DNA of 64,000 nt from Demequina sp. NBRC 110052. GTDB lineage: Bacteria > Actinomycetota > Actinomycetes > Actinomycetales > Demequinaceae. The notes beneath the pieces were generated by a model. It had not been told where the DNA came from. It made no database searches and saw only the letters and a list, made by a program, of their open reading frames with translations. Positions 1 through 64,000 of the stretch are shown here, piece by piece. Numbering within the stretch: position 1 is the stretch's first letter; the number at the start of each line of letters is the position of its first letter. The position numbers and the translations under genes were made by a program. The stretch spans positions 186,001-250,000 of the forward strand of contig NZ_BBRI01000003.1 of assembly GCF_002090075.1 (NCBI RefSeq). Reading direction: 5' to 3'.

Positions 1-1
1 G

Positions 2-529
2 CGCGCCGTGGTGCTCGCGGGCTCGCTCATGCTCGTGGTCGGGCTCGTCGTCGCGAGCGTGCTCGCCGCCGTGGGCGCGATTGCGGCCGCCACGCTCGCC
101 ACCGATATCCCGACTGCCGCGACGCGCGCGCTGTACGACGGGCTCACCGGCTCGGTCACTGCGGCCGCGCTCGCCTTCGCGCTCGCCGGCGCGGTCGCGC
201 TCGTCGCCGGGCTCGTCGCGGGAACCTCCGCTGCCGCGGCATCCGCCCGACGCGCGGGCGCGGGCGTCGGCGACCGCCTCGGGGCGTGGCTGGATGCCAG
301 GGGATGGCGCTCATCCGACCTGGCACGCGCGCTCGCGTCGCACCGCTGGCTGCTGTGGACGGCGCTCGTTGCGGTGCTCGCGCTGTGCTTCGCGCTGCTC
401 AAGCCGCTCACGCCATGGGACGTGGCCCTCACAGGAGTGCTGCTCGCACTCGTCGCGGGCGCGTACGGCGTGCTGAGCGCGGGCTCGTCGCCCGAGCCCG
501 CAAGTGATCCGGCGGTGGACCCGGTCTGA
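2..529 (+). CDS. C-terminal part of a multi-pass membrane protein (5' end outside window)
   Basis: The reading frame is open to the left edge, so the true start is probably outside the window; the GTG at 8 is only an internal candidate. The visible ~175 residues are Ala/Leu/Val-rich with about four hydrophobic segments (roughly residues 2-30, 52-77, 114-131 and 138-158 counted from the GTG) and a short hydrophilic tail ending in DPAVDPV. A loop between segments 2 and 3 carries several Arg residues, suggesting a cytoplasmic loop. I recognise no family motif. It could equally be the last part of a larger transporter or a small integral membrane protein. It is followed by a long inverted repeat that could end its transcript. 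Confidence 0.55.
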   Translation, partial: RAVVLAGSLMLVVGLVVASVLAAVGAIAAATLATDIPTAATRALYDGLTGSVTAAALAFALAGAVALVAGLVAGTSAAAASARRAGAGVGDRLGAWLDARGWRSSDLARALASHRWLLWTALVAVLALCFALLKPLTPWDVALTGVLLALVAGAYGVLSAGSSPEPASDPAVDPV

Positions 530-568
530 GCCGACCGCCGCGTCGGGCGTAGGCCGCTCCGCCCCGCG

Positions 569-639
569 CCGAAGTGACGGCCAGCAAGGCGCGCGCGGGC
601 GTGTATCGGCACACGATGCGCGAGCAGCCGTCACTTCGG
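569..639. repeat. 13-bp perfect inverted repeat with structured loop
   Basis: Arms 569-581 (CCGAAGTGACGGC) and 627-639 are exact reverse complements around a 45-nt loop. Inside the loop are two further stems: 592-596 with 618-622 and 600-604 with 611-615, so the whole 71 nt can fold as one long bulged hairpin. It lies between the membrane protein and the SRAP gene. No U-run follows, so a classical terminator is uncertain; a REP-like element or structured RNA is possible. Confidence 0.5.
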
Positions 640-734
640 GAGGAGCCGGGGGTCCAGGGACGCGCTCACCGAGGCGCGGGAAGCCCGGGATGCGATCGGC
701 CCCGCGCGTCAGAGGCGCGAGGCACACTGGGGGC

Positions 735-1445
735 ATGTGCGGCCGCTACGCGAACTTCCTCACCGAGCAGGACCTCATCGACGCGTTCGAGGTCGCCGTC
801 ATCGCGGACGACGCGCGGCTGCTGCCTCCGTCGTGGAACATCGCGCCCACGCAGAAGGTGCCGATCGTGCTGCCTGATCGCATCGAACAGCCCGTCGGTG
901 GGCGTCGCGTGGAGGTGGCGCGCTGGGGCCTCGTGCCGTCGTGGGCCAAGGACCCCTCGATCGGCTCCAAGATGTTCAACGCGCGCTCCGAGACGATGGC
1001 AGAGAAGCCCTCGTTCCGCGCCGCCTTCACCAAGCGACGCTGCATCGTCCCGGCTTCCGGCTACTACGAGTGGAAGGCCGGCGCCGAGGGCAAGACGCCG
1101 TACTACATCCACCCGGCCGACGACTCTCCCCTGGCCTTCGCGGGGCTGTACGAGTTCTGGCGCGACAAGACGCTGGTCGACTCGGGGCATGGTGACGAGG
1201 CTCCGTGGATGGCAAGCTGCTCGATCGTGACGGTCGCGTCGCGCGACGAGATGCAGGAGATCCACGACCGCCAGCCCGCGATGCTCGCGCGGGACGCGCT
1301 CGAGGCCTGGCTCGACCCGACGTCCGAGCCCTCCGCTCTGCACGACGCGATCGCCGCGCCCGCGCCTGAGCTCGCATGGCATGCCGTGGACCGCGCGGTC
1401 GGCTCAGTGCGCCACAACTCAGCCGAGCTGATCGAGCCCGCGTAG
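735..1445 (+). CDS. SOS response-associated peptidase (SRAP, YedK/HMCES family)
   Basis: 236 residues, the usual size. The start is ATG 735 because the family needs Cys at position 2 after Met removal: the protein begins MCGRYANF. SRAP proteins covalently trap abasic sites in single-stranded DNA through Cys2 and protect them from error-prone repair. Other family marks are visible: WNIAPTQ, ARWGLVPSW, FNARSETM, SGYYEWK with the conserved Glu, a RQPAML stretch, and a His near the C-terminus in SVRHNS. A longer frame upstream exists but would bury Cys2 and is rejected. A CACACT hexamer ends 6 nt before the ATG, close to the leaderless-promoter pattern of several other genes here. Confidence 0.93.
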   Translation: MCGRYANFLTEQDLIDAFEVAVIADDARLLPPSWNIAPTQKVPIVLPDRIEQPVGGRRVEVARWGLVPSWAKDPSIGSKMFNARSETMAEKPSFRAAFTKRRCIVPASGYYEWKAGAEGKTPYYIHPADDSPLAFAGLYEFWRDKTLVDSGHGDEAPWMASCSIVTVASRDEMQEIHDRQPAMLARDALEAWLDPTSEPSALHDAIAAPAPELAWHAVDRAVGSVRHNSAELIEPA

Positions 1446-1556
1446 CGAGCCGGCGCCCCGGGGCGCTCGACGAGGGTGTCGCACCACGCCGCCGTCGATA
1501 GACTGAAGGACACGCGTCCACCAGCGGCGCCCGAGCGACGAGAGGCGAGGAACGCA

Positions 1557-2273
1557 GTGATCCGCATCGGCATCGTCGAGGACGACGAGTACGCGCGCGA
1601 CGCGCTGCTCGCTCACCTGCGCCGGTACCAGGAGGAGAACTCCGTGGTCTTCGACGTGCGCACGTTCGCCGACGGCGCCGAACTCGTCGACACGTTCGCC
1701 TCCGACTTCGACATCCTGTTCCTCGACATCGAGATGCCGCAGGTCGGCGGGCTCGAGGCCGCGCGCCACGTGCGGCAGGTCGACACCGACGTCATCATCG
1801 TGTTCGTCACCAACATGGCGCAGTACGCGATCAAGGGCTACGAGGTCGACGCGCTGAGCTATCTGCTCAAGCCAGTCCCCTACTTCTCGCTCTCGCAGGA
1901 GCTCACGCGGTCCCTGTCGCGGCTGAACGCGCGCGACGAGGCCAGCATCGTGCTGAACGTCGGCGGGAGCATGACGCGCGTGGACCTGCCGGACATCGTG
2001 TACATCGAGTCCATCCGGCACCGCATCATCGTCCACACCAGGGACCAGGGCGAGCTCACCTTCACCGGCACGCTCAAGGCCTTCGAGGCCGAGCTGGACG
2101 GCAAGGGCTTCTACCGGTCGAACAACTGCTACCTGGTGAACCTGCAGCACGTGCGCGCCGTGCAGCAGAGCAGCTGCACCATGCTCGGCGGCGACGAGCT
2201 GCAGGTCAGCCGACCGCGCAAGAAGGGCTTCCTCGAGGCGCTCACCGACTACGTGGGCGGCAAGCCCTCGTGA
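1557..2273 (+). CDS. LytTR-family response regulator (AgrA/ComE-like)
   Basis: 238 residues. Residues 1-125 form a receiver domain: acidic pocket EDD at 8-10, phospho-acceptor Asp57 in FLDIEMP, and Lys in LLKPVPY. From about 145 a LytTR DNA-binding domain follows (DIVYIESIRHRIIVHT, then FYRSNNCYLVNLQHV). LytTR regulators bind pairs of 9-bp direct repeats. The GTG at 1557 is chosen because it follows a GAGGCGAGG Shine-Dalgarno and starts directly with the receiver fold. Its stop overlaps the GTG of the sensor kinase (GTGA), so the two are translationally coupled. In Firmicutes such pairs sense peptides; no peptide precursor gene is evident next to it here. Confidence 0.9.
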   Translation: MIRIGIVEDDEYARDALLAHLRRYQEENSVVFDVRTFADGAELVDTFASDFDILFLDIEMPQVGGLEAARHVRQVDTDVIIVFVTNMAQYAIKGYEVDALSYLLKPVPYFSLSQELTRSLSRLNARDEASIVLNVGGSMTRVDLPDIVYIESIRHRIIVHTRDQGELTFTGTLKAFEAELDGKGFYRSNNCYLVNLQHVRAVQQSSCTMLGGDELQVSRPRKKGFLEALTDYVGGKPS

Positions 2274-3607
2274 CGCCGGAGCTCATCCCCGACATCCCCC
2301 GCTGGATCACCGCACTCGCCGAATGGTCGGCATGCGTCGTCTACATCCTGCTGATGCGCAAGCGCATCCCCACGGCGCCCCTCATCGCGACGCTGCTCTC
2401 GGGCCTCGTCATCATCTGGGGCGTCCAGGAGATCGCAGGCTCGCTGCCGCTCGGCCTGTGGACCGCAGGCATGCTCATGGCGGTCGTGTCCATGTACGCC
2501 CTGATCTTCGCGTGTGCGCAGGTGACGGCGCGCGAGGCGGGCGACCTCGTCGCGCGCGCGTTCGTGCTCGCGGAGCTCGTCGCATCGCTCCAATGGCAGC
2601 TCCACGTGTTCTTCCGGGGCGACGCGAGCTTCGGCGCCAGCAGCATCATCGTCCTTCTGGTCGTCTTCGCCGGCGGCTTCGGCGGCGCATATCTGTTCGA
2701 GCGCCGGCAGTTCCCTCGCGACGTGCACCTGGTGATCGACAACCGCGCGCTGGTCACGTCGATGGCGATCGCGGCGGCCACGTTCTTCGTCTCCAACCTC
2801 AGCTTCCTCACGGATTCGACGCCCTTCAGCGGGCGCTTGGGGCCTGAGGTGATGTACATCCGCACCCTCGTGGACCTTGCGGGCTTCGTGGTGCTGTACG
2901 CGCAGCGCGGCCAGCGCCTTGAGGTTCAGCGCGCGATCGAGGTGCAGTCCATGAACACCCTGCTCAAGTCGCAGCACGACCGCTATCTGCAGTCGCGCGA
3001 GCTGATGGACGAGGTGAACTCGCGCTATCACGACCTCAAGCAGTACATGCAGGCGATCCGCTCGGAGCCCGACAGCGAGGTGCGCGCGGCCGTCGTGGAC
3101 CGCCTCGAGCAGCAGATCAAGGGCTACGAGGCGGTCTCTCTCGACACGGGCAACACTGTCGTGGACACGATGCTCACCACCAAGACGACGCAGGCGGCGC
3201 AGCAGGGCATCACCGTCACGAGCGTCGTGGACGGCGCGGCGCTCGACTTCATGGACGTGATCGACATCGTCACGGTGTTCGGCAATGCGCTCGACAACGC
3301 GATCGAGGCGACGCAGCACGTGCCCGAGGAGGACCGCCGACTGGTGCGGGTCGCGGTCAGCCGTCAGGGCGCGTTCGCGATGCTGAGGTTCGAGAACTAC
3401 TTCGCGGGCTCGGTCGAGCTCGTCAACGGCCTGCCCCCCACCACGAAGGACGACGCGCACCACCACGGCTACGGACTCAAGAACATCCGCAACGTCGCCG
3501 AGGCGTACGGGGGCTCGCTCACGATCGCGTCCGAGGACGGCTGGTTCGTGCTGCGGATGCTCCTGCCCGTGCCCGACGCTGGCGCCGGCTCACGCCGTCA
3601 GGGCTAG
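2270..3607 (+). CDS. AgrC-like sensor histidine kinase (HPK10 type)
   Basis: 445 residues. The first ~210 residues carry about six hydrophobic segments and no large extracellular domain, the topology of AgrC/ComD receptors. A linker helix follows (EVQSMNTLLKSQHDRY), then the HPK10 phosphorylation box SRYHDLKQYM with His about residue 254, the N-box FGNALDNAIEA and a G-box HGYGLKNIRN in the GHKL ATPase. These kinases typically detect exported peptides or small molecules at the membrane and phosphorylate a LytTR partner, which is encoded immediately upstream with a 4-nt overlap. Its stop codon shares the palindrome CTAG (3604-3607) with the stop of the convergent GT2 gene, leaving no room for a terminator. 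Confidence 0.88.
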   Translation: MTPELIPDIPRWITALAEWSACVVYILLMRKRIPTAPLIATLLSGLVIIWGVQEIAGSLPLGLWTAGMLMAVVSMYALIFACAQVTAREAGDLVARAFVLAELVASLQWQLHVFFRGDASFGASSIIVLLVVFAGGFGGAYLFERRQFPRDVHLVIDNRALVTSMAIAAATFFVSNLSFLTDSTPFSGRLGPEVMYIRTLVDLAGFVVLYAQRGQRLEVQRAIEVQSMNTLLKSQHDRYLQSRELMDEVNSRYHDLKQYMQAIRSEPDSEVRAAVVDRLEQQIKGYEAVSLDTGNTVVDTMLTTKTTQAAQQGITVTSVVDGAALDFMDVIDIVTVFGNALDNAIEATQHVPEEDRRLVRVAVSRQGAFAMLRFENYFAGSVELVNGLPPTTKDDAHHHGYGLKNIRNVAEAYGGSLTIASEDGWFVLRMLLPVPDAGAGSRRQG

Positions 3608-4620
3608 TTGAAGCCCACGGCCTTCTGCGCGGCCTTGTAGGCCAGCACCGTCACCTGGCGGCCGGGACGCCCGGGCAGGTTCATCACGAGGTTGAGCATG
3701 CGCCGACGCAGGCGCCAGTACAGCTCGGGGTCCCACTCGCGAATGTCGTCCCACAGCGCGTCCTTGCGGTCCAGCGCGGCGGGCGTGCCCGCGCGCACCG
3801 AGAGCGTCGAGGACACGGCACAGATGATCTCGAAGTAGTGGCTCATGTAGCGCTGCAGGCCGGCGGGCAGGGTGCCGCGGCGCGGCAGATGGCGCATCAT
3901 CATGCGATTCACGCGCAGCTGCTGGTCGAGGCGCGAGATCATCACGTCCTCGTTGACCGACTGGCCCTCGCGGCCGATGAAGTACCGGTACATGTCCACG
4001 TCCAGGTAGAACATGCGGCGCACGTGCGGAAGTGGCTCGAACGCGTACAGGTTGTCCACGTAGAACGTGTGCTCCGGCAGGCGCAGGCCGGCCTCGCGCA
4101 GCAGCGCGGTGCGGTACACGAGCGCGTGCATCATCATGTACTGGCGCTTGCCGAAGCGGCCCACCTCGTCCCAACCGAACACACGCCCCTCGGGCAGCAC
4201 GTCGCGGAAGCGCACTGCGGTCTTGTTGCGCTTGCCGACCTTCTCGTACACGAAGTTCGAGACGACCATGTCGATCACGGTGCGCTCGGCGATGAATGTG
4301 CGCAGCTGCGCGAGGAGCGCGGCGAACGCGCTCTCGTCCACCCAGTCGTCGGAGTCGACGATCTTGAGGAACTCGCCCTCGGCGACCGCGAGGCCCGCGT
4401 TGATCGCCGAGCCGTGGCCGCCATTGGGCTTGTGGATCGCGCGCACGCGTCCCGGGTGCCTCTGCTCGTATTCGTCGGCGATGTCAGAGGTCGCGTCGCG
4501 CGACCCGTCGTCGACGATGAGGATCTCGACGTCGTCCCCGCCGGTCAGCAGGGTGTCGAGGCAGTGGCGCATGTAGTCGGCCGAGTTGTAGCACGGCACG
4601 ACGACCGAGAGCGTGGTCAT
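3604..4620 (-). CDS. family 2 glycosyltransferase
   Basis: 338 residues. GT-A fold: SVVVPCYNSADYM at the N-terminus, VDDGSRDATSDIAD around residue 37, NGGHGSAINAGL (nucleotide-sugar loop) and the DXD-type metal site VDSDDWVDE near residue 92. The C-terminal third has no transmembrane anchor, so it is likely a cytosolic enzyme acting at the membrane on a lipid or cell-wall acceptor. It lies 15 nt after the GtrA-like gene; GtrA proteins commonly flip or support polyprenyl-linked sugars for a partner glycosyltransferase, so the two probably cooperate. Donor and acceptor cannot be read from sequence. Confidence 0.9.
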   Translation of the reverse strand: MTTLSVVVPCYNSADYMRHCLDTLLTGGDDVEILIVDDGSRDATSDIADEYEQRHPGRVRAIHKPNGGHGSAINAGLAVAEGEFLKIVDSDDWVDESAFAALLAQLRTFIAERTVIDMVVSNFVYEKVGKRNKTAVRFRDVLPEGRVFGWDEVGRFGKRQYMMMHALVYRTALLREAGLRLPEHTFYVDNLYAFEPLPHVRRMFYLDVDMYRYFIGREGQSVNEDVMISRLDQQLRVNRMMMRHLPRRGTLPAGLQRYMSHYFEIICAVSSTLSVRAGTPAALDRKDALWDDIREWDPELYWRLRRRMLNLVMNLPGRPGRQVTVLAYKAAQKAVGFN

Positions 4621-4635
4621 GGTTCCAGGGACCTT

Positions 4636-5355
4636 TCAGGGGGCGCGGACGCCCGAGTTGCCATCAGCGTTCGCGGCGCCCTCCTGCCCCTGCGCCGTGG
4701 AGAGGTCCTGGGGGGAACCCGTGGCGGGAGCCGTGACGGCGTCTGCGTCCTCCTCCGCTTCCTCAGGCACCTGCTTGAAGATGACCTTGAAGATCGGGAA
4801 GAACACCCAGAACGCGATCGCACTGTTGATGATCATTGTAATGACATCGGCGATGGTCTCGCCGGTGGACCCCATGCCCCAGGTATCGATGAAGAGGTTG
4901 TAGATCGGAACCTTGTAGAAGCCCTGGGCGGCCGCGGCGAAGATCGTGATGAGGACGTAGGCGATGAAGTACCACATCGCCGCCTTCCACACGGAGTTGT
5001 TCGCGCGGAACGTGATCGACCGCTGCGCGAAGAAGTTGATGACCTGCGCGATGGCGATCGTGATCTGCACGGCAAGGAAGTACGCGAGCCCGCCGCCGGT
5101 GCCGTCGGCCTGCACCTCGCCGGCCGGGTAGTCGAAGATGAAGTACTGGGTGCCGTCCAGGTTCGAGCCGATCGGCCAGATCTGGAAGGGAACGTCTACC
5201 AGGGCAGTCTGGTTGAACGCGGCCTTGAACATCGGCATGAGGATGAGCTGCAGGACGGTGACGCCGTTGCTCAGGAGGAAGAACATGAGGAACTGCGCGA
5301 GCCCCGGCCGCTTCTCGTAGAAGCGGTTCCACATGCGTGTGATCGGCTTGAACAT
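4636..5355 (-). CDS. GtrA-like membrane protein
   Basis: 239 residues, longer than the usual ~130-150. Four hydrophobic segments appear in the GtrA arrangement: FLMFFLLSNGVTVLQLIL, AYFLAVQITIAIAQVINFF, AMWYFIAYVLITIFAAAAQ and MIINSAIAFWVFFPIFKVIF. The sequence NFFAQRSITFRAN after the second segment matches the family hallmark where a basic-aromatic motif follows helix 2. An inserted loop of ~40 residues between helices 1 and 2 (QIWPIGSNLDGTQYF) and an acidic, hydrophilic C-terminal tail account for the extra length. GtrA proteins are thought to translocate lipid-linked monosaccharides. It sits between the GH3 gene (17 nt upstream) and the GT2 gene, as one operon. Confidence 0.82.
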   Translation of the reverse strand: MFKPITRMWNRFYEKRPGLAQFLMFFLLSNGVTVLQLILMPMFKAAFNQTALVDVPFQIWPIGSNLDGTQYFIFDYPAGEVQADGTGGGLAYFLAVQITIAIAQVINFFAQRSITFRANNSVWKAAMWYFIAYVLITIFAAAAQGFYKVPIYNLFIDTWGMGSTGETIADVITMIINSAIAFWVFFPIFKVIFKQVPEEAEEDADAVTAPATGSPQDLSTAQGQEGAANADGNSGVRAP

Positions 5356-5372
5356 CGTCGTTCCCCTCAGGT

Positions 5373-7796
5373 TCAGCGGTGGGCGGCCTGGGCCGCGCCC
5401 TCAGTCAGTCGCGCGCGCAGCGCCTTGGTCTCGCGGGCGTTCCGGAAGAAGCCGCCGACGGTGCCGCCGACGCCCCGGAAGAAGTGCCCGTTCACGATGG
5501 ATGTGATTGATGTCACCATCTCCGTGCTGACCATGCCGTTGGTCATCTTCGCGATGGCGCGGAACGGCATGTTGTACAGGAAGTACAGGTTCAGATCGGG
5601 CTTGCCCTTGGCCTCCGAGCGCGCGATCAGCGACCGCAGGACGCGCGCCACGAGACGCGCGAGCGGGCTCTTTGCCTGGTGCATCGCGAGCAGCGGGTCG
5701 TTGATCCCCAGGTCACGGCGCTCCCCCGACTCGGTCGGTACGTCGCTGCCGAGCAGCGCGGCGAAGTCGGCGTCAGAGACGTCGGTGACGGCTCCCGTCC
5801 GGTAGGTCCCGGGCACGGCCGCCGCCACGGGGTCCACGCCCTTGACGTTGCGCTTGCCGTCGAGGCGGATGTCCTCGACCGAGGCGCCCACGAGCACGCG
5901 GTACTCGCCGGTCTCCACGACCCACGCGTCGGCCTCCACGTCGTACGCGCGGAACGTGCGCTCGTCGAACGGGATGGTCACCCGCGCCTTCTCGCCCGGG
6001 GCGAGCTGCACCTTCTGGAAGCCCTTGAGCTCGCGGGCGGGCCGCGGGAGTCCCTCGGCGGTGGCGCGCGAGATGTACAGCTGCGCGACCTCCGCTCCGT
6101 GCAGGTCGCCGGTGTTAGTGACCGTGAACGAGGCACCCGTGGTGGTGATCTTGAGGTCGCTGTACTCGAACGTGGTGTAGCTCAGCCCGTACCCGAACGG
6201 GAACCGGACGGCCACGTCGGCCGTCGTGTAGTACCGGTAGCCCACGAACAGGCCCTCGCGGTACTGCGCGTACTGGCCGCGCCCCGGGAAGTAGGCGTGG
6301 CTGGGGTTGTCCTCGAGCGCAACCGGGTAGGTCTCGGCGAGCCGGCCCGACGGGTTGACCTCGCCGGTCAGCACGCTCACCACCGCCTCGGCACCGGCCT
6401 GGCCTCCCAGGTAGCCGTGCAGCAGCGCGGCGCAGCTGTCGAGCCACGGGGTCTCGACCACCGAGCCGGCGGCGAGGACCACGACGACGCGACGGCCGGC
6501 AGCGGCGAGGCTCGTGAGCAGCTCGACCTGGTTGGCGGCGACCGTGAGGTCCTCGCGGTCCTTGCCCTCGGACTCGCGCGTCTCGTCCAGTCCCATGTAG
6601 AACAGCACGACGTCTGCGTCGGCAGAGACGGTCAGCGCCGCCTCGGCGAGCGCAGCGTCGGGCGTGCCGTCGCGTCGGAAGCCTTGCGCGTAGGCCACGA
6701 CGTCGAGCTCCGAGGAGCCGAGCGCCTCGAGTGGCGTCGTGAGGCGCGTGGGGTTCACCAGCGACGAGCCCGCGCCCTGGTAGCGCGGGGTCTCGGCGAA
6801 GTCTCCGACCACCGCGACGCGCGTGCCCGCGGCCAGCGGGAGCACAGCGTCCTCGTTGCGCAGCAGGACGGCCGACTGCTCGGCGACCTGGCGCGCGAGC
6901 GCGTGGTGCGCGTCGGCATCCACCGGCTCGGCGGTGCCGCCCTCGATCCACTCGGTCAGGGCGAGCATCTCGGCGGCGCGCACGTCGAGCTCTGACTCAG
7001 TGAGCTCGCCCGCGTCGAGCGCGGCCATGATCTCGCGCACCGACCCATAGCCGGGCGAGGGCATCTCGAGCGTGCCGCCGGCCTTGATGGCCTCCACTGC
7101 GTCGTTGCTGCCGCCCCAGTCGGAGACGACCGCGCCGTCGAAGCCCCACTCGTCGCGCAGGATCTCGGTCAGCAGGTGTCGGTTCTCGTGCGCGTAGGCG
7201 CCGTTGACCTTGTTGTACGAGGACATGAGCGAGCGCGGCGAGGACTCGCGCACGACCGTCTCGAATGCGGCCAGATACATCTCGCGCAGCGTCCGCTCGT
7301 CGACGATCGAGTCGGAGGACATGCGGCGGTGCTCCTGCGAGTTCACCGCGAAGTGCTTGGGGCACGCGGCCGTGCCCTGGGACTGGATGCCGCGCACGTA
7401 GCCGGCCGCGAGGACGCCGGTGAGCAGCGGGTCCTCGGAGAAGTACTCGAAGTTGCGTCCGCACAGCGGGCTGCGCTTGATGTTGAGCCCCGGGCCCAGC
7501 AGCACGTCGACTCCGAGTCCGGCGGCCTCCGAGCCCAGCGCCCGGCCCACGCGCTCGGCGAGGGCGGGGTCCCAGCTGTTGGCGACGGTGGCGGACGTGG
7601 GGAAGCACGTGGCCTGCGCAGACGCGTTGATGCCGAGGTGGTCGCCCTCTCCCAGCTGGCGACGCACGCCGTGGGGGCCGTCGGCGAGCACGAGGGACCG
7701 CAGGCCCACCCGCGGCAGGGGCCGCGAGTCCCACACGGTCTCGCCGCTCAGCAGCGCGGCCTTCTCAAGCGTGGTCAGCTCGTCGACGGACTTCAC
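5373..7796 (-). CDS. GH3 beta-glycosidase with FnIII-like domain and C-terminal tail
   Basis: 807 residues, no signal peptide, so cytosolic. Canonical order: TIM barrel first (RSPLCGRNFEYFSEDP, CPKHFAVNSQEHRR, nucleophile Asp in VVSDWGGSND), then the alpha/beta sandwich with a likely acid/base Glu in ETRESEGKDRED, then an FnIII-like domain (FTVTNTGDLHGAEVAQLYIS). After the normal end (~residue 690) comes a ~105-residue extension containing NLYFLYNMPFRAIAKM and SIVNGHFFRGVGG, whose role I cannot assign; it may be a membrane-associating or oligomerisation helix region. GH3 enzymes release terminal beta-linked sugars from oligosaccharides. First gene of a GH3-GtrA-GT2 operon. Confidence 0.93.
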   Translation of the reverse strand: MKSVDELTTLEKAALLSGETVWDSRPLPRVGLRSLVLADGPHGVRRQLGEGDHLGINASAQATCFPTSATVANSWDPALAERVGRALGSEAAGLGVDVLLGPGLNIKRSPLCGRNFEYFSEDPLLTGVLAAGYVRGIQSQGTAACPKHFAVNSQEHRRMSSDSIVDERTLREMYLAAFETVVRESSPRSLMSSYNKVNGAYAHENRHLLTEILRDEWGFDGAVVSDWGGSNDAVEAIKAGGTLEMPSPGYGSVREIMAALDAGELTESELDVRAAEMLALTEWIEGGTAEPVDADAHHALARQVAEQSAVLLRNEDAVLPLAAGTRVAVVGDFAETPRYQGAGSSLVNPTRLTTPLEALGSSELDVVAYAQGFRRDGTPDAALAEAALTVSADADVVLFYMGLDETRESEGKDREDLTVAANQVELLTSLAAAGRRVVVVLAAGSVVETPWLDSCAALLHGYLGGQAGAEAVVSVLTGEVNPSGRLAETYPVALEDNPSHAYFPGRGQYAQYREGLFVGYRYYTTADVAVRFPFGYGLSYTTFEYSDLKITTTGASFTVTNTGDLHGAEVAQLYISRATAEGLPRPARELKGFQKVQLAPGEKARVTIPFDERTFRAYDVEADAWVVETGEYRVLVGASVEDIRLDGKRNVKGVDPVAAAVPGTYRTGAVTDVSDADFAALLGSDVPTESGERRDLGINDPLLAMHQAKSPLARLVARVLRSLIARSEAKGKPDLNLYFLYNMPFRAIAKMTNGMVSTEMVTSITSIVNGHFFRGVGGTVGGFFRNARETKALRARLTEGAAQAAHR

Positions 7797-7821
7797 GATT
7801 CTTCACTCCAAGATGACTGTC

Positions 7822-7857
7822 GGGTCGGTGCCGGGCCGGATCTACCGACCCGGCACC
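7822..7857 (-). terminator. two competing stem-loops between GH3 genes
   Basis: GGTGCCGGG (7827-7835) pairs perfectly with 7849-7857, while the overlapping GGGTCGGT (7822-7829) pairs perfectly with 7844-7851. The two 8-9 bp stems share bases and exclude each other. They lie after the permuted GH3 gene and before the next GH3. Likely a terminator or attenuator; no U-run is present. Confidence 0.5.
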
Positions 7858-7905
7858 TCCCCTGTCAGGGTTGCGCGACGGTCTCCCGCCACGCGTGGTC
7901 AGGCG

Positions 7906-10878
7906 TCAGGACTCCGAGGAGGCCTTCGGCGCACGGTGGGTGGACACGCGACGCCACACCATCACGACGCCGCCGAGGACCAGCAGCCCGATGACGGAGG
8001 TCGCGATGATCTGGATGTAGACCCACATCGGCGGGGTGTACGAGACCGTCGCACCCGGCGCGAGGCCGTCCATCGCGTTCGAGTTCGCGACCGTGTACAG
8101 GATGTTGTGGGTCGCCTCACGGATGTCCGTGACCGCCTTCGCCGACGACGTGTCGCCGAACGACTTGGACGGCTGGAACGTCAGCGTCAGGTCCGTGCCC
8201 GCGTGGATGCCCTGGTTCGGGTTCATGTACGGGTACAGGTTGAAGTCCGAGATCACGAAGCCCTCGAAGCCCCACTCGCCGCGCGGCACCGCGGTCATCA
8301 GCGCCTCCGAGCCTCCGGCCCAGGTCGCGCCGACACGGTTGAACGAGCTCATCAGGCCGCCGAGGCCGACCGTGGTCTCCGCGATGGTGCCCTGGTCGTC
8401 GGCGATGTACTTCACGTCCATCGTGACGCCCTTGACTGCCATCTCGAACGGCTTGAGGTACACCTCACGGATGGTCTGCTCGGTCGCGAAGGTCGCGATG
8501 CCGTTGTTGACGCGGTTGGTCTCCTGCTCGTTCAGCGCATAGTGCTTGAGCATCGTGTAGACGCCCTTGGTGCCGATGCCGTTGATCACCGAGGTGGCCA
8601 TCTGACCGGACAGGACCGGGTCCTCCGAGTAGTACTCGAAGTTGCGGCCGCCGAACGGCGAGCGGTGCAGGTTGACCGCAGGTGCATACCAGCCGTTGAG
8701 GTCCTTCTGCAGGGCCTCCTCGCCGAGCATGACGCCCATCGCGGTGCCCAGGTCCACATCCCAGGTCTGCGCGATGAGAACCTCGGACGGGTAGGCCGTG
8801 CCGTTGATCGACGAGTTGATGAACGACGAGAAGCCGGCCGGGCCGTCGGGCTCGACGGTCGCAGGCTTGGCGATCGAGCCGATCGCCTCGGTCTGGTAGG
8901 CGCCGTTGAGCAGCATGCTCGTCATGTCGCCCAGCGAGATCGAGTCAAGCAGCTCGTCCCACTTCGGGTCGTCCTTGGCGAGTCCGCGCAACTCGATGAG
9001 GGCAAGGCCCGAGCTCTCGCCCGTGGTCGGCATCTCGCCCTCGAAGCCTGCGGCGGCCTCGTCGTAGTCCCAGGCCTCGAAGCCTGCGACGGTGGCGTCC
9101 GAGGCGGTGTAGATCTCCTCGGTCGGGGCGGTCGGGAAGGTGCCTGCGAAGTCCGCACGCGAGAACGCCTGGATGTCGCCGCCCATGGTCGAGAACTCCG
9201 CGGAGACGTCGTCGAACTGGTTGGTGACCTCGCCGACGTCGGACGCGCGGTGGTCGTCACCCGCGTACACGACGGTCTCGTCGACGGTGTAGACGAAGGG
9301 CTCGGTGCCCCCGGCGACGTCGTGCGAGTTCGTCTGGACGGTGATGTCGTAGTCGCCTGCCTCGAGGACGTACGCCGCCTCGCCGAGGTAGTCGTAGGAC
9401 GCCATGTCCTCGACCGCGATCTCGAGCTGGACCGTCTCGGACGCGCCAGGCGCGATCACGTCGGTCTTGGCGAAGTCGCCCAGGACGACCTCGGACTTCT
9501 CGATGCCGCCCGGCGTGTAGGGCGCCGAGTAGTAGAGCTCGACGACGTCGCGACCGGCGACATCGCCAGTGTTGGTGACCTCGACGGTGACGACGATGCT
9601 GCCGTCGACCTCGCCGGCGTCGGTGGCGAGCACGTTCCACGCGAAGTCGGTGTACGACAGGCCATACCCGAACGGGTACACGACGGCCTCGTCGTAGTCG
9701 ATGAAGCCCTCGTAGGCAGCGGTCTCGTAGTACCGGTAGCCGAAGTAGATGCCCTCGGCGTAGTTCACGAACGGAGCGTCAGGGGTGACGGTGGCGTTCG
9801 ACGTGGCCGACTCGGTGGCCGAGACGGGGTACGAGGCCTCGATGTTGTTGTAGATGAAGTCGCCGAAGTTGTTCCACGTCGGGTCGGCAGTGAAGTCCGC
9901 CGCCCACGTGTCCACGGTGCGACCCGAGGGGTTCACGTCGCCATTGAGGATCGAGCCCAGGGCGTTGAAGCCTGTCGCGCCAGGCGATCCCGCAAGCAGG
10001 ATCGCGTCGACTCCCGCGTCGTCCTGGAGGTCGCCCAGCTCCATCGTGGTGGAGGCGTTGACGACGACCACGACGGTGTCGAACTCCGCCTTGGCCAGGG
10101 CGATCAGGTCCTTCTCGTCCTGGTTGAGCTCGAGCTGGTGCTCGCCCTCGGCGGCTGCCGGGTCGATGTTGTCGGGGTTCGCGATGTCCTGCATGTCCTG
10201 CGTCAGGTCGCCGCCCTCACCGCCGGGGCGGCCGATGAACACCACGGCCGCGTCGTCGTAGGACGCGAACGAGCCGGAGACGGCCTCGTAGTCGGACACG
10301 GGAAGCTCGCCGACGGTGTAGGTCGACTTCTCCGGCACGTCCATCTCGATGTGGCCGCGCTTGGTCTCGGCGGTGTACGCCTCGATAGCGTTGTAGACGT
10401 CCTCGTTGATGCTGAAGCCGGCGTTCTCGAGGCCCACGCGGGGCGTGACGGCCGTGTTCGTGTCGACCGAGCCCGAACCGGAGCCGCCGAACACGGGGTC
10501 CGTCACGGAGCGGCCGAGCATGGTCACCGCGGCGCCCGAGTCGAGCGGCAGCGCGCCGTTCTCGTTCTTCGCGAGCACGATGCCGCCGGCGGCGATCTCC
10601 TCGACGAGGTCGCGTGCCGCCGCATCGACGGCGTCGATGTCAGCGAAGTCCGACTCGTAGTAGGAGGTGTCCCAGCCAGCCGACTCCTCAGAGTTCGTGA
10701 AGGTGTAGGTGCCGTTGCCGAACTGCGAGCCGACCCAGCCGCCGGCCACGATCAGCGCCATGTTCGCCACGACGGCGATCGCGGTCACGAGTGCGAGCAC
10801 AGGGATCCAGATCGACAGGTACTTCTTGTTGGACATCGGGGCCTTGGCCGCCTTGTCCTTCTTCGGACTCGCGCTCAC
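7906..10878 (-). CDS. domain-permuted, membrane-anchored GH3 glycosidase
   Basis: 990 residues. The domain order is swapped relative to ordinary GH3: after an N-terminal transmembrane segment (IWIPVLALVTAIAVVANMAL, about residues 25-50) comes the C-type alpha/beta domain (GGIVLAKNENGALPL, VVFIGRPGGEGGDL with a likely acid/base Glu), then an FnIII-like domain (VTVEVTNTGDVAGRDVVELY), and only then the TIM barrel (HRSPFGGRNFEYYSEDP, MLKHYALNEQETNR, nucleophile Asp in GFVISDFN). A second transmembrane helix (IQIIATSVIGLLVLGGVVMV) with a basic tail closes the protein, so the catalytic part faces outward between two anchors. Permuted GH3s are known in gut bacteria and plant pathogens. Probably acts on glycans at the cell surface. 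Confidence 0.9.
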   Translation of the reverse strand: MSASPKKDKAAKAPMSNKKYLSIWIPVLALVTAIAVVANMALIVAGGWVGSQFGNGTYTFTNSEESAGWDTSYYESDFADIDAVDAAARDLVEEIAAGGIVLAKNENGALPLDSGAAVTMLGRSVTDPVFGGSGSGSVDTNTAVTPRVGLENAGFSINEDVYNAIEAYTAETKRGHIEMDVPEKSTYTVGELPVSDYEAVSGSFASYDDAAVVFIGRPGGEGGDLTQDMQDIANPDNIDPAAAEGEHQLELNQDEKDLIALAKAEFDTVVVVVNASTTMELGDLQDDAGVDAILLAGSPGATGFNALGSILNGDVNPSGRTVDTWAADFTADPTWNNFGDFIYNNIEASYPVSATESATSNATVTPDAPFVNYAEGIYFGYRYYETAAYEGFIDYDEAVVYPFGYGLSYTDFAWNVLATDAGEVDGSIVVTVEVTNTGDVAGRDVVELYYSAPYTPGGIEKSEVVLGDFAKTDVIAPGASETVQLEIAVEDMASYDYLGEAAYVLEAGDYDITVQTNSHDVAGGTEPFVYTVDETVVYAGDDHRASDVGEVTNQFDDVSAEFSTMGGDIQAFSRADFAGTFPTAPTEEIYTASDATVAGFEAWDYDEAAAGFEGEMPTTGESSGLALIELRGLAKDDPKWDELLDSISLGDMTSMLLNGAYQTEAIGSIAKPATVEPDGPAGFSSFINSSINGTAYPSEVLIAQTWDVDLGTAMGVMLGEEALQKDLNGWYAPAVNLHRSPFGGRNFEYYSEDPVLSGQMATSVINGIGTKGVYTMLKHYALNEQETNRVNNGIATFATEQTIREVYLKPFEMAVKGVTMDVKYIADDQGTIAETTVGLGGLMSSFNRVGATWAGGSEALMTAVPRGEWGFEGFVISDFNLYPYMNPNQGIHAGTDLTLTFQPSKSFGDTSSAKAVTDIREATHNILYTVANSNAMDGLAPGATVSYTPPMWVYIQIIATSVIGLLVLGGVVMVWRRVSTHRAPKASSES

Positions 10879-10920
10879 GGTGCTTCTCCTTGGCTACGCG
10901 GGTGGATGGGAGGTGGGTGC

Positions 10921-10943
10921 CGAGCGGCTCCGGGGGCCGCTCG
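10921..10943. other. 8-bp stem-loop upstream of permuted GH3
   Basis: CGAGCGGC (10921-10928) pairs with GCCGCTCG (10936-10943) around a 7-nt loop, 42 nt upstream of the permuted GH3 start on the minus strand. It may be leader structure or a second part of the terminator of the lipoprotein gene. Confidence 0.35.
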
Positions 10944-10980
10944 AGGCAGTGAAGTCTGGGTTGCGGCGGACCAGGGGCCC

Positions 10981-11003
10981 GCCCGCCCCGCTGAGGGGCG
11001 GGC
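10981..11003 (-). terminator. stem-loop after small lipoprotein gene
   Basis: GCCCGCCCC (10981-10989) pairs perfectly with GGGGCGGGC (10995-11003) across a 5-nt loop, about 40 nt after the stop of the small lipoprotein gene. A further weaker hairpin built on CCCCGGT/ACCGG follows at about 11010-11030. No T-run, as is common for actinobacterial terminators. Confidence 0.55.
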
Positions 11004-11044
11004 AGGCTCCCCCGGTCGACACCGGTGGGGCCTCAGGGGCCGAA

Positions 11045-11458
11045 CTACTCGGCGGCGGCCTCGGTGATGGCGCCGTCCTGGTCGATCTGGCAGAGCACGC
11101 CGTCGGCGCCCTCGGCCTCGATCACGTAGTTGCCACCGTCGATGTTGACGGTGCCGGTCACGCGCTCGGCGGCGTCCGTCTTGACGAACGGCATCACCAT
11201 GAGGCCGTACTTGACGGTCGGCTCGCTGACGTCGGACGCGAGCATGACCTGCGCCCAGTCATCGTCGGCGAGAGCGTCGTCGACGGCAGTCTTCGCGGTC
11301 TCCAGGTCGGTCGTGAGCGCCTCGCAGGCGGCCGATGCGGCGCCGCCGTCCTCGCCACCGGTCGAGCCGGTGTCGCTCGAGCAGGCGGCGAGTCCGAACG
11401 CACCCATCGCGGCGATCAGCAGAGCAGCACCCGTGGTCTGCACCTTCTTGATGTTCAT
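11045..11458 (-). CDS. small lipoprotein, unknown function
   Basis: 137 residues. Clear lipoprotein signal: MNIKKVQ, hydrophobic core GAALLIAAMGAFG, lipobox LAAC with Cys26, then a Ser/Gly/Asp linker. The mature ~110 residues are acidic and include a second half resembling a small beta domain (RVTGTVNIDGGNYVIEAEGADG) with one Cys (VLCQID). I do not recognise the family. It is placed between a GH3 lipoprotein and a membrane-anchored GH3, all on one strand, so a role in surface glycan capture or regulation of these enzymes is a reasonable guess only. It is separated from both neighbours by strong hairpins, suggesting its own transcript level. Confidence 0.75.
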   Translation of the reverse strand: MNIKKVQTTGAALLIAAMGAFGLAACSSDTGSTGGEDGGAASAACEALTTDLETAKTAVDDALADDDWAQVMLASDVSEPTVKYGLMVMPFVKTDAAERVTGTVNIDGGNYVIEAEGADGVLCQIDQDGAITEAAAE

Positions 11459-11528
11459 GATTGCTCCTCTAGGGGATCGAGCCGCGAGGGGGTCTCACGG
11501 TCCATGTCTATGGTCTATGCGGTTGTAT

Positions 11529-11556
11529 GGCCGAGCGAACTTGCGTTCGTTCGGCC
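11529..11556. other. 12-bp stem-loop
   Basis: GGCCGAGCGAAC (11529-11540) pairs with 11545-11556 around the loop TTGC, with one G-T wobble. It sits 70 nt upstream of the small lipoprotein start and 5 nt from the terminator-like hairpin at 11562-11595, so two hairpins stand in series between the genes. Confidence 0.5.
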
Positions 11557-11561
11557 CGGGC

Positions 11562-11595
11562 GGTGTGGCCGGCGACCGGAGCCGCCGGCCACACC
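11562..11595 (-). terminator. 13-bp stem-loop after GH3 lipoprotein gene
   Basis: Arm 11562-11574 (GGTGTGGCCGGCG) is perfectly complementary to 11583-11595 with an 8-nt loop, beginning 8 nt after the GH3 stop codon on the minus strand. Very stable; no U-tract. Best read as terminator or 3' stabiliser. Confidence 0.65.
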
Positions 11596-11603
11596 CGGGA
11601 GTG

Positions 11604-13964
11604 CTAGTCGGCGATGACGCCGGACCAGTTGAGGCCGAAGCCGAAGTCGTAGGCGTTGCCTGCGGCGTCGGTGTAAGGCGTCATGTCCTTCGCGACGTCC
11701 TCGAGCTGGGCCTCGACCGTGTCCATGTTCGCGGGGAACTGGATCGGCAGGCGGCCCGACGGCTCGTAGGCGCCAGTCGCGACGTCGTACACTGCCTTGT
11801 CCGAGGTGCCGAAGCTGACCAGGATCGCGTCAGCGTCGGCCTCGAACTCGGCGGGGATGATCGGGTTCACGGCCTTGAGGACCGCCACCACGGGGATGTC
11901 GGAGCCACTGGCCTCGACGGCCGCGACCGCACGCTCGAAGGCGTCCAGGTCGGCCTCGTTCGAGATGCGCGAGGTGTTGCCGAAGTAGGAGCGGTTCTCC
12001 TGGGTGCCATCCTCGAGGATGTCGCCAGCGATCGAGACCTTGCGGACGTTGTCGCCATCCGCCGTGTAGGGGCGGTACTGCAGCGAGAACGGGTACCACT
12101 CGCCGGTCTCCACGTCGTGACCCGCGCCGGAGAAGTTGTCTCCGTTGTTCGGGCTGTCCATGCCGACCAGGACCAGGTCCACGTCGGTGAGGTCGGGAGC
12201 AGTGATCGACGTCGCCACACCCTCATCGTTGAGCACGACCTCGTCGGTCACGACGGTGCCGAAGATCTCGGCGGCCGCGTCGAGGTCCATGGTCGGACCC
12301 TGCGAGTAGGTGGCGGGGCCGAAGAGGCTCGCCACACCGTTGTCCTCAGACTGCGGGATGTAGACGGTGAGCTCCGACGGGTCGACGCCCTCGGCGATGA
12401 CGCCGTCGTTCTTCAGCATGACGATCGACGCGAGCTGCGCGTCGTAGCCTGCCTGGACCTTGTCGTCCGAGGCGAGCACCGAGGCCGACTCCTCAGGGTC
12501 GAGGAACGCGGACTCGTACAGTCCGGCGTCGAAGAACATCTTGAGGATGCGGGCACCCGACTCCTGGAAGCGGGTCTCCGCGTCCACGTCGAGCTCGCCG
12601 GCCTCGAACTTCTCCTGCCACAGCGCGGCGCCCTCGAGGAGGATCGTCGCGTCGTTGACGCCACCGAACATGTCGTGACCGGTGCCGAGCACCTCGACGT
12701 AGCGCTCTGCCGGCGCCAGGTCCTCGGCGCCGTGCGCGGTCGCGATGAACGCGCCCTCGTCGTTCTTGCCGGTCATGACGCCCCAGTCCGTCACGACGAC
12801 GCCGCCGAAGGCGTTGTCGTCGCGCAGGATCGACATGAGGCCCGTGTCGTACGCGGTGCCCATGCGGTCCTCGAACAGCGGCTGTCCGTCACCGTCCAGC
12901 GAGATCGAGTACGAGGTCATGACCGCAGCGGAGTCGAGTGCGGCCTGGAAGACCTTGATGTGCTCGTCGAGGTTGCCGCCCGGGTACACGCCGTACTTGC
13001 CGACCTCGGTGTGCGACTCGCGGCCGCCCTCGCCGGGGCCGTCGCCGGGCCAGTGCTTGATCATCGCGTTGACCGACTCGGTTCCCCAGTCAGCGGCGCC
13101 GTCGGAGCCCTGGAAGCCAGAGACGTACGCGGCGGTGAGCTCGGCGGCGAGGTCGGAGTCCTCACCGAACGTACCGCCGACGCGGAGCCAGCGGGGCTCC
13201 GTGGCGAGGTCGATCTGCGGGCTCAGCGCGGTCGTGATGCCCAGCGCGCGGTACTCCGCGGAGGCCATCTGACCGAACTGCAGCGTGTAGGCCGGGTCGA
13301 ACGTCGCCGCGAGGCCCAGGTTCGAGGGCCAGCGCGAGATGTCCGCGCCGTCGGCGTTGTAGCCGCCGGAGCCGGCGGTCGAGCGCGGGTCGGAGGCGAA
13401 GTTGACGGGCACGTACGGGGTGTCCTCGGTCGCGAGGGTCTCCACGTAGGCCTGCATCGCGTTGACCCACGGGACGGTCGTGCCGGCGTCGGAGCCCGCA
13501 GCGTTCAGGACGGCGCGCAGGTTCGACTCGGACAGGTAGGTCTTCTGGGCGTCGGTGAGGCCGTCGCCGGGCGAACGCTCGTGCGAGCTGAACAGCATGA
13601 GGCCCGCGATCTGCTCGATCGACATCTGGCCGGCGATGTCCGCCGCGCGCTCGGTCGACGCGAGGCGCCAGTCCTCCCACGTGTCGAGCTCGCCATTGGC
13701 GTTCATGTCCTTGAACGCGACCGTGGAGCCGTCGATCTCCTCCTCGAGCAGCGTGACGCCGCTCTCCGAGCCGTACGACAGGTCCGGGTAGTCGCCGGGG
13801 TTGTCCACGACGGTGAACGTCGTGTCGCCATCGGACACCTCGCTGGTGGTGTAGCTGCCACCTGCCTCGGTGCTGCCGGGCTCGTCCGTCGAGCATCCGG
13901 CCAGGCTGATCGCGAGCGTCAGGCCCGCGAACGCCGCCGCGCCCTTGATGTGCATGGGCTTCAT
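11604..13964 (-). CDS. GH3 exo-glycosidase lipoprotein
   Basis: 786 residues from ATG 13964, chosen because AAGGAGG lies 7 nt upstream; another ATG at 13970 is too close to that site. MKPMHIKGAAAF, hydrophobic core AGLTLAISL and lipobox LAGC make it a surface lipoprotein. Barrel motifs: WPSNLGLAATFDP, INAMIKHWPGDGPGEGGRESH-like segment (KHWPGDG visible), TSYSIS, nucleophile Asp in GGVVVTDWGVM; the C-terminal domain contains DLVLVGMDSPNNG and ends GFGLNWSG. This resembles exo-1,3/1,4-glucanase-type GH3 enzymes rather than the cytosolic GH3 nearby. It probably trims external polysaccharide so that products reach the membrane-anchored and cytosolic GH3s. Confidence 0.92.
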   Translation of the reverse strand: MKPMHIKGAAAFAGLTLAISLAGCSTDEPGSTEAGGSYTTSEVSDGDTTFTVVDNPGDYPDLSYGSESGVTLLEEEIDGSTVAFKDMNANGELDTWEDWRLASTERAADIAGQMSIEQIAGLMLFSSHERSPGDGLTDAQKTYLSESNLRAVLNAAGSDAGTTVPWVNAMQAYVETLATEDTPYVPVNFASDPRSTAGSGGYNADGADISRWPSNLGLAATFDPAYTLQFGQMASAEYRALGITTALSPQIDLATEPRWLRVGGTFGEDSDLAAELTAAYVSGFQGSDGAADWGTESVNAMIKHWPGDGPGEGGRESHTEVGKYGVYPGGNLDEHIKVFQAALDSAAVMTSYSISLDGDGQPLFEDRMGTAYDTGLMSILRDDNAFGGVVVTDWGVMTGKNDEGAFIATAHGAEDLAPAERYVEVLGTGHDMFGGVNDATILLEGAALWQEKFEAGELDVDAETRFQESGARILKMFFDAGLYESAFLDPEESASVLASDDKVQAGYDAQLASIVMLKNDGVIAEGVDPSELTVYIPQSEDNGVASLFGPATYSQGPTMDLDAAAEIFGTVVTDEVVLNDEGVATSITAPDLTDVDLVLVGMDSPNNGDNFSGAGHDVETGEWYPFSLQYRPYTADGDNVRKVSIAGDILEDGTQENRSYFGNTSRISNEADLDAFERAVAAVEASGSDIPVVAVLKAVNPIIPAEFEADADAILVSFGTSDKAVYDVATGAYEPSGRLPIQFPANMDTVEAQLEDVAKDMTPYTDAAGNAYDFGFGLNWSGVIAD

Positions 13965-14310
13965 GCTCATGCCTCCTTCGTCATCATTGACTGCATCGTG
14001 TTCTCCCCTGTGTCCAGTGGAGCTGGATCGATGACCGCACCCGTTCGCGTGAGCCCGGACGGCTTCCGAGCCGCGATCGCGTGGCGATCGTTCTGACGCG
14101 GTGACCAGATGCCCGTGCCGTGGGACTCCGATGTCTGACGGCGGTGTCCTGCGGTGGTGCGTGCTGGTCGGCGCGCTGAAGAAAAGTGAAACAGCGCGGC
14201 ATCGAACCGGGTTCGCCGGTCGCACAACCTGTCGCCTGCCATGCACAAACTGCGGCCTCGTTACCACCTTGTGACATACGCGTGATGGACGCGTGACAAT
14301 TTGACGAGGG
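13965..14310. promoter_or_regulatory. 346-bp leader and promoter region of GH3 lipoprotein gene
   Basis: No convincing gene. A 13-bp palindrome CGAACC-G-GGTTCG occupies 14203-14215 in an otherwise unstructured region next to an A-rich run (14180-14191); it could be a repressor operator of LacI or GntR style. Just before the GH3 start a 9-codon frame (ATG 13996, MQSMMTKEA) ends with a stop overlapping ATG 13970 and contains the GH3 ribosome-binding site, so a coupled leader peptide is conceivable. I could not fix a convincing -35/-10 pair. Confidence 0.35.
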
Positions 14311-15132
14311 TCAGCGGGCGCGCCGCACGCGCACGTCGCCGGCGAGCACGGCGGTGATAACGCCCGACGCCGTGGTCACCAGGAGCGCGCCGTCCCCCCC
14401 GAGCCCGGTCGCGGTTCCGACCACGGGAGACGGTCCACCGGCGTCCACCGCGACGGGCAGCCCGAGGGTCGCGCACACATCGGTCACCTCGGCACGGATC
14501 GCCTCCGGATCCGCGTCCCACAGTCGGCACGCGGCGGCGATCTCGCTCGCCAGCCGGTCGAGCACCGCGACCCGCGTCACCTCCATCCCGAGCGACGCGA
14601 GCGACGCGGCGTGGGGCACGGGCAGCTCGTGCGCCCCCTGCGCGACGTTGACGCCCACGCCCGCGACGACGGCACCGTCGACGATCTCGCACAGGATCCC
14701 GACGACCTTGCGCCACGTCCCCCACCCGGCGATGTCGTCCGCGCCCGCGACGTCCACGATCACATCGTTCGGCCACTTGAGCGCTGCGTCGACGCCGAGC
14801 GCGCGCACGGCGCGGACCGCGGCCAGGCCCACCACGAGCGGCGCCCACGCGAGGTCGGGCCCCGACGCGCGGGGCCGCAGCACGAACGACGCGGTCAGCG
14901 CCACCCCACGCGGCGTCTCCCAGACGCGACCGGACCTCCCGCGACCCGCAGTCTGATGGTCCGCCACGTAGGCCGACAGGTGCGGCCACGCGTCGGGGTT
15001 CTGGCGCAGCGCCGCCGCGAGCGCAGTATTGGTCGAGGGCTCGTCGGGCACGACGGCCGCGAGCGCGAGCGGGCCGCGCGGGGCGATCAGCGGCTCGACC
15101 AGGTCGGGGGTCAGCGGCGCGCGCGGGTCCAT
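14311..15132 (-). CDS. birA: biotin-[acetyl-CoA-carboxylase] ligase
   Basis: 273 residues. Catalytic biotin protein ligase without the N-terminal helix-turn-helix of E. coli BirA, so not a repressor. Visible motifs: the biotinyl-AMP loop GRGRSGRVWETP, GVALTASFVLRP, ALKWPNDVIV (Lys and Asn at the active site) and KVVGILCEIV, then a small C-terminal domain GLPVAVDAGG. It attaches biotin to the carrier domain of acyl-CoA carboxylase alpha, whose gene is at 29335-31119. The ATG at 15132 is preceded at exactly 6 nt by TACGCT, so the mRNA is probably leaderless and the gene has its own promoter independent of the PTS operon ending 57 nt upstream. Confidence 0.93.
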   Translation of the reverse strand: MDPRAPLTPDLVEPLIAPRGPLALAAVVPDEPSTNTALAAALRQNPDAWPHLSAYVADHQTAGRGRSGRVWETPRGVALTASFVLRPRASGPDLAWAPLVVGLAAVRAVRALGVDAALKWPNDVIVDVAGADDIAGWGTWRKVVGILCEIVDGAVVAGVGVNVAQGAHELPVPHAASLASLGMEVTRVAVLDRLASEIAAACRLWDADPEAIRAEVTDVCATLGLPVAVDAGGPSPVVGTATGLGGDGALLVTTASGVITAVLAGDVRVRRAR

Positions 15133-15138
15133 GCCGTC

Positions 15139-15144
15139 AGCGTA
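15139..15144 (-). promoter_or_regulatory. -10 box of birA (leaderless)
   Basis: TACGCT on the minus strand ends 6 nt before the birA ATG. With transcription starting at or next to the A of ATG the message has no 5' leader; no Shine-Dalgarno is visible. Confidence 0.55.
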
Positions 15145-15189
15145 GACGGCTCCTCCCGCCGTCTCGCGAGACCCGCGCGCGCCGCTGAG

Positions 15190-16860
15190 CTAGATGACCT
15201 CGCGCAGCGCGGGGCTCGCCTCCGCGAGCACCGCTTCACGGGCGTCATAGGCGGTGCGCGCTGACCGCGCGAGGTGCGCGAGTCGCTGGCACTGCGCGAA
15301 CGTGTGCTGCGCGAGCGCGAAGCGCACCATGGGGACCTTGCTGGGCGCCATCGACAGGCTGGACACACCGAGCCCCACGAGCACGAGAGCGAGCAGCGGG
15401 TCGCCTCCGGACTCTCCGCACACTCCCATCGGCTTGCCGTTGATCGCGGCGCCGTGGCACGCGGTCGCGATCACATCGAGCAGCGCGGGCTGCCACGGGT
15501 CGAGCAGATCGGCGAGCTCTCCTTGCATGCGGTCGGCGGCGAGCGTGTACTGCGCGAGGTCGTTCGTGCCGAGCGAGCCGAAGTCGACCTCCTCCATGAG
15601 GTGCGCCGAGCGCATCGCCGCGCCCGGCACCTCGATCATCACGCCGACCTTGGGAAGCCCGTTCTCACGGACCCGGCGCGCGAACCATGCCGCCTCCTCG
15701 ACGATCGCGACCATGGGCGCCATCACCTGCACGTCCGCGCCTGTCTCGGACGCGGCGATGGATAGCGCCTCGAGCTGCGCATCGAGAAGGTCGGGACGCT
15801 CGGCAGAGAGGCGCAGTCCGCGTCGGCCGAGCGCGGGGTTCTCCTCCGCGCCCAGGTCAGCGAACGCGAGCGGCTTGTCGGCTCCGGCGTCGAGCGTCCG
15901 GACCACCACCTTGCGGCCCTCGAAGGGCGCGAACACCTTGCGGTAGATGTCGGTCTGCTCCTCGACGGTGGGCGCGGTCGAGGCGCTGAGGAACACGAAC
16001 TCGGTGCGGAACAGTCCCACGCCCTCGAGGTCCTCCCTGCCTGCGGCCTCCGCGTCCTCGACGCCGCCGATGTTGGCGAGCAGTTGCACTCCCCTGCCGT
16101 CGCTGGTGCGTCCGGGGCCGGTGGTCGACTCGAGCGCGGCCGCACGGCGCTCGCTGCGCTGCCTGAGCTCGCGAACGAGCTCCGGGGTCGGCTCGACGTG
16201 CACCTCGCCCGTGTCCCCGTCGACCAGCACGTGCACGCCGTCCTCGAGGTCGGTCGCGCCGGCGACCTTCACCACTGCGGGGATCGCCATCTGCGCCGCG
16301 AGGATCGCGGTGTGGCTCGTACGGCCGCCCTCCTGGGTGACGATGCCGAGCACCTTGGCGCGATCCAGCGTCGCGGTCTCGGCGGGCGCGAGGTCGACGG
16401 CGACGAGCACGCACTCCTCGGTCAGCGTCGGCACACCAGGGGCGGGAACCCCGAGCACGTGCGCGATCGCGCGGTCGCCGACGTCCCGCAGGTCGGTGGC
16501 GCGCTCGGCGAAGTAGCCGCCGAGCGCGGTGAACTGGTCGATGTAGGACTGCACGGCACGGTCGAGCGCGGTCGCGGGACCGGCGCCGCCCTCGACCTCG
16601 GTCGTCGCGGCGGCGAGCAGGCCCGGGTCGCGCGCAAGCATCGCGGTGGCCTGGAGGATGGATGCGGCGGTGTCCAGGGCGGTGAGCGCCCGACGCTCGA
16701 GCTCGGTCGCGACCGCTTCGAGCGCGTCTGCCACCTTCTCCGCGCCGTTGTCAGCGGGCGGTTCGTCGGCGGGAGGACGCACGGCTGCACCGACCTTGAC
16801 GACTGGCCCGAAGGCGGAGCCCGCACTGACTCCGATCCCCTGGACGACGCCCACGGACAT
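15190..16860 (-). CDS. ptsI: PTS enzyme I (phosphoenolpyruvate-protein phosphotransferase)
   Basis: 556 residues, full family length. It moves phosphate from PEP to HPr. The phospho-His motif GGRTSHTAILA (His about residue 184) lies in the swivelling domain; the C-terminal PEP-binding barrel shows LFRTEFVFL, RTLDAGADKP, ENPALGRRGLRLS, VMIEVPGAA, FGSLGTNDLAQY and the conserved Cys region MGVCGESGGDP. Its ATG overlaps the HPr stop codon (TGATG), so it is the last gene of the polyol PTS operon. Carrying its own HPr and EI makes the operon independent of general PTS genes elsewhere. Confidence 0.96.
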   Translation of the reverse strand: MSVGVVQGIGVSAGSAFGPVVKVGAAVRPPADEPPADNGAEKVADALEAVATELERRALTALDTAASILQATAMLARDPGLLAAATTEVEGGAGPATALDRAVQSYIDQFTALGGYFAERATDLRDVGDRAIAHVLGVPAPGVPTLTEECVLVAVDLAPAETATLDRAKVLGIVTQEGGRTSHTAILAAQMAIPAVVKVAGATDLEDGVHVLVDGDTGEVHVEPTPELVRELRQRSERRAAALESTTGPGRTSDGRGVQLLANIGGVEDAEAAGREDLEGVGLFRTEFVFLSASTAPTVEEQTDIYRKVFAPFEGRKVVVRTLDAGADKPLAFADLGAEENPALGRRGLRLSAERPDLLDAQLEALSIAASETGADVQVMAPMVAIVEEAAWFARRVRENGLPKVGVMIEVPGAAMRSAHLMEEVDFGSLGTNDLAQYTLAADRMQGELADLLDPWQPALLDVIATACHGAAINGKPMGVCGESGGDPLLALVLVGLGVSSLSMAPSKVPMVRFALAQHTFAQCQRLAHLARSARTAYDAREAVLAEASPALREVI

Positions 16861-17135
16861 CAGGAGCCCTCGGCGTCGAGGTCCTTGGCGAGAAGCTCGA
16901 CGAGTGAGTCGAGGACGGCATCGGCGCCGTCCGCGTCGGAGGTGAGCTCAACGACGTCGCCGCACTTGGCGCCGAGCGCCATGATGCCGAGCATCGAGTT
17001 GGCGGGCACGGGGGTGCCGCCCTCCTTGGCGATGGTGACCGGGATCCCGGCCTCGTTGACGGCCTGCACGAACAGCGCGGCGGGGCGCGCGTGGAGGCCG
17101 ACGGAAGAGCCGATCGCGACGGTGCGAGTGGTCAT
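16860..17135 (-). CDS. ptsH: phosphocarrier protein HPr
   Basis: 91 residues, start ATG 17135. Phospho-acceptor His15 lies in VGLHARPAA, and a regulatory-site Ser (Ser47, equivalent to Ser46) lies in PANSMLGIM followed by GAKCGDVVEL. It carries phosphate from enzyme I to the IIA protein of the same operon. The stop overlaps the ptsI ATG by one base and the start lies 4 nt after the end of the kinase gene, so all three are translated together. An HPr kinase gene is not in the window, so the significance of Ser47 is unknown. Confidence 0.95.
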   Translation of the reverse strand: MTTRTVAIGSSVGLHARPAALFVQAVNEAGIPVTIAKEGGTPVPANSMLGIMALGAKCGDVVELTSDADGADAVLDSLVELLAKDLDAEGS

Positions 17136-17139
17136 GGTG

Positions 17140-18120
17140 TCATCCTTCGGTGATCGTGGCCGGAGTGGCCGGGTGGTCGGTGAGGGCTGTGTCCGATGCG
17201 GGCTCGCGCGGTTCCGTGACGGAGGCGAGAGAGAGGTCGGCAGGCGACGGCACGCGGCTTCCCGGAAGCGCGACCGCTGCCGAACCCCAGCGCACCCCGG
17301 TAGTGAGAGCCACGTCCAACGGCGCACCCTCCGCGGTGGCCGCGAGCCAGCCTGCGAGCAGGCAGTCGCCTGCCCCGACGGTGGACAGCGGACGCTCGAC
17401 GATGCCGCGCACATGGACGGCGCGGGCCGCGTCGACGGCGAGGGCGCCGTCGGAGCCGAGGCTGACGACGACCGCGCCGATGCCGGCCGCCACGAGCGCA
17501 CGCGCGGCATCGAGGACGTCTCCTACCGTCGGCAGCGCGGCACCCACGAGCTCCTCGAGCTCCTCGTGGTTGGGCTTGATGAGGTCGGGCTGCGCCTCGA
17601 CCGCCACCGCGAGCGCGGGTCCGGAGGTATCGATCGCCACGCGCACGCCGCGGGAGCGGCCGAGCGCCACGAGGTCCGTATAGAGCGAGGCGTCGAGCCC
17701 GGGCGGGAGGCTGCCTGAGCCGACAAGCCACCGTGCGTCGTCGAGTCGACGACTCACCGCGGCCAGCATCGCCTCCGCGTCGGCGGCGCTCGAGCGGCGG
17801 CCCTTCTCGTTGATCTTGGTCGTGGTGCCGTCCGACTCGACGAGCGTGATGTTGGTGCGCAACGCGTCGTCGAGCGGCACGAAGTCGTGCTCGACCCCCG
17901 CGTCGTCGAGGAGCTCGGCGAACTGCGTGGCCCCGCCGCCCGCGGCGGGGAGCACGGCGGCGGTGCGGCGACCGTTCGCCGCGAGCGCGCGCGAGACGTT
18001 GACGCCCTTGCCGCCCGGATCCACACGGATGCCGAGCGCCCGATGCACCTGGCCCACCTCGAGTCGCTCGACCTCGATGGTGCGGTCGAGGCTCGGATTG
18101 GGCGTAAGGGTGACGATCAT
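17140..18120 (-). CDS. 1-phosphofructokinase-family sugar-phosphate kinase (PfkB)
   Basis: 326 residues, start ATG 18120 (MIVTLTPNPSLDRTIEV), overlapping the DeoR stop by 4 nt (ATGA). PfkB-fold motifs: GGKGVNVSRAL near residue 40 and the ATP/anion-hole motif STVGAGDCLLAGW near residue 255 with the catalytic Asp. The N-terminal NPSLDRT and GGKG signature group it with FruK and tagatose-6-phosphate kinases. With a polyol PTS and a zinc dehydrogenase in the operon, the substrate could be fructose 1-phosphate or tagatose 6-phosphate; the sequence alone does not decide. Confidence 0.9.
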   Translation of the reverse strand: MIVTLTPNPSLDRTIEVERLEVGQVHRALGIRVDPGGKGVNVSRALAANGRRTAAVLPAAGGGATQFAELLDDAGVEHDFVPLDDALRTNITLVESDGTTTKINEKGRRSSAADAEAMLAAVSRRLDDARWLVGSGSLPPGLDASLYTDLVALGRSRGVRVAIDTSGPALAVAVEAQPDLIKPNHEELEELVGAALPTVGDVLDAARALVAAGIGAVVVSLGSDGALAVDAARAVHVRGIVERPLSTVGAGDCLLAGWLAATAEGAPLDVALTTGVRWGSAAVALPGSRVPSPADLSLASVTEPREPASDTALTDHPATPATITEG

Positions 18121-18878
18121 GCGCGCACCACTTCCATGCCGGCGGCGTCGAGGTCCTCGACGGTGTCGTCGTCCAGGTCCTCGTCGGTGATCAGCATCGC
18201 CACCTCGGACGCGGCGGCGAACCTGTGGAGGTGCACGTGGCCGGCCTTGGACGCATCGGAGACGGCGATCACGCGGCGGCCCGCGGCCACCATGGCGCGC
18301 TTGGCGGCGGCCTCGGCCTGGTCGGGCGTGGTGAGTCCTCGCTCGGGGTCGAAGCCGTTCGTGCCGAGGAACGCGACGTCCACGTAGGTGCCCGCGAGCG
18401 CGTCCTGCATCCACGGGCCGACGGCGGCGCCCGTGCGGTGGCGCACGCGCCCCCCGAGCAGCAGCAGGTCCACGCTCGCGTGTTCCGCGAGCTGGGCGCC
18501 GATGACCACAGAGTTGGTGATCACGGTGACCTTGAGGTCCTGCGGGATCTGCTCGGCGATGGCGAGCGTCGTGGTGCCCGCGTCGAGGAGCACCGAGCCC
18601 CCCTCGGGTATCTCGAGCACCGCGCGGGCGGCGATCCGGCGCTTCTCCTCGGAGTGCTGGGTCTCGCGCGCGGCCAGGTTGGGCTCGAGCGTCAACCGCT
18701 CGACGGGGAGCGCTCCGCCATGGACGCGCCGCACGACGCCGAGCCTCTCGAGCGCCGTGAGGTCCCGCCTCACGGTCTCGACCGTGACCCCGAGCGCCTC
18801 TGCGAGCGAGCCGACCTCGACCCGTCCCTGTGCGCGTGCCTGGGTCAGGATCTCCTGCTGACGCTCCGCCGCATACAA
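18117..18878 (-). CDS. DeoR/GlpR-family transcriptional regulator of the PTS operon
   Basis: 253 residues from TTG 18878, giving the classic DeoR start MYAAERQQEIL and preceded by AGGAGGT 6 nt upstream; upstream ATG 18902 and GTG/ATG 18959 would place that Shine-Dalgarno or a stem-loop inside the coding sequence. N-terminal winged helix: VGSLAEALGVTVETVRRDLTALERLGVVRRVHGGAL. C-terminal sugar-phosphate-binding domain: LLDAGTTTLAIAEQIP, VITNSVVIGAQL, VAFLGTNGFDPERGLTTPDQ and VIAVSDASKAG. It probably represses the operon and responds to a phosphorylated intermediate; it is coupled to the kinase gene. Confidence 0.9.
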   Translation of the reverse strand: MYAAERQQEILTQARAQGRVEVGSLAEALGVTVETVRRDLTALERLGVVRRVHGGALPVERLTLEPNLAARETQHSEEKRRIAARAVLEIPEGGSVLLDAGTTTLAIAEQIPQDLKVTVITNSVVIGAQLAEHASVDLLLLGGRVRHRTGAAVGPWMQDALAGTYVDVAFLGTNGFDPERGLTTPDQAEAAAKRAMVAAGRRVIAVSDASKAGHVHLHRFAAASEVAMLITDEDLDDDTVEDLDAAGMEVVRA

Positions 18879-18922
18879 CGCGGTACCTCCTCGTACGTTC
18901 ATGTCATCGTCCCCGACGTGAC

Positions 18923-18949
18923 CCGTGGGCGCCATCGCGGCGCCCACGG
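18923..18949. terminator. 11-bp perfect stem-loop between dehydrogenase and DeoR genes
   Basis: CCGTGGGCGCC (18923-18933) pairs perfectly with 18939-18949 across a 5-nt loop, 7 nt after the dehydrogenase stop codon. Inside an operon this can act as attenuator or as a 3' stabiliser giving more transporter/dehydrogenase than regulator mRNA. Confidence 0.6.
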
Positions 18950-18955
18950 CTCGCG

Positions 18956-19996
18956 TCACGGCTCGACGGTCACCTTGATGGCGGCGCCGCGCTTGACGAT
19001 GTCGAAGGCATCCAGCACGTTCTCGAGCGGAATGTGCTCCGTGATCAGGTCCTTCACCGGCACCTTGCCTGACGCAATCATCTCAAGGGCCGCCCTGTTG
19101 TGGTGCGGTGCCGAGCCGTTCGCGCCGAAGATGCGCAGCTGCCGGTAGTGCACGAGGTTCGAGTCGCAGGTGATGGTCGGGTTCGTCTTGGGCAGGCCGC
19201 CGAAGAACGAGATCTTGCCGTTGCGAGCCGCCATGGAGATGGCCTGCTCCTGCGCGATGTTCGCCGCCGTGGCGGTGATGATCGCGTCCGCGCCCCTGCC
19301 GTCGGTGAGCTCCTTGACCTTCTCGACCACGTCGACCGTGGCGCCGTTGATGACCTCGTCGGGGTGGACCGCGTCGGCCGTCATGGCGAGGCGTTCGTCG
19401 TTGACGTCGATGAGGAAGATGCGGCCCGCGCCGTTGGCCCTGGCGAGCCGGATGTGCATTGCGCCGATGGGCCCGGCGCCGAACACGACCACGGTGTCGC
19501 CCTCCTCGATGCCGAGGATGCGCTGCGCGTTGATCGCGCACGCGAGCGGCTCGGCGGCTGAGGCCTCGTCGAAGCCGACGCCGTCGGGGATGCGGTTGAG
19601 CCCGTCGACCTTCATGACCTCGCGGGGCACGATCATGTACTCCGCGAAGCCGCCGTCGTACTGGTAGCCCATCGAGGTCTGGTTCTGGCAGACCTCCATC
19701 CAGCCGCGCGAGCACTCGTAGCAGTCTCCGCACGGCACGGCGGCGATCACCTGCACGCGCGCGCCGACCTCCCAGCCCTCGACGCCCTCGCCGATGTCGA
19801 CGATCTCGCCGGCGATCTCGTGGCCGATGGTGCGCGGCGGAGTGAGGTTCTGGTGACCGTTGTAGAAGATCTTGACGTCGGTGCCGCACGTCGAGCAGTT
19901 CCGGACACGGATCTTGACCTCGCCCGGACCGACCTGCGGCTCGGGAACGTCCTCGATGCGGACGTCCTCGGGGGCATAGAACTTGAGCGCCTTCAT
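18956..19996 (-). CDS. zinc-dependent sugar-alcohol(-phosphate) dehydrogenase (MDR family)
   Basis: 346 residues, the length of GatD and sorbitol dehydrogenases. Catalytic zinc ligands: Cys in CSTCGTD and the GHEIAGEIV motif. Structural zinc ligands: the four Cys of CGDCYECSRGWMEVC around residue 95. Rossmann motif VVVFGAGPIGAMHIRLA around residue 170, with an Asp in FLIDVNDERL that favours NAD. In this operon it replaces the usual short/long-chain MtlD dehydrogenase and should oxidise the phosphorylated polyol delivered by the PTS. Galactitol-1-phosphate 5-dehydrogenase is the nearest functional precedent, but the transporter is mannitol-type. A well-supported family, an uncertain substrate. 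Confidence 0.88.
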   Translation of the reverse strand: MKALKFYAPEDVRIEDVPEPQVGPGEVKIRVRNCSTCGTDVKIFYNGHQNLTPPRTIGHEIAGEIVDIGEGVEGWEVGARVQVIAAVPCGDCYECSRGWMEVCQNQTSMGYQYDGGFAEYMIVPREVMKVDGLNRIPDGVGFDEASAAEPLACAINAQRILGIEEGDTVVVFGAGPIGAMHIRLARANGAGRIFLIDVNDERLAMTADAVHPDEVINGATVDVVEKVKELTDGRGADAIITATAANIAQEQAISMAARNGKISFFGGLPKTNPTITCDSNLVHYRQLRIFGANGSAPHHNRAALEMIASGKVPVKDLITEHIPLENVLDAFDIVKRGAAIKVTVEP

Positions 19997-20042
19997 GGTG
20001 GGGTTCCTTCTTCCTGGGGACGCGTGTAGGGGTGGTCGACGC

Positions 20043-20471
20043 CTAGGCGTCGGTGTCGAGCAGTGCGAGGACCTGGTCGACCGTGGACGCCTCCCTCAAG
20101 GCGGCCGCGGACTCCGGATCCATCAGCACGCCCGCAAGCTGCTGGAGGATGCCGACGTGCTCCTCGGACTTGGACGCGATCGCGATGCAGACGCGCACGT
20201 CGTTTCCGTCCCAGTCGACTCCGTCGGGGAACTGCAGGTAGGCGATGGCCGCGCGGGCGATGTGCTCGCGGCTCTCGTTGGTGCCGTGGGGGATCGCCAC
20301 GCCCTCACCGATGTAGGTGGAGACCGACGTCTCGCGCTCGTGCAGCGCATCCGCGTACTCCTGGCTCGCGGCGCCGATCTCGACGAGCGCGGCGCCGCAC
20401 TGGTTCAGGGCGTCCGTCTTGTCCTTGGCAGTGAGGCCAAGACGGACGCCCTCGGCGGGGAGAATCGCCAT
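20043..20471 (-). CDS. PTS mannitol-family IIA protein
   Basis: 142 residues, start ATG 20471, only 2 nt after the IIB stop. Fold of MtlF/fructose-type IIA: the phosphorylated His lies in YIGEGVAIPHGTNESR around residue 65, followed by RAAIAYLQFPDGVDW and a C-terminal helix EASTVDQVLALL. It accepts phosphate from the operon's HPr and passes it to the IIB cysteine. It is a free-standing cytosolic protein, as in MtlF systems of Gram-positive bacteria, rather than fused to IICB as in E. coli MtlA. Confidence 0.93.
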   Translation of the reverse strand: MAILPAEGVRLGLTAKDKTDALNQCGAALVEIGAASQEYADALHERETSVSTYIGEGVAIPHGTNESREHIARAAIAYLQFPDGVDWDGNDVRVCIAIASKSEEHVGILQQLAGVLMDPESAAALREASTVDQVLALLDTDA

Positions 20472-20473
20472 GC

Positions 20474-20785
20474 TCAGGACTCCAGGTCCTGACCGTTCGC
20501 GATGGCCTGCTCGACCTTCGCGAACGCCGGGTCGCCCATGAAGATCGCGAACGGCACGACCACTGCATCGGGCGCCGTCGCCTGTGCGCGAGCGGCGAGG
20601 CCCTGGTGGCACAGCACGACGGTGCCTGCGTCCTTGGGGATCTCGTTGACCGGGGTGTGGGACACCTCGACGCCGTACTTCTTGAGCTTGCCCTTGAGCG
20701 TGCTGGCGACCATCACGCTCGAGCCCATGCCTGCGTCGCAGGCCACGATGACCTTCTTGACGTCGGATCCGTTGATCGAGGGCAT
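20474..20785 (-). CDS. PTS mannitol-family IIB protein
   Basis: 103 residues from ATG 20785, with AAGGAG 8 nt upstream. Phosphocysteine loop VACDAGMGSSVMVA near residue 17, the typical mannitol IIB signature, followed by VLCHQGLAARA. It transfers phosphate from IIA to the sugar alcohol as it passes through IIC. In many systems IIB is fused to IIC; here it is a separate polypeptide, with an 11-bp hairpin between the two genes that may adjust their ratio. Confidence 0.92.
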   Translation of the reverse strand: MPSINGSDVKKVIVACDAGMGSSVMVASTLKGKLKKYGVEVSHTPVNEIPKDAGTVVLCHQGLAARAQATAPDAVVVPFAIFMGDPAFAKVEQAIANGQDLES

Positions 20786-20816
20786 CCTTGCCGCTCCTTC
20801 CTGGGGGATGGTGGGG

Positions 20817-20852
20817 GACGGGGGCCGTGGCCGCACGGCTGCGGCCCCCGTC
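20817..20852 (-). other. 11-bp stem-loop between IIC and IIB genes
   Basis: GACGGGGGCCG (20817-20827) is the exact complement of CGGCCCCCGTC (20842-20852). It lies 18 nt after the IIC stop and ends 31 nt before the IIB start. Within an operon it likely works as partial terminator or mRNA processing barrier. Confidence 0.55.
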
Positions 20853-20870
20853 ACCTGTGATTGTGCTCGC

Positions 20871-21986
20871 TTACGCGTTCGCGGGCTCGACGGCGGCCTG
20901 CTCGGCCTCCTTCTCCTCGCGGGCCTCCTGGCGCAGCTCCTTGTCGAACTTGAGCAGGAAGAACGCCACGACGAAGGACACCGCGGCGGCGATGAAGACC
21001 TGGAGCAGCATGCCCACGTACTCGCCCTTCGGCGTGAAGGTGAAGTAGGCGAAGATGCTTCCCGGAGACGGAGGCGCCACGAGGCCGTTGCCCAGGATGA
21101 CGCCGGTGAGGACGCCGGACATGCCGCCGAGAATGGCGGCCGCGATCAGCTTCGGCTTCATGAGGATGTACGGGAAGTAGATCTCGTGGATGCCGCCGAA
21201 GAAGTGGATGATGATCGCGCCGGGGACGGACGCGCGCAGCATCCGGGGGCCGAAGAACATGAAGGCCACGAGGATGCCCAGGCCGGGTCCGGGGTTGGAC
21301 TCGATCATGAACAGGATCGACTTGCCGTCCTCGAGCACCTGCTGGCTGCCCAGCGGGGTGAAGACGCCGTGGTTGATCGCGTTGTTGAGGAACAGCACCT
21401 TGGCGGGCTCGACGATGATCGAGGCCAGCGGCAGCAGGCTGTTGTTGACGAGGAAGTCCACGCCGTTGCCCGCCCACTCGACGAGCTGGCTCACCACGGG
21501 GCCGATGAGCTGCTTGCCGAGCATGGCGAGCAGCATGCCGAGGATGCCGATCGAGAAGTTGTCGATGAGCATCTCGAAGCCGGCCTTGACCTTGCCCTCG
21601 ATGGCCTTGTCGAACTGCTTGAGCAGCCAGGCCGATGCGGGACCGGCGATCATCGCGCCGAGGAACATCGGCACGTCGGCGCCGGTGATGACCCCCATCG
21701 TGACGATGGCGCCGATGACGCCACCGCGGGTGTCGTGGACGAGCTTTCCGCCGGTGTAGCCGATCAGCAGCGGCAGCAGGTAGGTGATCATCGGACCGAC
21801 CATCTCGGCGAAGCCCGCGTTGGGCACCCATCCGGTCTCGATGAAGAAGGCCGTGATGAGGCCCCACGCGATGAATGCGCCGATGTTGGGCATGATCATG
21901 GCGGACAGGAATCGTCCGAACTTCTGGACGGCGGCGCCCATGCCGCCCTCCCGGTTCTTGTTGACCTGAGCATCAGGTAGTGACAT
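20871..21986 (-). CDS. PTS mannitol-family IIC permease
   Basis: 371 residues. After a short hydrophilic head comes AAVQKFGRFLSAMIMPNIGAF, the typical MtlA IIC start, then about 8-10 hydrophobic segments and the family motifs GGKLVHDTRGGVIGAI, FLGAMIAGPASAWLLK, LNNAINHGVFTPLG, ESNPGPGLGILVAF and the substrate-proximal HFFGGIHEIYFPYI. The tail is hydrophilic and lacks the IIB domain, which is encoded by the next gene. It imports and, with IIB, phosphorylates a hexitol, probably mannitol or a close relative. First gene of the operon, driven by the promoter at 22074-22102. Confidence 0.93.
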   Translation of the reverse strand: MSLPDAQVNKNREGGMGAAVQKFGRFLSAMIMPNIGAFIAWGLITAFFIETGWVPNAGFAEMVGPMITYLLPLLIGYTGGKLVHDTRGGVIGAIVTMGVITGADVPMFLGAMIAGPASAWLLKQFDKAIEGKVKAGFEMLIDNFSIGILGMLLAMLGKQLIGPVVSQLVEWAGNGVDFLVNNSLLPLASIIVEPAKVLFLNNAINHGVFTPLGSQQVLEDGKSILFMIESNPGPGLGILVAFMFFGPRMLRASVPGAIIIHFFGGIHEIYFPYILMKPKLIAAAILGGMSGVLTGVILGNGLVAPPSPGSIFAYFTFTPKGEYVGMLLQVFIAAAVSFVVAFFLLKFDKELRQEAREEKEAEQAAVEPANA

Positions 21987-22073
21987 GCGTGCCTTCCCTT
22001 TCCACGTCCTGTGCCACTCTGCACCGGACAGTTCGCATGCTGGCCCGCGGGCCTGTCTTCGTTGACGCGACCG

Positions 22074-22102
22074 ACGGTAGCGCGCAAACCGGCGCGAGTC
22101 AA
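22074..22102 (-). promoter_or_regulatory. promoter of the polyol PTS operon
   Basis: On the minus strand TTGACT (22097-22102) and TACCGT (22074-22079) are spaced by exactly 17 bp, a good sigma-70-type promoter about 88 nt upstream of the IIC gene. Repeats of AAAC (22085-22088, 22101-22104, 22107-22110) overlap the -35 box and are candidate DeoR-family binding half-sites. The whole 358-bp gap 21987-22344 otherwise holds only the carboxylase promoter. Confidence 0.6.
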
Positions 22103-22312
22103 ACTTAAACGGGCATGTTCGGACTCCCTCGCTTCCGCAAACAGGCGCGTCGCGCTCACGGAACCCTGCCGACGCGTCACCAATGCGACGCCCTTCTCGC
22201 CCGATTCAGCCCGTTTGAGGCCTGCTCTCCCGCCCGCCCGACGTCATGGCCGGGTCACGCTCGCACTCCCCCAGCCCCCGCGTCGGGCGGGCCCCGCGCG
22301 AGCCTTCCCGGC

Positions 22313-22318
22313 TAGGCT
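22313..22318 (+). promoter_or_regulatory. -10 box of acyl-CoA carboxylase beta gene
   Basis: TAGGCT, the same hexamer found in front of maf, the purine phosphorylase and deoC genes, but here 26 nt before the start codon, leaving a short leader with AAGGGAGA as ribosome-binding site. No clear -35. Confidence 0.4.
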
Positions 22319-22344
22319 GTCCCCGTTCAAGTCAAGGGAGAGAC

Positions 22345-23934
22345 GTGTCCAGCACCGAGCCGAGGAAGACCACCGCAGGCGCTGCCGCCGCGCTGCGCAA
22401 GCGCCACGACGCCGCGGTGACAGCACCGGAGGAGACCGCCCGCGAGAAGCAGCACGCGCGGGGCAAGAAGACCGCGCGCGAGCGCGTGCTCCAGCTGCTC
22501 GATGAGGGCTCGTTCGTCGAGTTCGACCAGTTCGCGCGCCACCGCTCCACCAACTTCGGGCTCGACCGCAACCGCCCGTACGGCGACGGGGTCGTCACCG
22601 GCTACGGCACCATCGACGGCCGCCAGGTGGCCGTGTTCAGCCAGGACTTCACCGTGTTCGGCGGCTCGCTCGGCGAGGTGCACGGCAACAAGATCGCCAA
22701 GGTGCAGGACTTTGCGCTGCGCACGGGCGTGCCTTTGATCGGCATCTCGGACGGCGGCGGCGCGCGCATCCAGGAGGGTGTCGCCGCGCTCACGCAGTTC
22801 GCGGAGATGTTCCGCCGCAATGTGGCCGCCTCGGGCGTGATCCCGCAGATCTCGCTCATCCTCGGGCCGTCCGCGGGCGGCGCCGTGTACTCCCCGGCGC
22901 TCACCGACTTCATCGTGATGGCCGACGGCACGTCGCAGATGTTCATCACCGGGCCCGACGTCATCAAGGCGGTCACCGGCGAGCAGGTCACGTTCGAGGA
23001 GCTGGGCGGCGGCGAGACGCACAACGCCAAGTCGGGCGTCGCGCACTACCTCGCGTCCGACGAGGACGACGCGATCGAGTACGTGCAGCACCTGCTGCAG
23101 TACCTGCCGCAGAACAACCTCACCGACCCGCCCACGTGGGAGCAGCCCGCCGAGCTCGAGCTCACCGAGGAGGACATGGCGCTCGACGCACTCGTCCCCG
23201 ACAGCGACAACCAGCCGTACGACATGCGCACCCTGCTCGAGACCGTGCTCGACGACGGCGAGCTGCTCGAGGTGCAGCCGCTGTTCGCACCGAACGTCGT
23301 CGTGGGCTTCGGCCACGTCGAGGGCCACTCCGTGGGCGTGGTCGCGAACCAGCCGCAGCAGATGGCGGGAACCCTCGACATCGACGCCTCCGAGAAGGCC
23401 GCGCGCTTCGTGCGCACGTGCGACGCCTTCAACATCCCGGTGCTCACGTTCGTGGACGTGCCCGGCTTCCTGCCGGGCGTCGCGCAGGAGCATCGCGGCA
23501 TCATCCGCCGCGGAGCGAAGCTGATCTACGCCTACGCCGAGGCGACCGTGCCGCTCATCACAGTGATCACGCGCAAGGCCTACGGCGGCGCGTACATCGT
23601 CATGGCCTCCAAGCAGCTGGGCGCTGACATCAACCTCGCGTGGCCCACCGCCCAGATCGCGGTCATGGGCGCGGCCGGCGCGGTCAACATCCTGTCGCGG
23701 CGCACGCTCGCCGACGTGGAGGCGAAGGGCGGGGACGTCGAGGCGGAGCGCCAGGCGCTGATCGACGACTACGAGGACCGCATCGTCAACCCGTACGACG
23801 CCGCCGACCGCGGCTACGTCGATGCCGTCATCCAGCCCCACGAGACGCGCGCGCAGATCGTCAAGGGGCTGCGGGCCCTGCGCACCAAGCGCTCGTCGCT
23901 GCCGCCCAAGAAGCACGGGAACATCCCGCTGTGA
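22345..23934 (+). CDS. acyl-CoA carboxylase beta subunit (carboxyltransferase)
   Basis: 529 residues from GTG 22345, which follows AAGGGAGA at 5 nt. Carboxyltransferase of the AccD/PccB family: N-half motifs [42 protein letters not shown] and [14 protein letters not shown]-half motifs [21 protein letters not shown] and [11 protein letters not shown] with the residues that select acetyl-, propionyl- or longer acyl-CoA. It makes malonyl- or methylmalonyl-CoA together with the biotinylated alpha subunit. The epsilon subunit is coupled immediately downstream (GTGA overlap), an actinobacterial trait that favours a propionyl-/acetyl-CoA enzyme. Confidence 0.95.
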
Positions 23935-24173
23935 ACGGCGAAGACGTCACTGCGGCGGCAGCCTCGCTCCGCGTGGTGCGCGGCACCCCGGACGAGGCGG
24001 AGCTCGCGGCCCTGGTCGCGGGCATGGTCGCCGTCGCTTCCGCCGATGCTCCCGCAGACGGCCCCGGCTCGCCTCGCTCCGCGTGGATGGACCGCACGCG
24101 CCGCATGCAGGGCCGGCGCATCATGCTCCCGCTGGGGCGTGGAGACGACGCCTGGCGACACTCGCTGAGATGA
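23931..24173 (+). CDS. acyl-CoA carboxylase epsilon subunit
   Basis: 80 residues from GTG 23931, overlapping the beta-subunit stop. N-half: [20 protein letters not shown], the short helix that docks onto the beta hexamer; C-half: [10 protein letters not shown] and a basic end ...DDAWRHSLR, both typical of AccE/PccE proteins in actinobacteria. It stabilises or activates the alpha-beta complex. An intervening Ala/Pro-rich linker is poorly conserved in the family. It is easily missed because of its size. Confidence 0.88.
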
Positions 24174-24178
24174 CCGGG

Positions 24179-24184
24179 TAGCGT
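24179..24184 (+). promoter_or_regulatory. -10 box (leaderless) of the 24191 gene
   Basis: TAGCGT ends exactly 6 nt before ATG 24191; no ribosome-binding site is needed if transcription starts at the ATG. Confidence 0.5.
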
Positions 24185-24190
24185 GCGAGC

Positions 24191-25141
24191 ATGGCCCTGT
24201 TCCGACGCAAGAAGGACCGCACGCCCACGGCCGACCCGGCCTTCCCCTTCCTCACGATGGAGGAGGGCGCCCACCTGCGCGCTCTCGTGACCGCAGCGTT
24301 CCGGCAGTCGGGCGTCGACGCCCAGGTGGGGCCCGATGCTGCGCGCACCCCCGACGGCGCGGTGCACCCCTTGCGCAACCTCGCCGCCGTCTTCTCCTCC
24401 GCCGCCCCGGACGAGCGCGCGGGAGCGGTGTTCCACCACGTGGGCGCGGTGCTGCGCGCGCAGCAGTCGGCGTCGCCGCTCACGCCGCAGACGGTGCTCG
24501 ACAGTGCATGCCTGCGACTCATGGATCGCGCGGCGCTGCCCGCCGGCTGGGACGCCGAGCTGGCACCCTACTCGACCACGATCGGCGCGGGCATGCGCGC
24601 AGTCCTCGCTGTCGACACGCCCGAGTCCGTCATGACTGTTCCGGCGGGCGTGCTCGCCGACACCGACATGGCTGCCGCCTGGAGCGCGGCGACCGCACGG
24701 CTGCGCGCGGTCGAGGTCGAGGAGCGAGACGTGCTCGAATCGCCAGGCGGACCCATCCACCGCCTCGCCGGCGGCTCGTACTTCGTCGCCAGCCGCCTGA
24801 TGGTGCTCGAAGACGAGATCGAGCGCGTCGGCGACGCGCGGCGCGGGGTGCTCGTCGCGGTGCCTGACCGCCACCGTCTGCTCTTCCACGTGATCGAGGA
24901 TCTGGGCGCCGTGCAGGCCGTATCCGCGCTCGCCGCCGTCGCGCGCGACGGCTACGCGAGCGCGCCTGGAGCGCTCTCGCCCGAGGTGTTCTGGTGGTAT
25001 CGCGGCGCGGTGCAGCAGGTGACCGCGACGGAGGCCGACGGCTCCACCAAGGTGCTGGCCACGGGAGCGTTCGCGGAGGCCATGAACGGCCTGCCACCGC
25101 ACGCGGGCGCGGACGAGGCGACGGAGGGCGACGATGCGTAG
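24191..25141 (+). CDS. conserved hypothetical cytosolic protein
   Basis: 316 residues, no signal peptide or membrane helix. It starts MALFRRKKDRT, a basic head common in actinobacterial hypothetical proteins. The middle has regular alpha/beta composition with VHPLRNLAAVF and ALPAGWDAEL; the stretch GVLVAVPDRHRLLFHVIED resembles the DUF1444/YtpQ type of fold, but only loosely. No catalytic motif is obvious. Its last 8 nt overlap the next gene (SanA/YdcF-like), so the two are co-translated. Function unknown; the leaderless promoter separates it from the carboxylase genes. Confidence 0.75.
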   Translation: MALFRRKKDRTPTADPAFPFLTMEEGAHLRALVTAAFRQSGVDAQVGPDAARTPDGAVHPLRNLAAVFSSAAPDERAGAVFHHVGAVLRAQQSASPLTPQTVLDSACLRLMDRAALPAGWDAELAPYSTTIGAGMRAVLAVDTPESVMTVPAGVLADTDMAAAWSAATARLRAVEVEERDVLESPGGPIHRLAGGSYFVASRLMVLEDEIERVGDARRGVLVAVPDRHRLLFHVIEDLGAVQAVSALAAVARDGYASAPGALSPEVFWWYRGAVQQVTATEADGSTKVLATGAFAEAMNGLPPHAGADEATEGDDA

Positions 25142-25724
25142 GGAACTCGCCTTCGGGTTCGCGGGCGCGGCGATCGCCGCACCGAACCTGGCGATGCGCG
25201 CGCTGACTTTCGGCGCCGTGCATCCCGTGGGCTCCCCCGAGCTCGACGCCGCCGACGCCGCGCTCGTGCTCGGCGCGCGCGTGTGGGAGGACGGCCGTCC
25301 GAGCAGGTTCCTGCGCGAGCGCGTAGAGACTGCGGCGACGTTGTATCACTCGGGGCTCGTGCCCACGCTGCTGATGTCAGGCGCGGGGAGCAACCGGGAG
25401 GGACTCGACGAGACCGCGTCGATGCGCCGCACCGCTCTCGAACTCGGTGTGCCCGAGTCGGCGATCATGCTCGACCCGCACGGAGTCAACACTTTCGCCT
25501 CGGCTTCGCACGCGTGCGAGGCCGATCTTGCGAGCGTGATCGTCTGCTCGCAGGAGTTCCACCTGCCGCGCGCGGTGTGGCTGTGCGGCCGCGCCGGGCT
25601 CGACGCGCAGGGTGCCTACCCTGCGATCTCGCTCAGGGAGCACACGGCGCTCGGCTACGCGCGTGAGACGGCCGCCTCGTGGAAGGCGCTGCTGGGCGAG
25701 GCGGGTGTGCTCGAGCGCTCCTGA
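25134..25724 (+). CDS. SanA/YdcF (DUF218) family protein, copy 1
   Basis: 196 residues, overlapping the previous gene by 8 nt. DUF218 signature: AADAALVLGARVWEDGRPSR, then SRFLRERVETAATLYHSG, LLMSGAGSNREG and IVCSQEFHLPRAVWLC. The N-terminus (LAFGFAGAAIAAPNLAMRAL) is a weak membrane anchor. SanA-like proteins influence envelope permeability and vancomycin sensitivity in enterobacteria, and ElyC/YdcF relatives act in envelope precursor metabolism; the reaction is not firmly known. A paralogue with the same core lies at 42749-43378. Confidence 0.88.
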   Translation: MRRELAFGFAGAAIAAPNLAMRALTFGAVHPVGSPELDAADAALVLGARVWEDGRPSRFLRERVETAATLYHSGLVPTLLMSGAGSNREGLDETASMRRTALELGVPESAIMLDPHGVNTFASASHACEADLASVIVCSQEFHLPRAVWLCGRAGLDAQGAYPAISLREHTALGYARETAASWKALLGEAGVLERS

Positions 25725-25739
25725 GCGGTGTGGAGTGAC

Positions 25740-26177
25740 TCAGGCCCGGTCGAGTCCGCTGTCGAGCACGCGGAGCAGCTCACGGAGCTGCTCGAGTTGG
25801 CCGTCGTCGAGCGCCGAGAGCTGCGTGCGCCGTGCCGATCGTGCGATGCCGGCGGCCTCCTCGGCGACCTCGTTTCCCTGATCGGTGAGGTACAGGCGCC
25901 GCACGCGGCGGTCGTCGGCGTCGAGTTCGCGGCGCACGAGGTCGCGCGCGACGAGTCGCTGAACCACTCCGGTGGCGACGGACGGCTGCACGCCGATCGC
26001 GTCCGCGAAGTCCGAGGTCGTGATGCCCGGCTCGACGTAGACGATAATGATTCCGCGGAACTGGTGGAGCGTGAGCCCCAGGCGTGCGACGGCGCCCACC
26101 TGGTTCGGCGACGAGCGGTGAAGGAAGCGCATGAACTCGGCCACCGTGGTGTCGAGCAGACTCTCGCGGTCCGTCAT
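25740..26177 (-). CDS. MarR-family regulator, copy A
   Basis: 145 residues from ATG 26177 (GAGGGCGAGG upstream). Winged helix: VARLGLTLHQFRGIIIVYVE, then recognition helix region IGVQPSVATGVVQRLVARDLV and wing RRELDADDRRVRRLYLTDQG. The C-terminal helix DGQLEQLRELLRVLD would form the dimer. It is clearly a paralogue of the MarR gene starting 47 nt upstream, with the block ATGVVQRL shared exactly. It reads into the 3' end of the SanA-like gene with a 15-nt gap. Ligand unknown; likely part of the control of the adjacent exporter. Confidence 0.9.
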   Translation of the reverse strand: MTDRESLLDTTVAEFMRFLHRSSPNQVGAVARLGLTLHQFRGIIIVYVEPGITTSDFADAIGVQPSVATGVVQRLVARDLVRRELDADDRRVRRLYLTDQGNEVAEEAAGIARSARRTQLSALDDGQLEQLRELLRVLDSGLDRA

Positions 26178-26223
26178 CAGCCTCGCCCTCTCATCGATTG
26201 CGCCCACTCTAGCGGCGGGATCG

Positions 26224-26685
26224 TCAATCTCCGGGTCGAATCGACGCGGCGATGGTCGCGAGCATGTCGGCCAGCTGTGCCAGCTGATCCTCACTCAGCA
26301 CATCGAGGTGGTCGACGAACTGCTGCTCTGCAGCGCCCGCGACGCTCTCCACGAACGCGGCGCCCTCGGGCGTGAGGGCGAGCCTGCGCACCCGGCCGTC
26401 GTGCGCGTCGGGCGTGCGAGCCAGCCATCCGCGCGCGGCGAGCCGCTGGACCACGCCGGTCGCGATGTTGGGCTTCATGCCGACTGCCTCGGCGACCTCC
26501 GCGGTGGGGCGACCCGGCACGGCGTGCACGTACAGCAACGTGTGCAGCTGCGCGACGGTAATGCCGCTGCTGAACAGCGACTCCGACTGCGGGCGCATCT
26601 GGGACATCACGAGCTCGCGCTGCAGCGCGGTGACGCGTGCGGTGAGCGCAGCCCTGGAGTCGTCCATAGAGCCGTAGCCTCCCAT
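26224..26685 (-). CDS. MarR-family regulator, copy B (local repressor of the exporter)
   Basis: 153 residues from ATG 26685, preceded by GGAGG; ATG 26667 is an alternative that also has GGGAGG in front. MarR fold: SGITVAQLHTLLYVHAVPG, recognition region VGMKPNIATGVVQRLAARGWL, wing RTPDAHDGRVRRLALTPEG and a dimer helix SEDQLAQLADMLATI. It is divergent from a DHA2 exporter with 105 bp between them; an inverted repeat lies in the spacer of the exporter's promoter. By analogy with MarR-exporter pairs it should repress both genes until a toxic ligand binds. Confidence 0.9.
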   Translation of the reverse strand: MGGYGSMDDSRAALTARVTALQRELVMSQMRPQSESLFSSGITVAQLHTLLYVHAVPGRPTAEVAEAVGMKPNIATGVVQRLAARGWLARTPDAHDGRVRRLALTPEGAAFVESVAGAAEQQFVDHLDVLSEDQLAQLADMLATIAASIRPGD

Positions 26686-26703
26686 GCCAGCACCGCCTCC
26701 GGG

Positions 26704-26732
26704 TTGTTGATTCGCCTCACACGAATTATATT
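26704..26732 (+). promoter_or_regulatory. exporter promoter with MarR-type operator and overlapping divergent -10
   Basis: Plus strand: TTGTTG (26704-26709), 17-bp spacer, TATATT (26727-26732). The spacer contains the inverted repeat ATTCG (26710-26714) / CGAAT (26722-26726), a fitting operator for a MarR dimer. Minus strand: a perfect TATAAT at 26730-26725 faces the regulator gene and overlaps the plus-strand -10 by four bases, so one site can fire in both directions and one bound repressor can shut both. Confidence 0.7.
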
Positions 26733-26790
26733 GGTGCACGCCCCGCAGACGTGGCCACCCCCTTCCCCGACGACCGACCCCGGAGGTCCC

Positions 26791-28455
26791 ATGTCAGCGT
26801 CCCCTGCCTCGCCCACTGACGCCACGCCGCGCGATGCCGCGCTCGATGACGCGCTCGCCGAGGGCATCAGCGCCGCCGTCTACCAGCGCCGCTGGGCGAT
26901 CCTCGCCACCCTGTGCCTGGGACTCATGACCGCGATGATCGCCAACATGAGCCTCAACCTCGCGCTGCCCGAGCTCGCGGTCGAGTTCTTCATGACGCAG
27001 CTGCAGCTCACCTGGGTGGTCGAGGCGTTCACCCTGGTCTTCGCCGCGCTGCTGTTCATCTCCGCCTCCATCGCGGACCGCTACGGCCGCAAGCGCGTCA
27101 TGCTCGTCGGGCTCGTCATCTTTGTGCTCGCGTCGCTGTACGCACCCTTCTTCGCCAGCACCGGCGGCGAGCTCATCGCCTCGCGCGCGCTCATGGGCAT
27201 CGGCGGCGCGCTCGTGATGCCGACGACGCTGTCACTCGTGAACGTCGTCTTCCCGTCCAAGGAGCGCCCGAAGGCGATCGCCATCTGGGCGGCCGTCTCC
27301 GGCGTCGGCATGATGATCGGCTCCGTGCTGACAGGCATCCTGCTGCACTTCTTCGACTGGCACTCGGCCTTCCTGCTAGGCGCCGTCTTCGGCGTGGTCG
27401 CGCTCGCCGTGACGTGGCTCATCGTGCCCGAGTCGGTGGATGAGAAGGCCACGCCCGTGGACTGGATCGGCGGACTGTTCATCACGCTCGCGCTGGCCGG
27501 CATCGTCTACACGATCATGGAGGCGCCGTCGCACGGCTTCGACGACACCCTCACGATCGTCGCCGCGGCCGTGGGCGCCGTTAGCCTCGCACTGTTCATC
27601 TGGTGGGAGCGCCGCGTCGCCGAGCCGATGCTCGACCTCACGCTGTTCGCTCGTTCGCGCTTCTCGCTCTCCGTCATCTCCGTCACGCTCACCTTCTTCG
27701 CGATGATGGGCGCCTTCTTCGGCATGACGCAGATCTTCCAGCTCGTCATGGGCTACGACGCGCTCACCACTGCCGTGGCCTTCATCCCGTCGATGCTGCC
27801 GATGATGTTCATCGGCCCGCTCATCCCCAAGTACTTGGAGCGCTTCGGCACCCGCTGGACGGTCATCCCCGGCCTGCTCATCATCGCGGGCGGGTTCCTG
27901 CTCATGACCACATGGCCCACGATCCCCTCGTACTGGGACTTCCTCCTCGCGATGTCGCTCGTGACGCTGGGCATGGCGATGGTCATGACCCCCGCGACCA
28001 ACATGCTGATGTCCTCGGTGCCGCGCAACCGCTCCGGCATGGGCTCCGCCATGAATGACACCACCCGCGAATTGGGCGCCTCGCTCGGCATCGCCGTGCT
28101 CGGCTCGCTCATCGCCAACCAGTACGCCGACAACATCGCCCCCACCGTCGCCGACCTGCCCGCCGAGGCTGCTGGCGCGGTGCAGGACTCCCTTGCCGGG
28201 GCCATCGCGGTCACCGACCAGCTCGCGCTGGCAGGGGGCGAGACGGCCGACGCGGCGGCACAGATCGCCTTCGCCGCTCAGACCGCGTTCATGGACGCCA
28301 ACCAGCACTCCATGCTGATCTCCGCGATCATCGCCATCGGCACGGCGCTGCTCATGCTCATCGCGCTGCCCCGCGGCGACAAGTCGCTCTCCGCCGAGCC
28401 CGGCACCGCGCCGGGCTTGGAGGAGGAACACGACGAGGCTGCCGTCGTCGACTAA
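26791..28455 (+). CDS. DHA2-family MFS drug exporter (14 TM)
   Basis: 554 residues from ATG 26791 behind CGGAGG. A hydrophilic 35-residue head precedes the first helix (ILATLCLGLMTAMIANMSLN). Motif A in the loop between helices 2 and 3 is ADRYGRKRVMLVG; helix 5 carries the exporter-type motif C region AAVSGVGMMIGSVLTGILLHF. About 14 hydrophobic segments place it with EmrB/QacA proton-coupled exporters. An acidic extension between the last helices (AVQDSLAGAIAVTDQLALAG) is typical of the family's extracytoplasmic loop. Regulated by the divergent MarR gene; substrate unknown. Confidence 0.93.
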   Translation: MSASPASPTDATPRDAALDDALAEGISAAVYQRRWAILATLCLGLMTAMIANMSLNLALPELAVEFFMTQLQLTWVVEAFTLVFAALLFISASIADRYGRKRVMLVGLVIFVLASLYAPFFASTGGELIASRALMGIGGALVMPTTLSLVNVVFPSKERPKAIAIWAAVSGVGMMIGSVLTGILLHFFDWHSAFLLGAVFGVVALAVTWLIVPESVDEKATPVDWIGGLFITLALAGIVYTIMEAPSHGFDDTLTIVAAAVGAVSLALFIWWERRVAEPMLDLTLFARSRFSLSVISVTLTFFAMMGAFFGMTQIFQLVMGYDALTTAVAFIPSMLPMMFIGPLIPKYLERFGTRWTVIPGLLIIAGGFLLMTTWPTIPSYWDFLLAMSLVTLGMAMVMTPATNMLMSSVPRNRSGMGSAMNDTTRELGASLGIAVLGSLIANQYADNIAPTVADLPAEAAGAVQDSLAGAIAVTDQLALAGGETADAAAQIAFAAQTAFMDANQHSMLISAIIAIGTALLMLIALPRGDKSLSAEPGTAPGLEEEHDEAAVVD

Positions 28456-28500
28456 GCCGGGCCACGGCGTCGGGCATGTGAGAACCTCGCCAGGCACGGC

Positions 28501-28506
28501 TAGGCT
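28501..28506 (+). promoter_or_regulatory. -10 box (leaderless) of maf
   Basis: TAGGCT ends 7 nt before the maf ATG; no Shine-Dalgarno in the 7-nt interval. Confidence 0.5.
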
Positions 28507-28513
28507 CGCGGCC

Positions 28514-29176
28514 ATGGCCGTGCCGCTCGTCCTCGCTTCCCAGTCCCCTGCCCGCCTGGCGACGCTCCGCTCCGCCGGAGTTGAGCCCCGCGTGATCGTC
28601 TCGCACGTGGATGAGGACGCAGTGCTCGCACGGGTGCGCGCCGACCACGCCGACGCCGGGCTCGGGGACCTCGCATTCGACGCCTCGGTGCTGGCCTTGG
28701 CTCGCGCCAAGGCGGAGGAGGTCGCGTCGTCTCACGACACGGGCGCGCTGGTGCTGGGCTGCGACTCGATGCTCGAGATCGACGGGCAGATCCTGGGCAA
28801 GCCGGGGGACGCGGCGACCGCACGCGAGCGCTGGCGGGCCATGCGCGGCCGCACCGGCGTGCTGCACACCGGCCACTGGCTCGTCGACGACCGTGAGAGT
28901 GGCTCCGGCGCGACGATCGGCGAGACCGCCTCGACTCTGGTGCGCTTCGCAGACCTGGGAGACGACGAGATCGATGCGTACGTGGCCACAGGCGAGCCGC
29001 TGAACGTCGCGGGTGCCTTCACCGTGGACTCGCTGGGTGGGCCGTACGTCGAGTCGATCGACGGAGACTTCCACGCCGTCGTGGGTGTGTCCCTGCCGCT
29101 GCTGCGTCACCTGCTGACCCCATGCGGCGTGCGCTTCCACGAGCTGTGGGAGCGCGATCAGGGCGCGAGTTTGTAG
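28514..29176 (+). CDS. maf: Maf-family nucleotide pyrophosphatase
   Basis: 220 residues from ATG 28514 (MAVPLVLASQSPARL). The LASQSPAR phosphate-binding motif opens the protein and GCDSMLEIDGQILGKP holds the catalytic Asp; ARERWRAMRGRTGVLHTGH follows. Maf/YhdE/YceF proteins hydrolyse non-canonical or specific NTPs (dTTP, UTP, m7GTP) to monophosphates and influence septation. In actinobacteria maf often stands next to acyl-CoA carboxylase genes, as here (the alpha subunit is downstream). Confidence 0.93.
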   Translation: MAVPLVLASQSPARLATLRSAGVEPRVIVSHVDEDAVLARVRADHADAGLGDLAFDASVLALARAKAEEVASSHDTGALVLGCDSMLEIDGQILGKPGDAATARERWRAMRGRTGVLHTGHWLVDDRESGSGATIGETASTLVRFADLGDDEIDAYVATGEPLNVAGAFTVDSLGGPYVESIDGDFHAVVGVSLPLLRHLLTPCGVRFHELWERDQGASL

Positions 29177-29334
29177 ATCGCCGACAACCTACGGCCCCGT
29201 ACGGTAAAGGCCAGCCAAAATCGTTGTCGGAATCCCACAACGCGTGGTGAGAGACCTTGGTCCCGCATCCAAACTTGCCCGGGGTACCCGGCACCGGCTA
29301 GGACTGCCGAGCCGCCGCACGCTAACGTGACTGC
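29177..29334. promoter_or_regulatory. 158-bp upstream region of carboxylase alpha gene
   Basis: Contains the inverted repeat CCGACAAC (29181-29188) / GTTGTCGG (29223-29230) enclosing GGCC-rich sequence, which could be the maf terminator or an operator. The leaderless -10 TAACGT lies at 29323-29328, 6 nt before GTG 29335. No biotin- or fatty-acid-type operator recognised. Confidence 0.45.
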
Positions 29335-31119
29335 GTGTCTGCCTTCTCCAGCGTCCTGATCGCCAACCGCGGCGAGATCGCGGTCCGCATCGTCCGCGCG
29401 TGCGCGGACGCCGGACTGAGGTCCATCGCCGTCTACGCCGACCCCGACCGCGACGCCCCGCACGTGTCCATGGCGGACGACGCGTACGCACTCGGCGGCG
29501 CGACCGCACGCCAGACCTATCTGGACATCGCCAAGATCATCGAGGTCGCCCAGCGCTCCGGCGCCGAGGCGGTGCACCCCGGCTACGGCTTCCTCGCAGA
29601 GAACTCGGACTTCGCCCGCGCAGTCATCGACGCAGGACTGATCTGGATCGGACCCTCCCCCGACGCGATCGACGCGCTGGGCGACAAGGTCTCGGCCCGC
29701 CACATCGCGCAGCGCGCAGGCGCACCGCTCGTGCCCGGCACCCCTGACCCCGTGGAGACGGCCGACGAGGTGGTCGCCTTCGCCGACGCGAATGGACTTC
29801 CGGTCGCCATCAAGGCGGCCTTCGGCGGTGGAGGACGCGGACTCAAGGTCGCCCGCACCCGCGAGGAGATCCCCGAACTGTTCGACTCCGCCACGCGCGA
29901 GGCCGTCGCAGCCTTCGGCCGCGGCGAGTGCTTCGTGGAACGCTTCCTCGACAAGCCCAGGCACGTCGAGACGCAGTGCCTCGCGGACGCACACGGCAAC
30001 GTCGTCGTCGTCTCGACGCGCGACTGCTCGCTCCAGCGCCGGCATCAGAAGCTCGTCGAGGAGGCCCCCGCGCCGTTCTTGACCGACGATCAGCGCGCGC
30101 GCCTCGTCGAATCGAGCCAGGCGATCCTGCGCGAGGCCAAGTACCTTGGCGCCGGCACGTGCGAGTTCCTCGTGGGCTCTGACGGCACCATCAGCTTCCT
30201 CGAGGTCAACACGCGCCTCCAGGTGGAGCACCCGGTGACCGAGGAGGTCACGGGCGTGGACCTGGTGCGCGAGCAGTTCCGCATCGCCGCGGGCGAGCCG
30301 ATCTCCGTGCTCGAGCCCGAGGTTCGCGGCCACTCGATCGAGTTCCGCATCAATGGCGAGGACCCGGCGGCAAACTTCATGCCCGCCCCCGGTCGGATCC
30401 ACCGGCTGCACTTCCCCTCGGGCCCCGGCGTCCGCGTGGACGCGGGAGTGCGTCAGGGCGACACCGTCTCCGGCAACTTCGACTCGATGATCGCCAAGGT
30501 CATCGTCACCGGCGCCACGCGCGAGCAGGCGCTGCAGCGTGCCCGCCGCGCGCTCGCCGAGATGAACGTCGAGGGCATCCCCACGGTGCTGCCCTTCCAC
30601 CGCGCAGTGCTCGGCTCCCCCGCCTACACGGCTGAGGACGGCACGTTCGGCGTGTACACGACGTGGATCGAGTCCGAGTTCGCCGAGACCGTCGCCTCGC
30701 TCGGCGGCGGCTCTACCGCCGCGAGCGACGAGGACGACGCCGCCACCGAGCGCGTGGTCGTCGAGGTGGGTGGCAAGCGCCTCGAGGTCGTCCTCCCCGC
30801 CTCCCTTGCACGGGCAGGCCGGGCTGCCGCGGCGTCGGGCGGGCCAGCCCGACGCTCGAGCCGGCGTGGCAACGGCGGTCCCGTCCGCACCACGAACGGC
30901 ACCACGCTCACCTCCCCCATGCAGGGCACGATCGTCAAGGTCGCCGTCGAGGACGGCGCGACCGTCGCCGAGGGAGACCTCGTGGTGGTCCTCGAGGCGA
31001 TGAAGATGGAGCAGCCGCTCATCGCGCACAAGGCAGGCGTCATCACGGGACTCGCCGCCGCCGTCGGTGCGGGCGTCTCGGCGGGCACAGTCATCTGCGA
31101 CATCGCCGACGCTTCGTAG
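29335..31119 (+). CDS. acyl-CoA carboxylase alpha subunit (biotin carboxylase + BCCP)
   Basis: 594 residues from GTG 29335. Biotin carboxylase domain first: [31 protein letters not shown], the ATP-grasp glycine loop [51 protein letters not shown] and VEHPVTEE with active-site Glu/Arg. A linker rich in Ala/Arg/Ser (residues ~500-520) leads to the biotinyl domain, where [11 protein letters not shown] carries the biotinylated Lys. Typical AccA3/PccA layout of actinobacteria. It pairs with the beta and epsilon subunits at 22345-24173 and is modified by the birA product. No Shine-Dalgarno; a -10 hexamer 6 nt upstream suggests a leaderless mRNA. Confidence 0.95.
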
Positions 31120-31190
31120 CCTCCCGACGTGGGTGCTCGGTCGCCGCGGGGTGACGGGGTGGTGTTTGTCACTTCCTGAACCGTCTTCCA

Positions 31191-31220
31191 TTGACGTGGT
31201 GAGGTTGCCGGGAATACGTT
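31191..31220 (+). promoter_or_regulatory. candidate promoter of the S/L array
   Basis: TTGACG (31191-31196) and TACGTT (31215-31220) with an 18-bp spacer; transcription would begin about 31227, 15 nt before the first GTG of S1. Confidence 0.5.
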
Positions 31221-31241
31221 GCGAGCACATTCGTCGGCTTT

Positions 31242-31864
31242 GTGCCGAAGAGCCAGTTCGCCGGGGGGCGCGTGGTGGGTGCTTTACAGGGGGTTTCTGC
31301 GTCGGTACTGCTGGCGCTGGTTGCGATGTTCGCGACGCCTGTCGCGGCGGCCGCGGCGGGTGAGAGTCCGCAGATCGTGTCGTTCTCGCCTGCGACTGCA
31401 CCGCACAAGGCGACGTCACTATAGAGCGCGAAACGATGAATCCTACGGGCGGCGACGTGCTCTTCGATTATGCGCTCGACTTCGACATGCCACCCAACGT
31501 CTTCAACGAGTCGATCACCTGGCACTCCACTACCGGGGCCGTGCCCGCATACATCGCACACCTCAGCAACAACGGATTCCACTCCGGCGATCCACTGGCA
31601 CAAGTCGACGACATCGGTGAACCCGTCGAACTCGACACCACCAACGGCCCTGACGACCAAGGCACGATGGCACTGCTCAATCTCGGCGAACTCGCCGTCG
31701 GACAATCCGTGGCATTCACGCTCTACATCGGCCTCGCGCCAAACAGTGAGACTGCCGAACTCGCCCTCCACGACATCGAACACGCCATCTCAGCACAAGC
31801 CACCAGCGGAGACACCATCGGACTGTTCGCCATCGGAACACCCACCTACCAACCCACACCGTAA
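31242..31864 (+). pseudogene. S1: secreted protein of unknown family, interrupted by a frameshift
   Basis: Two frames make one protein. From GTG 31242 the first frame gives a signal peptide (VSASVLLALVAMFATPVAAAAA) and the mature start GESPQIVSFSPATAPHK, then runs into a stop at 31422-31424. The second frame is open before 31436 and continues directly as GDVTIERETMNPTGGDVLFDYALDFDMPPNV, so restoring one base near 31403-31407 yields an uninterrupted ~207-residue secreted protein ending YQPTP. Mature part is acidic, Cys-free and beta-like (VGQSVAFTLYIGLAPN). I know no family for it. A copy lacking the 5' third follows at 32390. It may be decayed, phase-variable or a sequencing error. Confidence 0.6.
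31517..31861 (+). repeat. direct repeat, copy 1 (inside S1)
   Basis: 345 bp that align without a gap to 32396-32740 at a constant offset of 879 bp. I count 18 mismatches, about 95% identity, so the duplication is recent or kept homogeneous. Confidence 0.9.
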
Positions 31865-31880
31865 AAATGAGAGAGTCACC

Positions 31881-32351
31881 ATGAACACAGTCCAAGTCAG
31901 TTCGGCGGGTCACGGCAACTCCCGGTCATCTGGCGAGACGACCACGAAAGACTCAGCGGTTCCTGACATCACAGACAGCCCCCAAACCCCACGCAGGAAG
32001 CGCTTTCGCGGCCCAACTCAGACGCTCACCACGACCGCAGTCCTCACCATGCTGCTCAGCGGGTGCGTCTTCGCCATCGATCCGGCACACCCGACCGCCA
32101 CGTTCGTGAACGATACCGCCGAGTCGCTGACGTTCACGATCGAGTACGACGGCGAAACTCGCGAAGCAGTGCTACTCGTCGTGAGCCCATATTCCGAGCA
32201 GTTCACATCGATAGATGACTGCATTGGTGACAGGATCCGGGTCGAGAGCGAGGACGGCAAGGTCGTCGGCACGACAGATGGGCCGGCGTGCGCAGGTTGG
32301 CAGTTGACTGTCAGCGAAGACGGAACGCTTACCTACGAGGACAAGAGCTAG
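31881..32351 (+). CDS. L1: lipoprotein of unknown family with long N-terminal leader
   Basis: 156 residues, starting 16 nt after S1 with GAGAG as a ribosome-binding site. About 40 hydrophilic residues (Ser/Thr/Pro-rich, ending in the basic PRRKRFRG) precede the hydrophobic core TLTTTAVLTMLLSG and lipobox LLSGC, so the signal peptide is unusually late. The mature ~90 residues start CVFAIDPAHPTATFVND and contain FTIEYDG, IRVESEDGKVVG, two Cys (DDCIGD and PACAGW) likely to form a disulfide, and the end LTYEDKS. Homologues follow at 32760 and 33485. Small beta-sandwich-like surface lipoprotein; function unknown. Confidence 0.72.
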   Translation: MNTVQVSSAGHGNSRSSGETTTKDSAVPDITDSPQTPRRKRFRGPTQTLTTTAVLTMLLSGCVFAIDPAHPTATFVNDTAESLTFTIEYDGETREAVLLVVSPYSEQFTSIDDCIGDRIRVESEDGKVVGTTDGPACAGWQLTVSEDGTLTYEDKS

Positions 32352-32389
32352 GCCCCGTTCATGCGAGGCCACGAATGCGATCAAGCACG

Positions 32390-32749
32390 TCGACTACCTG
32401 GCACTCCACCACCGGAGCCGTGCCCGCATACATCGCACACCTCAGCAACAACGGATTCCACTCCGGCGATCCGCTGGCAGAGGTCGACGACATCGGTGAA
32501 CCCGTCGAACTCGACACCACTTGCGGCCCTGACGACCAAGGCACGATGGCACGACTCAACCTCGGCTCACTCGCCGTCGGACAATCCGTGGCATTCACGC
32601 TCTACATCGGCCTCGCGCCAAACGGTGAGACTGCCGAACTCGCCCTCCACGACATCGAACACGTCGTCTCAGCACAAGCCACCAGCGGCGACACCATCGG
32701 ACTGTTCGCCATCGGAACACCCACCTACCAGCCCACACCGTCCAACTGA
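32390..32749 (+). pseudogene. S2: 5'-truncated copy of the secreted protein gene
   Basis: From about 32390 the sequence matches the last two thirds of S1 (TWHSTTGAVPAYIAHLSN through TYQPTP) but the promoter, signal peptide and first ~75 mature residues are absent; the sequence before the junction is the tail of L1 and a ~38-bp linker. A longer open frame reaches back into L1 in another register and encodes no plausible start. The remaining frame is intact and contains one Cys not in S1 (TTCGPDD). Probably a duplication remnant that still lies directly before L2. Confidence 0.7.
32396..32740 (+). repeat. direct repeat, copy 2 (inside S2)
   Basis: Partner of 31517-31861, ungapped, about 95% identical. 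The left junction falls inside the codons for ITWHST, where the flanking TCGA(T/C) trinucleotide context is still similar. Confidence 0.9.
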
Positions 32750-32759
32750 AGGAGGCGGG

Positions 32760-33245
32760 ATGCATCAGCCCGAGCCAGAGATATCGGCCATGCCTGGGAC
32801 CGGACGTCAGCACAGTGCACTACGAGACCGACCGGCGCGGCCAGACACCGGCGACGCACTGCGCAACACCATGCGAACCACCACGACCCGCCCATCACAG
32901 CGCCGGCTCATCCACACACTGACAACCGCAGCGATCACCGCACTCACTCTCACCGGCTGCGTCTTCGCCATCGACCCCCCGCACCCCACTGTCGAATTCT
33001 TCAACGATTCCAATCAGACAGTGATCTTCACGGTCGAGTACAACGACGGAGGCCCAGACGCCAAAGCTGTGGTCGTCGAGCCGCACTTGGTGGGCTCCTC
33101 CTCGGTAGACGTGTGCACCGGTCAGAGCATCCGCGTGGAAACCGAGACCGGCGAGGTCCTGGGGCGGACAACCGAACCTGCCTGCCCGAACTGGCTACTG
33201 ACGGTCCACGAAGACGGAACGCTCACGTACGAGGACAAGAGTTAG
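32760..33245 (+). CDS. L2: lipoprotein paralogue with long leader
   Basis: 161 residues from ATG 32760, fixed by a strong AAGGAGG 4 nt upstream, which shows that the long hydrophilic leader is real and not a start-site error. Leader: MHQPEPEISAMPG through TTTTRPSQRR, then core TLTTAAITALT and lipobox LTGC. Mature part CVFAIDPPHPTVEFFND, FTVEYND, IRVETETGEVLG, two Cys in VCTGQ and ACPNW, and the same C-terminal LTYEDKS as L1. Spaced 11 nt after the truncated S2. Same unknown family as L1; mature identity looks around 55-60% by eye. Confidence 0.8.
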   Translation: MHQPEPEISAMPGTGRQHSALRDRPARPDTGDALRNTMRTTTTRPSQRRLIHTLTTAAITALTLTGCVFAIDPPHPTVEFFNDSNQTVIFTVEYNDGGPDAKAVVVEPHLVGSSSVDVCTGQSIRVETETGEVLGRTTEPACPNWLLTVHEDGTLTYEDKS

Positions 33246-33305
33246 GTGCCATGCGCGCGAGACCGTGAACACAATCAGTCACGTCGACCAACTGACATGG
33301 CCACC

Positions 33306-33488
33306 ATGAACACAGTCCCAGTCAGTTCGGCGGGCAACGGCGCCTCCCGGTCATCTGGTGCGCCGACCACCGCCCGGCATGCCGCGTCGGCACGTCGTGC
33401 ATCGCCGCACCATTTCCGCATGTGCGCGCTCGCTACCAAAGCAACGATCGACCTGGAGCCCCACATAGACGAAAGGACCAGATCATGA
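33306..33488 (+). CDS. 60-codon frame derived from a lipoprotein leader, coupled to L3
   Basis: ATG 33306 opens MNTVPVSSAGNGASRSSG, nearly the same as the first residues of L1; 33302-33370 aligns to 31877-31945 with about 8 mismatches and no gap. After ~25 residues the similarity ends, and the frame continues to a TGA overlapping the L3 ATG (ATGA). It has no hydrophobic core. Either a remnant of a third S/L unit or a small coupled leader peptide for L3. Confidence 0.4.
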   Translation: MNTVPVSSAGNGASRSSGAPTTARHAASARRASPHHFRMCALATKATIDLEPHIDERTRS

Positions 33489-33889
33489 CCGCACGATCAG
33501 CACGGTCGAACAGCGGAAAGCCGTGGTCGCGAGCGAAGGGAACGAAGGTCAAGAAGGCACTTCCCGCGGCCGCATTCATCGGCACATTGACTGTCGCACT
33601 CACGGGCTGCCTGGTCAACTACGACTCCGCCAAACCAGAGATGACGATTTCGAACGAATACAGCGAAGACGTTGTTGTCTGGGTCGGGAACGGTTCGCGA
33701 GAGGAGGACACGCCGCTAGAGGCGGGTGATGCCACCGTCATTCTCGTACCGAACTGCGTGGGCAGCGAAATCCGAGTGGAGACCACTTCAGGCGAAGTAC
33801 TCGACAGACTCGAGGAGCGGGCCTGCCCGAACTGGGTGCTGACGATCACAGAGGCGGGCGAACTCGAATACACCGAACTCGACAACTAG
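33485..33889 (+). CDS. L3: divergent lipoprotein paralogue
   Basis: 134 residues from ATG 33485 with AAAGGA 7 nt upstream. Shorter leader (MTARSARSNSGKPWSRAKG), core AAAFIGTLTVAL, lipobox LTGC, then CLVNYDSAKPEMTISNEYSED. It keeps the family pattern: a charged strand (VVVWVGNGSRE), first Cys in PNCVGSEIRVET, GEVLDRL, second Cys in ACPNWVLTI, and an acidic end EYTELDN. More diverged than L1 and L2 are from each other, so it is probably the oldest copy. It closes the array; the iron-uptake promoter begins 67 nt later. Confidence 0.78.
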   Translation: MTARSARSNSGKPWSRAKGTKVKKALPAAAFIGTLTVALTGCLVNYDSAKPEMTISNEYSEDVVVWVGNGSREEDTPLEAGDATVILVPNCVGSEIRVETTSGEVLDRLEERACPNWVLTITEAGELEYTELDN

Positions 33890-33956
33890 CTAGCGGCGAG
33901 GCCACCCGGCCCCACCGTCGGGCCTATCTATTACGCAACAGTCATGTTGCGGAAGT

Positions 33957-33986
33957 TTGACACGCAACCTCGGACACCCCTACGCT
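33957..33986 (+). promoter_or_regulatory. efeUOB promoter
   Basis: TTGACA (33957-33962) and TACGCT (33981-33986) with an 18-bp spacer. Transcription would start near 33993, just before the palindromic operator. Confidence 0.65.
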
Positions 33987-33996
33987 CGCCGCAGTG

Positions 33997-34014
33997 GGTA
34001 AGGCACGCCTTACC
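33997..34014. promoter_or_regulatory. DtxR/IdeR-like iron box
   Basis: GGTAAGGC-AC-GCCTTACC is a perfect 8-bp-arm palindrome resembling the TTAGGTTAGGCTAACCTAA-type DtxR/IdeR site. It overlaps the predicted transcription start of efeU, so iron-loaded repressor would block initiation. Confidence 0.7.
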
Positions 34015-34040
34015 ATTTTCCGCCGCGCAAGGAGCCGCCT

Positions 34041-34898
34041 GTGTTCGCCAACTTCCTCATCGGACTGCGTGAGGGCCTCGAGGCCTCGCTGATCGTCGGC
34101 ATCCTCGTCGCGTATCTGGTGCGGATCGAGCGCCGCGATCTGCTGGTGCAGGTGTGGCTCGGCGTCGGCATTGCGATCGCAGTCTCGCTCGGTTTCGGAG
34201 CGCTGCTCACGCTCGGCCCGCAAGGGCTCAGCTTCGAGGCGCAGGAGATCATCGGCGGCTCGCTCAGCATCGTCGCCGTGGGGCTCATCACCTGGATGAT
34301 CTTCTGGATGGGCAAGACCGCGCGCCACCTGCGCGGGCACCTCGAAGGAAGCATGGACAAGGCCATCGCCGTCGGTAAGGGAGCCGTCATCGCGATGGCG
34401 CTGCTCGCCGTGGGCCGCGAAGGACTCGAGACCTCGCTGTTCCTCTGGGCTGGCATCCAGTCCGCGGGCTCGTCTACCGCGCCGATTCTGGGCGCCACGC
34501 TCGGCCTCGCCGTAGCGATCGTGCTCGGCTGGGTCGTGTACCGCGGCGCCGCGCGCATCAACCTGCGCGTCTTCTTCCAGTGGACCGGGGTGTTCCTCAT
34601 CATCGTGGCCGGCGGCGTCCTCGCGTACGGCGTGCACGACCTCCAGGAGGCCGGCGTGCTGCCTGGCCTGAACACCCTCGCCTTCGACGTCAGCGGCACG
34701 ATCACCTCCGACTCGGTGCTGGGCACCGTGCTCAAGGGCGTCTTCAACTTCTCCCCCGCGACCACCGTGCTCGAGGCCGTGGCGTGGGTCCTCTACGTCG
34801 TTCCCGTCATGTGGCTGTTCGTGCGCACCGCCTTCCGCGGCGCTCCGAAGCCCGCCGGCGCCCCGCGCGTCACCGAGACCGCCGCGACCGCGGCCTGA
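34041..34898 (+). CDS. efeU: EfeU ferrous iron permease (FTR1 family)
   Basis: 285 residues from GTG 34041 with AAGGAG 6 nt upstream. Seven hydrophobic segments with the two iron-coordinating REXXE motifs: REGLEAS in helix 1 and REGLETS in helix 4. C-terminal tail is short and Ala/Thr-rich. EfeU is the oxidase-independent member of the FTR1 family that moves iron across the membrane, partnered by periplasmic-side EfeO and the peroxidase EfeB, both encoded next with 22- and 11-nt gaps. Expected to be iron-repressed through the palindrome at 33997. Confidence 0.95.
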   Translation: MFANFLIGLREGLEASLIVGILVAYLVRIERRDLLVQVWLGVGIAIAVSLGFGALLTLGPQGLSFEAQEIIGGSLSIVAVGLITWMIFWMGKTARHLRGHLEGSMDKAIAVGKGAVIAMALLAVGREGLETSLFLWAGIQSAGSSTAPILGATLGLAVAIVLGWVVYRGAARINLRVFFQWTGVFLIIVAGGVLAYGVHDLQEAGVLPGLNTLAFDVSGTITSDSVLGTVLKGVFNFSPATTVLEAVAWVLYVVPVMWLFVRTAFRGAPKPAGAPRVTETAATAA

Positions 34899-34920
34899 TC
34901 ACCGAAGGACTCCTCTCCGC

Positions 34921-36081
34921 ATGAACGCCCGCTTCGCTCTGCCCTCGCTCGTCCTCACCGGCGCCGTCATCGCCCTCGCTGGCTGCGTGCCCAACACACC
35001 GGCCGGCGCGGACGCCGTCGCTGTCACCGCGACCGACGAGGGCTGCACGCTCTCCGCCGTCGAGGCGCCTGCGGGCACCCTGGTGTTCTCGGTGTCCAAC
35101 GAGGGTTCGTCCGCGACTGAGTTCTACCTGCTCGCCTCGGATGGTTCGTCGATCGTCTCCGAGGTCGAGAACATCGGCCCCGGGCTCACACGCGATCTCA
35201 CCGTGCAGGTCGCTGCGGGTGACTACTTCACGTCGTGCCGCGAGTCGGATACCGCCGACGCGGTCCCCGCTGCCTTCACCGTCACCGAAGCCACCGGCGA
35301 GGTGGAGGTCGACGAGGAGCGCCAGGCGCTGCTCGACCAGGCAGCCGCCACGTACAAGGCGTACGTGCAGCAGGAGGTCGCGGCACTCGTCACCGCCACC
35401 GACGAGTTCGTCGCCGCCTTCGTGGCCGGCGACGACGACGCGGCGCGCGACATCTACGCCTCCGCACGCTCCCACTGGGAGGCGATCGAGCCCGTCGCCG
35501 AGTCCTTTGGCGACCTCGACCCCTCGATGGACTTGCGCGAGGCCGACCTCGCCGAGGGCGAGGAGTGGACCGGCTGGCACGCCATGGAGAAGGACCTGTG
35601 GCAGCCCGCCGACTACACGCCCCTCACCGTCGACGAGCGCACCGCCCTTGCCGAGCGCCTGGTCGCCGACACCGCCGAGCTCTCTACCCGCGTGAACGCG
35701 GACGACTTCACCTTCGAGGCCTTCCAGATCGGCAACGGAGCCAAGGAGCTGCTCGACGAGGTCGCGACCGGCAAGATCACCGGCGAGGAGGAGATCTGGT
35801 CCGGCACCGACCTGTGGGACTTCCGCGCCAACCTCGACGGCGCCCACGAGGCCTTCATCGTCCTCAAGCCCGCCGCCGACCTCACCGACACAGACCTGAG
35901 CACCGAGATCGAGGAGCGTTTCGCCGCGCTCGATGCCGAGCTCGCGCAGTACGGCTCGCTCGAGGCCGGCTTCCTCACCTACTCGGAGCTGACCGAGGAC
36001 CAGGTGCTCGAACTCTCCCGCCTCGTCGAGGCGCTCAGCGAGTCACTCTCGCAGCTCACCGCCGCCGCAGTCGCCGCCTGA
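34921..36081 (+). CDS. efeO: EfeO iron-uptake lipoprotein (cupredoxin + M75 domain)
   Basis: 386 residues. Lipoprotein signal with lipobox ALAGC (Cys ~22). Residues ~30-120 form a cupredoxin-like domain (VTATDEGCTLSAVEAPAG, VQVAAGDYFTSC); from ~130 the imelysin/M75 helical domain follows, with the metal motif HxxE in GWHAMEKDLW and a second face in VATGKITGEEEIW. EfeO binds ferrous/ferric iron outside the membrane and delivers it to EfeU. This is the long two-domain form that pairs with EfeB and EfeU. Confidence 0.94.
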   Translation: MNARFALPSLVLTGAVIALAGCVPNTPAGADAVAVTATDEGCTLSAVEAPAGTLVFSVSNEGSSATEFYLLASDGSSIVSEVENIGPGLTRDLTVQVAAGDYFTSCRESDTADAVPAAFTVTEATGEVEVDEERQALLDQAAATYKAYVQQEVAALVTATDEFVAAFVAGDDDAARDIYASARSHWEAIEPVAESFGDLDPSMDLREADLAEGEEWTGWHAMEKDLWQPADYTPLTVDERTALAERLVADTAELSTRVNADDFTFEAFQIGNGAKELLDEVATGKITGEEEIWSGTDLWDFRANLDGAHEAFIVLKPAADLTDTDLSTEIEERFAALDAELAQYGSLEAGFLTYSELTEDQVLELSRLVEALSESLSQLTAAAVAA

Positions 36082-36092
36082 GAGCGACCCTC

Positions 36093-37436
36093 ATGAACGA
36101 CACCTCCTCGCCCGAGCACGGCGCGACAGCCCCGACGTCCCAGCAGCCCGACGCTGGGGAGACTCGTCGCGGGCCGTCACGGCGCGCCGTGCTCGGCGGG
36201 GCGGGCGTCGTCGCCGGAGCGGCGGCGCTCGCAGGCGGCGGGTTCGCTGCCGGGCGCGCGACGGCGTCGCCCATGCAGTTGCGCCAGTACGACTTCTTCG
36301 GCGAGCACCAGAGCGGCATCGTCACGCCCGCGCAGGACCGCATGCATTTCGCGGCCTTCGACGTCACCACGTCCGACCGTGACGCGCTGATCGGGCTGCT
36401 ACGCGCGTGGTCGGAGGCGGCCGCGACGCTGATGTCCGGCTCTGAGCTCGGCACGGGCATTGCCGGCGGCTCCCCCCTCGCCCCGCCCGAGGACACGGGC
36501 GATGCCACCGGGCTCCCCGCGTCGGGCCTCACCATCACGTTCGGGTTCGGGCCCGGCTTGTTCGTCAAGGACGGCGTGGACAGGTTCGGCCTCGCCGGCC
36601 GCCGGCCAGCCGCGCTGATCGATCTGCCGCACTTCCCCGGCGACACTCTCCAGGACCGCCTCACCGGAGGTGACCTGTGCATCCAGGCGTGCGCCGACGA
36701 CCCGCAGGTGGCGATGCACGCGATCCGGAACCTCTCGCGTCTCGCCTTCGGCGTCGCGTCGGTGCGGTGGGCGCAGCTCGGCTTCGGCCGCACCTCGTCG
36801 ACGACGCGCGAGCAGACCACGCCGCGGAACCTCATGGGCTTCAAGGACGGCACCCGCAACCTCAAGGCCGAGGACACGGAGAACGTCCGCGAGTGGCTGT
36901 GGGCCGACGCCTCAGACGGCGCCGACTGGATGGCGGGCGGCACGTACCTCGTGGCCCGCAAGCTGCGCATCCTCGCCGAGATCTGGGACCGCGCGTCGCT
37001 GTCCGAGCAGGAGGCGCTCGTCGGACGCACCAAGGGATCCGGCGCGCCGCTGTCTGGCGGAAACGAGTTCACCGACCCCGACTTCACGCGACCGGGAGCG
37101 GACGGCAGCCCGCTCATCCCCACCGATTCGCACGTGGCGCTCGCGCACCCGAGCGCGAACGGCGGCGCGATGATGCTGAGGCGCGGCTACAACTACACGG
37201 ACGGCGCCGACGACCTGGGCCGGCTGGACGCGGGCCTCTTCTTCCTGGCCTTCGTGCGCGACCCCGAGACGCAGTTCGTCCCGATGCAGACGGCGATCTC
37301 GTCGTCCGACGCGATGACAGTCGAGTACGTGCGTGCAGTGGGTTCGGCGCTCTTCGCGGTGCCACCAGGGGTTCCTGCGGGTGCGACGCTCGACGGTTCC
37401 GACGGTGCCTACATCGGACAGGGCTTGTTCACCTGA
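36093..37436 (+). CDS. efeB: EfeB Dyp-type heme peroxidase, Tat-exported
   Basis: 447 residues from ATG 36093. Twin-arginine signal: RRGPSRRAVLGGAGVVAGAAALAGGG, ending near residue 55. Dyp peroxidase marks: GFKDGTRN (the GXXDG distal motif), proximal heme His in DSHVALAHPS, and the Arg in MMLRRGYNY. EfeB oxidises ferrous iron or takes iron from heme at the cell surface and works with EfeO/EfeU. Export would use the Tat system; tatB is at the end of this window. No cofactor-binding residue appears missing. Confidence 0.95.
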   Translation: MNDTSSPEHGATAPTSQQPDAGETRRGPSRRAVLGGAGVVAGAAALAGGGFAAGRATASPMQLRQYDFFGEHQSGIVTPAQDRMHFAAFDVTTSDRDALIGLLRAWSEAAATLMSGSELGTGIAGGSPLAPPEDTGDATGLPASGLTITFGFGPGLFVKDGVDRFGLAGRRPAALIDLPHFPGDTLQDRLTGGDLCIQACADDPQVAMHAIRNLSRLAFGVASVRWAQLGFGRTSSTTREQTTPRNLMGFKDGTRNLKAEDTENVREWLWADASDGADWMAGGTYLVARKLRILAEIWDRASLSEQEALVGRTKGSGAPLSGGNEFTDPDFTRPGADGSPLIPTDSHVALAHPSANGGAMMLRRGYNYTDGADDLGRLDAGLFFLAFVRDPETQFVPMQTAISSSDAMTVEYVRAVGSALFAVPPGVPAGATLDGSDGAYIGQGLFT

Positions 37437-37595
37437 GACGCGCCATCGGGCGCGGTCGCCGCGCCTCGGCCCCACAGTCGACCATCCGTCGGCGTCGCTC
37501 GCGTACGCTCGTGGTGCGGTGACAATGGCCCCTCGCCGGAAGCGTCGGGCGGATCAGGTGTCCCGCTCGCACGATCGTGAGGGAGGCATGCCCCG

Positions 37596-38591
37596 GTGAG
37601 CGACCTCGAAACCCGACCGCAAGAGTCCGTGCTCGAACAAGGTCAACCGTGCGCCGGGGTCGAAGTGCTGGAACCTCGCGAGGTGCCTCTCGGCGGCCCA
37701 CGCGCCATGACCGTCTACCGGACGCTTCCCCAGAAGCAGCGCTCCCTCGTCGGCGCCTGGTGCTTCCTCGACCACTACGGCCCTGACGACGTCGCCGGGT
37801 CCGGCGGCATGGTGGTGCCGCGCCACCCGCATACGGGCCTCGCGACGGTGAGCTGGCTGTTCACCGGCGGGATCGACCACCTCGACTCGGGCGGCAACGC
37901 CGCACGCGTGCGGCCAGGCGAGCTCAACCTCATGATCGCGGGCCGCGGCATCACTCACTCCGAGATCAGCACGGCGAGCACAAGCGTGCTGCACGGTGTC
38001 CAACTGTGGTTCGCGCTACCTGAGAGCACCCGGTTCAGCGAGAACCAGTTCCTCCACCACGTTCCCGAGCCGGTCACTGCTCCAGGCGTGACCGCCCGAG
38101 TCTTCATCGGCGAGCTGCTCGGATCGTCCTCGCCCGTCGAGACGAGGACGCCAGACCTACTCGGAGCTGAACTGCTCGTGGAGCCGGGCGCCACCGCGGT
38201 CCTCCCCGTGCGCGCCGACTTCGAGCATGCGCTGCTGGCCGAGAACGCCCACATCGACGTCAACGGCACCGCGGTCGAACACCGCTCGCTGGCCTACGTG
38301 CCCACAGGGTCGGACACGATCCACGTCACCGCCGGACCGCGCGGCGCGCGCGTCATCCTCCTGGGCGGCGTCCCGCTGGGCGAGCGCATCGTCATGTGGT
38401 GGAACTTCGTGGGACGCGACCACGACGAGATCGTCGAGTTCCGGCGGCGGTATCAGGCCGAGCTCGGCTTCGAGCCGGCGGACCCCGCGGACGAGGGCAA
38501 GCCCCCACTGTTCGGGAGTTTCCCGCCGGGCGAGCTTGCGCCTCTGCCCGCGCCGACCCTGCCTCCGCTGCGGCTCCGGCCTCGCGCCTGA
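37596..38591 (+). CDS. pirin family protein
   Basis: 331 residues from GTG 37596 (GGGAGG about 11 nt upstream). Bicupin fold. N-terminal cupin metal motif: RHPHTGLATVSWLFTGGIDHLDS with the metal His residues and the later Glu in GRGITHSEIS; typical pirin segments LVGAWCFLDHYGP and NLMIAGRGITHSE. C-terminal cupin: LLEVEPGA-like (LLVEPGATAVLPV) and ILLGGVPLGERIVMWWNFVGR. Pirins act as quercetinase-like dioxygenases or redox-sensing cofactors; the role here is unknown. Convergent with the flavoprotein gene, 12 nt apart. Confidence 0.92.
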   Translation: MSDLETRPQESVLEQGQPCAGVEVLEPREVPLGGPRAMTVYRTLPQKQRSLVGAWCFLDHYGPDDVAGSGGMVVPRHPHTGLATVSWLFTGGIDHLDSGGNAARVRPGELNLMIAGRGITHSEISTASTSVLHGVQLWFALPESTRFSENQFLHHVPEPVTAPGVTARVFIGELLGSSSPVETRTPDLLGAELLVEPGATAVLPVRADFEHALLAENAHIDVNGTAVEHRSLAYVPTGSDTIHVTAGPRGARVILLGGVPLGERIVMWWNFVGRDHDEIVEFRRRYQAELGFEPADPADEGKPPLFGSFPPGELAPLPAPTLPPLRLRPRA

Positions 38592-38603
38592 ACTCGCGAC
38601 CCG

Positions 38604-39989
38604 CTAGACGCCCTGAGGATCGCTCTCGCGGATGCCGTGCAGTCGCCGTGCGACCTCGCCCGTGGTGCCGGACAGCGAGGGATACACCGTGAAGGCGTCG
38701 GCCACCTGATCCACGGTGAGGTGGTTCGCCACGGCGAGAGAGAGCGCGAAGATGTGCTCGGAGGCCCGCGAGCCGACGATGACGGCGCCCAGCACCAGCC
38801 CGGTGACCGTGTGGCCGAAGATCTTGACGAAGCCCTGGTCGATTCCGAGCATCTTGGCGCGCGGGTTGCGCGCGAGATCCAACCGCTCCACGCGATAGAA
38901 GATGCCGCGCTCGCGCAGCTCCGCCTCCGACGCGCCCACCGTCGCGATCTCCGGCGCGGTGAACACCGTCGAGGACACCGTCGCAAGCTCCAGCGGGTGC
39001 ACCGCGTCGCCCAGCACGTGCGCCATCGCGATGCGCCCCTGCGAGGCCGCGACCGACGCGAGCGGCAGGACTCCTGTGCAGTCGCCGGCCGCATAGACGC
39101 CGGCCACGCTGGTGCGCGACACCCTGTCGACCTTGATGTAGCCGCGCTCGTCGAGCGCGATGCCCGCCTCTTCGAGCCCCAGACCCTCGGTGTTCGGGAT
39201 CGAGCCGACTGCCATGAGCACATGGCTGCCCGCCACCTCGCGGCCGTCCTCGAGCGTGACCACCACACCGTCACCTTCGCGACGTGCTGCCGCCGCCCGA
39301 CCACCGACGAGCGTCATGCCGCGGTCCTTGAACACCTGGGTGAGCATCGCCGACGCCTCGGGGTCCTCACGCGGCAGCACCCGGTCGTGTGACGCGATCA
39401 GCGTGACCTCGGAGCCCAGCAGCCGGTACGCGCCCGCGAACTCCGCGCCCGTCACACCCGAACCCACCACGATGAGGTGCTCGGGCAGCTCCTCAAGCGT
39501 GTAGAGGTCGTTCCAGCTGAGGATGCGTTCGCCGTCGGGCATGGCTGAATCAAGCACGCGGGGGCGCGCGCCGAGCGCGAGGAGGACAGCGTCGGCCGTG
39601 ATCTCCTCATCCCCTACCGCCAGGGTGAGCGGCCCCACGAGACGGCCCTCACCACGGACGACGCGCACGCCCTCGCCGGTCACCCGCGCTTCGATGTCGC
39701 CGCTCTGGCGCTCCACGAGAGACTTCACGCGCGCGTTGACGGCACCGAGGTCCACGCGAAGGCTCGCCGGCCCCGCGTCGCCGACGATGCCGAGCTCCGG
39801 TGCGCGCTCCGCGATGGTGCGCCATTCCGCGGTCGCGATGACCGTCTTGGACGGCACGACGTCCGTCAGCACCGCGTTGCCACCCAGCCCGTGCCGCTCG
39901 ATCAGCGTCACCTGGGCGCCGGCCTTGCGCGCCACCAGTGCCGCCTCGTAGCCGCCGGGTCCGCCGCCGAGGATCACCACATGGGTCAT
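38604..39989 (-). CDS. LpdA-type flavoprotein (NAD(P)H:quinone reductase-like, no redox disulfide)
   Basis: 461 residues from ATG 39989. Pyridine nucleotide-disulfide reductase fold: FAD site ILGGGPGGYEAAL at the N-terminus, NAD(P) site VVGSGVTGAEFAGAY in the middle, second FAD motif GVYAAGDCTG and a dimerisation domain at the end. The position that holds the CxxxxC redox pair in lipoamide dehydrogenase reads GGNAVLTDVVPSKT, with both Cys absent. This is the arrangement of mycobacterial LpdA (Rv3303c), which reduces quinones with NAD(P)H, so dihydrolipoamide activity is unlikely. Alternative start ATG 39995 would add only MA. Confidence 0.92.
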   Translation of the reverse strand: MTHVVILGGGPGGYEAALVARKAGAQVTLIERHGLGGNAVLTDVVPSKTVIATAEWRTIAERAPELGIVGDAGPASLRVDLGAVNARVKSLVERQSGDIEARVTGEGVRVVRGEGRLVGPLTLAVGDEEITADAVLLALGARPRVLDSAMPDGERILSWNDLYTLEELPEHLIVVGSGVTGAEFAGAYRLLGSEVTLIASHDRVLPREDPEASAMLTQVFKDRGMTLVGGRAAAARREGDGVVVTLEDGREVAGSHVLMAVGSIPNTEGLGLEEAGIALDERGYIKVDRVSRTSVAGVYAAGDCTGVLPLASVAASQGRIAMAHVLGDAVHPLELATVSSTVFTAPEIATVGASEAELRERGIFYRVERLDLARNPRAKMLGIDQGFVKIFGHTVTGLVLGAVIVGSRASEHIFALSLAVANHLTVDQVADAFTVYPSLSGTTGEVARRLHGIRESDPQGV

Positions 39990-40091
39990 GCCCGCCATCG
40001 TTCCACACGGACGCCACATGCCCGACGCCGTGGCCGGGTTCGCGCCTTGTCCCCGCCGCTGCCGCGCGCGGCGGACCCCGCTTGGCCCGGA

Positions 40092-40097
40092 TAGGCT
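40092..40097 (+). promoter_or_regulatory. -10 box of purine nucleoside phosphorylase gene
   Basis: TAGGCT ends 7 nt before ATG 40105. The 7 nt contain GGAGG, but too close to the start to be an efficient Shine-Dalgarno, so leaderless initiation is more likely. Confidence 0.5.
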
Positions 40098-40104
40098 CGG
40101 AGGC

Positions 40105-40902
40105 ATGACTGAAGCCCACGACTTCGCCGCCGAGGCGGCCCGCGTCCTTGCCGAGAAGACCGGCATCGAGCACCACGACATCGCCCTCATCCTGGGCTCC
40201 GGCTGGGGAGGCGCCGCCGAGCTGCTCGGCGAGGAGATCGCATCCGTGAACGCCGCTGACATCCCCGGATTCACCGGCCACGCCGTCGCCGGCCACCACG
40301 CCGTGCACCGCTCGTTCCGCACCCCGAACGGACGCACCGTGCTCTCGCTCGGCGCTCGCCAGCACTTCTACCAGTCGCGCAACGCGTCGACGGTGGCGCA
40401 CGCGGTCCGCATGGCCGCCGCTGCCGGCTGCACGCAGCTCGTGGTCACCAACGGCTGCGGCTCCGTGAACCCGGACTTCGTCCCCGGCACTGTCGTGCTG
40501 CTCAAGGACCACATCAACTTCACCTCGGCGACCCCGCTCGAGGGCGCGACGTTCGTCGACATGACGCAGACCTACACGCCCCGCCTGCGCGAGCTCGCAC
40601 GCACGATCGACGACTCGCTGCCCGAGGGCGTCTACATGCAGTTCACCGGCCCCCAGTACGAGACCCCGGCCGAGGTGCGCATGGCGTCGATCCTGGGCGC
40701 CGACCTCGTGGGCATGTCCACCGCCCTCGAGTCGCTCGCGGCCCGCGAGGCAGGCATGGAGATCCTGGGGCTGTCGCTCGTGACGAACCTCGCCGCAGGA
40801 TTCGGCGGCGAGACGCTGGACCACCAGGAGGTGCTCGACGCGGGCGCCGCCGCCGCGCCGCGCATCTCCGCGCTGCTCGCCGAGATCGTGAAGGTGATGT
40901 AG
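40105..40902 (+). CDS. purine nucleoside phosphorylase (trimeric, PNP/MTAP type)
   Basis: 265 residues from ATG 40105. Motifs: phosphate loop ILGSGWGGAAELL, HHAVHRSF with catalytic His, GARQHFYQ, VVTNGCGSVNPDF, the purine-site Glu/Asn segment GPQYETPAEVRM and GMSTALESLAA and LSLVTNLAAG. It cleaves inosine/guanosine and deoxy analogues to base and (deoxy)ribose 1-phosphate. The next gene, a phosphohexo/pentomutase, begins without any gap after its stop, so it can convert the pentose-1-phosphate to the 5-phosphate for deoC or the pentose pathway. Confidence 0.94.
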   Translation: MTEAHDFAAEAARVLAEKTGIEHHDIALILGSGWGGAAELLGEEIASVNAADIPGFTGHAVAGHHAVHRSFRTPNGRTVLSLGARQHFYQSRNASTVAHAVRMAAAAGCTQLVVTNGCGSVNPDFVPGTVVLLKDHINFTSATPLEGATFVDMTQTYTPRLRELARTIDDSLPEGVYMQFTGPQYETPAEVRMASILGADLVGMSTALESLAAREAGMEILGLSLVTNLAAGFGGETLDHQEVLDAGAAAAPRISALLAEIVKVM

Positions 40903-42609
40903 ATGGACTCCGCACTGCTCGAGACCGCGCGAGCGTGGCTCGCCGATGACCCCGACGCCGTGACCCGCGAGGAGCTCGCCGCGATCATCGAGCGCGCCGA
41001 GTCCGGCGACGACTCCGCCCAGGTCGACCTCGCCGACCGCTTCCAGGGGCTGCTGCAGTTCGGCACGGCCGGCCTGCGCGGCGAGATCGGCGCCGGCCCG
41101 CACCGCATGAACCGCGCCGTGGTGATCCGCGCGGCCGCGGGCCTCGCGGCGTTCCTCACCGAGTCTCTCGGCGAGAGCCCCGCACGCGTGGCGATCGGCT
41201 ACGACGCGCGCCACGGCTCGGAGCAGTTCGCGCGTGACACCGCTGCGGTGATGACCGCGGCAGGCCACGAGGCGCTGCTGCTGCCCCGCAGGCTTCCCAC
41301 CCCCGTGCTCGCCTACGCGACGCGCGCCCTCGACGCCGACGCCGGCGTCATGGTGACCGCCTCACACAACCCGCCGCGCGACAACGGCTACAAGGTCTAC
41401 CTGGGCGGGCGCGTCGTCACCGGCGCCGGCCAGGGCGCGCAGATCGTGCCGCCCTACGACGCGCAGATCGCCGCGCGCATCGCCGCCGTCGAGTCCGTCG
41501 AGTCCGTGCCCCGCGCCGCCGAGGGCTGGACCGTGCTGGGCGAGGACGTCGTGGACGCCTATGTGGCGGCCGCGGCGGCCGTGGTGCCCGCAGCGTCGGG
41601 CGCGTTGGCCGAGGCCCGGCGGACCCTGAAGGTGGTCCTCACCCCGCTGCACGGCGTCGGCGCCGAGACCGTAGAGCGCGCACTTCGCGGTGCAGGCTTC
41701 GAAGACCTCACGACCGTGCCGCAGCAGGCCGAGCCCGACCCCGACTTCCCGACCGTGTCGTTCCCCAACCCCGAGGAGAAGGGCGCGATCGACCTGTCGC
41801 TCTCACTCGCCGAGGAGTTGGGCGCCGACGTGGTGATCGCCAATGATCCAGACACCGACCGTGCGGCCGTCGCGACCATCATCGACGGACGCTGGACGAT
41901 GCTTCACGGCGACGTGGTCGGATCGCTCCTGGGCGAGCGTGTCGCGTCGCGCGGCGGCCACCCGGAGGGCGCGGTCCTCGCCAACTCCGTCGTCTCGTCG
42001 CAGCAGCTCGGAGCGATCGCCAAGGAGCACGGACTGGGCTACCGACACACGCTGACCGGCTTCAAGTGGATCTCCCGCGAGGAAGGCCTCGTCTACGGCT
42101 ACGAGGAAGCGCTCGGGTACTGCGTCGCACCCGACCTCGTGCGCGACAAGGACGGCATCTCCGCCGCCGTGATGCTCGCCGACTACGTGGCCGAGCTGAA
42201 GGCTTCGGGGAGGACACTCGCAGACGCGATCGACGACCTCGCCCGTTCGTACGGCGTGTACCTCACGCGCCAGGTCTCGGCCCGCTTCGCGGACCTGTCC
42301 CTCATCGGCGAGACGATGGACCGGCTACTCTCGGCTCCCCCGGCTTCCCTCGGCGGCTCCGACGTGGTCGCGACCGACGACATGGGCGAAGGCTTCCAGG
42401 GCCTGCCCCCGACGACGGGCCTGCACCTGGCCACCGCATCGGGCGCGCGCGTGATCATCCGCCCCTCCGGCACGGAGCCCAAGGTCAAGGCCTACCTCGA
42501 GGTCATCGAGCCGCTCGGCGACGACGGAGACGTCGCGGCCGCGCGCGCCAGGGCCACCGAGGCGATGGACGCGCTCGACTCGGACGTGCACGCGGCGCTG
42601 GGACTGTAG
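40903..42609 (+). CDS. phosphopentomutase/phosphohexomutase (alpha-D-PHM family)
   Basis: 568 residues; ATG directly follows the stop of the phosphorylase gene. Family motifs in order: GTAGLRGEIGAG, active-site Ser loop VMVTASHNPPRDNGYK, Mg-binding NDPDTDRAAV, sugar loop YGYEEALGYC and phosphate-binding RPSGTEPKVKAY. The length and linkage to a nucleoside phosphorylase match the PgcA/PmmB-type enzymes that serve as phosphopentomutases in nucleoside breakdown. It could also interconvert glucose or mannose phosphates and so support the mannose-1-phosphate guanylyltransferase at 55828. Confidence 0.92.
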   Translation: MDSALLETARAWLADDPDAVTREELAAIIERAESGDDSAQVDLADRFQGLLQFGTAGLRGEIGAGPHRMNRAVVIRAAAGLAAFLTESLGESPARVAIGYDARHGSEQFARDTAAVMTAAGHEALLLPRRLPTPVLAYATRALDADAGVMVTASHNPPRDNGYKVYLGGRVVTGAGQGAQIVPPYDAQIAARIAAVESVESVPRAAEGWTVLGEDVVDAYVAAAAAVVPAASGALAEARRTLKVVLTPLHGVGAETVERALRGAGFEDLTTVPQQAEPDPDFPTVSFPNPEEKGAIDLSLSLAEELGADVVIANDPDTDRAAVATIIDGRWTMLHGDVVGSLLGERVASRGGHPEGAVLANSVVSSQQLGAIAKEHGLGYRHTLTGFKWISREEGLVYGYEEALGYCVAPDLVRDKDGISAAVMLADYVAELKASGRTLADAIDDLARSYGVYLTRQVSARFADLSLIGETMDRLLSAPPASLGGSDVVATDDMGEGFQGLPPTTGLHLATASGARVIIRPSGTEPKVKAYLEVIEPLGDDGDVAAARARATEAMDALDSDVHAALGL

Positions 42610-42617
42610 CTCCACCC

Positions 42618-42680
42618 CGCCGCACCCACCGCACCCACCCGACAGATTGCACTGGGTGTCGATTCTCGGAGGGTGCGGCG
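42618..42680 (+). terminator. inverted repeat after the phosphomutase gene
   Basis: CGCCGCACCC (42618-42627) pairs exactly with GGGTGCGGCG (42671-42680); nested inside, CACCCA (42632-42637) pairs with TGGGTG (42653-42658). Begins 8 nt after the stop codon. No U-run. Confidence 0.5.
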
Positions 42681-42736
42681 CGACACGTTGCACACAGCGT
42701 CGGGCAACTATCCCGAGACCCCCGACGGTGCTGCGA

Positions 42737-42742
42737 TAGCGT
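42737..42742 (+). promoter_or_regulatory. -10 box (leaderless) of SanA-like copy 2
   Basis: TAGCGT ends 6 nt before GTG 42749, identical to the hexamer and spacing used by the gene pair that contains SanA-like copy 1 (24179-24184). Confidence 0.5.
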
Positions 42743-42748
42743 GACGGG

Positions 42749-43374
42749 GTGACCCGCCTGCATTCCCGTATGCGCTGGTACATCGCGGCGCTCGTGCTGA
42801 TCCCGGCGCTCATCGCGGCGCCGTGGCTGTACACGCACCTGACCACCTACGGCGAGATCGAGCAATCGGGGGCGCCTGCCGAGCATGCCGATGCCGCGCT
42901 CGTGCTCGGCGCGCGCGTCTATGAGGACGGCACGCCCTCACGCTTCCTGCGCGAACGCATCGAGGTCGGCGTCGCGCTGTACGAAGCGGGCGAGGTCGAT
43001 CTGCTCATCATGAGCGGCGACGGAGACGACTCGTCAGGTTTCGGCGAACCCACGATCATGCGCGCCGTGGCCGAGTCGATGGGCGTGCCTGCCGAGGCGA
43101 TCATCGAGGATCCCCTGGGCCTTGACACCTACTCGTCCTGCGCGCGCGCCCACGACGTCTACGGCGCATCGTCCGTGATCGTCGCGACGCAGGAGTTCCA
43201 CATGGCACGCGCAGTCTGGCTCTGCGGCGAGATGGGGCTCGACGCGCAGGGCCGCTTCCCCGGCATCCGCCTCACGAACTCGACCATCATCGGCAACATC
43301 CGCGAGGTCCCCGCCACCGCGAAGGCAGTGCTCGACCACGTGACGGGGCGCGACGCCTCGGTCGAGGCGGCTGG

Positions 43375-43378
<4 letters not shown>
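42749..43378 (+). CDS. SanA/YdcF (DUF218) family protein, copy 2
   Basis: 209 residues. One N-terminal membrane helix (YIAALVLIPALIAAPWLYTH) and an extracytoplasmic DUF218 domain: ADAALVLGARVYEDGTPSRF, MSGDGDDSSGFGEPTIM, DPLGLDTYSSCARA, VATQEFHMARAVWLCGEMGLDAQG. Shares long exact blocks with the protein at 25134-25724 (for example ALVLGARV, SRFLRER, GLDAQG). This copy is the closer match to vancomycin-resistance-type SanA because of its intact anchor. Its stop shares CTAG with the convergent UvrA-like gene. Confidence 0.9.
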
Positions 43379-45729
<2,351 letters not shown>

Positions 45730-45772
45730 CGGGCTATCGTCGCATGCCCGATGCCGGAGCTGCCTGACATGC

Positions 45773-45807
45773 CACGACCCCTCACCCGGACGCGGGGAGG
45801 GGTCGTG
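45773..45807 (-). terminator. 11-bp stem-loop after deoC
   Basis: CACGACCCCTC (45773-45783) pairs exactly with GAGGGGTCGTG (45797-45807) across a 13-nt loop, 20 nt after the deoC stop. Separates deoC from the UvrA-like gene. Confidence 0.65.
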
Positions 45808-45827
45808 CGCAGATCGAGCGTGATGGC

Positions 45828-46520
45828 TCAGTAGCCGCCGTCGCCCTCAGTCTCGGTGACCGCGCCGTCGAGTCCATCGAGCACGGCGGCCGTACCCGAC
45901 AGGCCCAAGCGAGTGGCGCCCGCGTCGATCATGGCGAGAGCCGCGTCGGCCGTGCGAATGCCGCCCGAGGCCTTGACGCCCAGCCGACCGCCGACCGCGT
46001 CGGCCATCAACTTCACCGCGTGCACGGACGCACCGCCAGCGGGGTGGAACCCGGTCGAGGTCTTCACGAAGTCGGCGCCCGCGGCCTCTGCGGCGCGGCA
46101 GGCCCCCACGATCGCCTCGTCGCTCAGCGCGGCGGACTCGATGATGACCTTGAGGATCTTGCCCTCGGGCACGGCGCCACGGACTGCGGCGATGTCCGAC
46201 TGCACGTCGTCGAAGCGTCCCTCGTTCGCAGCGGCGATGTCGATCACCATGTCCACCTCATCGGCACCCTGCTCGATGCTCAGCGCCGCCTCGGCCGCCT
46301 TCACGAACGAGTGGTGCTTGCCCGAGGGGAAGCCGCACACGGTCGCGACGGCGACGCCTGCGGGCGTGCTGACGGGGAGCATCGACGGCGAGACGCACAC
46401 CGAGAAGACGCCGAGCTGGGCGGCCTCCGCGATCAGCGCCTCGACATCGGCGGGAGTCGACTCAGGCTTCAGGAGCGTGTGGTCGACGTACTGGGCGAGC
46501 TCTGCACGGGAAAGTGTCAT
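45828..46520 (-). CDS. deoC: deoxyribose-phosphate aldolase
   Basis: 230 residues. Class I aldolase barrel with Schiff-base Lys in [11 protein letters not shown] (about residue 156) and a second Lys in [10 protein letters not shown]-terminal [12 protein letters not shown] is the classic DeoC opening. It splits deoxyribose 5-phosphate to glyceraldehyde 3-phosphate and acetaldehyde, completing deoxynucleoside breakdown begun by the phosphorylases and mutase in this region. TAGGCT 6 nt before the ATG suggests its own leaderless promoter, overlapping the stop codon of the adenosine deaminase gene. Confidence 0.96.
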
Positions 46521-46526
46521 GGGATC

Positions 46527-46532
46527 AGCCTA
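46527..46532 (-). promoter_or_regulatory. -10 box (leaderless) of deoC
   Basis: TAGGCT on the minus strand ends 6 nt before the deoC ATG; its first three bases are also the TAG stop of the upstream deaminase gene. Confidence 0.5.
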
Positions 46533-47600
46533 TTCGTCCATGCCGTAGCCCTCGACGACAAGGTCGGCCAGGTCGGCCCGCTCGTCGTAGGGAAGGAACG
46601 CGCCCCAGGCGGCAGCGAGCGTCGCCTCGAACAGGTCCTCCGTGGTCCAGCCTGCGCCCACGAGCTCCTCGAACTCGCTCACCATATCCACACCCGAGAC
46701 CAGCTTGTCGTCGGTGTTGATCGTGATCGCGAAGCCGAGGTCGCGCAGCTCGTGCATCGGGTGGTTCGCGATCGACTCCGCAGCGCCCGTGTGCACGTTG
46801 GACGTGGGGCACATCTCGAGCGGAATCTGCTGGTCCAGCGCGTACTGCGCGATGTGGCCCAGCACCGGGGTCTCGGTGCCGAAGCCCTCGATGTCCTCGT
46901 GGATGCGCACGCCATGCCCGATGCGGCGCGCGGCACCGAGGCCAAGCGCCTGCGAGACCGAGCCCGCGCCGTCCGCCTCGCCCGCGTGGATCGTCACGGG
47001 GAACAGCTCATCGCGCAGCAGCGCGAACGCGGCCGCGTGCTTGGCGGGCGGGAAGCCCAGTTCGGGACCGGCGATGTCGAAGCCCACGCAGCCCGTGCCA
47101 CGGTTGGCGAGGGCGAGTTCTGCGACCTCGAGCGACTTGTCGAGGTGACGCATCGCGCACAGCAGCGCGGCGGCGCGGATGCCGAATCCTTCCTCGGCGG
47201 CCTCGGCGACGCCCTCCTCGAGCCCTGTCTGCACGGCGTCGACGACGTCCTGCATCGAGAGGCCCTTCTCGCAATGCTGCTCGGGCGCGTAGCGCAGCTC
47301 CACGTAGATGACGCCGTCGCGGGCGTGATCCACGACCGCCTCGCGGGCCACGCGGGTGATCTGCGCGGCAGTCTGCATCACGGCAGTGGTGTGCGCGAAC
47401 GCCTCGAGGTAGCGCACCAGGTCGCCCGAGTTCGCGTTGGCCACGAAGTGCTTGGCCAGCATGTCGGGGTCGGTGTAGGGGAGCTCGTAGCCGATCTCGG
47501 CCGCCAGCTCGATGAGGGTCTCGGGGCGCAATCCGCCATCGAGGTGGTCATGCAGCACGACCTTGGGCAGGGCGCGGATCTCGTCAGAGGTGAGGGTCAT
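46530..47600 (-). CDS. add: adenosine deaminase
   Basis: 356 residues. Metal-dependent hydrolase motifs: VLHDHLDGGLRPET (zinc His-x-His), ELRYAPEQH, FDIAGPELGFPP, zinc His in TIHAGEADG with the catalytic Glu region, RIGHGVRI, and NTDDKLVSG with the metal Asp pair. It deaminates (deoxy)adenosine to (deoxy)inosine, the substrate of the purine nucleoside phosphorylase at 40105. TAGCCT lies exactly 6 nt upstream of the ATG, again a leaderless arrangement. Confidence 0.95.
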   Translation of the reverse strand: MTLTSDEIRALPKVVLHDHLDGGLRPETLIELAAEIGYELPYTDPDMLAKHFVANANSGDLVRYLEAFAHTTAVMQTAAQITRVAREAVVDHARDGVIYVELRYAPEQHCEKGLSMQDVVDAVQTGLEEGVAEAAEEGFGIRAAALLCAMRHLDKSLEVAELALANRGTGCVGFDIAGPELGFPPAKHAAAFALLRDELFPVTIHAGEADGAGSVSQALGLGAARRIGHGVRIHEDIEGFGTETPVLGHIAQYALDQQIPLEMCPTSNVHTGAAESIANHPMHELRDLGFAITINTDDKLVSGVDMVSEFEELVGAGWTTEDLFEATLAAAWGAFLPYDERADLADLVVEGYGMDE

Positions 47601-47606
47601 GACACC

Positions 47607-47612
47607 AGGCTA
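47607..47612 (-). promoter_or_regulatory. -10 box (leaderless) of add
   Basis: TAGCCT on the minus strand ends 6 nt before the add ATG. Confidence 0.5.
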
Positions 47613-47654
47613 GTGCGCCACAGCGCGGAATGGCGCGAGTGGAGAGGTACCCGC

Positions 47655-48690
47655 TCAGTGGACGGGCGAAGGCAGGACCAGCCACGCGACGCGGCTCCAG
47701 TGCCCGAGCGAAGCCCGACGCGGTCCCGGGCCGGTGAACGCGGCGTCGGGCAGGTGCATGAGGGCGCCGCGCGACGGCTCATACGCGAGGAAGCCGTCCT
47801 CGACGCGCGCCACGAGCAGAATCACGTGCCTCGGCACCGCGGTGTCGAGGCCCAGCGCCGAGTCCCCTGCCGAGTACAGCGGCACCGGGAGCGAGTCCGC
47901 GAGCGCGGCCGACGCGTGGGCCACCCAGGCGGCCGCGGCCTCGGCGGAGCGGTCATCGAGCGACGCGCCGCGGTACCTCACGCCGAACGGACGCACCATC
48001 CGCGCGAGGCCCCACGGCGGCGTGCCGAGCGAACCCGGCCACGCGAACGGACCCAGGGCGCCTCGCCTCGCCTCCGCATGCAGCGCGCTGGAGGGCGGCC
48101 CACCGCGACTCGAGGGTGCGCGGGCCTGACTTCCAGTCGCCGCCGAGCACGCCAGCGACGGCTGCTGGCCGGTGGTCGGCGAAGATCCGCCCGGTGGCGA
48201 GCCACACCGCGACGAACGGGTCGGTCGTGAGCGCGACCATCGCGAGGACTGCGGCGCCGCACGTCGTCTCGTCGATCTGACGCAGCGTCAGCACGCCCAC
48301 GGCGGCAGGCCCCTCCTCCCGACGACCCGACGGTGAGGCCAGCGGGTCGCGCGCCGCAGCCTTCGCATCGCCCGGCAGGCTCGCCCATGCGGCTGCGAGC
48401 GCAGCGACGGCGGCGACGGGAGCCCCCGAGCCGGCGGCTCGCTGGATCACCCGCGCATCAGAGCCGACCTCAGCCGCGGCGGCCTCGAGCGCCTTGCGAT
48501 CGGCGGGGGACGCCTGTGCGAGGCGCCGCTCCCACGTGCGCTCGGACAGGTCAGGCGCACCGCCCGGCGCAGCCGGAGGATCCGCCGCGAGGGCTCGGGC
48601 GTGCGTGACGGCATCCGGCGCCACCCAGCGTCTCCCCCAGCCCAGCGGGCCGAGCACCCGGGCTGCGACGGACGTGAGCGTCCAGCCCAT
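47655..48690 (-). pseudogene. C39-like cysteine peptidase-type protein, apparently frameshifted
   Basis: From ATG 48690 (overlapping the thymidine phosphorylase stop) the first frame gives MGWTLTSVAARVLGPLGWG, a long Ala-rich helical part, then LRQIDETTCGAAVLAMVAL, which matches the catalytic Gln/Cys block of C39-like peptidases. That frame degenerates into Arg-rich sequence after WAALQRA. A second frame, one base later, continues as LHAEARRGALGPFAWPGSLG and carries RHVILLVARVEDGFLAYEPSRG, the matching His and following acidic position, to the stop at 47655. Together they make ~344 residues. A lost GC in CGCGC near 48090 would explain it. Function of intact relatives is not known to me. Confidence 0.6.
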
Positions 48691-50000
48691 CAGGACGTGA
48701 CGGTGCCGATCCGGTCCAGCACGATGGCACGCGCGTCTGCGGCGTCGCCGATCTCGATGGCACCCTCGCCGCCGCACGCCTCCTGCAGGGCCTGCAGCCC
48801 GCGCGGCATGCGGTCCTCGGTCTCGGTGTGCAGCGTCGCGATGACGTCGCCCGCCTTGACGTGCTCACCGAGCGTGCGATGCAGGTAGATGCCTGCACCG
48901 TCCTGGACCGGGTCCTCCTTGCGCGCGCGTCCCGCTCCCAGGCGCCACGAGGCGACGCCCACGCCGAGCGCGTCCATGCGTGTGATCACGCCGTCGCGGT
49001 CCGCGCGGACCTCTTCCACATGCTCCGCCACTGCCATGGGCGCAGTCGGATCTCCGTCCTGGGCGCGGATCATCGCGTTCCACGCGTCCATCGCACGGCC
49101 ATCCTTGAGCGCATCCGCCGGGTCGACGTCAGTGATGCCCGCCTGGGCGATCATCTCGCGCGCCAGAGCAACGGTGAGTTCGACCACGTCGGCAGGTCCC
49201 CCACCGGCCAGCACCTCGAGCGACTCCTCCACCTCGAGCGCATTGCCGATGCCCCGGCCCAGCGGCGTCGACATGTCGGTCAGCAGCGCCGAGGTCTTCA
49301 CGCCCGCATCCGTGCCGAGGTCGACCATGGTGCGCGCCAGCTCACGCGCGGACTCGAGGTCCTTCATGAACGCGCCAGAGCCGACCTTCACGTCCAGCAC
49401 GAGAACGCCCGTGCCCTCGGCGATCTTCTTGGACATGATCGAGCTCGCGATCAGCGGGATCGCCTCGACCGTGCCGGTGACGTCGCGCAGCGCGTAGAGC
49501 TTCTTGTCCGCGGGCGCGAGGCCGGAACCTGCGGCACAGATCACCGCGCCGACCGTCTCGAGCTGCTCGAGCATCTCCTCGTTCGACAGCGCCGCGCGCC
49601 AGCCCGGGATCGACTCGAGCTTGTCGAGCGTGCCTCCCGTGTGACCCAGGCCCCGGCCGGACAGCTGCGGGACCGCGACGCCGCACGCCGCGACCAGCGG
49701 AGCGAGGGGCAGCGTGATCTTGTCGCCCACCCCTCCCGTCGAGTGCTTGTCCGCCGTGGGGCGGCTGAGCCCGGAGAAGTCCAGGCGCTCGCCGGTGGCG
49801 ATCATCGCCTGCGTCCAGCGCGCGATCTCCGCGCGCGTCATCCCACGCTGGAGGATCGCCATCGCGAGCGAGCTCATCTGCTCGTCCGCGACCACGCCCC
49901 GCGTGTAGGCGTCGACGACCCAGTCGATCTGGTCGTCAGAGAGGGTGCCGCCGTCTCGCTTGGTGACGATGACGTCGACGGCGTCGTGGCGCTCGGCCAT
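48690..50000 (-). CDS. deoA: thymidine phosphorylase
   Basis: 436 residues. Nucleoside phosphorylase family II: KRDGGTLSDDQIDWVVDAYTRG at the start, the family signature SGRGLGHTGGTLDKLESI and the phosphate-binding KHSTGGVGDKITL; SSIMSKKIAEGTGVLVLDVKVGSGAFMK follows. It converts thymidine and deoxyuridine to base and deoxyribose 1-phosphate. It follows cdd with a 5-nt gap and its stop overlaps the next start (TGATG), so it is in the transporter-cdd-deoA operon. Confidence 0.96.
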   Translation of the reverse strand: MAERHDAVDVIVTKRDGGTLSDDQIDWVVDAYTRGVVADEQMSSLAMAILQRGMTRAEIARWTQAMIATGERLDFSGLSRPTADKHSTGGVGDKITLPLAPLVAACGVAVPQLSGRGLGHTGGTLDKLESIPGWRAALSNEEMLEQLETVGAVICAAGSGLAPADKKLYALRDVTGTVEAIPLIASSIMSKKIAEGTGVLVLDVKVGSGAFMKDLESARELARTMVDLGTDAGVKTSALLTDMSTPLGRGIGNALEVEESLEVLAGGGPADVVELTVALAREMIAQAGITDVDPADALKDGRAMDAWNAMIRAQDGDPTAPMAVAEHVEEVRADRDGVITRMDALGVGVASWRLGAGRARKEDPVQDGAGIYLHRTLGEHVKAGDVIATLHTETEDRMPRGLQALQEACGGEGAIEIGDAADARAIVLDRIGTVTS

Positions 50001-50005
50001 GGGGA

Positions 50006-50404
50006 TCAGCTCTCCTCGAGGTGCTGCGGGCCGAAGGCCCAGGGAAGGATGTCGGACATCGTGAGCGTCCCGTCAGGGCCGTCGATGAGCAGCGAATCGC
50101 CGCCGAACTCGTATAGCAGCTGACGGCAGCGCCCGCACGGCTGCAGCGGAGCACCCGCCGCGTCCACGCACGCGAACGCGACGAGGCGCTTGCCGAGCGC
50201 ATCCGTGTGTAGCTTGGACACGAGCGCGCACTCGGCGCACAACGTGAGCCCGTAGCTGGCGTTCTCCACGTTCGCGCCCGTCACGATCGCACCCGTGTCC
50301 GTGAGCGCTGCGGCGCCCACCGGGTACTTCGAGTACGGCACGTACGCGCGGGTCGATGCCTCGCGGGCGGCAGCCCGGAGCGCCTCCCAGTCGATCTCTG
50401 TCAC
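50006..50404 (-). CDS. cdd: cytidine deaminase
   Basis: 132 residues from GTG 50404. Small homotetrameric type: YVPYSKYPVGAAAL (substrate loop), NVENASYGLTLCAECAL with the zinc Cys and catalytic Glu, and PCGRCRQLLYEF with the other two zinc Cys. It turns (deoxy)cytidine into (deoxy)uridine for the thymidine phosphorylase encoded next. It starts 7 nt after the last transporter gene of the operon. Confidence 0.96.
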   Translation of the reverse strand: MTEIDWEALRAAAREASTRAYVPYSKYPVGAAALTDTGAIVTGANVENASYGLTLCAECALVSKLHTDALGKRLVAFACVDAAGAPLQPCGRCRQLLYEFGGDSLLIDGPDGTLTMSDILPWAFGPQHLEES

Positions 50405-50411
50405 GGGACCC

Positions 50412-51728
50412 CTACTTCTTGTACGGGATGTTCTCAGCGGCCGGGGGACGCACGTGGCCCACAAGACCCGCGACCGCGAAGATCGTGGCGAGGTACGGAA
50501 GCATCGCCAGGAACTGCGACGGGATCGACGTGCCGATGATGCCGAACTGCTCGCGCAGGGAGTCGGCGAAGCCGAACAGCAGAGCCGCGGCCAGCGCGCC
50601 CTTGGGGCTCCAGCGACCGAGGATCATCGCGGCCAGCGCGATGTAGCCCTTGCCGCCCGTCATCTCCTTGTTGAACGCGAGACCGGACGCCACGGTGAAG
50701 AACGCACCGCCCAGACCCGCGACGGCGCCACCGAGAATCGTGTTGCGCACGCGCGTCCGGTTGACCTTGATGCCCACCGTGTCCGCCGCCTTGGGGTGCT
50801 CGCCGACGGAGCGCACGCGCAGACCCCAGCGGGACTTGAACAGCATGATGTTCAGCACGATCACGATCGCGTACATGAGGTAGACCAGCATGTTCTGGTC
50901 GAACAGCACGGGTCCGATCACGGGGATGCGCGACAGCACCGGGATCGGCAGGTCGGGCAGTCCGATCGCCCGGTTGAGCTCGGGGTTCTCGCGCATGAGC
51001 GTTCCGAAGAAGAAGCTCGTGAGGCCCACGACGAGCACGTTGAGCACGACGCCGACGACGATCTGGTCCACCCAGTACCGCACGGCGAACAGGCTCAGCG
51101 CTGCGCCGACCAGCGCACCGGCGATCGGTGCCGCGACGAGTCCCACATAGGCGCCGAACGAGTCGGAACCGGTGGACGACGAGACGGCGCCAGCGACCAG
51201 CGCGGCGAGGAAGGCGCCGGCGAGCAGTTGGCCCTCGATCGCGATGTTGACGATGCCGGAGCGCTCGCACAGCGTGCCGGCGAGCGAGCCGAACACCAGC
51301 GGTGTCGCGAGGACGACCGTGCCGATCAGCAGCCCGGTGAGCTGGATCGACGTGGCGGTACGCCCCGCGCCCGCCCACACGAGTACCGCGAGCACGAGGG
51401 CGATGCCGTACACGGTGGGCAGCCACATGCCGATCTTGCGGCGGTTCTGCACTCCCCACGCTGAGACGCCGGCGAGGGCGATCGCGATCACCGTGAGCGC
51501 GATGGCTGTCGCCTGCGCCGGGACGGTGATCGCGGGAATGGTGAACAGGTCGTTCGGCCGCGACAGGACGAACGTGGTGGTCGCGCCGCCACCCTCGGTC
51601 ATCAGACCGAAGAGGACGAACGCGATCAGGCCGACGACGCCCAGGATGATGGGCGTGCGCCAACTGCGCGCCACCTCGATGTCGACGGCGGGCTGCGCCT
51701 GGGGCGCCTCGGTCAGCGTCGCGGTCAT
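50412..51728 (-). CDS. nucleoside ABC transporter permease 2
   Basis: 438 residues from ATG 51728 (4-nt overlap with permease 1). BPD_transp_2 family with about 10-11 membrane helices; family segment GTLCERSGIVNIAIEGQLLAG-like motif is visible as CERSGIVNIAIEGQL, and RVRSVGEHPKAADTVGIKV, AVAGLGGAFFTVASG and GMTGGKGYIALAAMI-type sequence later on. An N-terminal extension holds two extra hydrophobic segments. It pairs with permease 1 to form the channel for nucleosides delivered by the BMP lipoprotein. Confidence 0.92.
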   Translation of the reverse strand: MTATLTEAPQAQPAVDIEVARSWRTPIILGVVGLIAFVLFGLMTEGGGATTTFVLSRPNDLFTIPAITVPAQATAIALTVIAIALAGVSAWGVQNRRKIGMWLPTVYGIALVLAVLVWAGAGRTATSIQLTGLLIGTVVLATPLVFGSLAGTLCERSGIVNIAIEGQLLAGAFLAALVAGAVSSSTGSDSFGAYVGLVAAPIAGALVGAALSLFAVRYWVDQIVVGVVLNVLVVGLTSFFFGTLMRENPELNRAIGLPDLPIPVLSRIPVIGPVLFDQNMLVYLMYAIVIVLNIMLFKSRWGLRVRSVGEHPKAADTVGIKVNRTRVRNTILGGAVAGLGGAFFTVASGLAFNKEMTGGKGYIALAAMILGRWSPKGALAAALLFGFADSLREQFGIIGTSIPSQFLAMLPYLATIFAVAGLVGHVRPPAAENIPYKK

Positions 51729-52936
51729 GCCGCCACCACCTTCTCGCGCGACGGCGCGGGCAGTCGGAACAGGAAGCGCACCAGCGGCGGCGCGGCGATG
51801 AACAGCACGATCAGCGACTGGATGACCAGCACGATGTCGACCGGCAGTCCCGCCTGCACCTGCAGCGCAGGCCCGGAGGCCTTGAATCCACCGAAGAGGA
51901 TCGCGGCCATGACCGTGCCGAGCGGGCGCGAGCGCCCGAGCAGTGCGACGGTGATCGCGTCGAACCCGAAACTGCCCGCGACGCCCGCGGTGAGGCCGGA
52001 GCTCTCGGTGCCGAGGATCTGCGACGATCCGGCGAAGCCCGAGAGGGCTCCCGCGATAGTCATGACACCGATGATCGACAGCGGCACGTTCATGCCTGCG
52101 GTGCGGGCGGCGCGAGCGTTGGCGCCCACGGCGCGGAAGCGGAAGCCCCACGTGGAGCGCTCCATGAGCCACCACACGCCGAACGCGGCGGCGATCGCGA
52201 GCAGGAACGACAGGTTGAGACGGAAGGAGTCGCCGAGGATCAGCGGGTACTGCGCGGTCTCGGCGATCGGCGGCGACTTGGGGTTGTCAGAGCCCTCGAG
52301 CTGGAACGCGTCGGTGCTGAGCGCGTACGCGATCAGGTTCGCCGCGACGTAGTTCAGCATGATCGTGACGATCACCTCGTGCGCGCCGGCCTTGGCCTTG
52401 AGGATGCCGGGGATGAATCCCCACAGCGCGCCTCCAAGCACCGAGGCGATGATCGCGACGATGAGGTGAAGGCCCCACGGGAGGTCCCACGCGAAGCCGA
52501 CCCAGCCGCCGATCATGGCGCCCATGATGATCTGGCCCTGCGCACCGATGTTGAACAGGCCTGCGCGGAAGCCGATGCCGAGGCCCAGTCCAGCGAAGAT
52601 CAGCGGCGTGGCCATCGTGAGCGACTCCGTCAGAGGACGGAACTGCTGCACGAACGTGTCGCCGTTGTAGTTCCACACGGAGCCACGGAACATCGCGGTG
52701 TAGGCGCCGGTGATCGCCTCCCATGCGGCTGCGAACGTGTCGGCGGGCCGCGAGAAGAAGTAGCCGAGCGCCTCCTCGACCTCGGGCGAGGCGAGCACGA
52801 CGAGGATCGCGCCGATGACGATGGATGCGACGACGGCCAGCGCGACGACCAGCCCCGAGCTCTCCGCGATCTGCCTCAGGACCGAGCGATCGTCCTGCTC
52901 CTCGACCGCCTTCGCGGTCGTCTGCTCGGCGCTCAC
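51725..52936 (-). CDS. nucleoside ABC transporter permease 1
   Basis: 403 residues from GTG 52936 (4-nt overlap with the ATPase). BPD_transp_2 family: hydrophilic head MSAEQTTAKAVEEQDDRS, then about 9-10 helices with FAGLGLGIGFRAGLFNIGAQ, the typical QGQIIMGAMIGGW, FRFRAVGANARAARTAGMN and SFGFDAITVALLGRSRPLG. Long loop between helices 2 and 4 matches YufP/NupB-type permeases. Part of the operon bmp-ATPase-permease-permease-cdd-deoA, giving import and first catabolic steps together. Confidence 0.92.
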   Translation of the reverse strand: MSAEQTTAKAVEEQDDRSVLRQIAESSGLVVALAVVASIVIGAILVVLASPEVEEALGYFFSRPADTFAAAWEAITGAYTAMFRGSVWNYNGDTFVQQFRPLTESLTMATPLIFAGLGLGIGFRAGLFNIGAQGQIIMGAMIGGWVGFAWDLPWGLHLIVAIIASVLGGALWGFIPGILKAKAGAHEVIVTIMLNYVAANLIAYALSTDAFQLEGSDNPKSPPIAETAQYPLILGDSFRLNLSFLLAIAAAFGVWWLMERSTWGFRFRAVGANARAARTAGMNVPLSIIGVMTIAGALSGFAGSSQILGTESSGLTAGVAGSFGFDAITVALLGRSRPLGTVMAAILFGGFKASGPALQVQAGLPVDIVLVIQSLIVLFIAAPPLVRFLFRLPAPSREKVVAA

Positions 52937-54447
52937 GCGGCCTCCTCCTGCTTGGCTCCGGCCATCATGAGGCCGAGGGTGTCACGGTCCGTGTCGGGCG
53001 GCACGATGCCCACGATCTCGCCGTGGTACATCACGGCGATGCGGTCGGCGAGCGCGACGACCTCGTCGAGCTCGGAGCTCACGATGAGCACCGCGGTGCC
53101 GTTGTCGCGCTCCTCGATGATGCGCTTGTGGACGAACTCGATCGAGCCCACGTCCAGTCCGCGCGTGGGGTTCGAGGCGATGAGCAGCTTGAGGGGTCGC
53201 GACAGCTCGCGCGCGAGCACGACCTTCTGCTGGTTTCCACCGGACAGCGAGCCGGCCGTCGCCTCGGTCGAGGTCGTGCGGATGTCGAACTGCTCGACGT
53301 GCTTGGCAGCCTCCTCGTCGATGACGCTCGGCTTGAGCGCCATGCCCGACGCGTAGGGCGGCTGGTCGTGCAGGTCGAGGATGAGGTTGTTCGCGATGGT
53401 CATCGAGGCGACGAGCCCGTCCTCGGTGCGGTCCTCCGGCACGAAGCCCAGGCCCGCCATGAGCACGTCCTTGATGGGCTTGCCCGTGATGAACTCGCCA
53501 TCGAGCAATGCGTCGCCCGAGGTGACCGGCTGTGAGCCGAGCAGTGCCTCGGTGAGCTCAGTCTGTCCGTTGCCCTGCACGCCGGCGATCGCGAGGATCT
53601 CCCCAGCCTTCACGTTGAAGGACACGTGCTTGAGTCGCGGGATGCCAAGCTCGTCGACGACCGAGAGGTCTCGCACGGAGAGCATCACCGCACCAGGCTT
53701 GGCGGCGTCCTTGTCGACCGTCATCGAGACGTCGCGGCCGACCATGAGAGAGGCGAGTTCCTCCTGCGAGGCGGTGGGCTCGGCCTGGCCCACGACCTTG
53801 CCGCGACGGATCACGGTGATCGTGTCCGCCACTGCCTGCACCTCGCGGAGCTTGTGGGTGATGAGCACGACGGAGGTTCCAGCCTTGCTCAGGTCCTTGA
53901 CGATGGCGAGCAGTTCGTCGGTCTCCTGCGGCGTGAGCACAGCGGTGGGCTCGTCGAGGATCAGCACCTCGGCGTCGCGGGATAGAGCCTTGATGATCTC
54001 GACGCGCTGCTGCGCGCCGACCGGCAGGTCCTCGACGACGGCGTCGGGGTCGACTGCGAAGTTGAATCGCTCGGAGATCTCCTTGACCTTCGCGCGCGCG
54101 GCGTCGAGGTCCAGCAGCTTCGCCGGACCTCGCACCTCCTCATGGCCGAGCATGACGTTCTCGGCGACGGTGAACGGGGGCACGAGCATGAAGTGCTGGT
54201 GCACCATGCCGATGCCTGCGGCCATCGCGTCTCCGGGGCCTTCGAAGTCGGCCGGCTCTCCATCGAGCAGGACCTCGCCCTCGTCGGCGTCATAGAGGCC
54301 GAACAGCACGTTCATCAGCGTGGACTTGCCGGCGCCGTTCTCGCCGAGCAGCGCGTGCACCTGTCCGGGCTCGACGACCAGATCGATGGCGTCGTTCGCG
54401 GTGAAGGTGCCGAAGCGCTTGGTGATTCCCCTCAGTTCGAGTCTCAC
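52933..54447 (-). CDS. nucleoside ABC transporter ATPase (double-domain)
   Basis: 504 residues from GTG 54447. Two ABC domains in one chain. The N-terminal one is complete: Walker A LLGENGAGKSTLMNVL, VHQHFMLVPPFTVAENV, a signature VGAQQRVEI and Walker B LILDEPTAVLTPQE. The C-terminal one is degenerate in the Walker A region (GVQGNGQTELTEALLG) but has the signature LSGGNQQKVVLAREL and Walker-B-like LLIASNPTRGLDVG. This is the YufO/NupA-type arrangement also seen in sugar (XylG/MglA) importers. GAAAGG provides the ribosome-binding site. Confidence 0.93.
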   Translation of the reverse strand: MRLELRGITKRFGTFTANDAIDLVVEPGQVHALLGENGAGKSTLMNVLFGLYDADEGEVLLDGEPADFEGPGDAMAAGIGMVHQHFMLVPPFTVAENVMLGHEEVRGPAKLLDLDAARAKVKEISERFNFAVDPDAVVEDLPVGAQQRVEIIKALSRDAEVLILDEPTAVLTPQETDELLAIVKDLSKAGTSVVLITHKLREVQAVADTITVIRRGKVVGQAEPTASQEELASLMVGRDVSMTVDKDAAKPGAVMLSVRDLSVVDELGIPRLKHVSFNVKAGEILAIAGVQGNGQTELTEALLGSQPVTSGDALLDGEFITGKPIKDVLMAGLGFVPEDRTEDGLVASMTIANNLILDLHDQPPYASGMALKPSVIDEEAAKHVEQFDIRTTSTEATAGSLSGGNQQKVVLARELSRPLKLLIASNPTRGLDVGSIEFVHKRIIEERDNGTAVLIVSSELDEVVALADRIAVMYHGEIVGIVPPDTDRDTLGLMMAGAKQEEAA

Positions 54448-54514
54448 TCATGTGCCTTTCGCGGTTCATCGGGTCCGGCAGTCGTTGCCAGCCCAGCAAA
54501 TGTCAGTCAAGCAC

Positions 54515-54548
54515 GAGGGGCGCGCCGCGTCCACGCAGCGCGCCCCTC
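54515..54548 (-). other. 10-bp stem-loop between bmp and transporter ATPase genes
   Basis: GAGGGGCGCG (54515-54524) pairs exactly with CGCGCCCCTC (54539-54548), with an inner GCGT/ACGC stem. It lies 26 nt after the bmp stop. In ABC operons such hairpins keep the binding-protein mRNA in excess over the channel genes. Confidence 0.6.
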
Positions 54549-54574
54549 TTCCGGGCGCTTGGCCCGGGCCTGAC

Positions 54575-55645
54575 TTACGGGGTGACGGAGATCGATCCGC
54601 CGATGATGCCGTTCTGGATCTCCTCGATCTCGGCGATGACGGCGTCGTCGAGCACGCCATCCGCGATGTCGGAGATGCCGACGCCCTCGTTCTCGAGCGT
54701 GCCGAGGTACGGGGTGACGTCGAACTCGGCGTCAACGGAACCGCTGACGACGTCGTAGACGGCCGGTCCCATGTTCTTCATGACCGAGGTCAGGATGATG
54801 TCCGAGTAGTCGGGAGCGGTGAGCGTCCAGTCGGAGTCCACACCGATGATCCACACGTTGCCTGCTGCCTGGGCGGCGGCGGCGGCGCCGAGGCCCACGG
54901 GGCCCGCGACCGGGAGGATGACGTCCGCACCCTGGTCGATGAAGCCCTGAGCGGTCGACTGACCCTTGGTGGTGTCGGAGAAGTCACCGGTGAACGAACC
55001 GGTCTCGCCATCCCAGCCGAGCACGGTGACGGCGGCGCCGTTCTGCTCGTTGTAGTAGTTCACGCCGGCGAGCAGGCCGTCCATGAAGATGGTGACGGAC
55101 GGAATCTGGATGCCGCCGAAGGTGCCGATGACGCCGGTCTGCGAGGCCGCAGCCGCCGCGTAGCCCGCGAGGAACGCGGCCTCGTCGGTGTCGAACGTGA
55201 TGGGCTTGATGTTCGGGGCGTCGGTGGTGCCGTCGAAGTCGTTGTCGGCGAGGTCGTCGATGATGGCGAAGCTCGAGTCCGGGTTGGCGAGCGCCGCGTC
55301 GACGGTGGCCTGGCTGAGCAGGAAGCCGACCGTGATCGTCAGGTCGCAGCCCTGGTTGATCATCTCGTTGATGTTCGGGGCGAAGTCGGACTCGCCCTCG
55401 GACTCGGCGGTGGCGATCTCGATGCCGAGGTCGCTCGAGACGGCCTGGAGGCCCTCGTAGCCGGCCTGGTTGAACGAGGCGTCGTCGAAGCCTCCGGAGT
55501 CCGAGACCATGCAGGCCTTGTAGTCGACGGCCTCGGCGGTCTCGGTAGCGGTCTCCGAGGGGGTCTCCTCCGGGGCAGCCGAGCACGCGGCCAGGGCGAT
55601 CGCGGCGGAGGCCGCGACGGCGCCGATGCGCAGGGTGTTCTTCAT
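54575..55645 (-). CDS. BMP-family nucleoside-binding lipoprotein
   Basis: 356 residues from ATG 55645. Lipoprotein signal MKNTLRIGAVAASAAIALAAC with Cys21, then a Thr/Glu/Pro-rich linker. BMP/PnrA fold: YKACMVSDSGGFDDASFNQAGYEG with the Asp and Phe that stack and bind the nucleoside, ANPDSSFAIIDD, DEAAFLAGYAAA, VIGTFGGIQIPSVTIFMDG and WIIGVDSDWTLTAPDYSD. It captures purine and pyrimidine nucleosides for the downstream permeases. First gene of the operon; hairpin-separated from the rest. Confidence 0.94.
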   Translation of the reverse strand: MKNTLRIGAVAASAAIALAACSAAPEETPSETATETAEAVDYKACMVSDSGGFDDASFNQAGYEGLQAVSSDLGIEIATAESEGESDFAPNINEMINQGCDLTITVGFLLSQATVDAALANPDSSFAIIDDLADNDFDGTTDAPNIKPITFDTDEAAFLAGYAAAAASQTGVIGTFGGIQIPSVTIFMDGLLAGVNYYNEQNGAAVTVLGWDGETGSFTGDFSDTTKGQSTAQGFIDQGADVILPVAGPVGLGAAAAAQAAGNVWIIGVDSDWTLTAPDYSDIILTSVMKNMGPAVYDVVSGSVDAEFDVTPYLGTLENEGVGISDIADGVLDDAVIAEIEEIQNGIIGGSISVTP

Positions 55646-55827
55646 GAGTGGTTTCCTCACTGGGTGTCTAGCCTGAATGACGCCAGGCTGGTGCGTCGGC
55701 TCCACGATACGCGCTTCGTGTTTCGAGAACACGCCTGGAAGTTGCGCGATTGCAACGAAATGGTCACGATCCGGGCGTGCGCAGCACGCGCCGCATCGCA
55801 ATTCTCACGGTCAGGATCGCTCTGACG

Positions 55828-56925
55828 TCACTCGGCTTCGAGCGACGCGGCGGCGTCCTTGACCCGCTGCGACTGGGCGCGGGTCGTCACGAGCAGCGCC
55901 TCCTGCGTCTGGACCACCACGGCGTCGTCCACACCGACGATCACGACAGGCCTGTCGCCGCCCACGACGAGCGCCTTCTCGGCGCCCACGAGCCCGACGC
56001 CGTGGTCGCGCCCGACGGCGACCACGCCCTGGGCATCGGGCGTCAGCATCGAGGCGAGCGAATCGAAGTCGCCGATGTCGTGCCAGCCGAGGCTCGCCGG
56101 CACCACGGCGACACCGCCCGCGGCGGCGACCGGCTCCGCGATGGCGTGGTCGATCGCGATCTTGGTGAGCGTCGGCCACACGCGCGCCAGCACCTCGTCG
56201 CGCGCGTCCGTGTCCCAGGCGGCAGCGATCTCGCGGACGCCCGCCTCGAGCGACGGGAGCTGGTGCGCGAGGTGACCCAGGAGCACGTCGGTGCCCACCA
56301 CGAACATGCCCGCATTCCACACGTAGCCGCCGTCGGCGAGCATGCGCGCGGCTGTCTCCGCGTCGGGCTTCTCGGTGAACTCGGCCACCTCGAACGCACC
56401 GTCGACGCCCTCGAGAGCCCCCGCCTGGCGGATGTACCCGAACGCGCTCGAGGGCTCGGTCGGCGTGATGCCGATCGTCACGACCTTGCCCGTCCGCGCC
56501 GCCGCGACCGCAGTGCGCACCGCCTCGGCGAATGCCGCCGACTCGGTGATGACGTGATCCGCGGCGAACGAGCCCATGACCGCCGGGCCGCGCCGCTGCT
56601 CGATCAGCGCGGCCGCGAGCGCGATCGCCGCCATCGAGTCACGCGGGCTCGGCTCCCCGACGATCCTGTCACCCGGCAACTGCGGCACCTGCCCGGCCAC
56701 CGCGTCGGCATGGCGCGCGCCGGTGACGATGTAGACGTCGTCTGCGAGCGCCTGGAGGCGCGCGACCGTGTCCTGGATCAGCGTGGACCCCGTGCCAAGC
56801 AGATCGAGCAGAAATTTGGGCCTGCTCGGCTGCGACAGTGGCCACAGCCGCGAGCCCACACCGCCCGCGGGGATCACGACGACGAGGTCGTCCAGGGACA
56901 CGGGCGAGGAGGTCGAGTCGTTCAC
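55828..56925 (-). CDS. mannose-1-phosphate guanylyltransferase
   Basis: 365 residues from GTG 56925. Nucleotidyltransferase signature VVIPAGGVGSRLWPLSQPSRPKFLLDL at the N-terminus (G-x-G-x-R loop with PKF), then GEPSPRDSMAAIALAAALI, GSFAADHVI, TIGITPTEPSSAFGYI, FTEKPDAETAA, YVWNAGMFV and a C-terminal WHDIGDFDSL. It makes GDP-mannose for mannosylated lipids and glycans. It lacks the extra isomerase domain of bifunctional ManC. A mutase that could supply mannose 1-phosphate is encoded at 40903. A TAGTCT hexamer 7 nt upstream points to a leaderless mRNA. Confidence 0.93.
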   Translation of the reverse strand: MNDSTSSPVSLDDLVVVIPAGGVGSRLWPLSQPSRPKFLLDLLGTGSTLIQDTVARLQALADDVYIVTGARHADAVAGQVPQLPGDRIVGEPSPRDSMAAIALAAALIEQRRGPAVMGSFAADHVITESAAFAEAVRTAVAAARTGKVVTIGITPTEPSSAFGYIRQAGALEGVDGAFEVAEFTEKPDAETAARMLADGGYVWNAGMFVVGTDVLLGHLAHQLPSLEAGVREIAAAWDTDARDEVLARVWPTLTKIAIDHAIAEPVAAAGGVAVVPASLGWHDIGDFDSLASMLTPDAQGVVAVGRDHGVGLVGAEKALVVGGDRPVVIVGVDDAVVVQTQEALLVTTRAQSQRVKDAAASLEAE

Positions 56926-56932
56926 AGTGACC

Positions 56933-56942
56933 AGACTAAGAT
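56933..56942. promoter_or_regulatory. overlapping divergent -10 boxes (guanylyltransferase / sdhC)
   Basis: Minus strand TAGTCT (56938-56933) ends 7 nt before the guanylyltransferase GTG. Plus strand TAAGAT (56937-56942) faces sdhC, 44 nt before its GTG. The two hexamers share two bases, so one melted region could serve both directions. Confidence 0.55.
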
Positions 56943-56985
56943 GCAATGCGACAGCCCATCGCCGAAGACGACGAAGGAGTCCTAC

Positions 56986-57360
56986 GTGACGCCCGCACCG
57001 ACCCTCTACAGGGGACACGAGGGCATGTGGATGTGGCTGGTCCACCGGGCGACCGGCGTGGCCATCTTCTTCTTCCTGCTCATCCACGTGACCGACACCG
57101 CGCTCGTGCGCGTGTCCCCCGAGGCATACAACGAGGTCATCGACAGCTATAAGACGCCGATCTACGGGCTGATCGAGGCAGGACTGGTCGCCGCGATCAT
57201 CCTCCACGCGTTCAACGGGCTGCGCATCATCGCCGTCGACAACTCCACGTGGGCCCTGCGCCACCAGCGCAAGCTGGCGTGGGCCGTGTGGGTCATCTTC
57301 GTCGTGCTGATGGCGGGCTTCCTGCCGCGCCACCTCATGCACGTGTTCGGAGGTGCCTGA
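56986..57360 (+). CDS. sdhC: succinate dehydrogenase cytochrome b556 subunit
   Basis: 124 residues from GTG 56986 with AAGGAG 6 nt upstream. Three membrane helices; helix 1 region [19 protein letters not shown] carries the S/HRxTG quinone-site motif and the heme-side His, and [14 protein letters not shown] carries the second conserved His. With SdhD it anchors the catalytic subunits and passes electrons to menaquinone. An upstream ATG at 56941 would add a hydrophilic head with no family match and lacks a ribosome-binding site. Stop overlaps the sdhD ATG (TGATG). Confidence 0.92.
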
Positions 57361-57821
57361 TGACCGCCCCCGAGCTGAGCACCCCCCGCGAGCGCATCCG
57401 CTCCGGCCGCATGCGGCGCAACGCCGAGCGCTGGTCCTGGCTGTTCATGCGCTTCTCCGGCGCCCTCCTGCTGGTCCTGATCTTCACCCATCTGTTCGTC
57501 AACCTGATGACGGGCGACGGCGTGCAGCAGATCGACTTCGCGTTCGTCGCCGGCAAGTGGGCCTCGCCGCTGTGGAAGGTCTGGGACCTTCTCATGCTGG
57601 TGCTGGCGATGATCCACGGCGGCAACGGCATGCGCCTGCTCATCAACGACTACGCCCACCGTCCCCGGGTGCGCACATTCCTGCTGTGGCTGCTCGGTAT
57701 CGCGGTGGTCGTCGTCATCGTGCTCGGCTCGCTCGTGATCTTCACGTTCGACCCGTGCCCGCTCGACGCCTCTGGCGACCTCCTGTCCGGTGTCCCCGAT
57801 TTCTGCAAGGACGTTCGATGA
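57360..57821 (+). CDS. sdhD: succinate dehydrogenase membrane anchor subunit
   Basis: 153 residues. A basic N-terminus ([18 protein letters not shown]) and three helices: [41 protein letters not shown] and [21 protein letters not shown]. His in THLFVN and MIHGGNG are heme/quinone ligands typical of SdhD in actinobacteria. Overlaps sdhC by one base and sdhA by four (ATGA), giving tight coupling. Confidence 0.92.
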
Positions 57822-59584
57822 CCCTCCACGAATACGACGTCGTCATCGTCGGCGCCGGTGGCGCTGGCATGCGCGCAGCCCTCGAGAGCTCGCAGCGGGC
57901 CCGCACCGCGTGCCTCACGAAGCTCTACCCGACGCGCTCCCACACCGGCGCGGCCCAGGGCGGCATGGCCGCGGCCCTGAGCAACGTCGAGGACGACAAC
58001 GCCGAGTGGCACACGTTCGACACGATCAAGGGCGGCGACTACCTGGTCGACCAGGACGCCGCCGAGATCCTGTGCAACGAGGCGATCGACGCCGTGCTTG
58101 ACCTCGAGAAGATGGGCCTGCCCTTCAACCGCACCGAAGAGGGCAAGGTCGACCAGCGGCGCTTCGGCGGCCACACGCGCAACCACGGCGAGGCCGCCGT
58201 GCGCCGCGCGTGCTACTCGGCCGACCGCACCGGCCACATGATCCTGCAGACGCTGTACCAGCAGTGCATCAAGCAGGAGGTGGAGTTCTTCAACGAGTTC
58301 TACGTGCTGGACCTGCTGCTCGACAAGGATCCGCAGTCCACGCCCGAGGGCGAGGAGGTCTCCGTCGCCGGAGTCGTCGCGTACGAGCTCGCCACCGGCG
58401 AGATCCACACGTTCCGCGCCAAGTCCGTCATCTTCGCGACGGGCGGCGCCGGCAAGGTCTTCAAGACCACCTCGAACGCGCACACCCTCACCGGTGACGG
58501 CATGGCGATCGCGTACAACGCGGGGCTGCCTCTCGAGGACATGGAGTTCTTCCAGTTCCACCCGACGGGCCTCGCCGGCCTGGGCATCCTGCTGTCCGAG
58601 GCCGCGCGCGGTGAGGGCGGCATCCTGCGCAACTCCGAGGGCGAGCGCTTCATGGAGCGCTACGCGCCCACGATCAAGGACCTTGCGCCGCGCGACATGG
58701 TCGCGCGCGCCATGGCCAACGAGGTGCGCGAGGGACGCGGGTGCGGACCCCACAAGGACTACGTGCTGCTGGACCTGACCCACCTGGAGCCCGCGCACAT
58801 CGACGCGAAGCTGCCGGACATCACCGAGTTCGCTCGCACGTACCTGGGAGTCGAGCCGTACACCGAGCCTGTGCCCGTGTACCCCACGGCGCACTACGCG
58901 ATGGGCGGCATCCCCACCAACGTCCAGGGCGAGGTGCTGCGCAACAACACGGACAAGGTCAAGGGCCTGTACGCCGCCGGTGAGTGCGCGTGCGTGTCGG
59001 TGCACGGAGCCAACCGACTCGGCACCAACTCGCTGCTGGACATCAACGTGTTCGGCCGCCGCGCCGGCATCGCCGCAGCGGAGCACGCCCTCGCGACCGA
59101 GGCCGCGGCCGAGCTTCCCGAGGACGCGGAGGGGCGCCTGCGCGCCTGGGTCGAGCGCCTGCGGGACACCGTCGGCACCCCGGGCGCCGAGTCGATCGCC
59201 CAGGTGCGTCGCGAGCTGCAGGAGACGATGGACCGGAACGCCCAGGTGTTCCGCGACGAGGCGTCGCTCAGCGCCGCGAAGGCGGACATCGCGGCGCTCA
59301 AGGAGCGCTACGAGGCCGTGGGCATTCACGACCGCGGCCAGCGCTACAACACCGACCTGCTCGAAGCGATCGAGTTGGGCTTCCTGCTCGACCTCGCCGA
59401 GGTGGTCGTCGAGGGCGCGCTCGCCCGCAAGGAGTCGCGCGGCGGTCACTACCGCGAGGACTTCCCCACGCGCGATGACGAGAACTTCATGCGCCACACG
59501 ATGGTCTACGGCGGCGAGCAGCTCCGCCTCGACTACAAGCCAGTGGTTGTGACGAAGTATCAGCCCATGGAACGCAAGTACTGA
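57818..59584 (+). CDS. sdhA: succinate dehydrogenase flavoprotein subunit
   Basis: 588 residues. FAD-binding [15 protein letters not shown] at the N-terminus; the covalent-flavin His is in [15 protein letters not shown]; active-site segments [40 protein letters not shown] and [13 protein letters not shown]. It oxidises succinate to fumarate in the citric acid cycle and respiratory chain. Third gene of a conventional sdhCDAB operon. Confidence 0.97.
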
Positions 59585-59598
59585 CGAGGAGGAACGAC

Positions 59599-60363
59599 AT
59601 GACAGCCACCGCTGAGGCCCCGGCCGCGGGAGAGGTCGCCTCCTTCGAGGTCACCCTGCGCATCCGCCGAATGAACCCGGAGGGCACCTCCGAGCATGGC
59701 GCGGGCGAGGAGTACTGGGAGGAGCACACGATCCAGGCGCACGCCACTGACCGCGTGCTCGATGCCCTGCACAAGATCAAGTGGGACATCGACGGGTCGC
59801 TCGCGTTCAGGCGTTCGTGCGCGCACGGCGTGTGCGGCTCGGACGCGATGCGCATCAACGCACGCAACCGTCTTGCGTGCAAGACGCTCCTCAAGGACCT
59901 CAACCCTGCGAAGCCCATCATGGTCGAGCCGATCAAGGGCCTGCCCGTGGAGAAGGACCTGATCGTCGACATGGAGCCGTTCTTCGCCTCCTACCGCGAG
60001 ATCATGCCGTTCCTCATGACGTCGGGTCCCACGCCCGAGCGCGAGCGGCTCCAGACCCCCGAGGAGCGCCAGCGCTTCGACGACACGACCAAGTGCATCC
60101 TGTGCGCGGCCTGCACCACCAGCTGCCCCGTGTTCTGGACCGACGGCCAGTACTTCGGCCCGCAGGCGATCGTGGGCGCCCACCGGTTCATCTTCGACTC
60201 GCGCGACGAGGGCCAGTGGGACCGCCTCGAGATCCTCAACGACAAGGCCGGCGTGTGGAAGTGCCGCACGGCGTTCAACTGCACGGAGGCCTGCCCGCGC
60301 GGCATCGAGGTCACCAAGGCGATCTCCGAGGTCAAGAAGGTGCTCAACACCGGCGAGATCTGA
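59599..60363 (+). CDS. sdhB: succinate dehydrogenase iron-sulfur subunit
   Basis: 254 residues with GAGGAGG ribosome-binding site. N-terminal ferredoxin domain with RSCAHGVCGSDAM for the 2Fe-2S cluster, then C-terminal CILCAACTTSCPVFW and CTEACPRGIEVTKAI for the 4Fe-4S and 3Fe-4S clusters. It conducts electrons from SdhA flavin to the membrane quinone site. Ends the sdh operon, tail to tail with the BrkB-like gene after 24 nt. Confidence 0.97.
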   Translation: MTATAEAPAAGEVASFEVTLRIRRMNPEGTSEHGAGEEYWEEHTIQAHATDRVLDALHKIKWDIDGSLAFRRSCAHGVCGSDAMRINARNRLACKTLLKDLNPAKPIMVEPIKGLPVEKDLIVDMEPFFASYREIMPFLMTSGPTPERERLQTPEERQRFDDTTKCILCAACTTSCPVFWTDGQYFGPQAIVGAHRFIFDSRDEGQWDRLEILNDKAGVWKCRTAFNCTEACPRGIEVTKAISEVKKVLNTGEI

Positions 60364-60387
60364 GCCCTGGCCCGGTGCGCGCGTCGC

Positions 60388-61479
60388 TCAGACGTGCGAT
60401 TCGCGTACCGGAAGCTTGCCAGGCTTGCGCCTGACGGTGGCGCGCCGCGTCGTGACGAGCGTGCGGCGCCCGCGGCGTCCGTTCACGACGTCCACCCGTG
60501 CGACATCCTCGGGCACCGGAGCGAGCGCGAGCCTGCCCACCTCGGGAGGCGTGTGATGCGCGCCGAGCCACGCGGCGCACATCAGAATGATGCGGTTCAC
60601 GTACTGCACGAACACCATCAGGGTGATGATCGGCACGAACGGCGCGAGCACGGCGTCCGAGGTTGCGCCGCTCACGACGAAGGTCACGCCGAGCCGTAGC
60701 ACTCCGATCGCCAGCGCGGCGACCAGGATGATCGCGAGCAGTCGCTTGGACCACCGCGTGCCGCCCAGCAACGTCATCGCCATGGCCACGTACAGCATGT
60801 CCGCGATCACGCCGGCGCCGATCGCGATCAGCCGCAGCGACCACGCAGGGATCCCGATTCCCAGGGCCTCTCCGATCCACTCCGCGGCTCCGGAGGCGGT
60901 CACCTGAACCGCCAGTCCCACGAGCGCGACGATCAGCAGCCCTAGGAGGGCGACCACGTCGCGGAGCTTGCCGAGCACGGGCGAGGCGGCCTCTTCGCCG
61001 AGCATGGTGCGCAGGCTCGTGCGCAGTCCGGTGACGAAGCGGGTCGCGGTGTTGATCAAGATGATGAACGAGACGAGTCCGACAATGCCCGCGATCGACG
61101 TCGCGCTGCCAGAGCCGAGGTCATCGGGCTGGATGATGCCCGGCGAGTCGCCCGTGGCGATCATCCCCGGCACTGCTTCGGCGAGGTAGTCGACGAGCGA
61201 GTTCCGGAGCTCGTCGTTGCCCGCGAGGAACAGGGAAGCGATCGTGGTCGCCACGACCAGGCCGGCGGCGACCGAAGCCAACGAGAAGAAGGCGACGCCC
61301 GCTGCCAGCACGTTGCCGTTCTGGAGCGAGAATCGCTTGAGCCCCTTGCCCCACGAGGTCGCGTCCCACCAGGTCTTGAGTCGCTTGCCGCGCTCCGCGG
61401 CCTCTTTGGCCTGCGCGACGACCTCATCCTTCGCGATCGCGAGCGAGGTCGTGTCGGTCTCGCGTTCGGATGCCGTCAT
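60388..61479 (-). CDS. YihY/BrkB family inner-membrane protein
   Basis: 363 residues from ATG 61479. Hydrophilic N-terminal 40 residues, then six hydrophobic segments: LAAGVAFFSLASVAAGLVVA, SIAGIVGLVSFIILINTATR, VVALLGLLIVALVGLAVQV, LRLIAIGAGVIADMLYVAMA, LAIILVAALAIGVL and FVPIITLMVFVQYVNRIILM. The family motif around the first helix (QNGNVLAAGVAFFSL) is clear. A basic tail ends in KPGKLPVRESHV. Once called ribonuclease BN by mistake; the real function is unknown, possibly envelope lipid handling. Confidence 0.88.
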   Translation of the reverse strand: MTASERETDTTSLAIAKDEVVAQAKEAAERGKRLKTWWDATSWGKGLKRFSLQNGNVLAAGVAFFSLASVAAGLVVATTIASLFLAGNDELRNSLVDYLAEAVPGMIATGDSPGIIQPDDLGSGSATSIAGIVGLVSFIILINTATRFVTGLRTSLRTMLGEEAASPVLGKLRDVVALLGLLIVALVGLAVQVTASGAAEWIGEALGIGIPAWSLRLIAIGAGVIADMLYVAMAMTLLGGTRWSKRLLAIILVAALAIGVLRLGVTFVVSGATSDAVLAPFVPIITLMVFVQYVNRIILMCAAWLGAHHTPPEVGRLALAPVPEDVARVDVVNGRRGRRTLVTTRRATVRRKPGKLPVRESHV

Positions 61480-61513
61480 GACGTCAGCCCCCTTCCGATC
61501 GACGCGACGGTTG

Positions 61514-62524
61514 TCAGCGGTGCAGCACTGGCAGCAGTCCCACTCGATCGTAGATGCGCTCGAGCGTGCCCTGAGCGATCTGCGAGGCCTTCGCGGCGCC
61601 GTCTGCCAGCACTGAGTCCAACCGCTCGGGGGACTCGATCCATTCCATCGCGGCGTCGTGCACCGGCGTCAACGCTTCGACGACGATGTCCGCGAGGTCG
61701 ACCTTGAGGTGGCCGTACATCTTCCCCTCGTACTCGGCGACGATGTCGTCGACGGTGCGACCCGTGAAGGCAGAGTAGATCCGCAGCAGGTTCGAGATGC
61801 CGGGCTTGGCGTCCTCGTCGTAGCGGATCACCGTCTCGGTGTCGGTAGTCGCGGACTTGATGTTCTTCGCGATCTTCTTGGGGTCCTCGAGGATCTCGAT
61901 CAGGCCCTTGGGGCTCGAGGCCGACTTGGACATCTTCTTGGTCGGCTCTTGGAGGTCCTGGATCTTGGCGACCTCCTTGACGATGTGCGGCTCCGGCACG
62001 ACGACGGTGCCCTCACCGAGGCGCGCGTTGAGGCGCTGCGCGAGGTCCCGTGAGAGCTCGAGGTGCTGGCGCTGGTCCTCGCCCACGGGCACGAGGTTCG
62101 TGCCGTACAGCAGGATGTCCGCGGCCATCAGCACGGGGTACGTGAAGAGACCGACGTTGGTGCCCGACTCCCCCACCTTCGCGGACTTGTCCTTGAACTG
62201 GGTCATGCGCCCGGCCTCGCCCATGCCGGTGAAGGTGGACAGTATCCACGCGAGCTCCGCGTGCTGCGGCACGTGGGACTGCACGAACAGCAGCGAGCGC
62301 TCGGGATCGACGCCCGCCGCGAGGAACTGGGCTGCGGTGCGGCGCGTGCGCTCGCGCAGGACGGCGGGCTCGGGGGCGACGGTCAGCGCGTGCAGGTCCA
62401 CGACCGAGTAGATCGCGTCGTGCGTGTCCTGCAGCTTCACCCACTGCACCAGCGCGCCCAGGTAGTTGCCGAGCTGGAGGGAGTCTGAGGTCGGCTGCAT
62501 GGCCGAGAACACGCGCGGATTCAT
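61514..62524 (-). CDS. trpS: tryptophanyl-tRNA synthetase
   Basis: 336 residues, class I synthetase that charges tRNA-Trp. The HIGH-type motif reads [11 protein letters not shown]: the first His is Gln17, which is unusual. KMSKS appears as [12 protein letters not shown] around residue 198. Other family segments: [38 protein letters not shown] and [25 protein letters not shown] hexamer ends 6 nt before the ATG, and the same 8 bases GACACAAT stand 6 nt before tatB, so both may be leaderless. Confidence 0.95.
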
Positions 62525-62632
62525 GCCGCCATTGTGTCAGGGGTGCGCCACTCGCCCAAGCCTGGCGACGCGTCGGGCCTGCGTCCGATGCGGGAGCCCT
62601 CACAAGCCCGACGCAGCGGCCGGGCACGAGGA

Positions 62633-62962
62633 TTACGTCGCGTCGGGGTCGAAGGGCGCGGTCGCGCCTGGCTCCGGGCCCGAGGATACGCGGGGGCGCG
62701 GAGCCGGGGAAGGCTCGTCCTCTTCGGCAAGCGCGTCGCGCACGATGCGGCGGGGGTCGTACTGGCGGGGGTCGTACTGGCGCAGGTCGACATCGGGGCC
62801 GACCTCGCGCTTGAGGGCCTCCTTGCCCTGCAGCGCGAGGTCGCGCCCCTGCCGGATGAGCCTGCGCAGCTGGCGCAGGTACTCCGGGAGTCGCTCCGGT
62901 CCGATGACCACCACCGCGACCACGATGAGGATCACCAGCTCCGTGCTGTTGATGTCGAACAC
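62633..62962 (-). CDS. tatB: twin-arginine translocase subunit TatB
   Basis: 109 residues from GTG 62962. Short exposed N-terminus, one helix ELVILIVVAVVVIGP ending in the hinge Gly-Pro, then amphipathic ERLPEYLRQLRRLIRQGRDL, a charged stretch with a small YDPRQYDPRR repeat, and a disordered acidic/Pro tail. The Glu in the helix start (STELVIL) is the TatB mark. It receives twin-arginine substrates, such as the EfeB peroxidase here. htrA-tatB order matches the sigE-rseA-htrA-tatB cluster known in mycobacteria; spacing is 17 nt. Confidence 0.92.
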   Translation of the reverse strand: MFDINSTELVILIVVAVVVIGPERLPEYLRQLRRLIRQGRDLALQGKEALKREVGPDVDLRQYDPRQYDPRRIVRDALAEEDEPSPAPRPRVSSGPEPGATAPFDPDAT

Positions 62963-62979
62963 GGACCTATTGTGTCGTG

Positions 62980-64000
62980 TTACTCGTCGTCTTCGGAACC
63001 AGGCGGGTTGGGACGGCCTCCGCCGGAGCCCGAGCCGTCGTCGTCCGTGGAGCCGTCGTCCGCGAACGTGACGTCGTCCGAGGCGGCGAGTGTCACGACC
63101 ACATCGCGATCGGTGTCGCCGTCGCTGAGGGTCAGGGTCACGTCGTCGCCTGGCGCGAGCGCACGGATGGCCACCACGAGCTCGTCGACCTGAGTCACGG
63201 GTCGGCCGTCGATCGCGGTGATGACGTCGCCGGGCTGGATGCCCGCGAGATCCGCAGGGCCTCCCGCGACGACGCCGGTCTCGTCGTCCGCGACCTTGAT
63301 GCCCTCGCCGGTGTAGTTGCCGTCGAGCAGCACGCCGATCACGGGGTATGTGGCGACGCCGTTGGCGATGAGCTCCTCCGCGGTGCGGCGGGCCTGGTTC
63401 GACGTGATCGCGAAGCCGAGTCCGATGGAACCTGTGCCGCTGGTCGCGCCGGAGAGCGTCGCGATCGCGGAGTTGATGCCGATGACCTCGCCCTGCGCGT
63501 TGAGCAGCGGGCCGCCGGAGTTGCCGGGGTTGATAGCCGCGTCGGTCTGGATCGCGTCGATGAACGCGGTGGAGGTCGAATCCGAGGTGGTGACGGGGCG
63601 GTGCAGCGCCGAGACGATGCCGGTCGTGACCGTCGACTCGAGCCCCAGCGGGGAACCGACCGCGACCACGCCCTCACCCACGACGACCTCGTCGGAGTCG
63701 GCGAGCACCAGCGGGGTCAGGCCGGTGCGGTCGATCTTGACGACCGCGAGGTCGTACTCGACGGACGTGCCGACGACGGTGCCCTCGTACTCCGAGCCGT
63801 CGTACATGACGACGTTGACGGTGCCGTCAGAGTCCGCGACGACATGCGCGTTGGTGAGCAGGTAGCCGTCCTCGCGGATGACGAAGCCTGAGCCCGTGGA
63901 AGCGACCTGGCCGCCGCTCAGCACCTCGAGCTGCACGACCGAGGGAGTCACGGCCGCGGCGATGTCGACGACGTCGATCGCGCTGCTCGCGTTCGACGAC
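62980..64000 (-). CDS. HtrA/DegP-type serine protease with PDZ domain (5' end outside window)
   Basis: The frame is open to the right edge, so the N-terminal cytoplasmic/transmembrane part is missing. Visible: trypsin-like domain with catalytic His in LLTNAHVVADSDG, Asp in EYDLAVVKID and Ser in NPGNSGGPLLN; then a PDZ domain (GPADLAGIQPGDVITAIDGRPV, VAIRALAPGDDVTLTL); then a low-complexity Asp/Gly/Ser tail ending GSEDDE. Membrane-anchored HtrA proteins degrade misfolded envelope proteins and, in the mycobacterial cluster, act with RseA and SigE. It is upstream of tatB in the same direction. Confidence 0.93.
   Translation of the reverse strand, partial: SSNASSAIDVVDIAAAVTPSVVQLEVLSGGQVASTGSGFVIREDGYLLTNAHVVADSDGTVNVVMYDGSEYEGTVVGTSVEYDLAVVKIDRTGLTPLVLADSDEVVVGEGVVAVGSPLGLESTVTTGIVSALHRPVTTSDSTSTAFIDAIQTDAAINPGNSGGPLLNAQGEVIGINSAIATLSGATSGTGSIGLGFAITSNQARRTAEELIANGVATYPVIGVLLDGNYTGEGIKVADDETGVVAGGPADLAGIQPGDVITAIDGRPVTQVDELVVAIRALAPGDDVTLTLSDGDTDRDVVVTLAASDDVTFADDGSTDDDGSGSGGGRPNPPGSEDDE

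Follow-up and report, generated by a model that had tools for sequence, protein, structure and literature searches.

Relic of a giant metalloprotease–lipoprotein gene pair in Demequina, with the lipoprotein as a candidate inhibitor

A block inserted into the genome of Demequina sp. NBRC 110052 is almost certainly the relic of a gene pair, in which a secreted protease was accompanied by a small lipoprotein, here called L. The explanation that we consider best, and hold to be somewhat on the likely side, is that the pair was an acquired module and that L is the cognate inhibitor or immunity protein of the protease, kept after the latter was lost; taken by itself, the proposal that L is an inhibitor or immunity protein is about evenly balanced. 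Because the pairing and the survival of the partner alone recur in distant relatives, L is suggested to protect cells from the enzyme. An earlier note, made from the letters of this DNA, had described the array as a secreted protein (S) paired with L and had proposed an immunity-like role for L, which in our judgment is still its best reading.

The block lies in a 64,000-nucleotide stretch of contig NZ_BBRI01000003.1 (the window), where S1, L1, S2, L2, a leader remnant and L3 can be read from the sequence in this order on the plus strand, as first described. The region at 31159..31399 (+) aligns at 76% DNA identity over 241 columns with the upstream region and start of an intact gene for a 1,897-aa protein in G001, a genome of the same genus (L016, about 3643–3879), and covers the signal peptide and the first residues of the mature N-terminus of the former protease. 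The S1 5′ fragment (31242..31424, +) encodes the signal peptide and ESPQIVSFSPATA and then runs out of frame, its intact G001 counterpart beginning ...ESPQIVSLSPATAVAGSVV, and the S1 3′ fragment (31436..31864, +) encodes the former C-terminal domain, 46% identical to the G001 C-terminus. L1 (31881..32351, +; 156 aa, lipobox LLSGC, mature from 32064) is an open lipoprotein gene, followed by S2 (32389..32749, +), which repeats just the 3′ end of the protease gene and has neither leader nor catalytic part. The open lipoprotein gene L2 (32760..33245, +; lipobox LTGC, mature from 32958) starts at 32760 or, in a shorter alternative, at 32871; a remnant of an L1-type leader (33290..33370, +; 84% identity to 31865–31945 of L1) then precedes L3 (33485..33889, +; lipobox LTGC), an open lipoprotein gene whose nearest relative is the L gene adjoining the intact G001 protease. 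All three frames contain two further cysteines and, by inspection, a signal peptide followed by a lipobox of the bacterial lipoprotein kind (LLSGC in L1, LTLTGC in L2, VALTGC in L3). LTYEDKS indeed ends L1 and L2; the AIDPxHPT-like start ascribed to all three is not that of L3, which begins NYDSAKPE.

The block extends over 31120..33928 (no strand assigned), from the biotin carboxylase stop (31119) to the conserved efeU promoter (from about 33929), and is an insertion between the two. Among 44 genomes compared at the efeU site, with the 18 lacking an efeU match at E 1e-30 left out, all 25 other genus genomes carry biotin carboxylase just upstream of efeU and all 25 lack the block there; the gap is 96–346 bases in 24 of them and unresolved in one, versus 2,921 in the window genome. 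GC content is 59–65% (500-base windows) against 65–75% in the profiled flanks (24000–31000 and 34250–42000), which bears out the low GC noted earlier, the 57–60% then given being slightly low; by part, it is 0.61 in the S1 region, 0.605 in L1, 0.63 in L2 and 0.595 in L3, with 0.692 for the whole window. A scan of the block for sigma-70-type promoters returned 0 sites, and two terminator-like sites follow L3 where 1.9 are expected.

S had been taken for a small secreted protein; it is not one, because both S1 pieces map to opposite ends of one intact G001 gene, whose single secreted product carries both and which is followed, 130 bases downstream, by an L gene. Some 55 N-terminal codons are kept in S1, about 1,650 internal codons are missing, and the C-terminal domain follows out of frame, so that the frameshift originally proposed is present but nearly the whole middle has been lost as well. 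The missing region contains, in G001, the gluzincin zinc-protease motif HEYFH...WWMEATAEWA, and the remaining four rows of the catalytic alignment A3 show the corresponding HExxH and downstream Glu. The missing part of S1 encoded the catalytic region of a putative gluzincin-type zinc metalloprotease. A Hamadaea relative standing in for the G001 protease was modeled with AlphaFold2, which yielded the catalytic part with a gluzincin fold, the S domain staying at pLDDT under 50. The closest solved fold to this catalytic model (model region 1–350) is lugdulysin (M30, PDB 7bb8; Z 17.7, rmsd 4.8, 285 residues, 12% identity), followed by M1 aminopeptidases (Z about 15), while Foldseek ranks M9 collagenases first; a sequence-profile search of solved chains found none matching the protease profile.

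Of named families, NF045524 (MXAN_6640) aligns with three relatives over 131–163 model positions at E 6.7e-15 (the value for the G001 protease) to 2.9e-21, and its scores of 55.6 (G001), 61.6 (G403) and 76.5 bits (G308) lie below the curated cut-off of 140 bits, so that MXAN_6640 appears, from these alignments, to be a distant relative of the G001-type protease rather than its family. The window fragments lack the aligned region and gave no credible match in Pfam, NCBIfam, PADLOC or PHROGs. No catalytic domain of this kind was found anywhere in the window genome: a G001 query of catalytic plus C-terminal parts, which detects class-level relatives at 1e-18 to 1e-38, matches only the two S pieces, both aligning to its C-terminal part alone, and the A3 profile gives 0 matches over the whole genome (G000), its G001 match being one of its own rows. 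In a further alignment (A7) the aligner misplaced the two window S rows, and an S match in G009 (E 0.0018) was dropped as falling inside an unrelated 389-aa frame.

The two S ends are near-identical. The segments 31517–31861 and 32396–32740 align gaplessly with 327/345 identities (94.8%, in agreement with the ~95% given before) and a dS of 0.11; their dN/dS of 0.32 comes from 18 differences, too few to tell whether divergence of the S ends came before their inactivation or followed it. L1 and L2 differ at a dS of about 1.2, with dN/dS of 0.29–0.45 among the three L genes; L3 is 52% identical in amino acids to the L of G001 and clusters with it in the L tree (support 92/75), and L1 and L2 cluster with the L of G019 (90/61). 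The S ends alone are therefore recent copies and the L paralogues are old, which retains the recent duplication of the first description for S and withdraws it for the S–L unit; that S decays while L stays open is upheld. It is highly implausible that S and L are, as first thought, a stand-alone, expanding two-component secreted pair: the S–L order and the two near-identical S ends would fit, but S1 is out of frame, S2 has no leader, the L copies are old, and the strong S homologues found form the C-terminal ends of large proteases (those of G001, G403 and Hamadaea).

Both families had been called unrecognised. This is so for L, which has no credible match to a known family in Pfam, NCBIfam, PADLOC or PHROGs, and less so for S, which weakly matches the named putative family above. 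Two PHROGs matches of L3 (E 0.085–0.089, function unknown) and a Pfam match of L2 to TraN (E 0.0055, under the cut-off) were set aside, and a search of Pfam and NCBIfam with 18 L proteins at E 0.1 returned no inhibitor family. Among solved structures, L sequences retrieve designed Ig proteins alone at 1e-6 to 0.025, everything else lying above E 1. The mature part of L2 was modeled by AlphaFold2 with pLDDT 87.9 as an 8-stranded β-sandwich, best matched by the HGSNAT and PepT ectodomains, AlgF, VHL and transthyretin (Z 6.4–9.2), predicting a common fold with no telling match (Z at most 9.2). On this model the family of L, as yet unnamed, consists of small Cys2 β-sandwich lipoproteins. As a side observation, the serralysin inhibitor (Inh) fold is absent from the L fold-search matches, an absence that shows nothing.

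The adjacency of protease and L recurs in other genomes, which answers the gene-order check proposed in the earlier note. L adjoins the intact protease in G001 and G403, and adjoins it at 13 of 27 actinobacterial protease loci (named organisms, five families) and at 0 of 53 other loci. Some of the 12 loci found with the L profile had also contributed to its training; its first-round version, at E ≤ 1e-3, reached seven loci that were not among its rows. With the wider profile, L was not detected at E 1e-3 at the other 14 actinobacterial loci (eight Micromonospora/Actinoplanes, two Yinghuangia, three Nocardioides, one Nocardiopsis); because these 14 and G238 show no L, L is not required by every protease of the clade. 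G238, a weaker protease match (E 1.2e-6, 731-aa frame) in a genome with no L match, was not counted as a pair.

Gene order varies while adjacency holds, L lying downstream, upstream or divergent, and L051 and L056 each have two open L copies adjoining one protease. Protease and L distances correlate (Mantel r 0.849, 0/5000 permutations, n = 14 pairs, with one of the two L copies used for L051 and L056 and G308 and G268 sequences standing for L053 and L081), an agreement that is in part shared descent. In Hamadaea and A. kijaniata the partner seemingly carries a membrane helix instead of a lipobox, so anchoring is apparently kept by other means; the protease tree counts Hamadaea as lacking L, its L having been found only later. 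A role of L independent of the protease, such as substrate binding or envelope stress, with L hitch-hiking alongside, would suit the lone L genes near which no protease trace was found, namely those of G019 and G034 (both of the genus), G195, G324, G348 and contig 11 of G142. We judge it decidedly improbable, as L occurs in just 13 of 394 class genomes (the matches in G242, G332 and G379 being weak and partial, over 33–35 profile positions) and yet adjoins the protease in each of the four genomes with strong protease matches other than the window's (G142, G268, G308, G403, three of which are, by length, the same contigs as L050, L081 and L053), and as adjacency survives altered gene order.

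In eight genomes L also stands alone or beside protease scraps, with an open frame at each of the ten places: three in G073, one in G214 and the six lone genes without a protease trace named above. Such lone genes recur in the Streptosporangiaceae, some beside protease scraps. The second L adjoining the Microbispora protease (L050, G142) is split into two frames, and loss may lie ahead for some of the lone L genes. This decay would fit if L were a partner devoted to folding, export or docking of the protease, that is a lipoprotein foldase or surface receptor, whose lone copies are leftovers, and adjacency and co-divergence fit that alternative equally well; open frames at ten places with no intact protease, and 14 of 27 actinobacterial relatives that seemingly do without L, make it unlikely to our mind.

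The inhibitor reading runs as follows. A two-gene module was probably acquired horizontally; it paired the small membrane-anchored L with a very large secreted zinc metalloprotease, made up of a signal peptide, PPC/Ig-like repeats, a gluzincin catalytic domain and the S domain at the C-terminus. In the window genome the protease collapsed by a large internal deletion, out of frame, giving S1, and later copying of its 3′ end gave S2, leaving no protease of this kind and three divergent L genes still open. Most likely L would bind the protease it is paired with on the cell surface and block cleavage, shielding the producer's envelope proteins in the manner proposed for the periplasmic inhibitors of serralysin-type proteases, and once the protease was lost could have been kept as a guard against the proteases of neighboring cells. 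We put forward tentatively that L represents a new inhibitor family, tethered to the membrane and conferring immunity against a clade of giant secreted gluzincins of Actinomycetota, and that lone arrays such as that of the window guard against those of competing neighbors.

As to known systems, MXAN_6640 has in common with these proteins an alignable HExxH catalytic region and differs in that L partners accompany many of the actinobacterial ones. In the part of the literature searched, no paper names MXAN_6640, and nothing was found on a protease–L pairing. The results suggest that large putative metalloproteases of actinobacteria, scoring under the threshold of the closest named model, form a subfamily, and they supply a lipoprotein family that lacked annotation with a partner and a function that can be tested. 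In contact-dependent and polymorphic toxin systems, orphan immunity genes are protective partners that outlive the harmful one, often in arrays, and L, open at several places after decay or absence of the protease, follows the pattern expected of them; orphan immunity genes, however, belong to toxin systems, whereas L is known here without toxin system, delivery machinery or antagonism. Nearer in kind are two pairs of a secreted metalloprotease and a small, adjacently encoded partner: according to excerpts of the sources, periplasmic AprI, encoded next to AprA, is thought to protect the cell (PMC4070987), and BamI, encoded next to Mep72, relieves Mep72 toxicity in E. coli (PMC4334185). AprA and Mep72 (serralysin-type) are metzincins and the protease here is a gluzincin; L, for its part, is lipid- or helix-anchored, occurs in a Gram-positive lineage and matches no inhibitor family in sequence, its inhibition being what we infer. 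A partner gene next to the protease, as in protease–inhibitor pairs of the AprA–AprI kind, is found here in several lineages, and AprA–AprI and Mep72–BamI are precedents in kind for the protease–L pair.

The block lies in contig 3 of a 2.6 Mb genome of five contigs, between a biotin carboxylase gene (29335–31119) and efeU (34041–34898), both assigned by reading their translations. Over its 2.9 kb the GC content is 59–65% in 500-base windows versus 65–75% in the profiled flanks (69% for the window), and on the plus strand it carries S1, L1, S2, L2, a leader remnant and L3, with S1 and S2 two broken copies of S and L1–L3 open lipoprotein genes, each with a lipobox. With this gene order and 327 of 345 positions identical between the S1 and S2 blocks, the earlier note's description of a low-GC tandem array of broken S and open L genes is sound.

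A search with the 3' piece of S1 across 59 genomes, counting that of the window, gave one strong relative, within a 1,918-codon open frame of G001, a genome of the same genus. The intact gene (L016:3632–9325) encodes 1,897 aa, opening with a signal peptide and an ESPQIVSxSPATA stretch as in S1 and closing with the S domain. Its middle holds repeats of PPC type (Pfam PF04151, E 1.5e-4, slightly short of the cut-off) and, on our reading, Ig-like stretches; an interior region carries HEYFHMVQYQYF...WWMEATAEWAAH. The nearest NCBIfam family, MXAN_6640 putative metalloprotease, is matched at E 6.7e-15, below its cut-off. The catalytic region modelled from the Hamadaea relative matches the M30 zinc metallopeptidase lugdulysin over 285 residues, at Z 17.7 and rmsd 4.8; M1 aminopeptidases follow at Z about 15, and Foldseek puts M9 collagenase peptidase domains at the top. 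Since the ends of the G001 gene match S1, with the family match and model in between, S1 consists of both ends of a giant secreted protease, putatively of gluzincin type, and not an unrecognised secreted protein of its own as first described. Compared with G001, residues roughly 84 to 1,740 are gone and the remaining ends lie in different frames; S2 copies the last 350 bases only. Within the window's genome, the G001 protease matches the two S pieces only, and the catalytic-domain profile gives no match.

An efeU match at E 1e-30 is present in 26 of 44 genus genomes, the window's included, and in all 25 others a biotin carboxylase gene lies just upstream, at 96–346 bases in 24 (in one the gap is not resolved). 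Given this short gap elsewhere in the genus, the block is an insertion here. The G001 pair is located elsewhere in its genome, at 64% (protease) and 60% (L) GC between flanks of 71–72%; low GC and different site are consistent with the two genes having been transferred together. The proposal that the array arose by one recent duplication does not hold: synonymous divergence is 0.11 for S1/S2 versus about 1.2 for L1/L2, with L3 further off (NG86 counts, near saturation), and in the L tree L3 groups with the G001 L (support 92/75) and L1/L2 with that of G019 (90/61). It follows that the L genes had diverged from one another before S was last copied. Parts of the efeU promoter region (33929–34040) are conserved in the genus (ATTACGCAAC..., GAAGTTTGACA), and GGTAAGGCACGCCTTACC within this region resembles a DtxR/IdeR-type iron box.

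Across 18 relatives, mature L keeps one Asn, two Cys and one Gly invariant and one Trp nearly so. As modelled by AlphaFold2 (pLDDT 87.9), mature L2 is a sandwich of eight beta strands that resembles many others, its best matches being unrelated ectodomains at Z up to 9.2. None of the family libraries searched names L.

Of 44 genus genomes, four have L and two have the protease, whole or as remains, each of these two with L next door. Searching 394 class genomes with the G001 protease gave six matches. Besides the window's genome these are four from family f35, all with an L-like lipoprotein adjoining the protease, and the weaker G238, which has no L. A catalytic-domain search of named genomes confirmed 120 loci, of which the best 80 were used, 27 being actinobacterial by title. 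Within these best 80, the L profile places L within about 1.2 kb in 12 of the 27, and a wider profile adds Hamadaea, giving 13; the remaining 53 loci yield none at E 1e-3. The first-round profile, built from the L sequences of the window, G001, G019, G034, G403, G268 and G308, found nine loci at E <= 1e-3, seven outside its own rows. The 13 loci among the best 80 span five families, with members from Cellulosimicrobium, Hamadaea, Actinomadura (two), Nocardiopsis (two), Microbispora, Acrocarpospora, Planobispora, Planomonospora, Sphaerimonospora and Nonomuraea (two); the two surveys overlap by three, L050, L053 and L081 being, judged by length, the same contigs as G142, G308 and G268. L usually lies downstream of the protease; L041 and L053 have it upstream, and in L056 the two genes are divergent. 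On a 33-row protease tree, having L next door takes 4 changes versus a shuffle mean of 10.8 (Hamadaea counted without L), which we read as one gain of L followed by losses. Protease and L distances correlate over 14 pairs (Mantel r 0.849, 0/5000 permutations), in part reflecting the genomes' shared descent. The pairing suggested in the earlier note thus recurs, in these 13 of 27 loci, G001 and the f35 genomes, and the pair is old and widespread.

Several loci vary the arrangement. Hamadaea tsunoensis (L042:2955–10079) encodes a 2,374-aa protease with the S domain, then an L-like protein that a membrane helix, not a lipobox, seems to anchor. In Actinomadura litoris (L051:9212–9987) the protease is short, at 596 aa, and is followed by a tandem pair of L-type proteins that differ greatly from each other. 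A Micromonospora/Actinoplanes clade (L043–L049, L069) has the same proteases with no detectable L partner, so that L may be dispensable or replaced there.

L also occurs alone. The wide L profile matches 13 of the 394 class genomes, three by weak partial matches only, and of the 12 besides the window's, four carry the protease (15 chosen genomes checked). Leaving out the weak matches, eight lone L places were fetched from six f35 genomes, and the frame is open through the conserved domain at all eight; single TAGs flagged inside the match in G073, G348 and G034 (the last of the window's genus) fall, in the translations, at the domain end. Protease scraps accompany L at L147 (317 aa at 64% identity), L146 (about 36 aa) and L149 (72–109 aligned residues), and none were found near L at L148 and L150–L153. 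In the window's genus, G019 and G034 each carry L by itself, and the catalytic domain was not found in either. The window, where the protease has collapsed and three L genes stay open, is therefore one instance of a situation that other genomes share. Retention of L has exceptions: next to the protease of Microbispora, a second L copy is broken across two frames. G073 and G214, which bear the genus label of G142 (a Microbispora), carry near-identical lone L genes at L147, L149 and L152 followed by similar DNA. In two of the three, remnants of the protease precede L, and the relic may itself have been duplicated or relocated.

We propose that the protease would be secreted and its small partner L tethered by lipid on the membrane's outer face (apparently by an N-terminal helix in two relatives), where L would act as inhibitor or immunity protein for its cognate protease. 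Were L instead a chaperone of the protease, it should vanish with its client; L frames stay open in genomes that have lost or lack the protease, and this alternative fits less well. A secreted protease with a tethered L, adjacency kept through rearrangement, L open without protease, and the presence in L051 and L056 of two intact L frames for a single protease favour the inhibitor or immunity role, to which we give about an even chance. The immunity-like reading of L remains the best one; against it, 14 of the 27 actinobacterial relatives among the best 80 of 120 loci show no L.

The S–L pair belongs to a known kind, a protease with an adjacent envelope partner. For AprA–AprI, a periplasmic inhibitor is described as thought to protect the cell (PMC4070987), and for Mep72–BamI, the adjacent gene is described as relieving protease toxicity in E. 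coli (PMC4334185). Both are precedents in kind for the proposed role of L.
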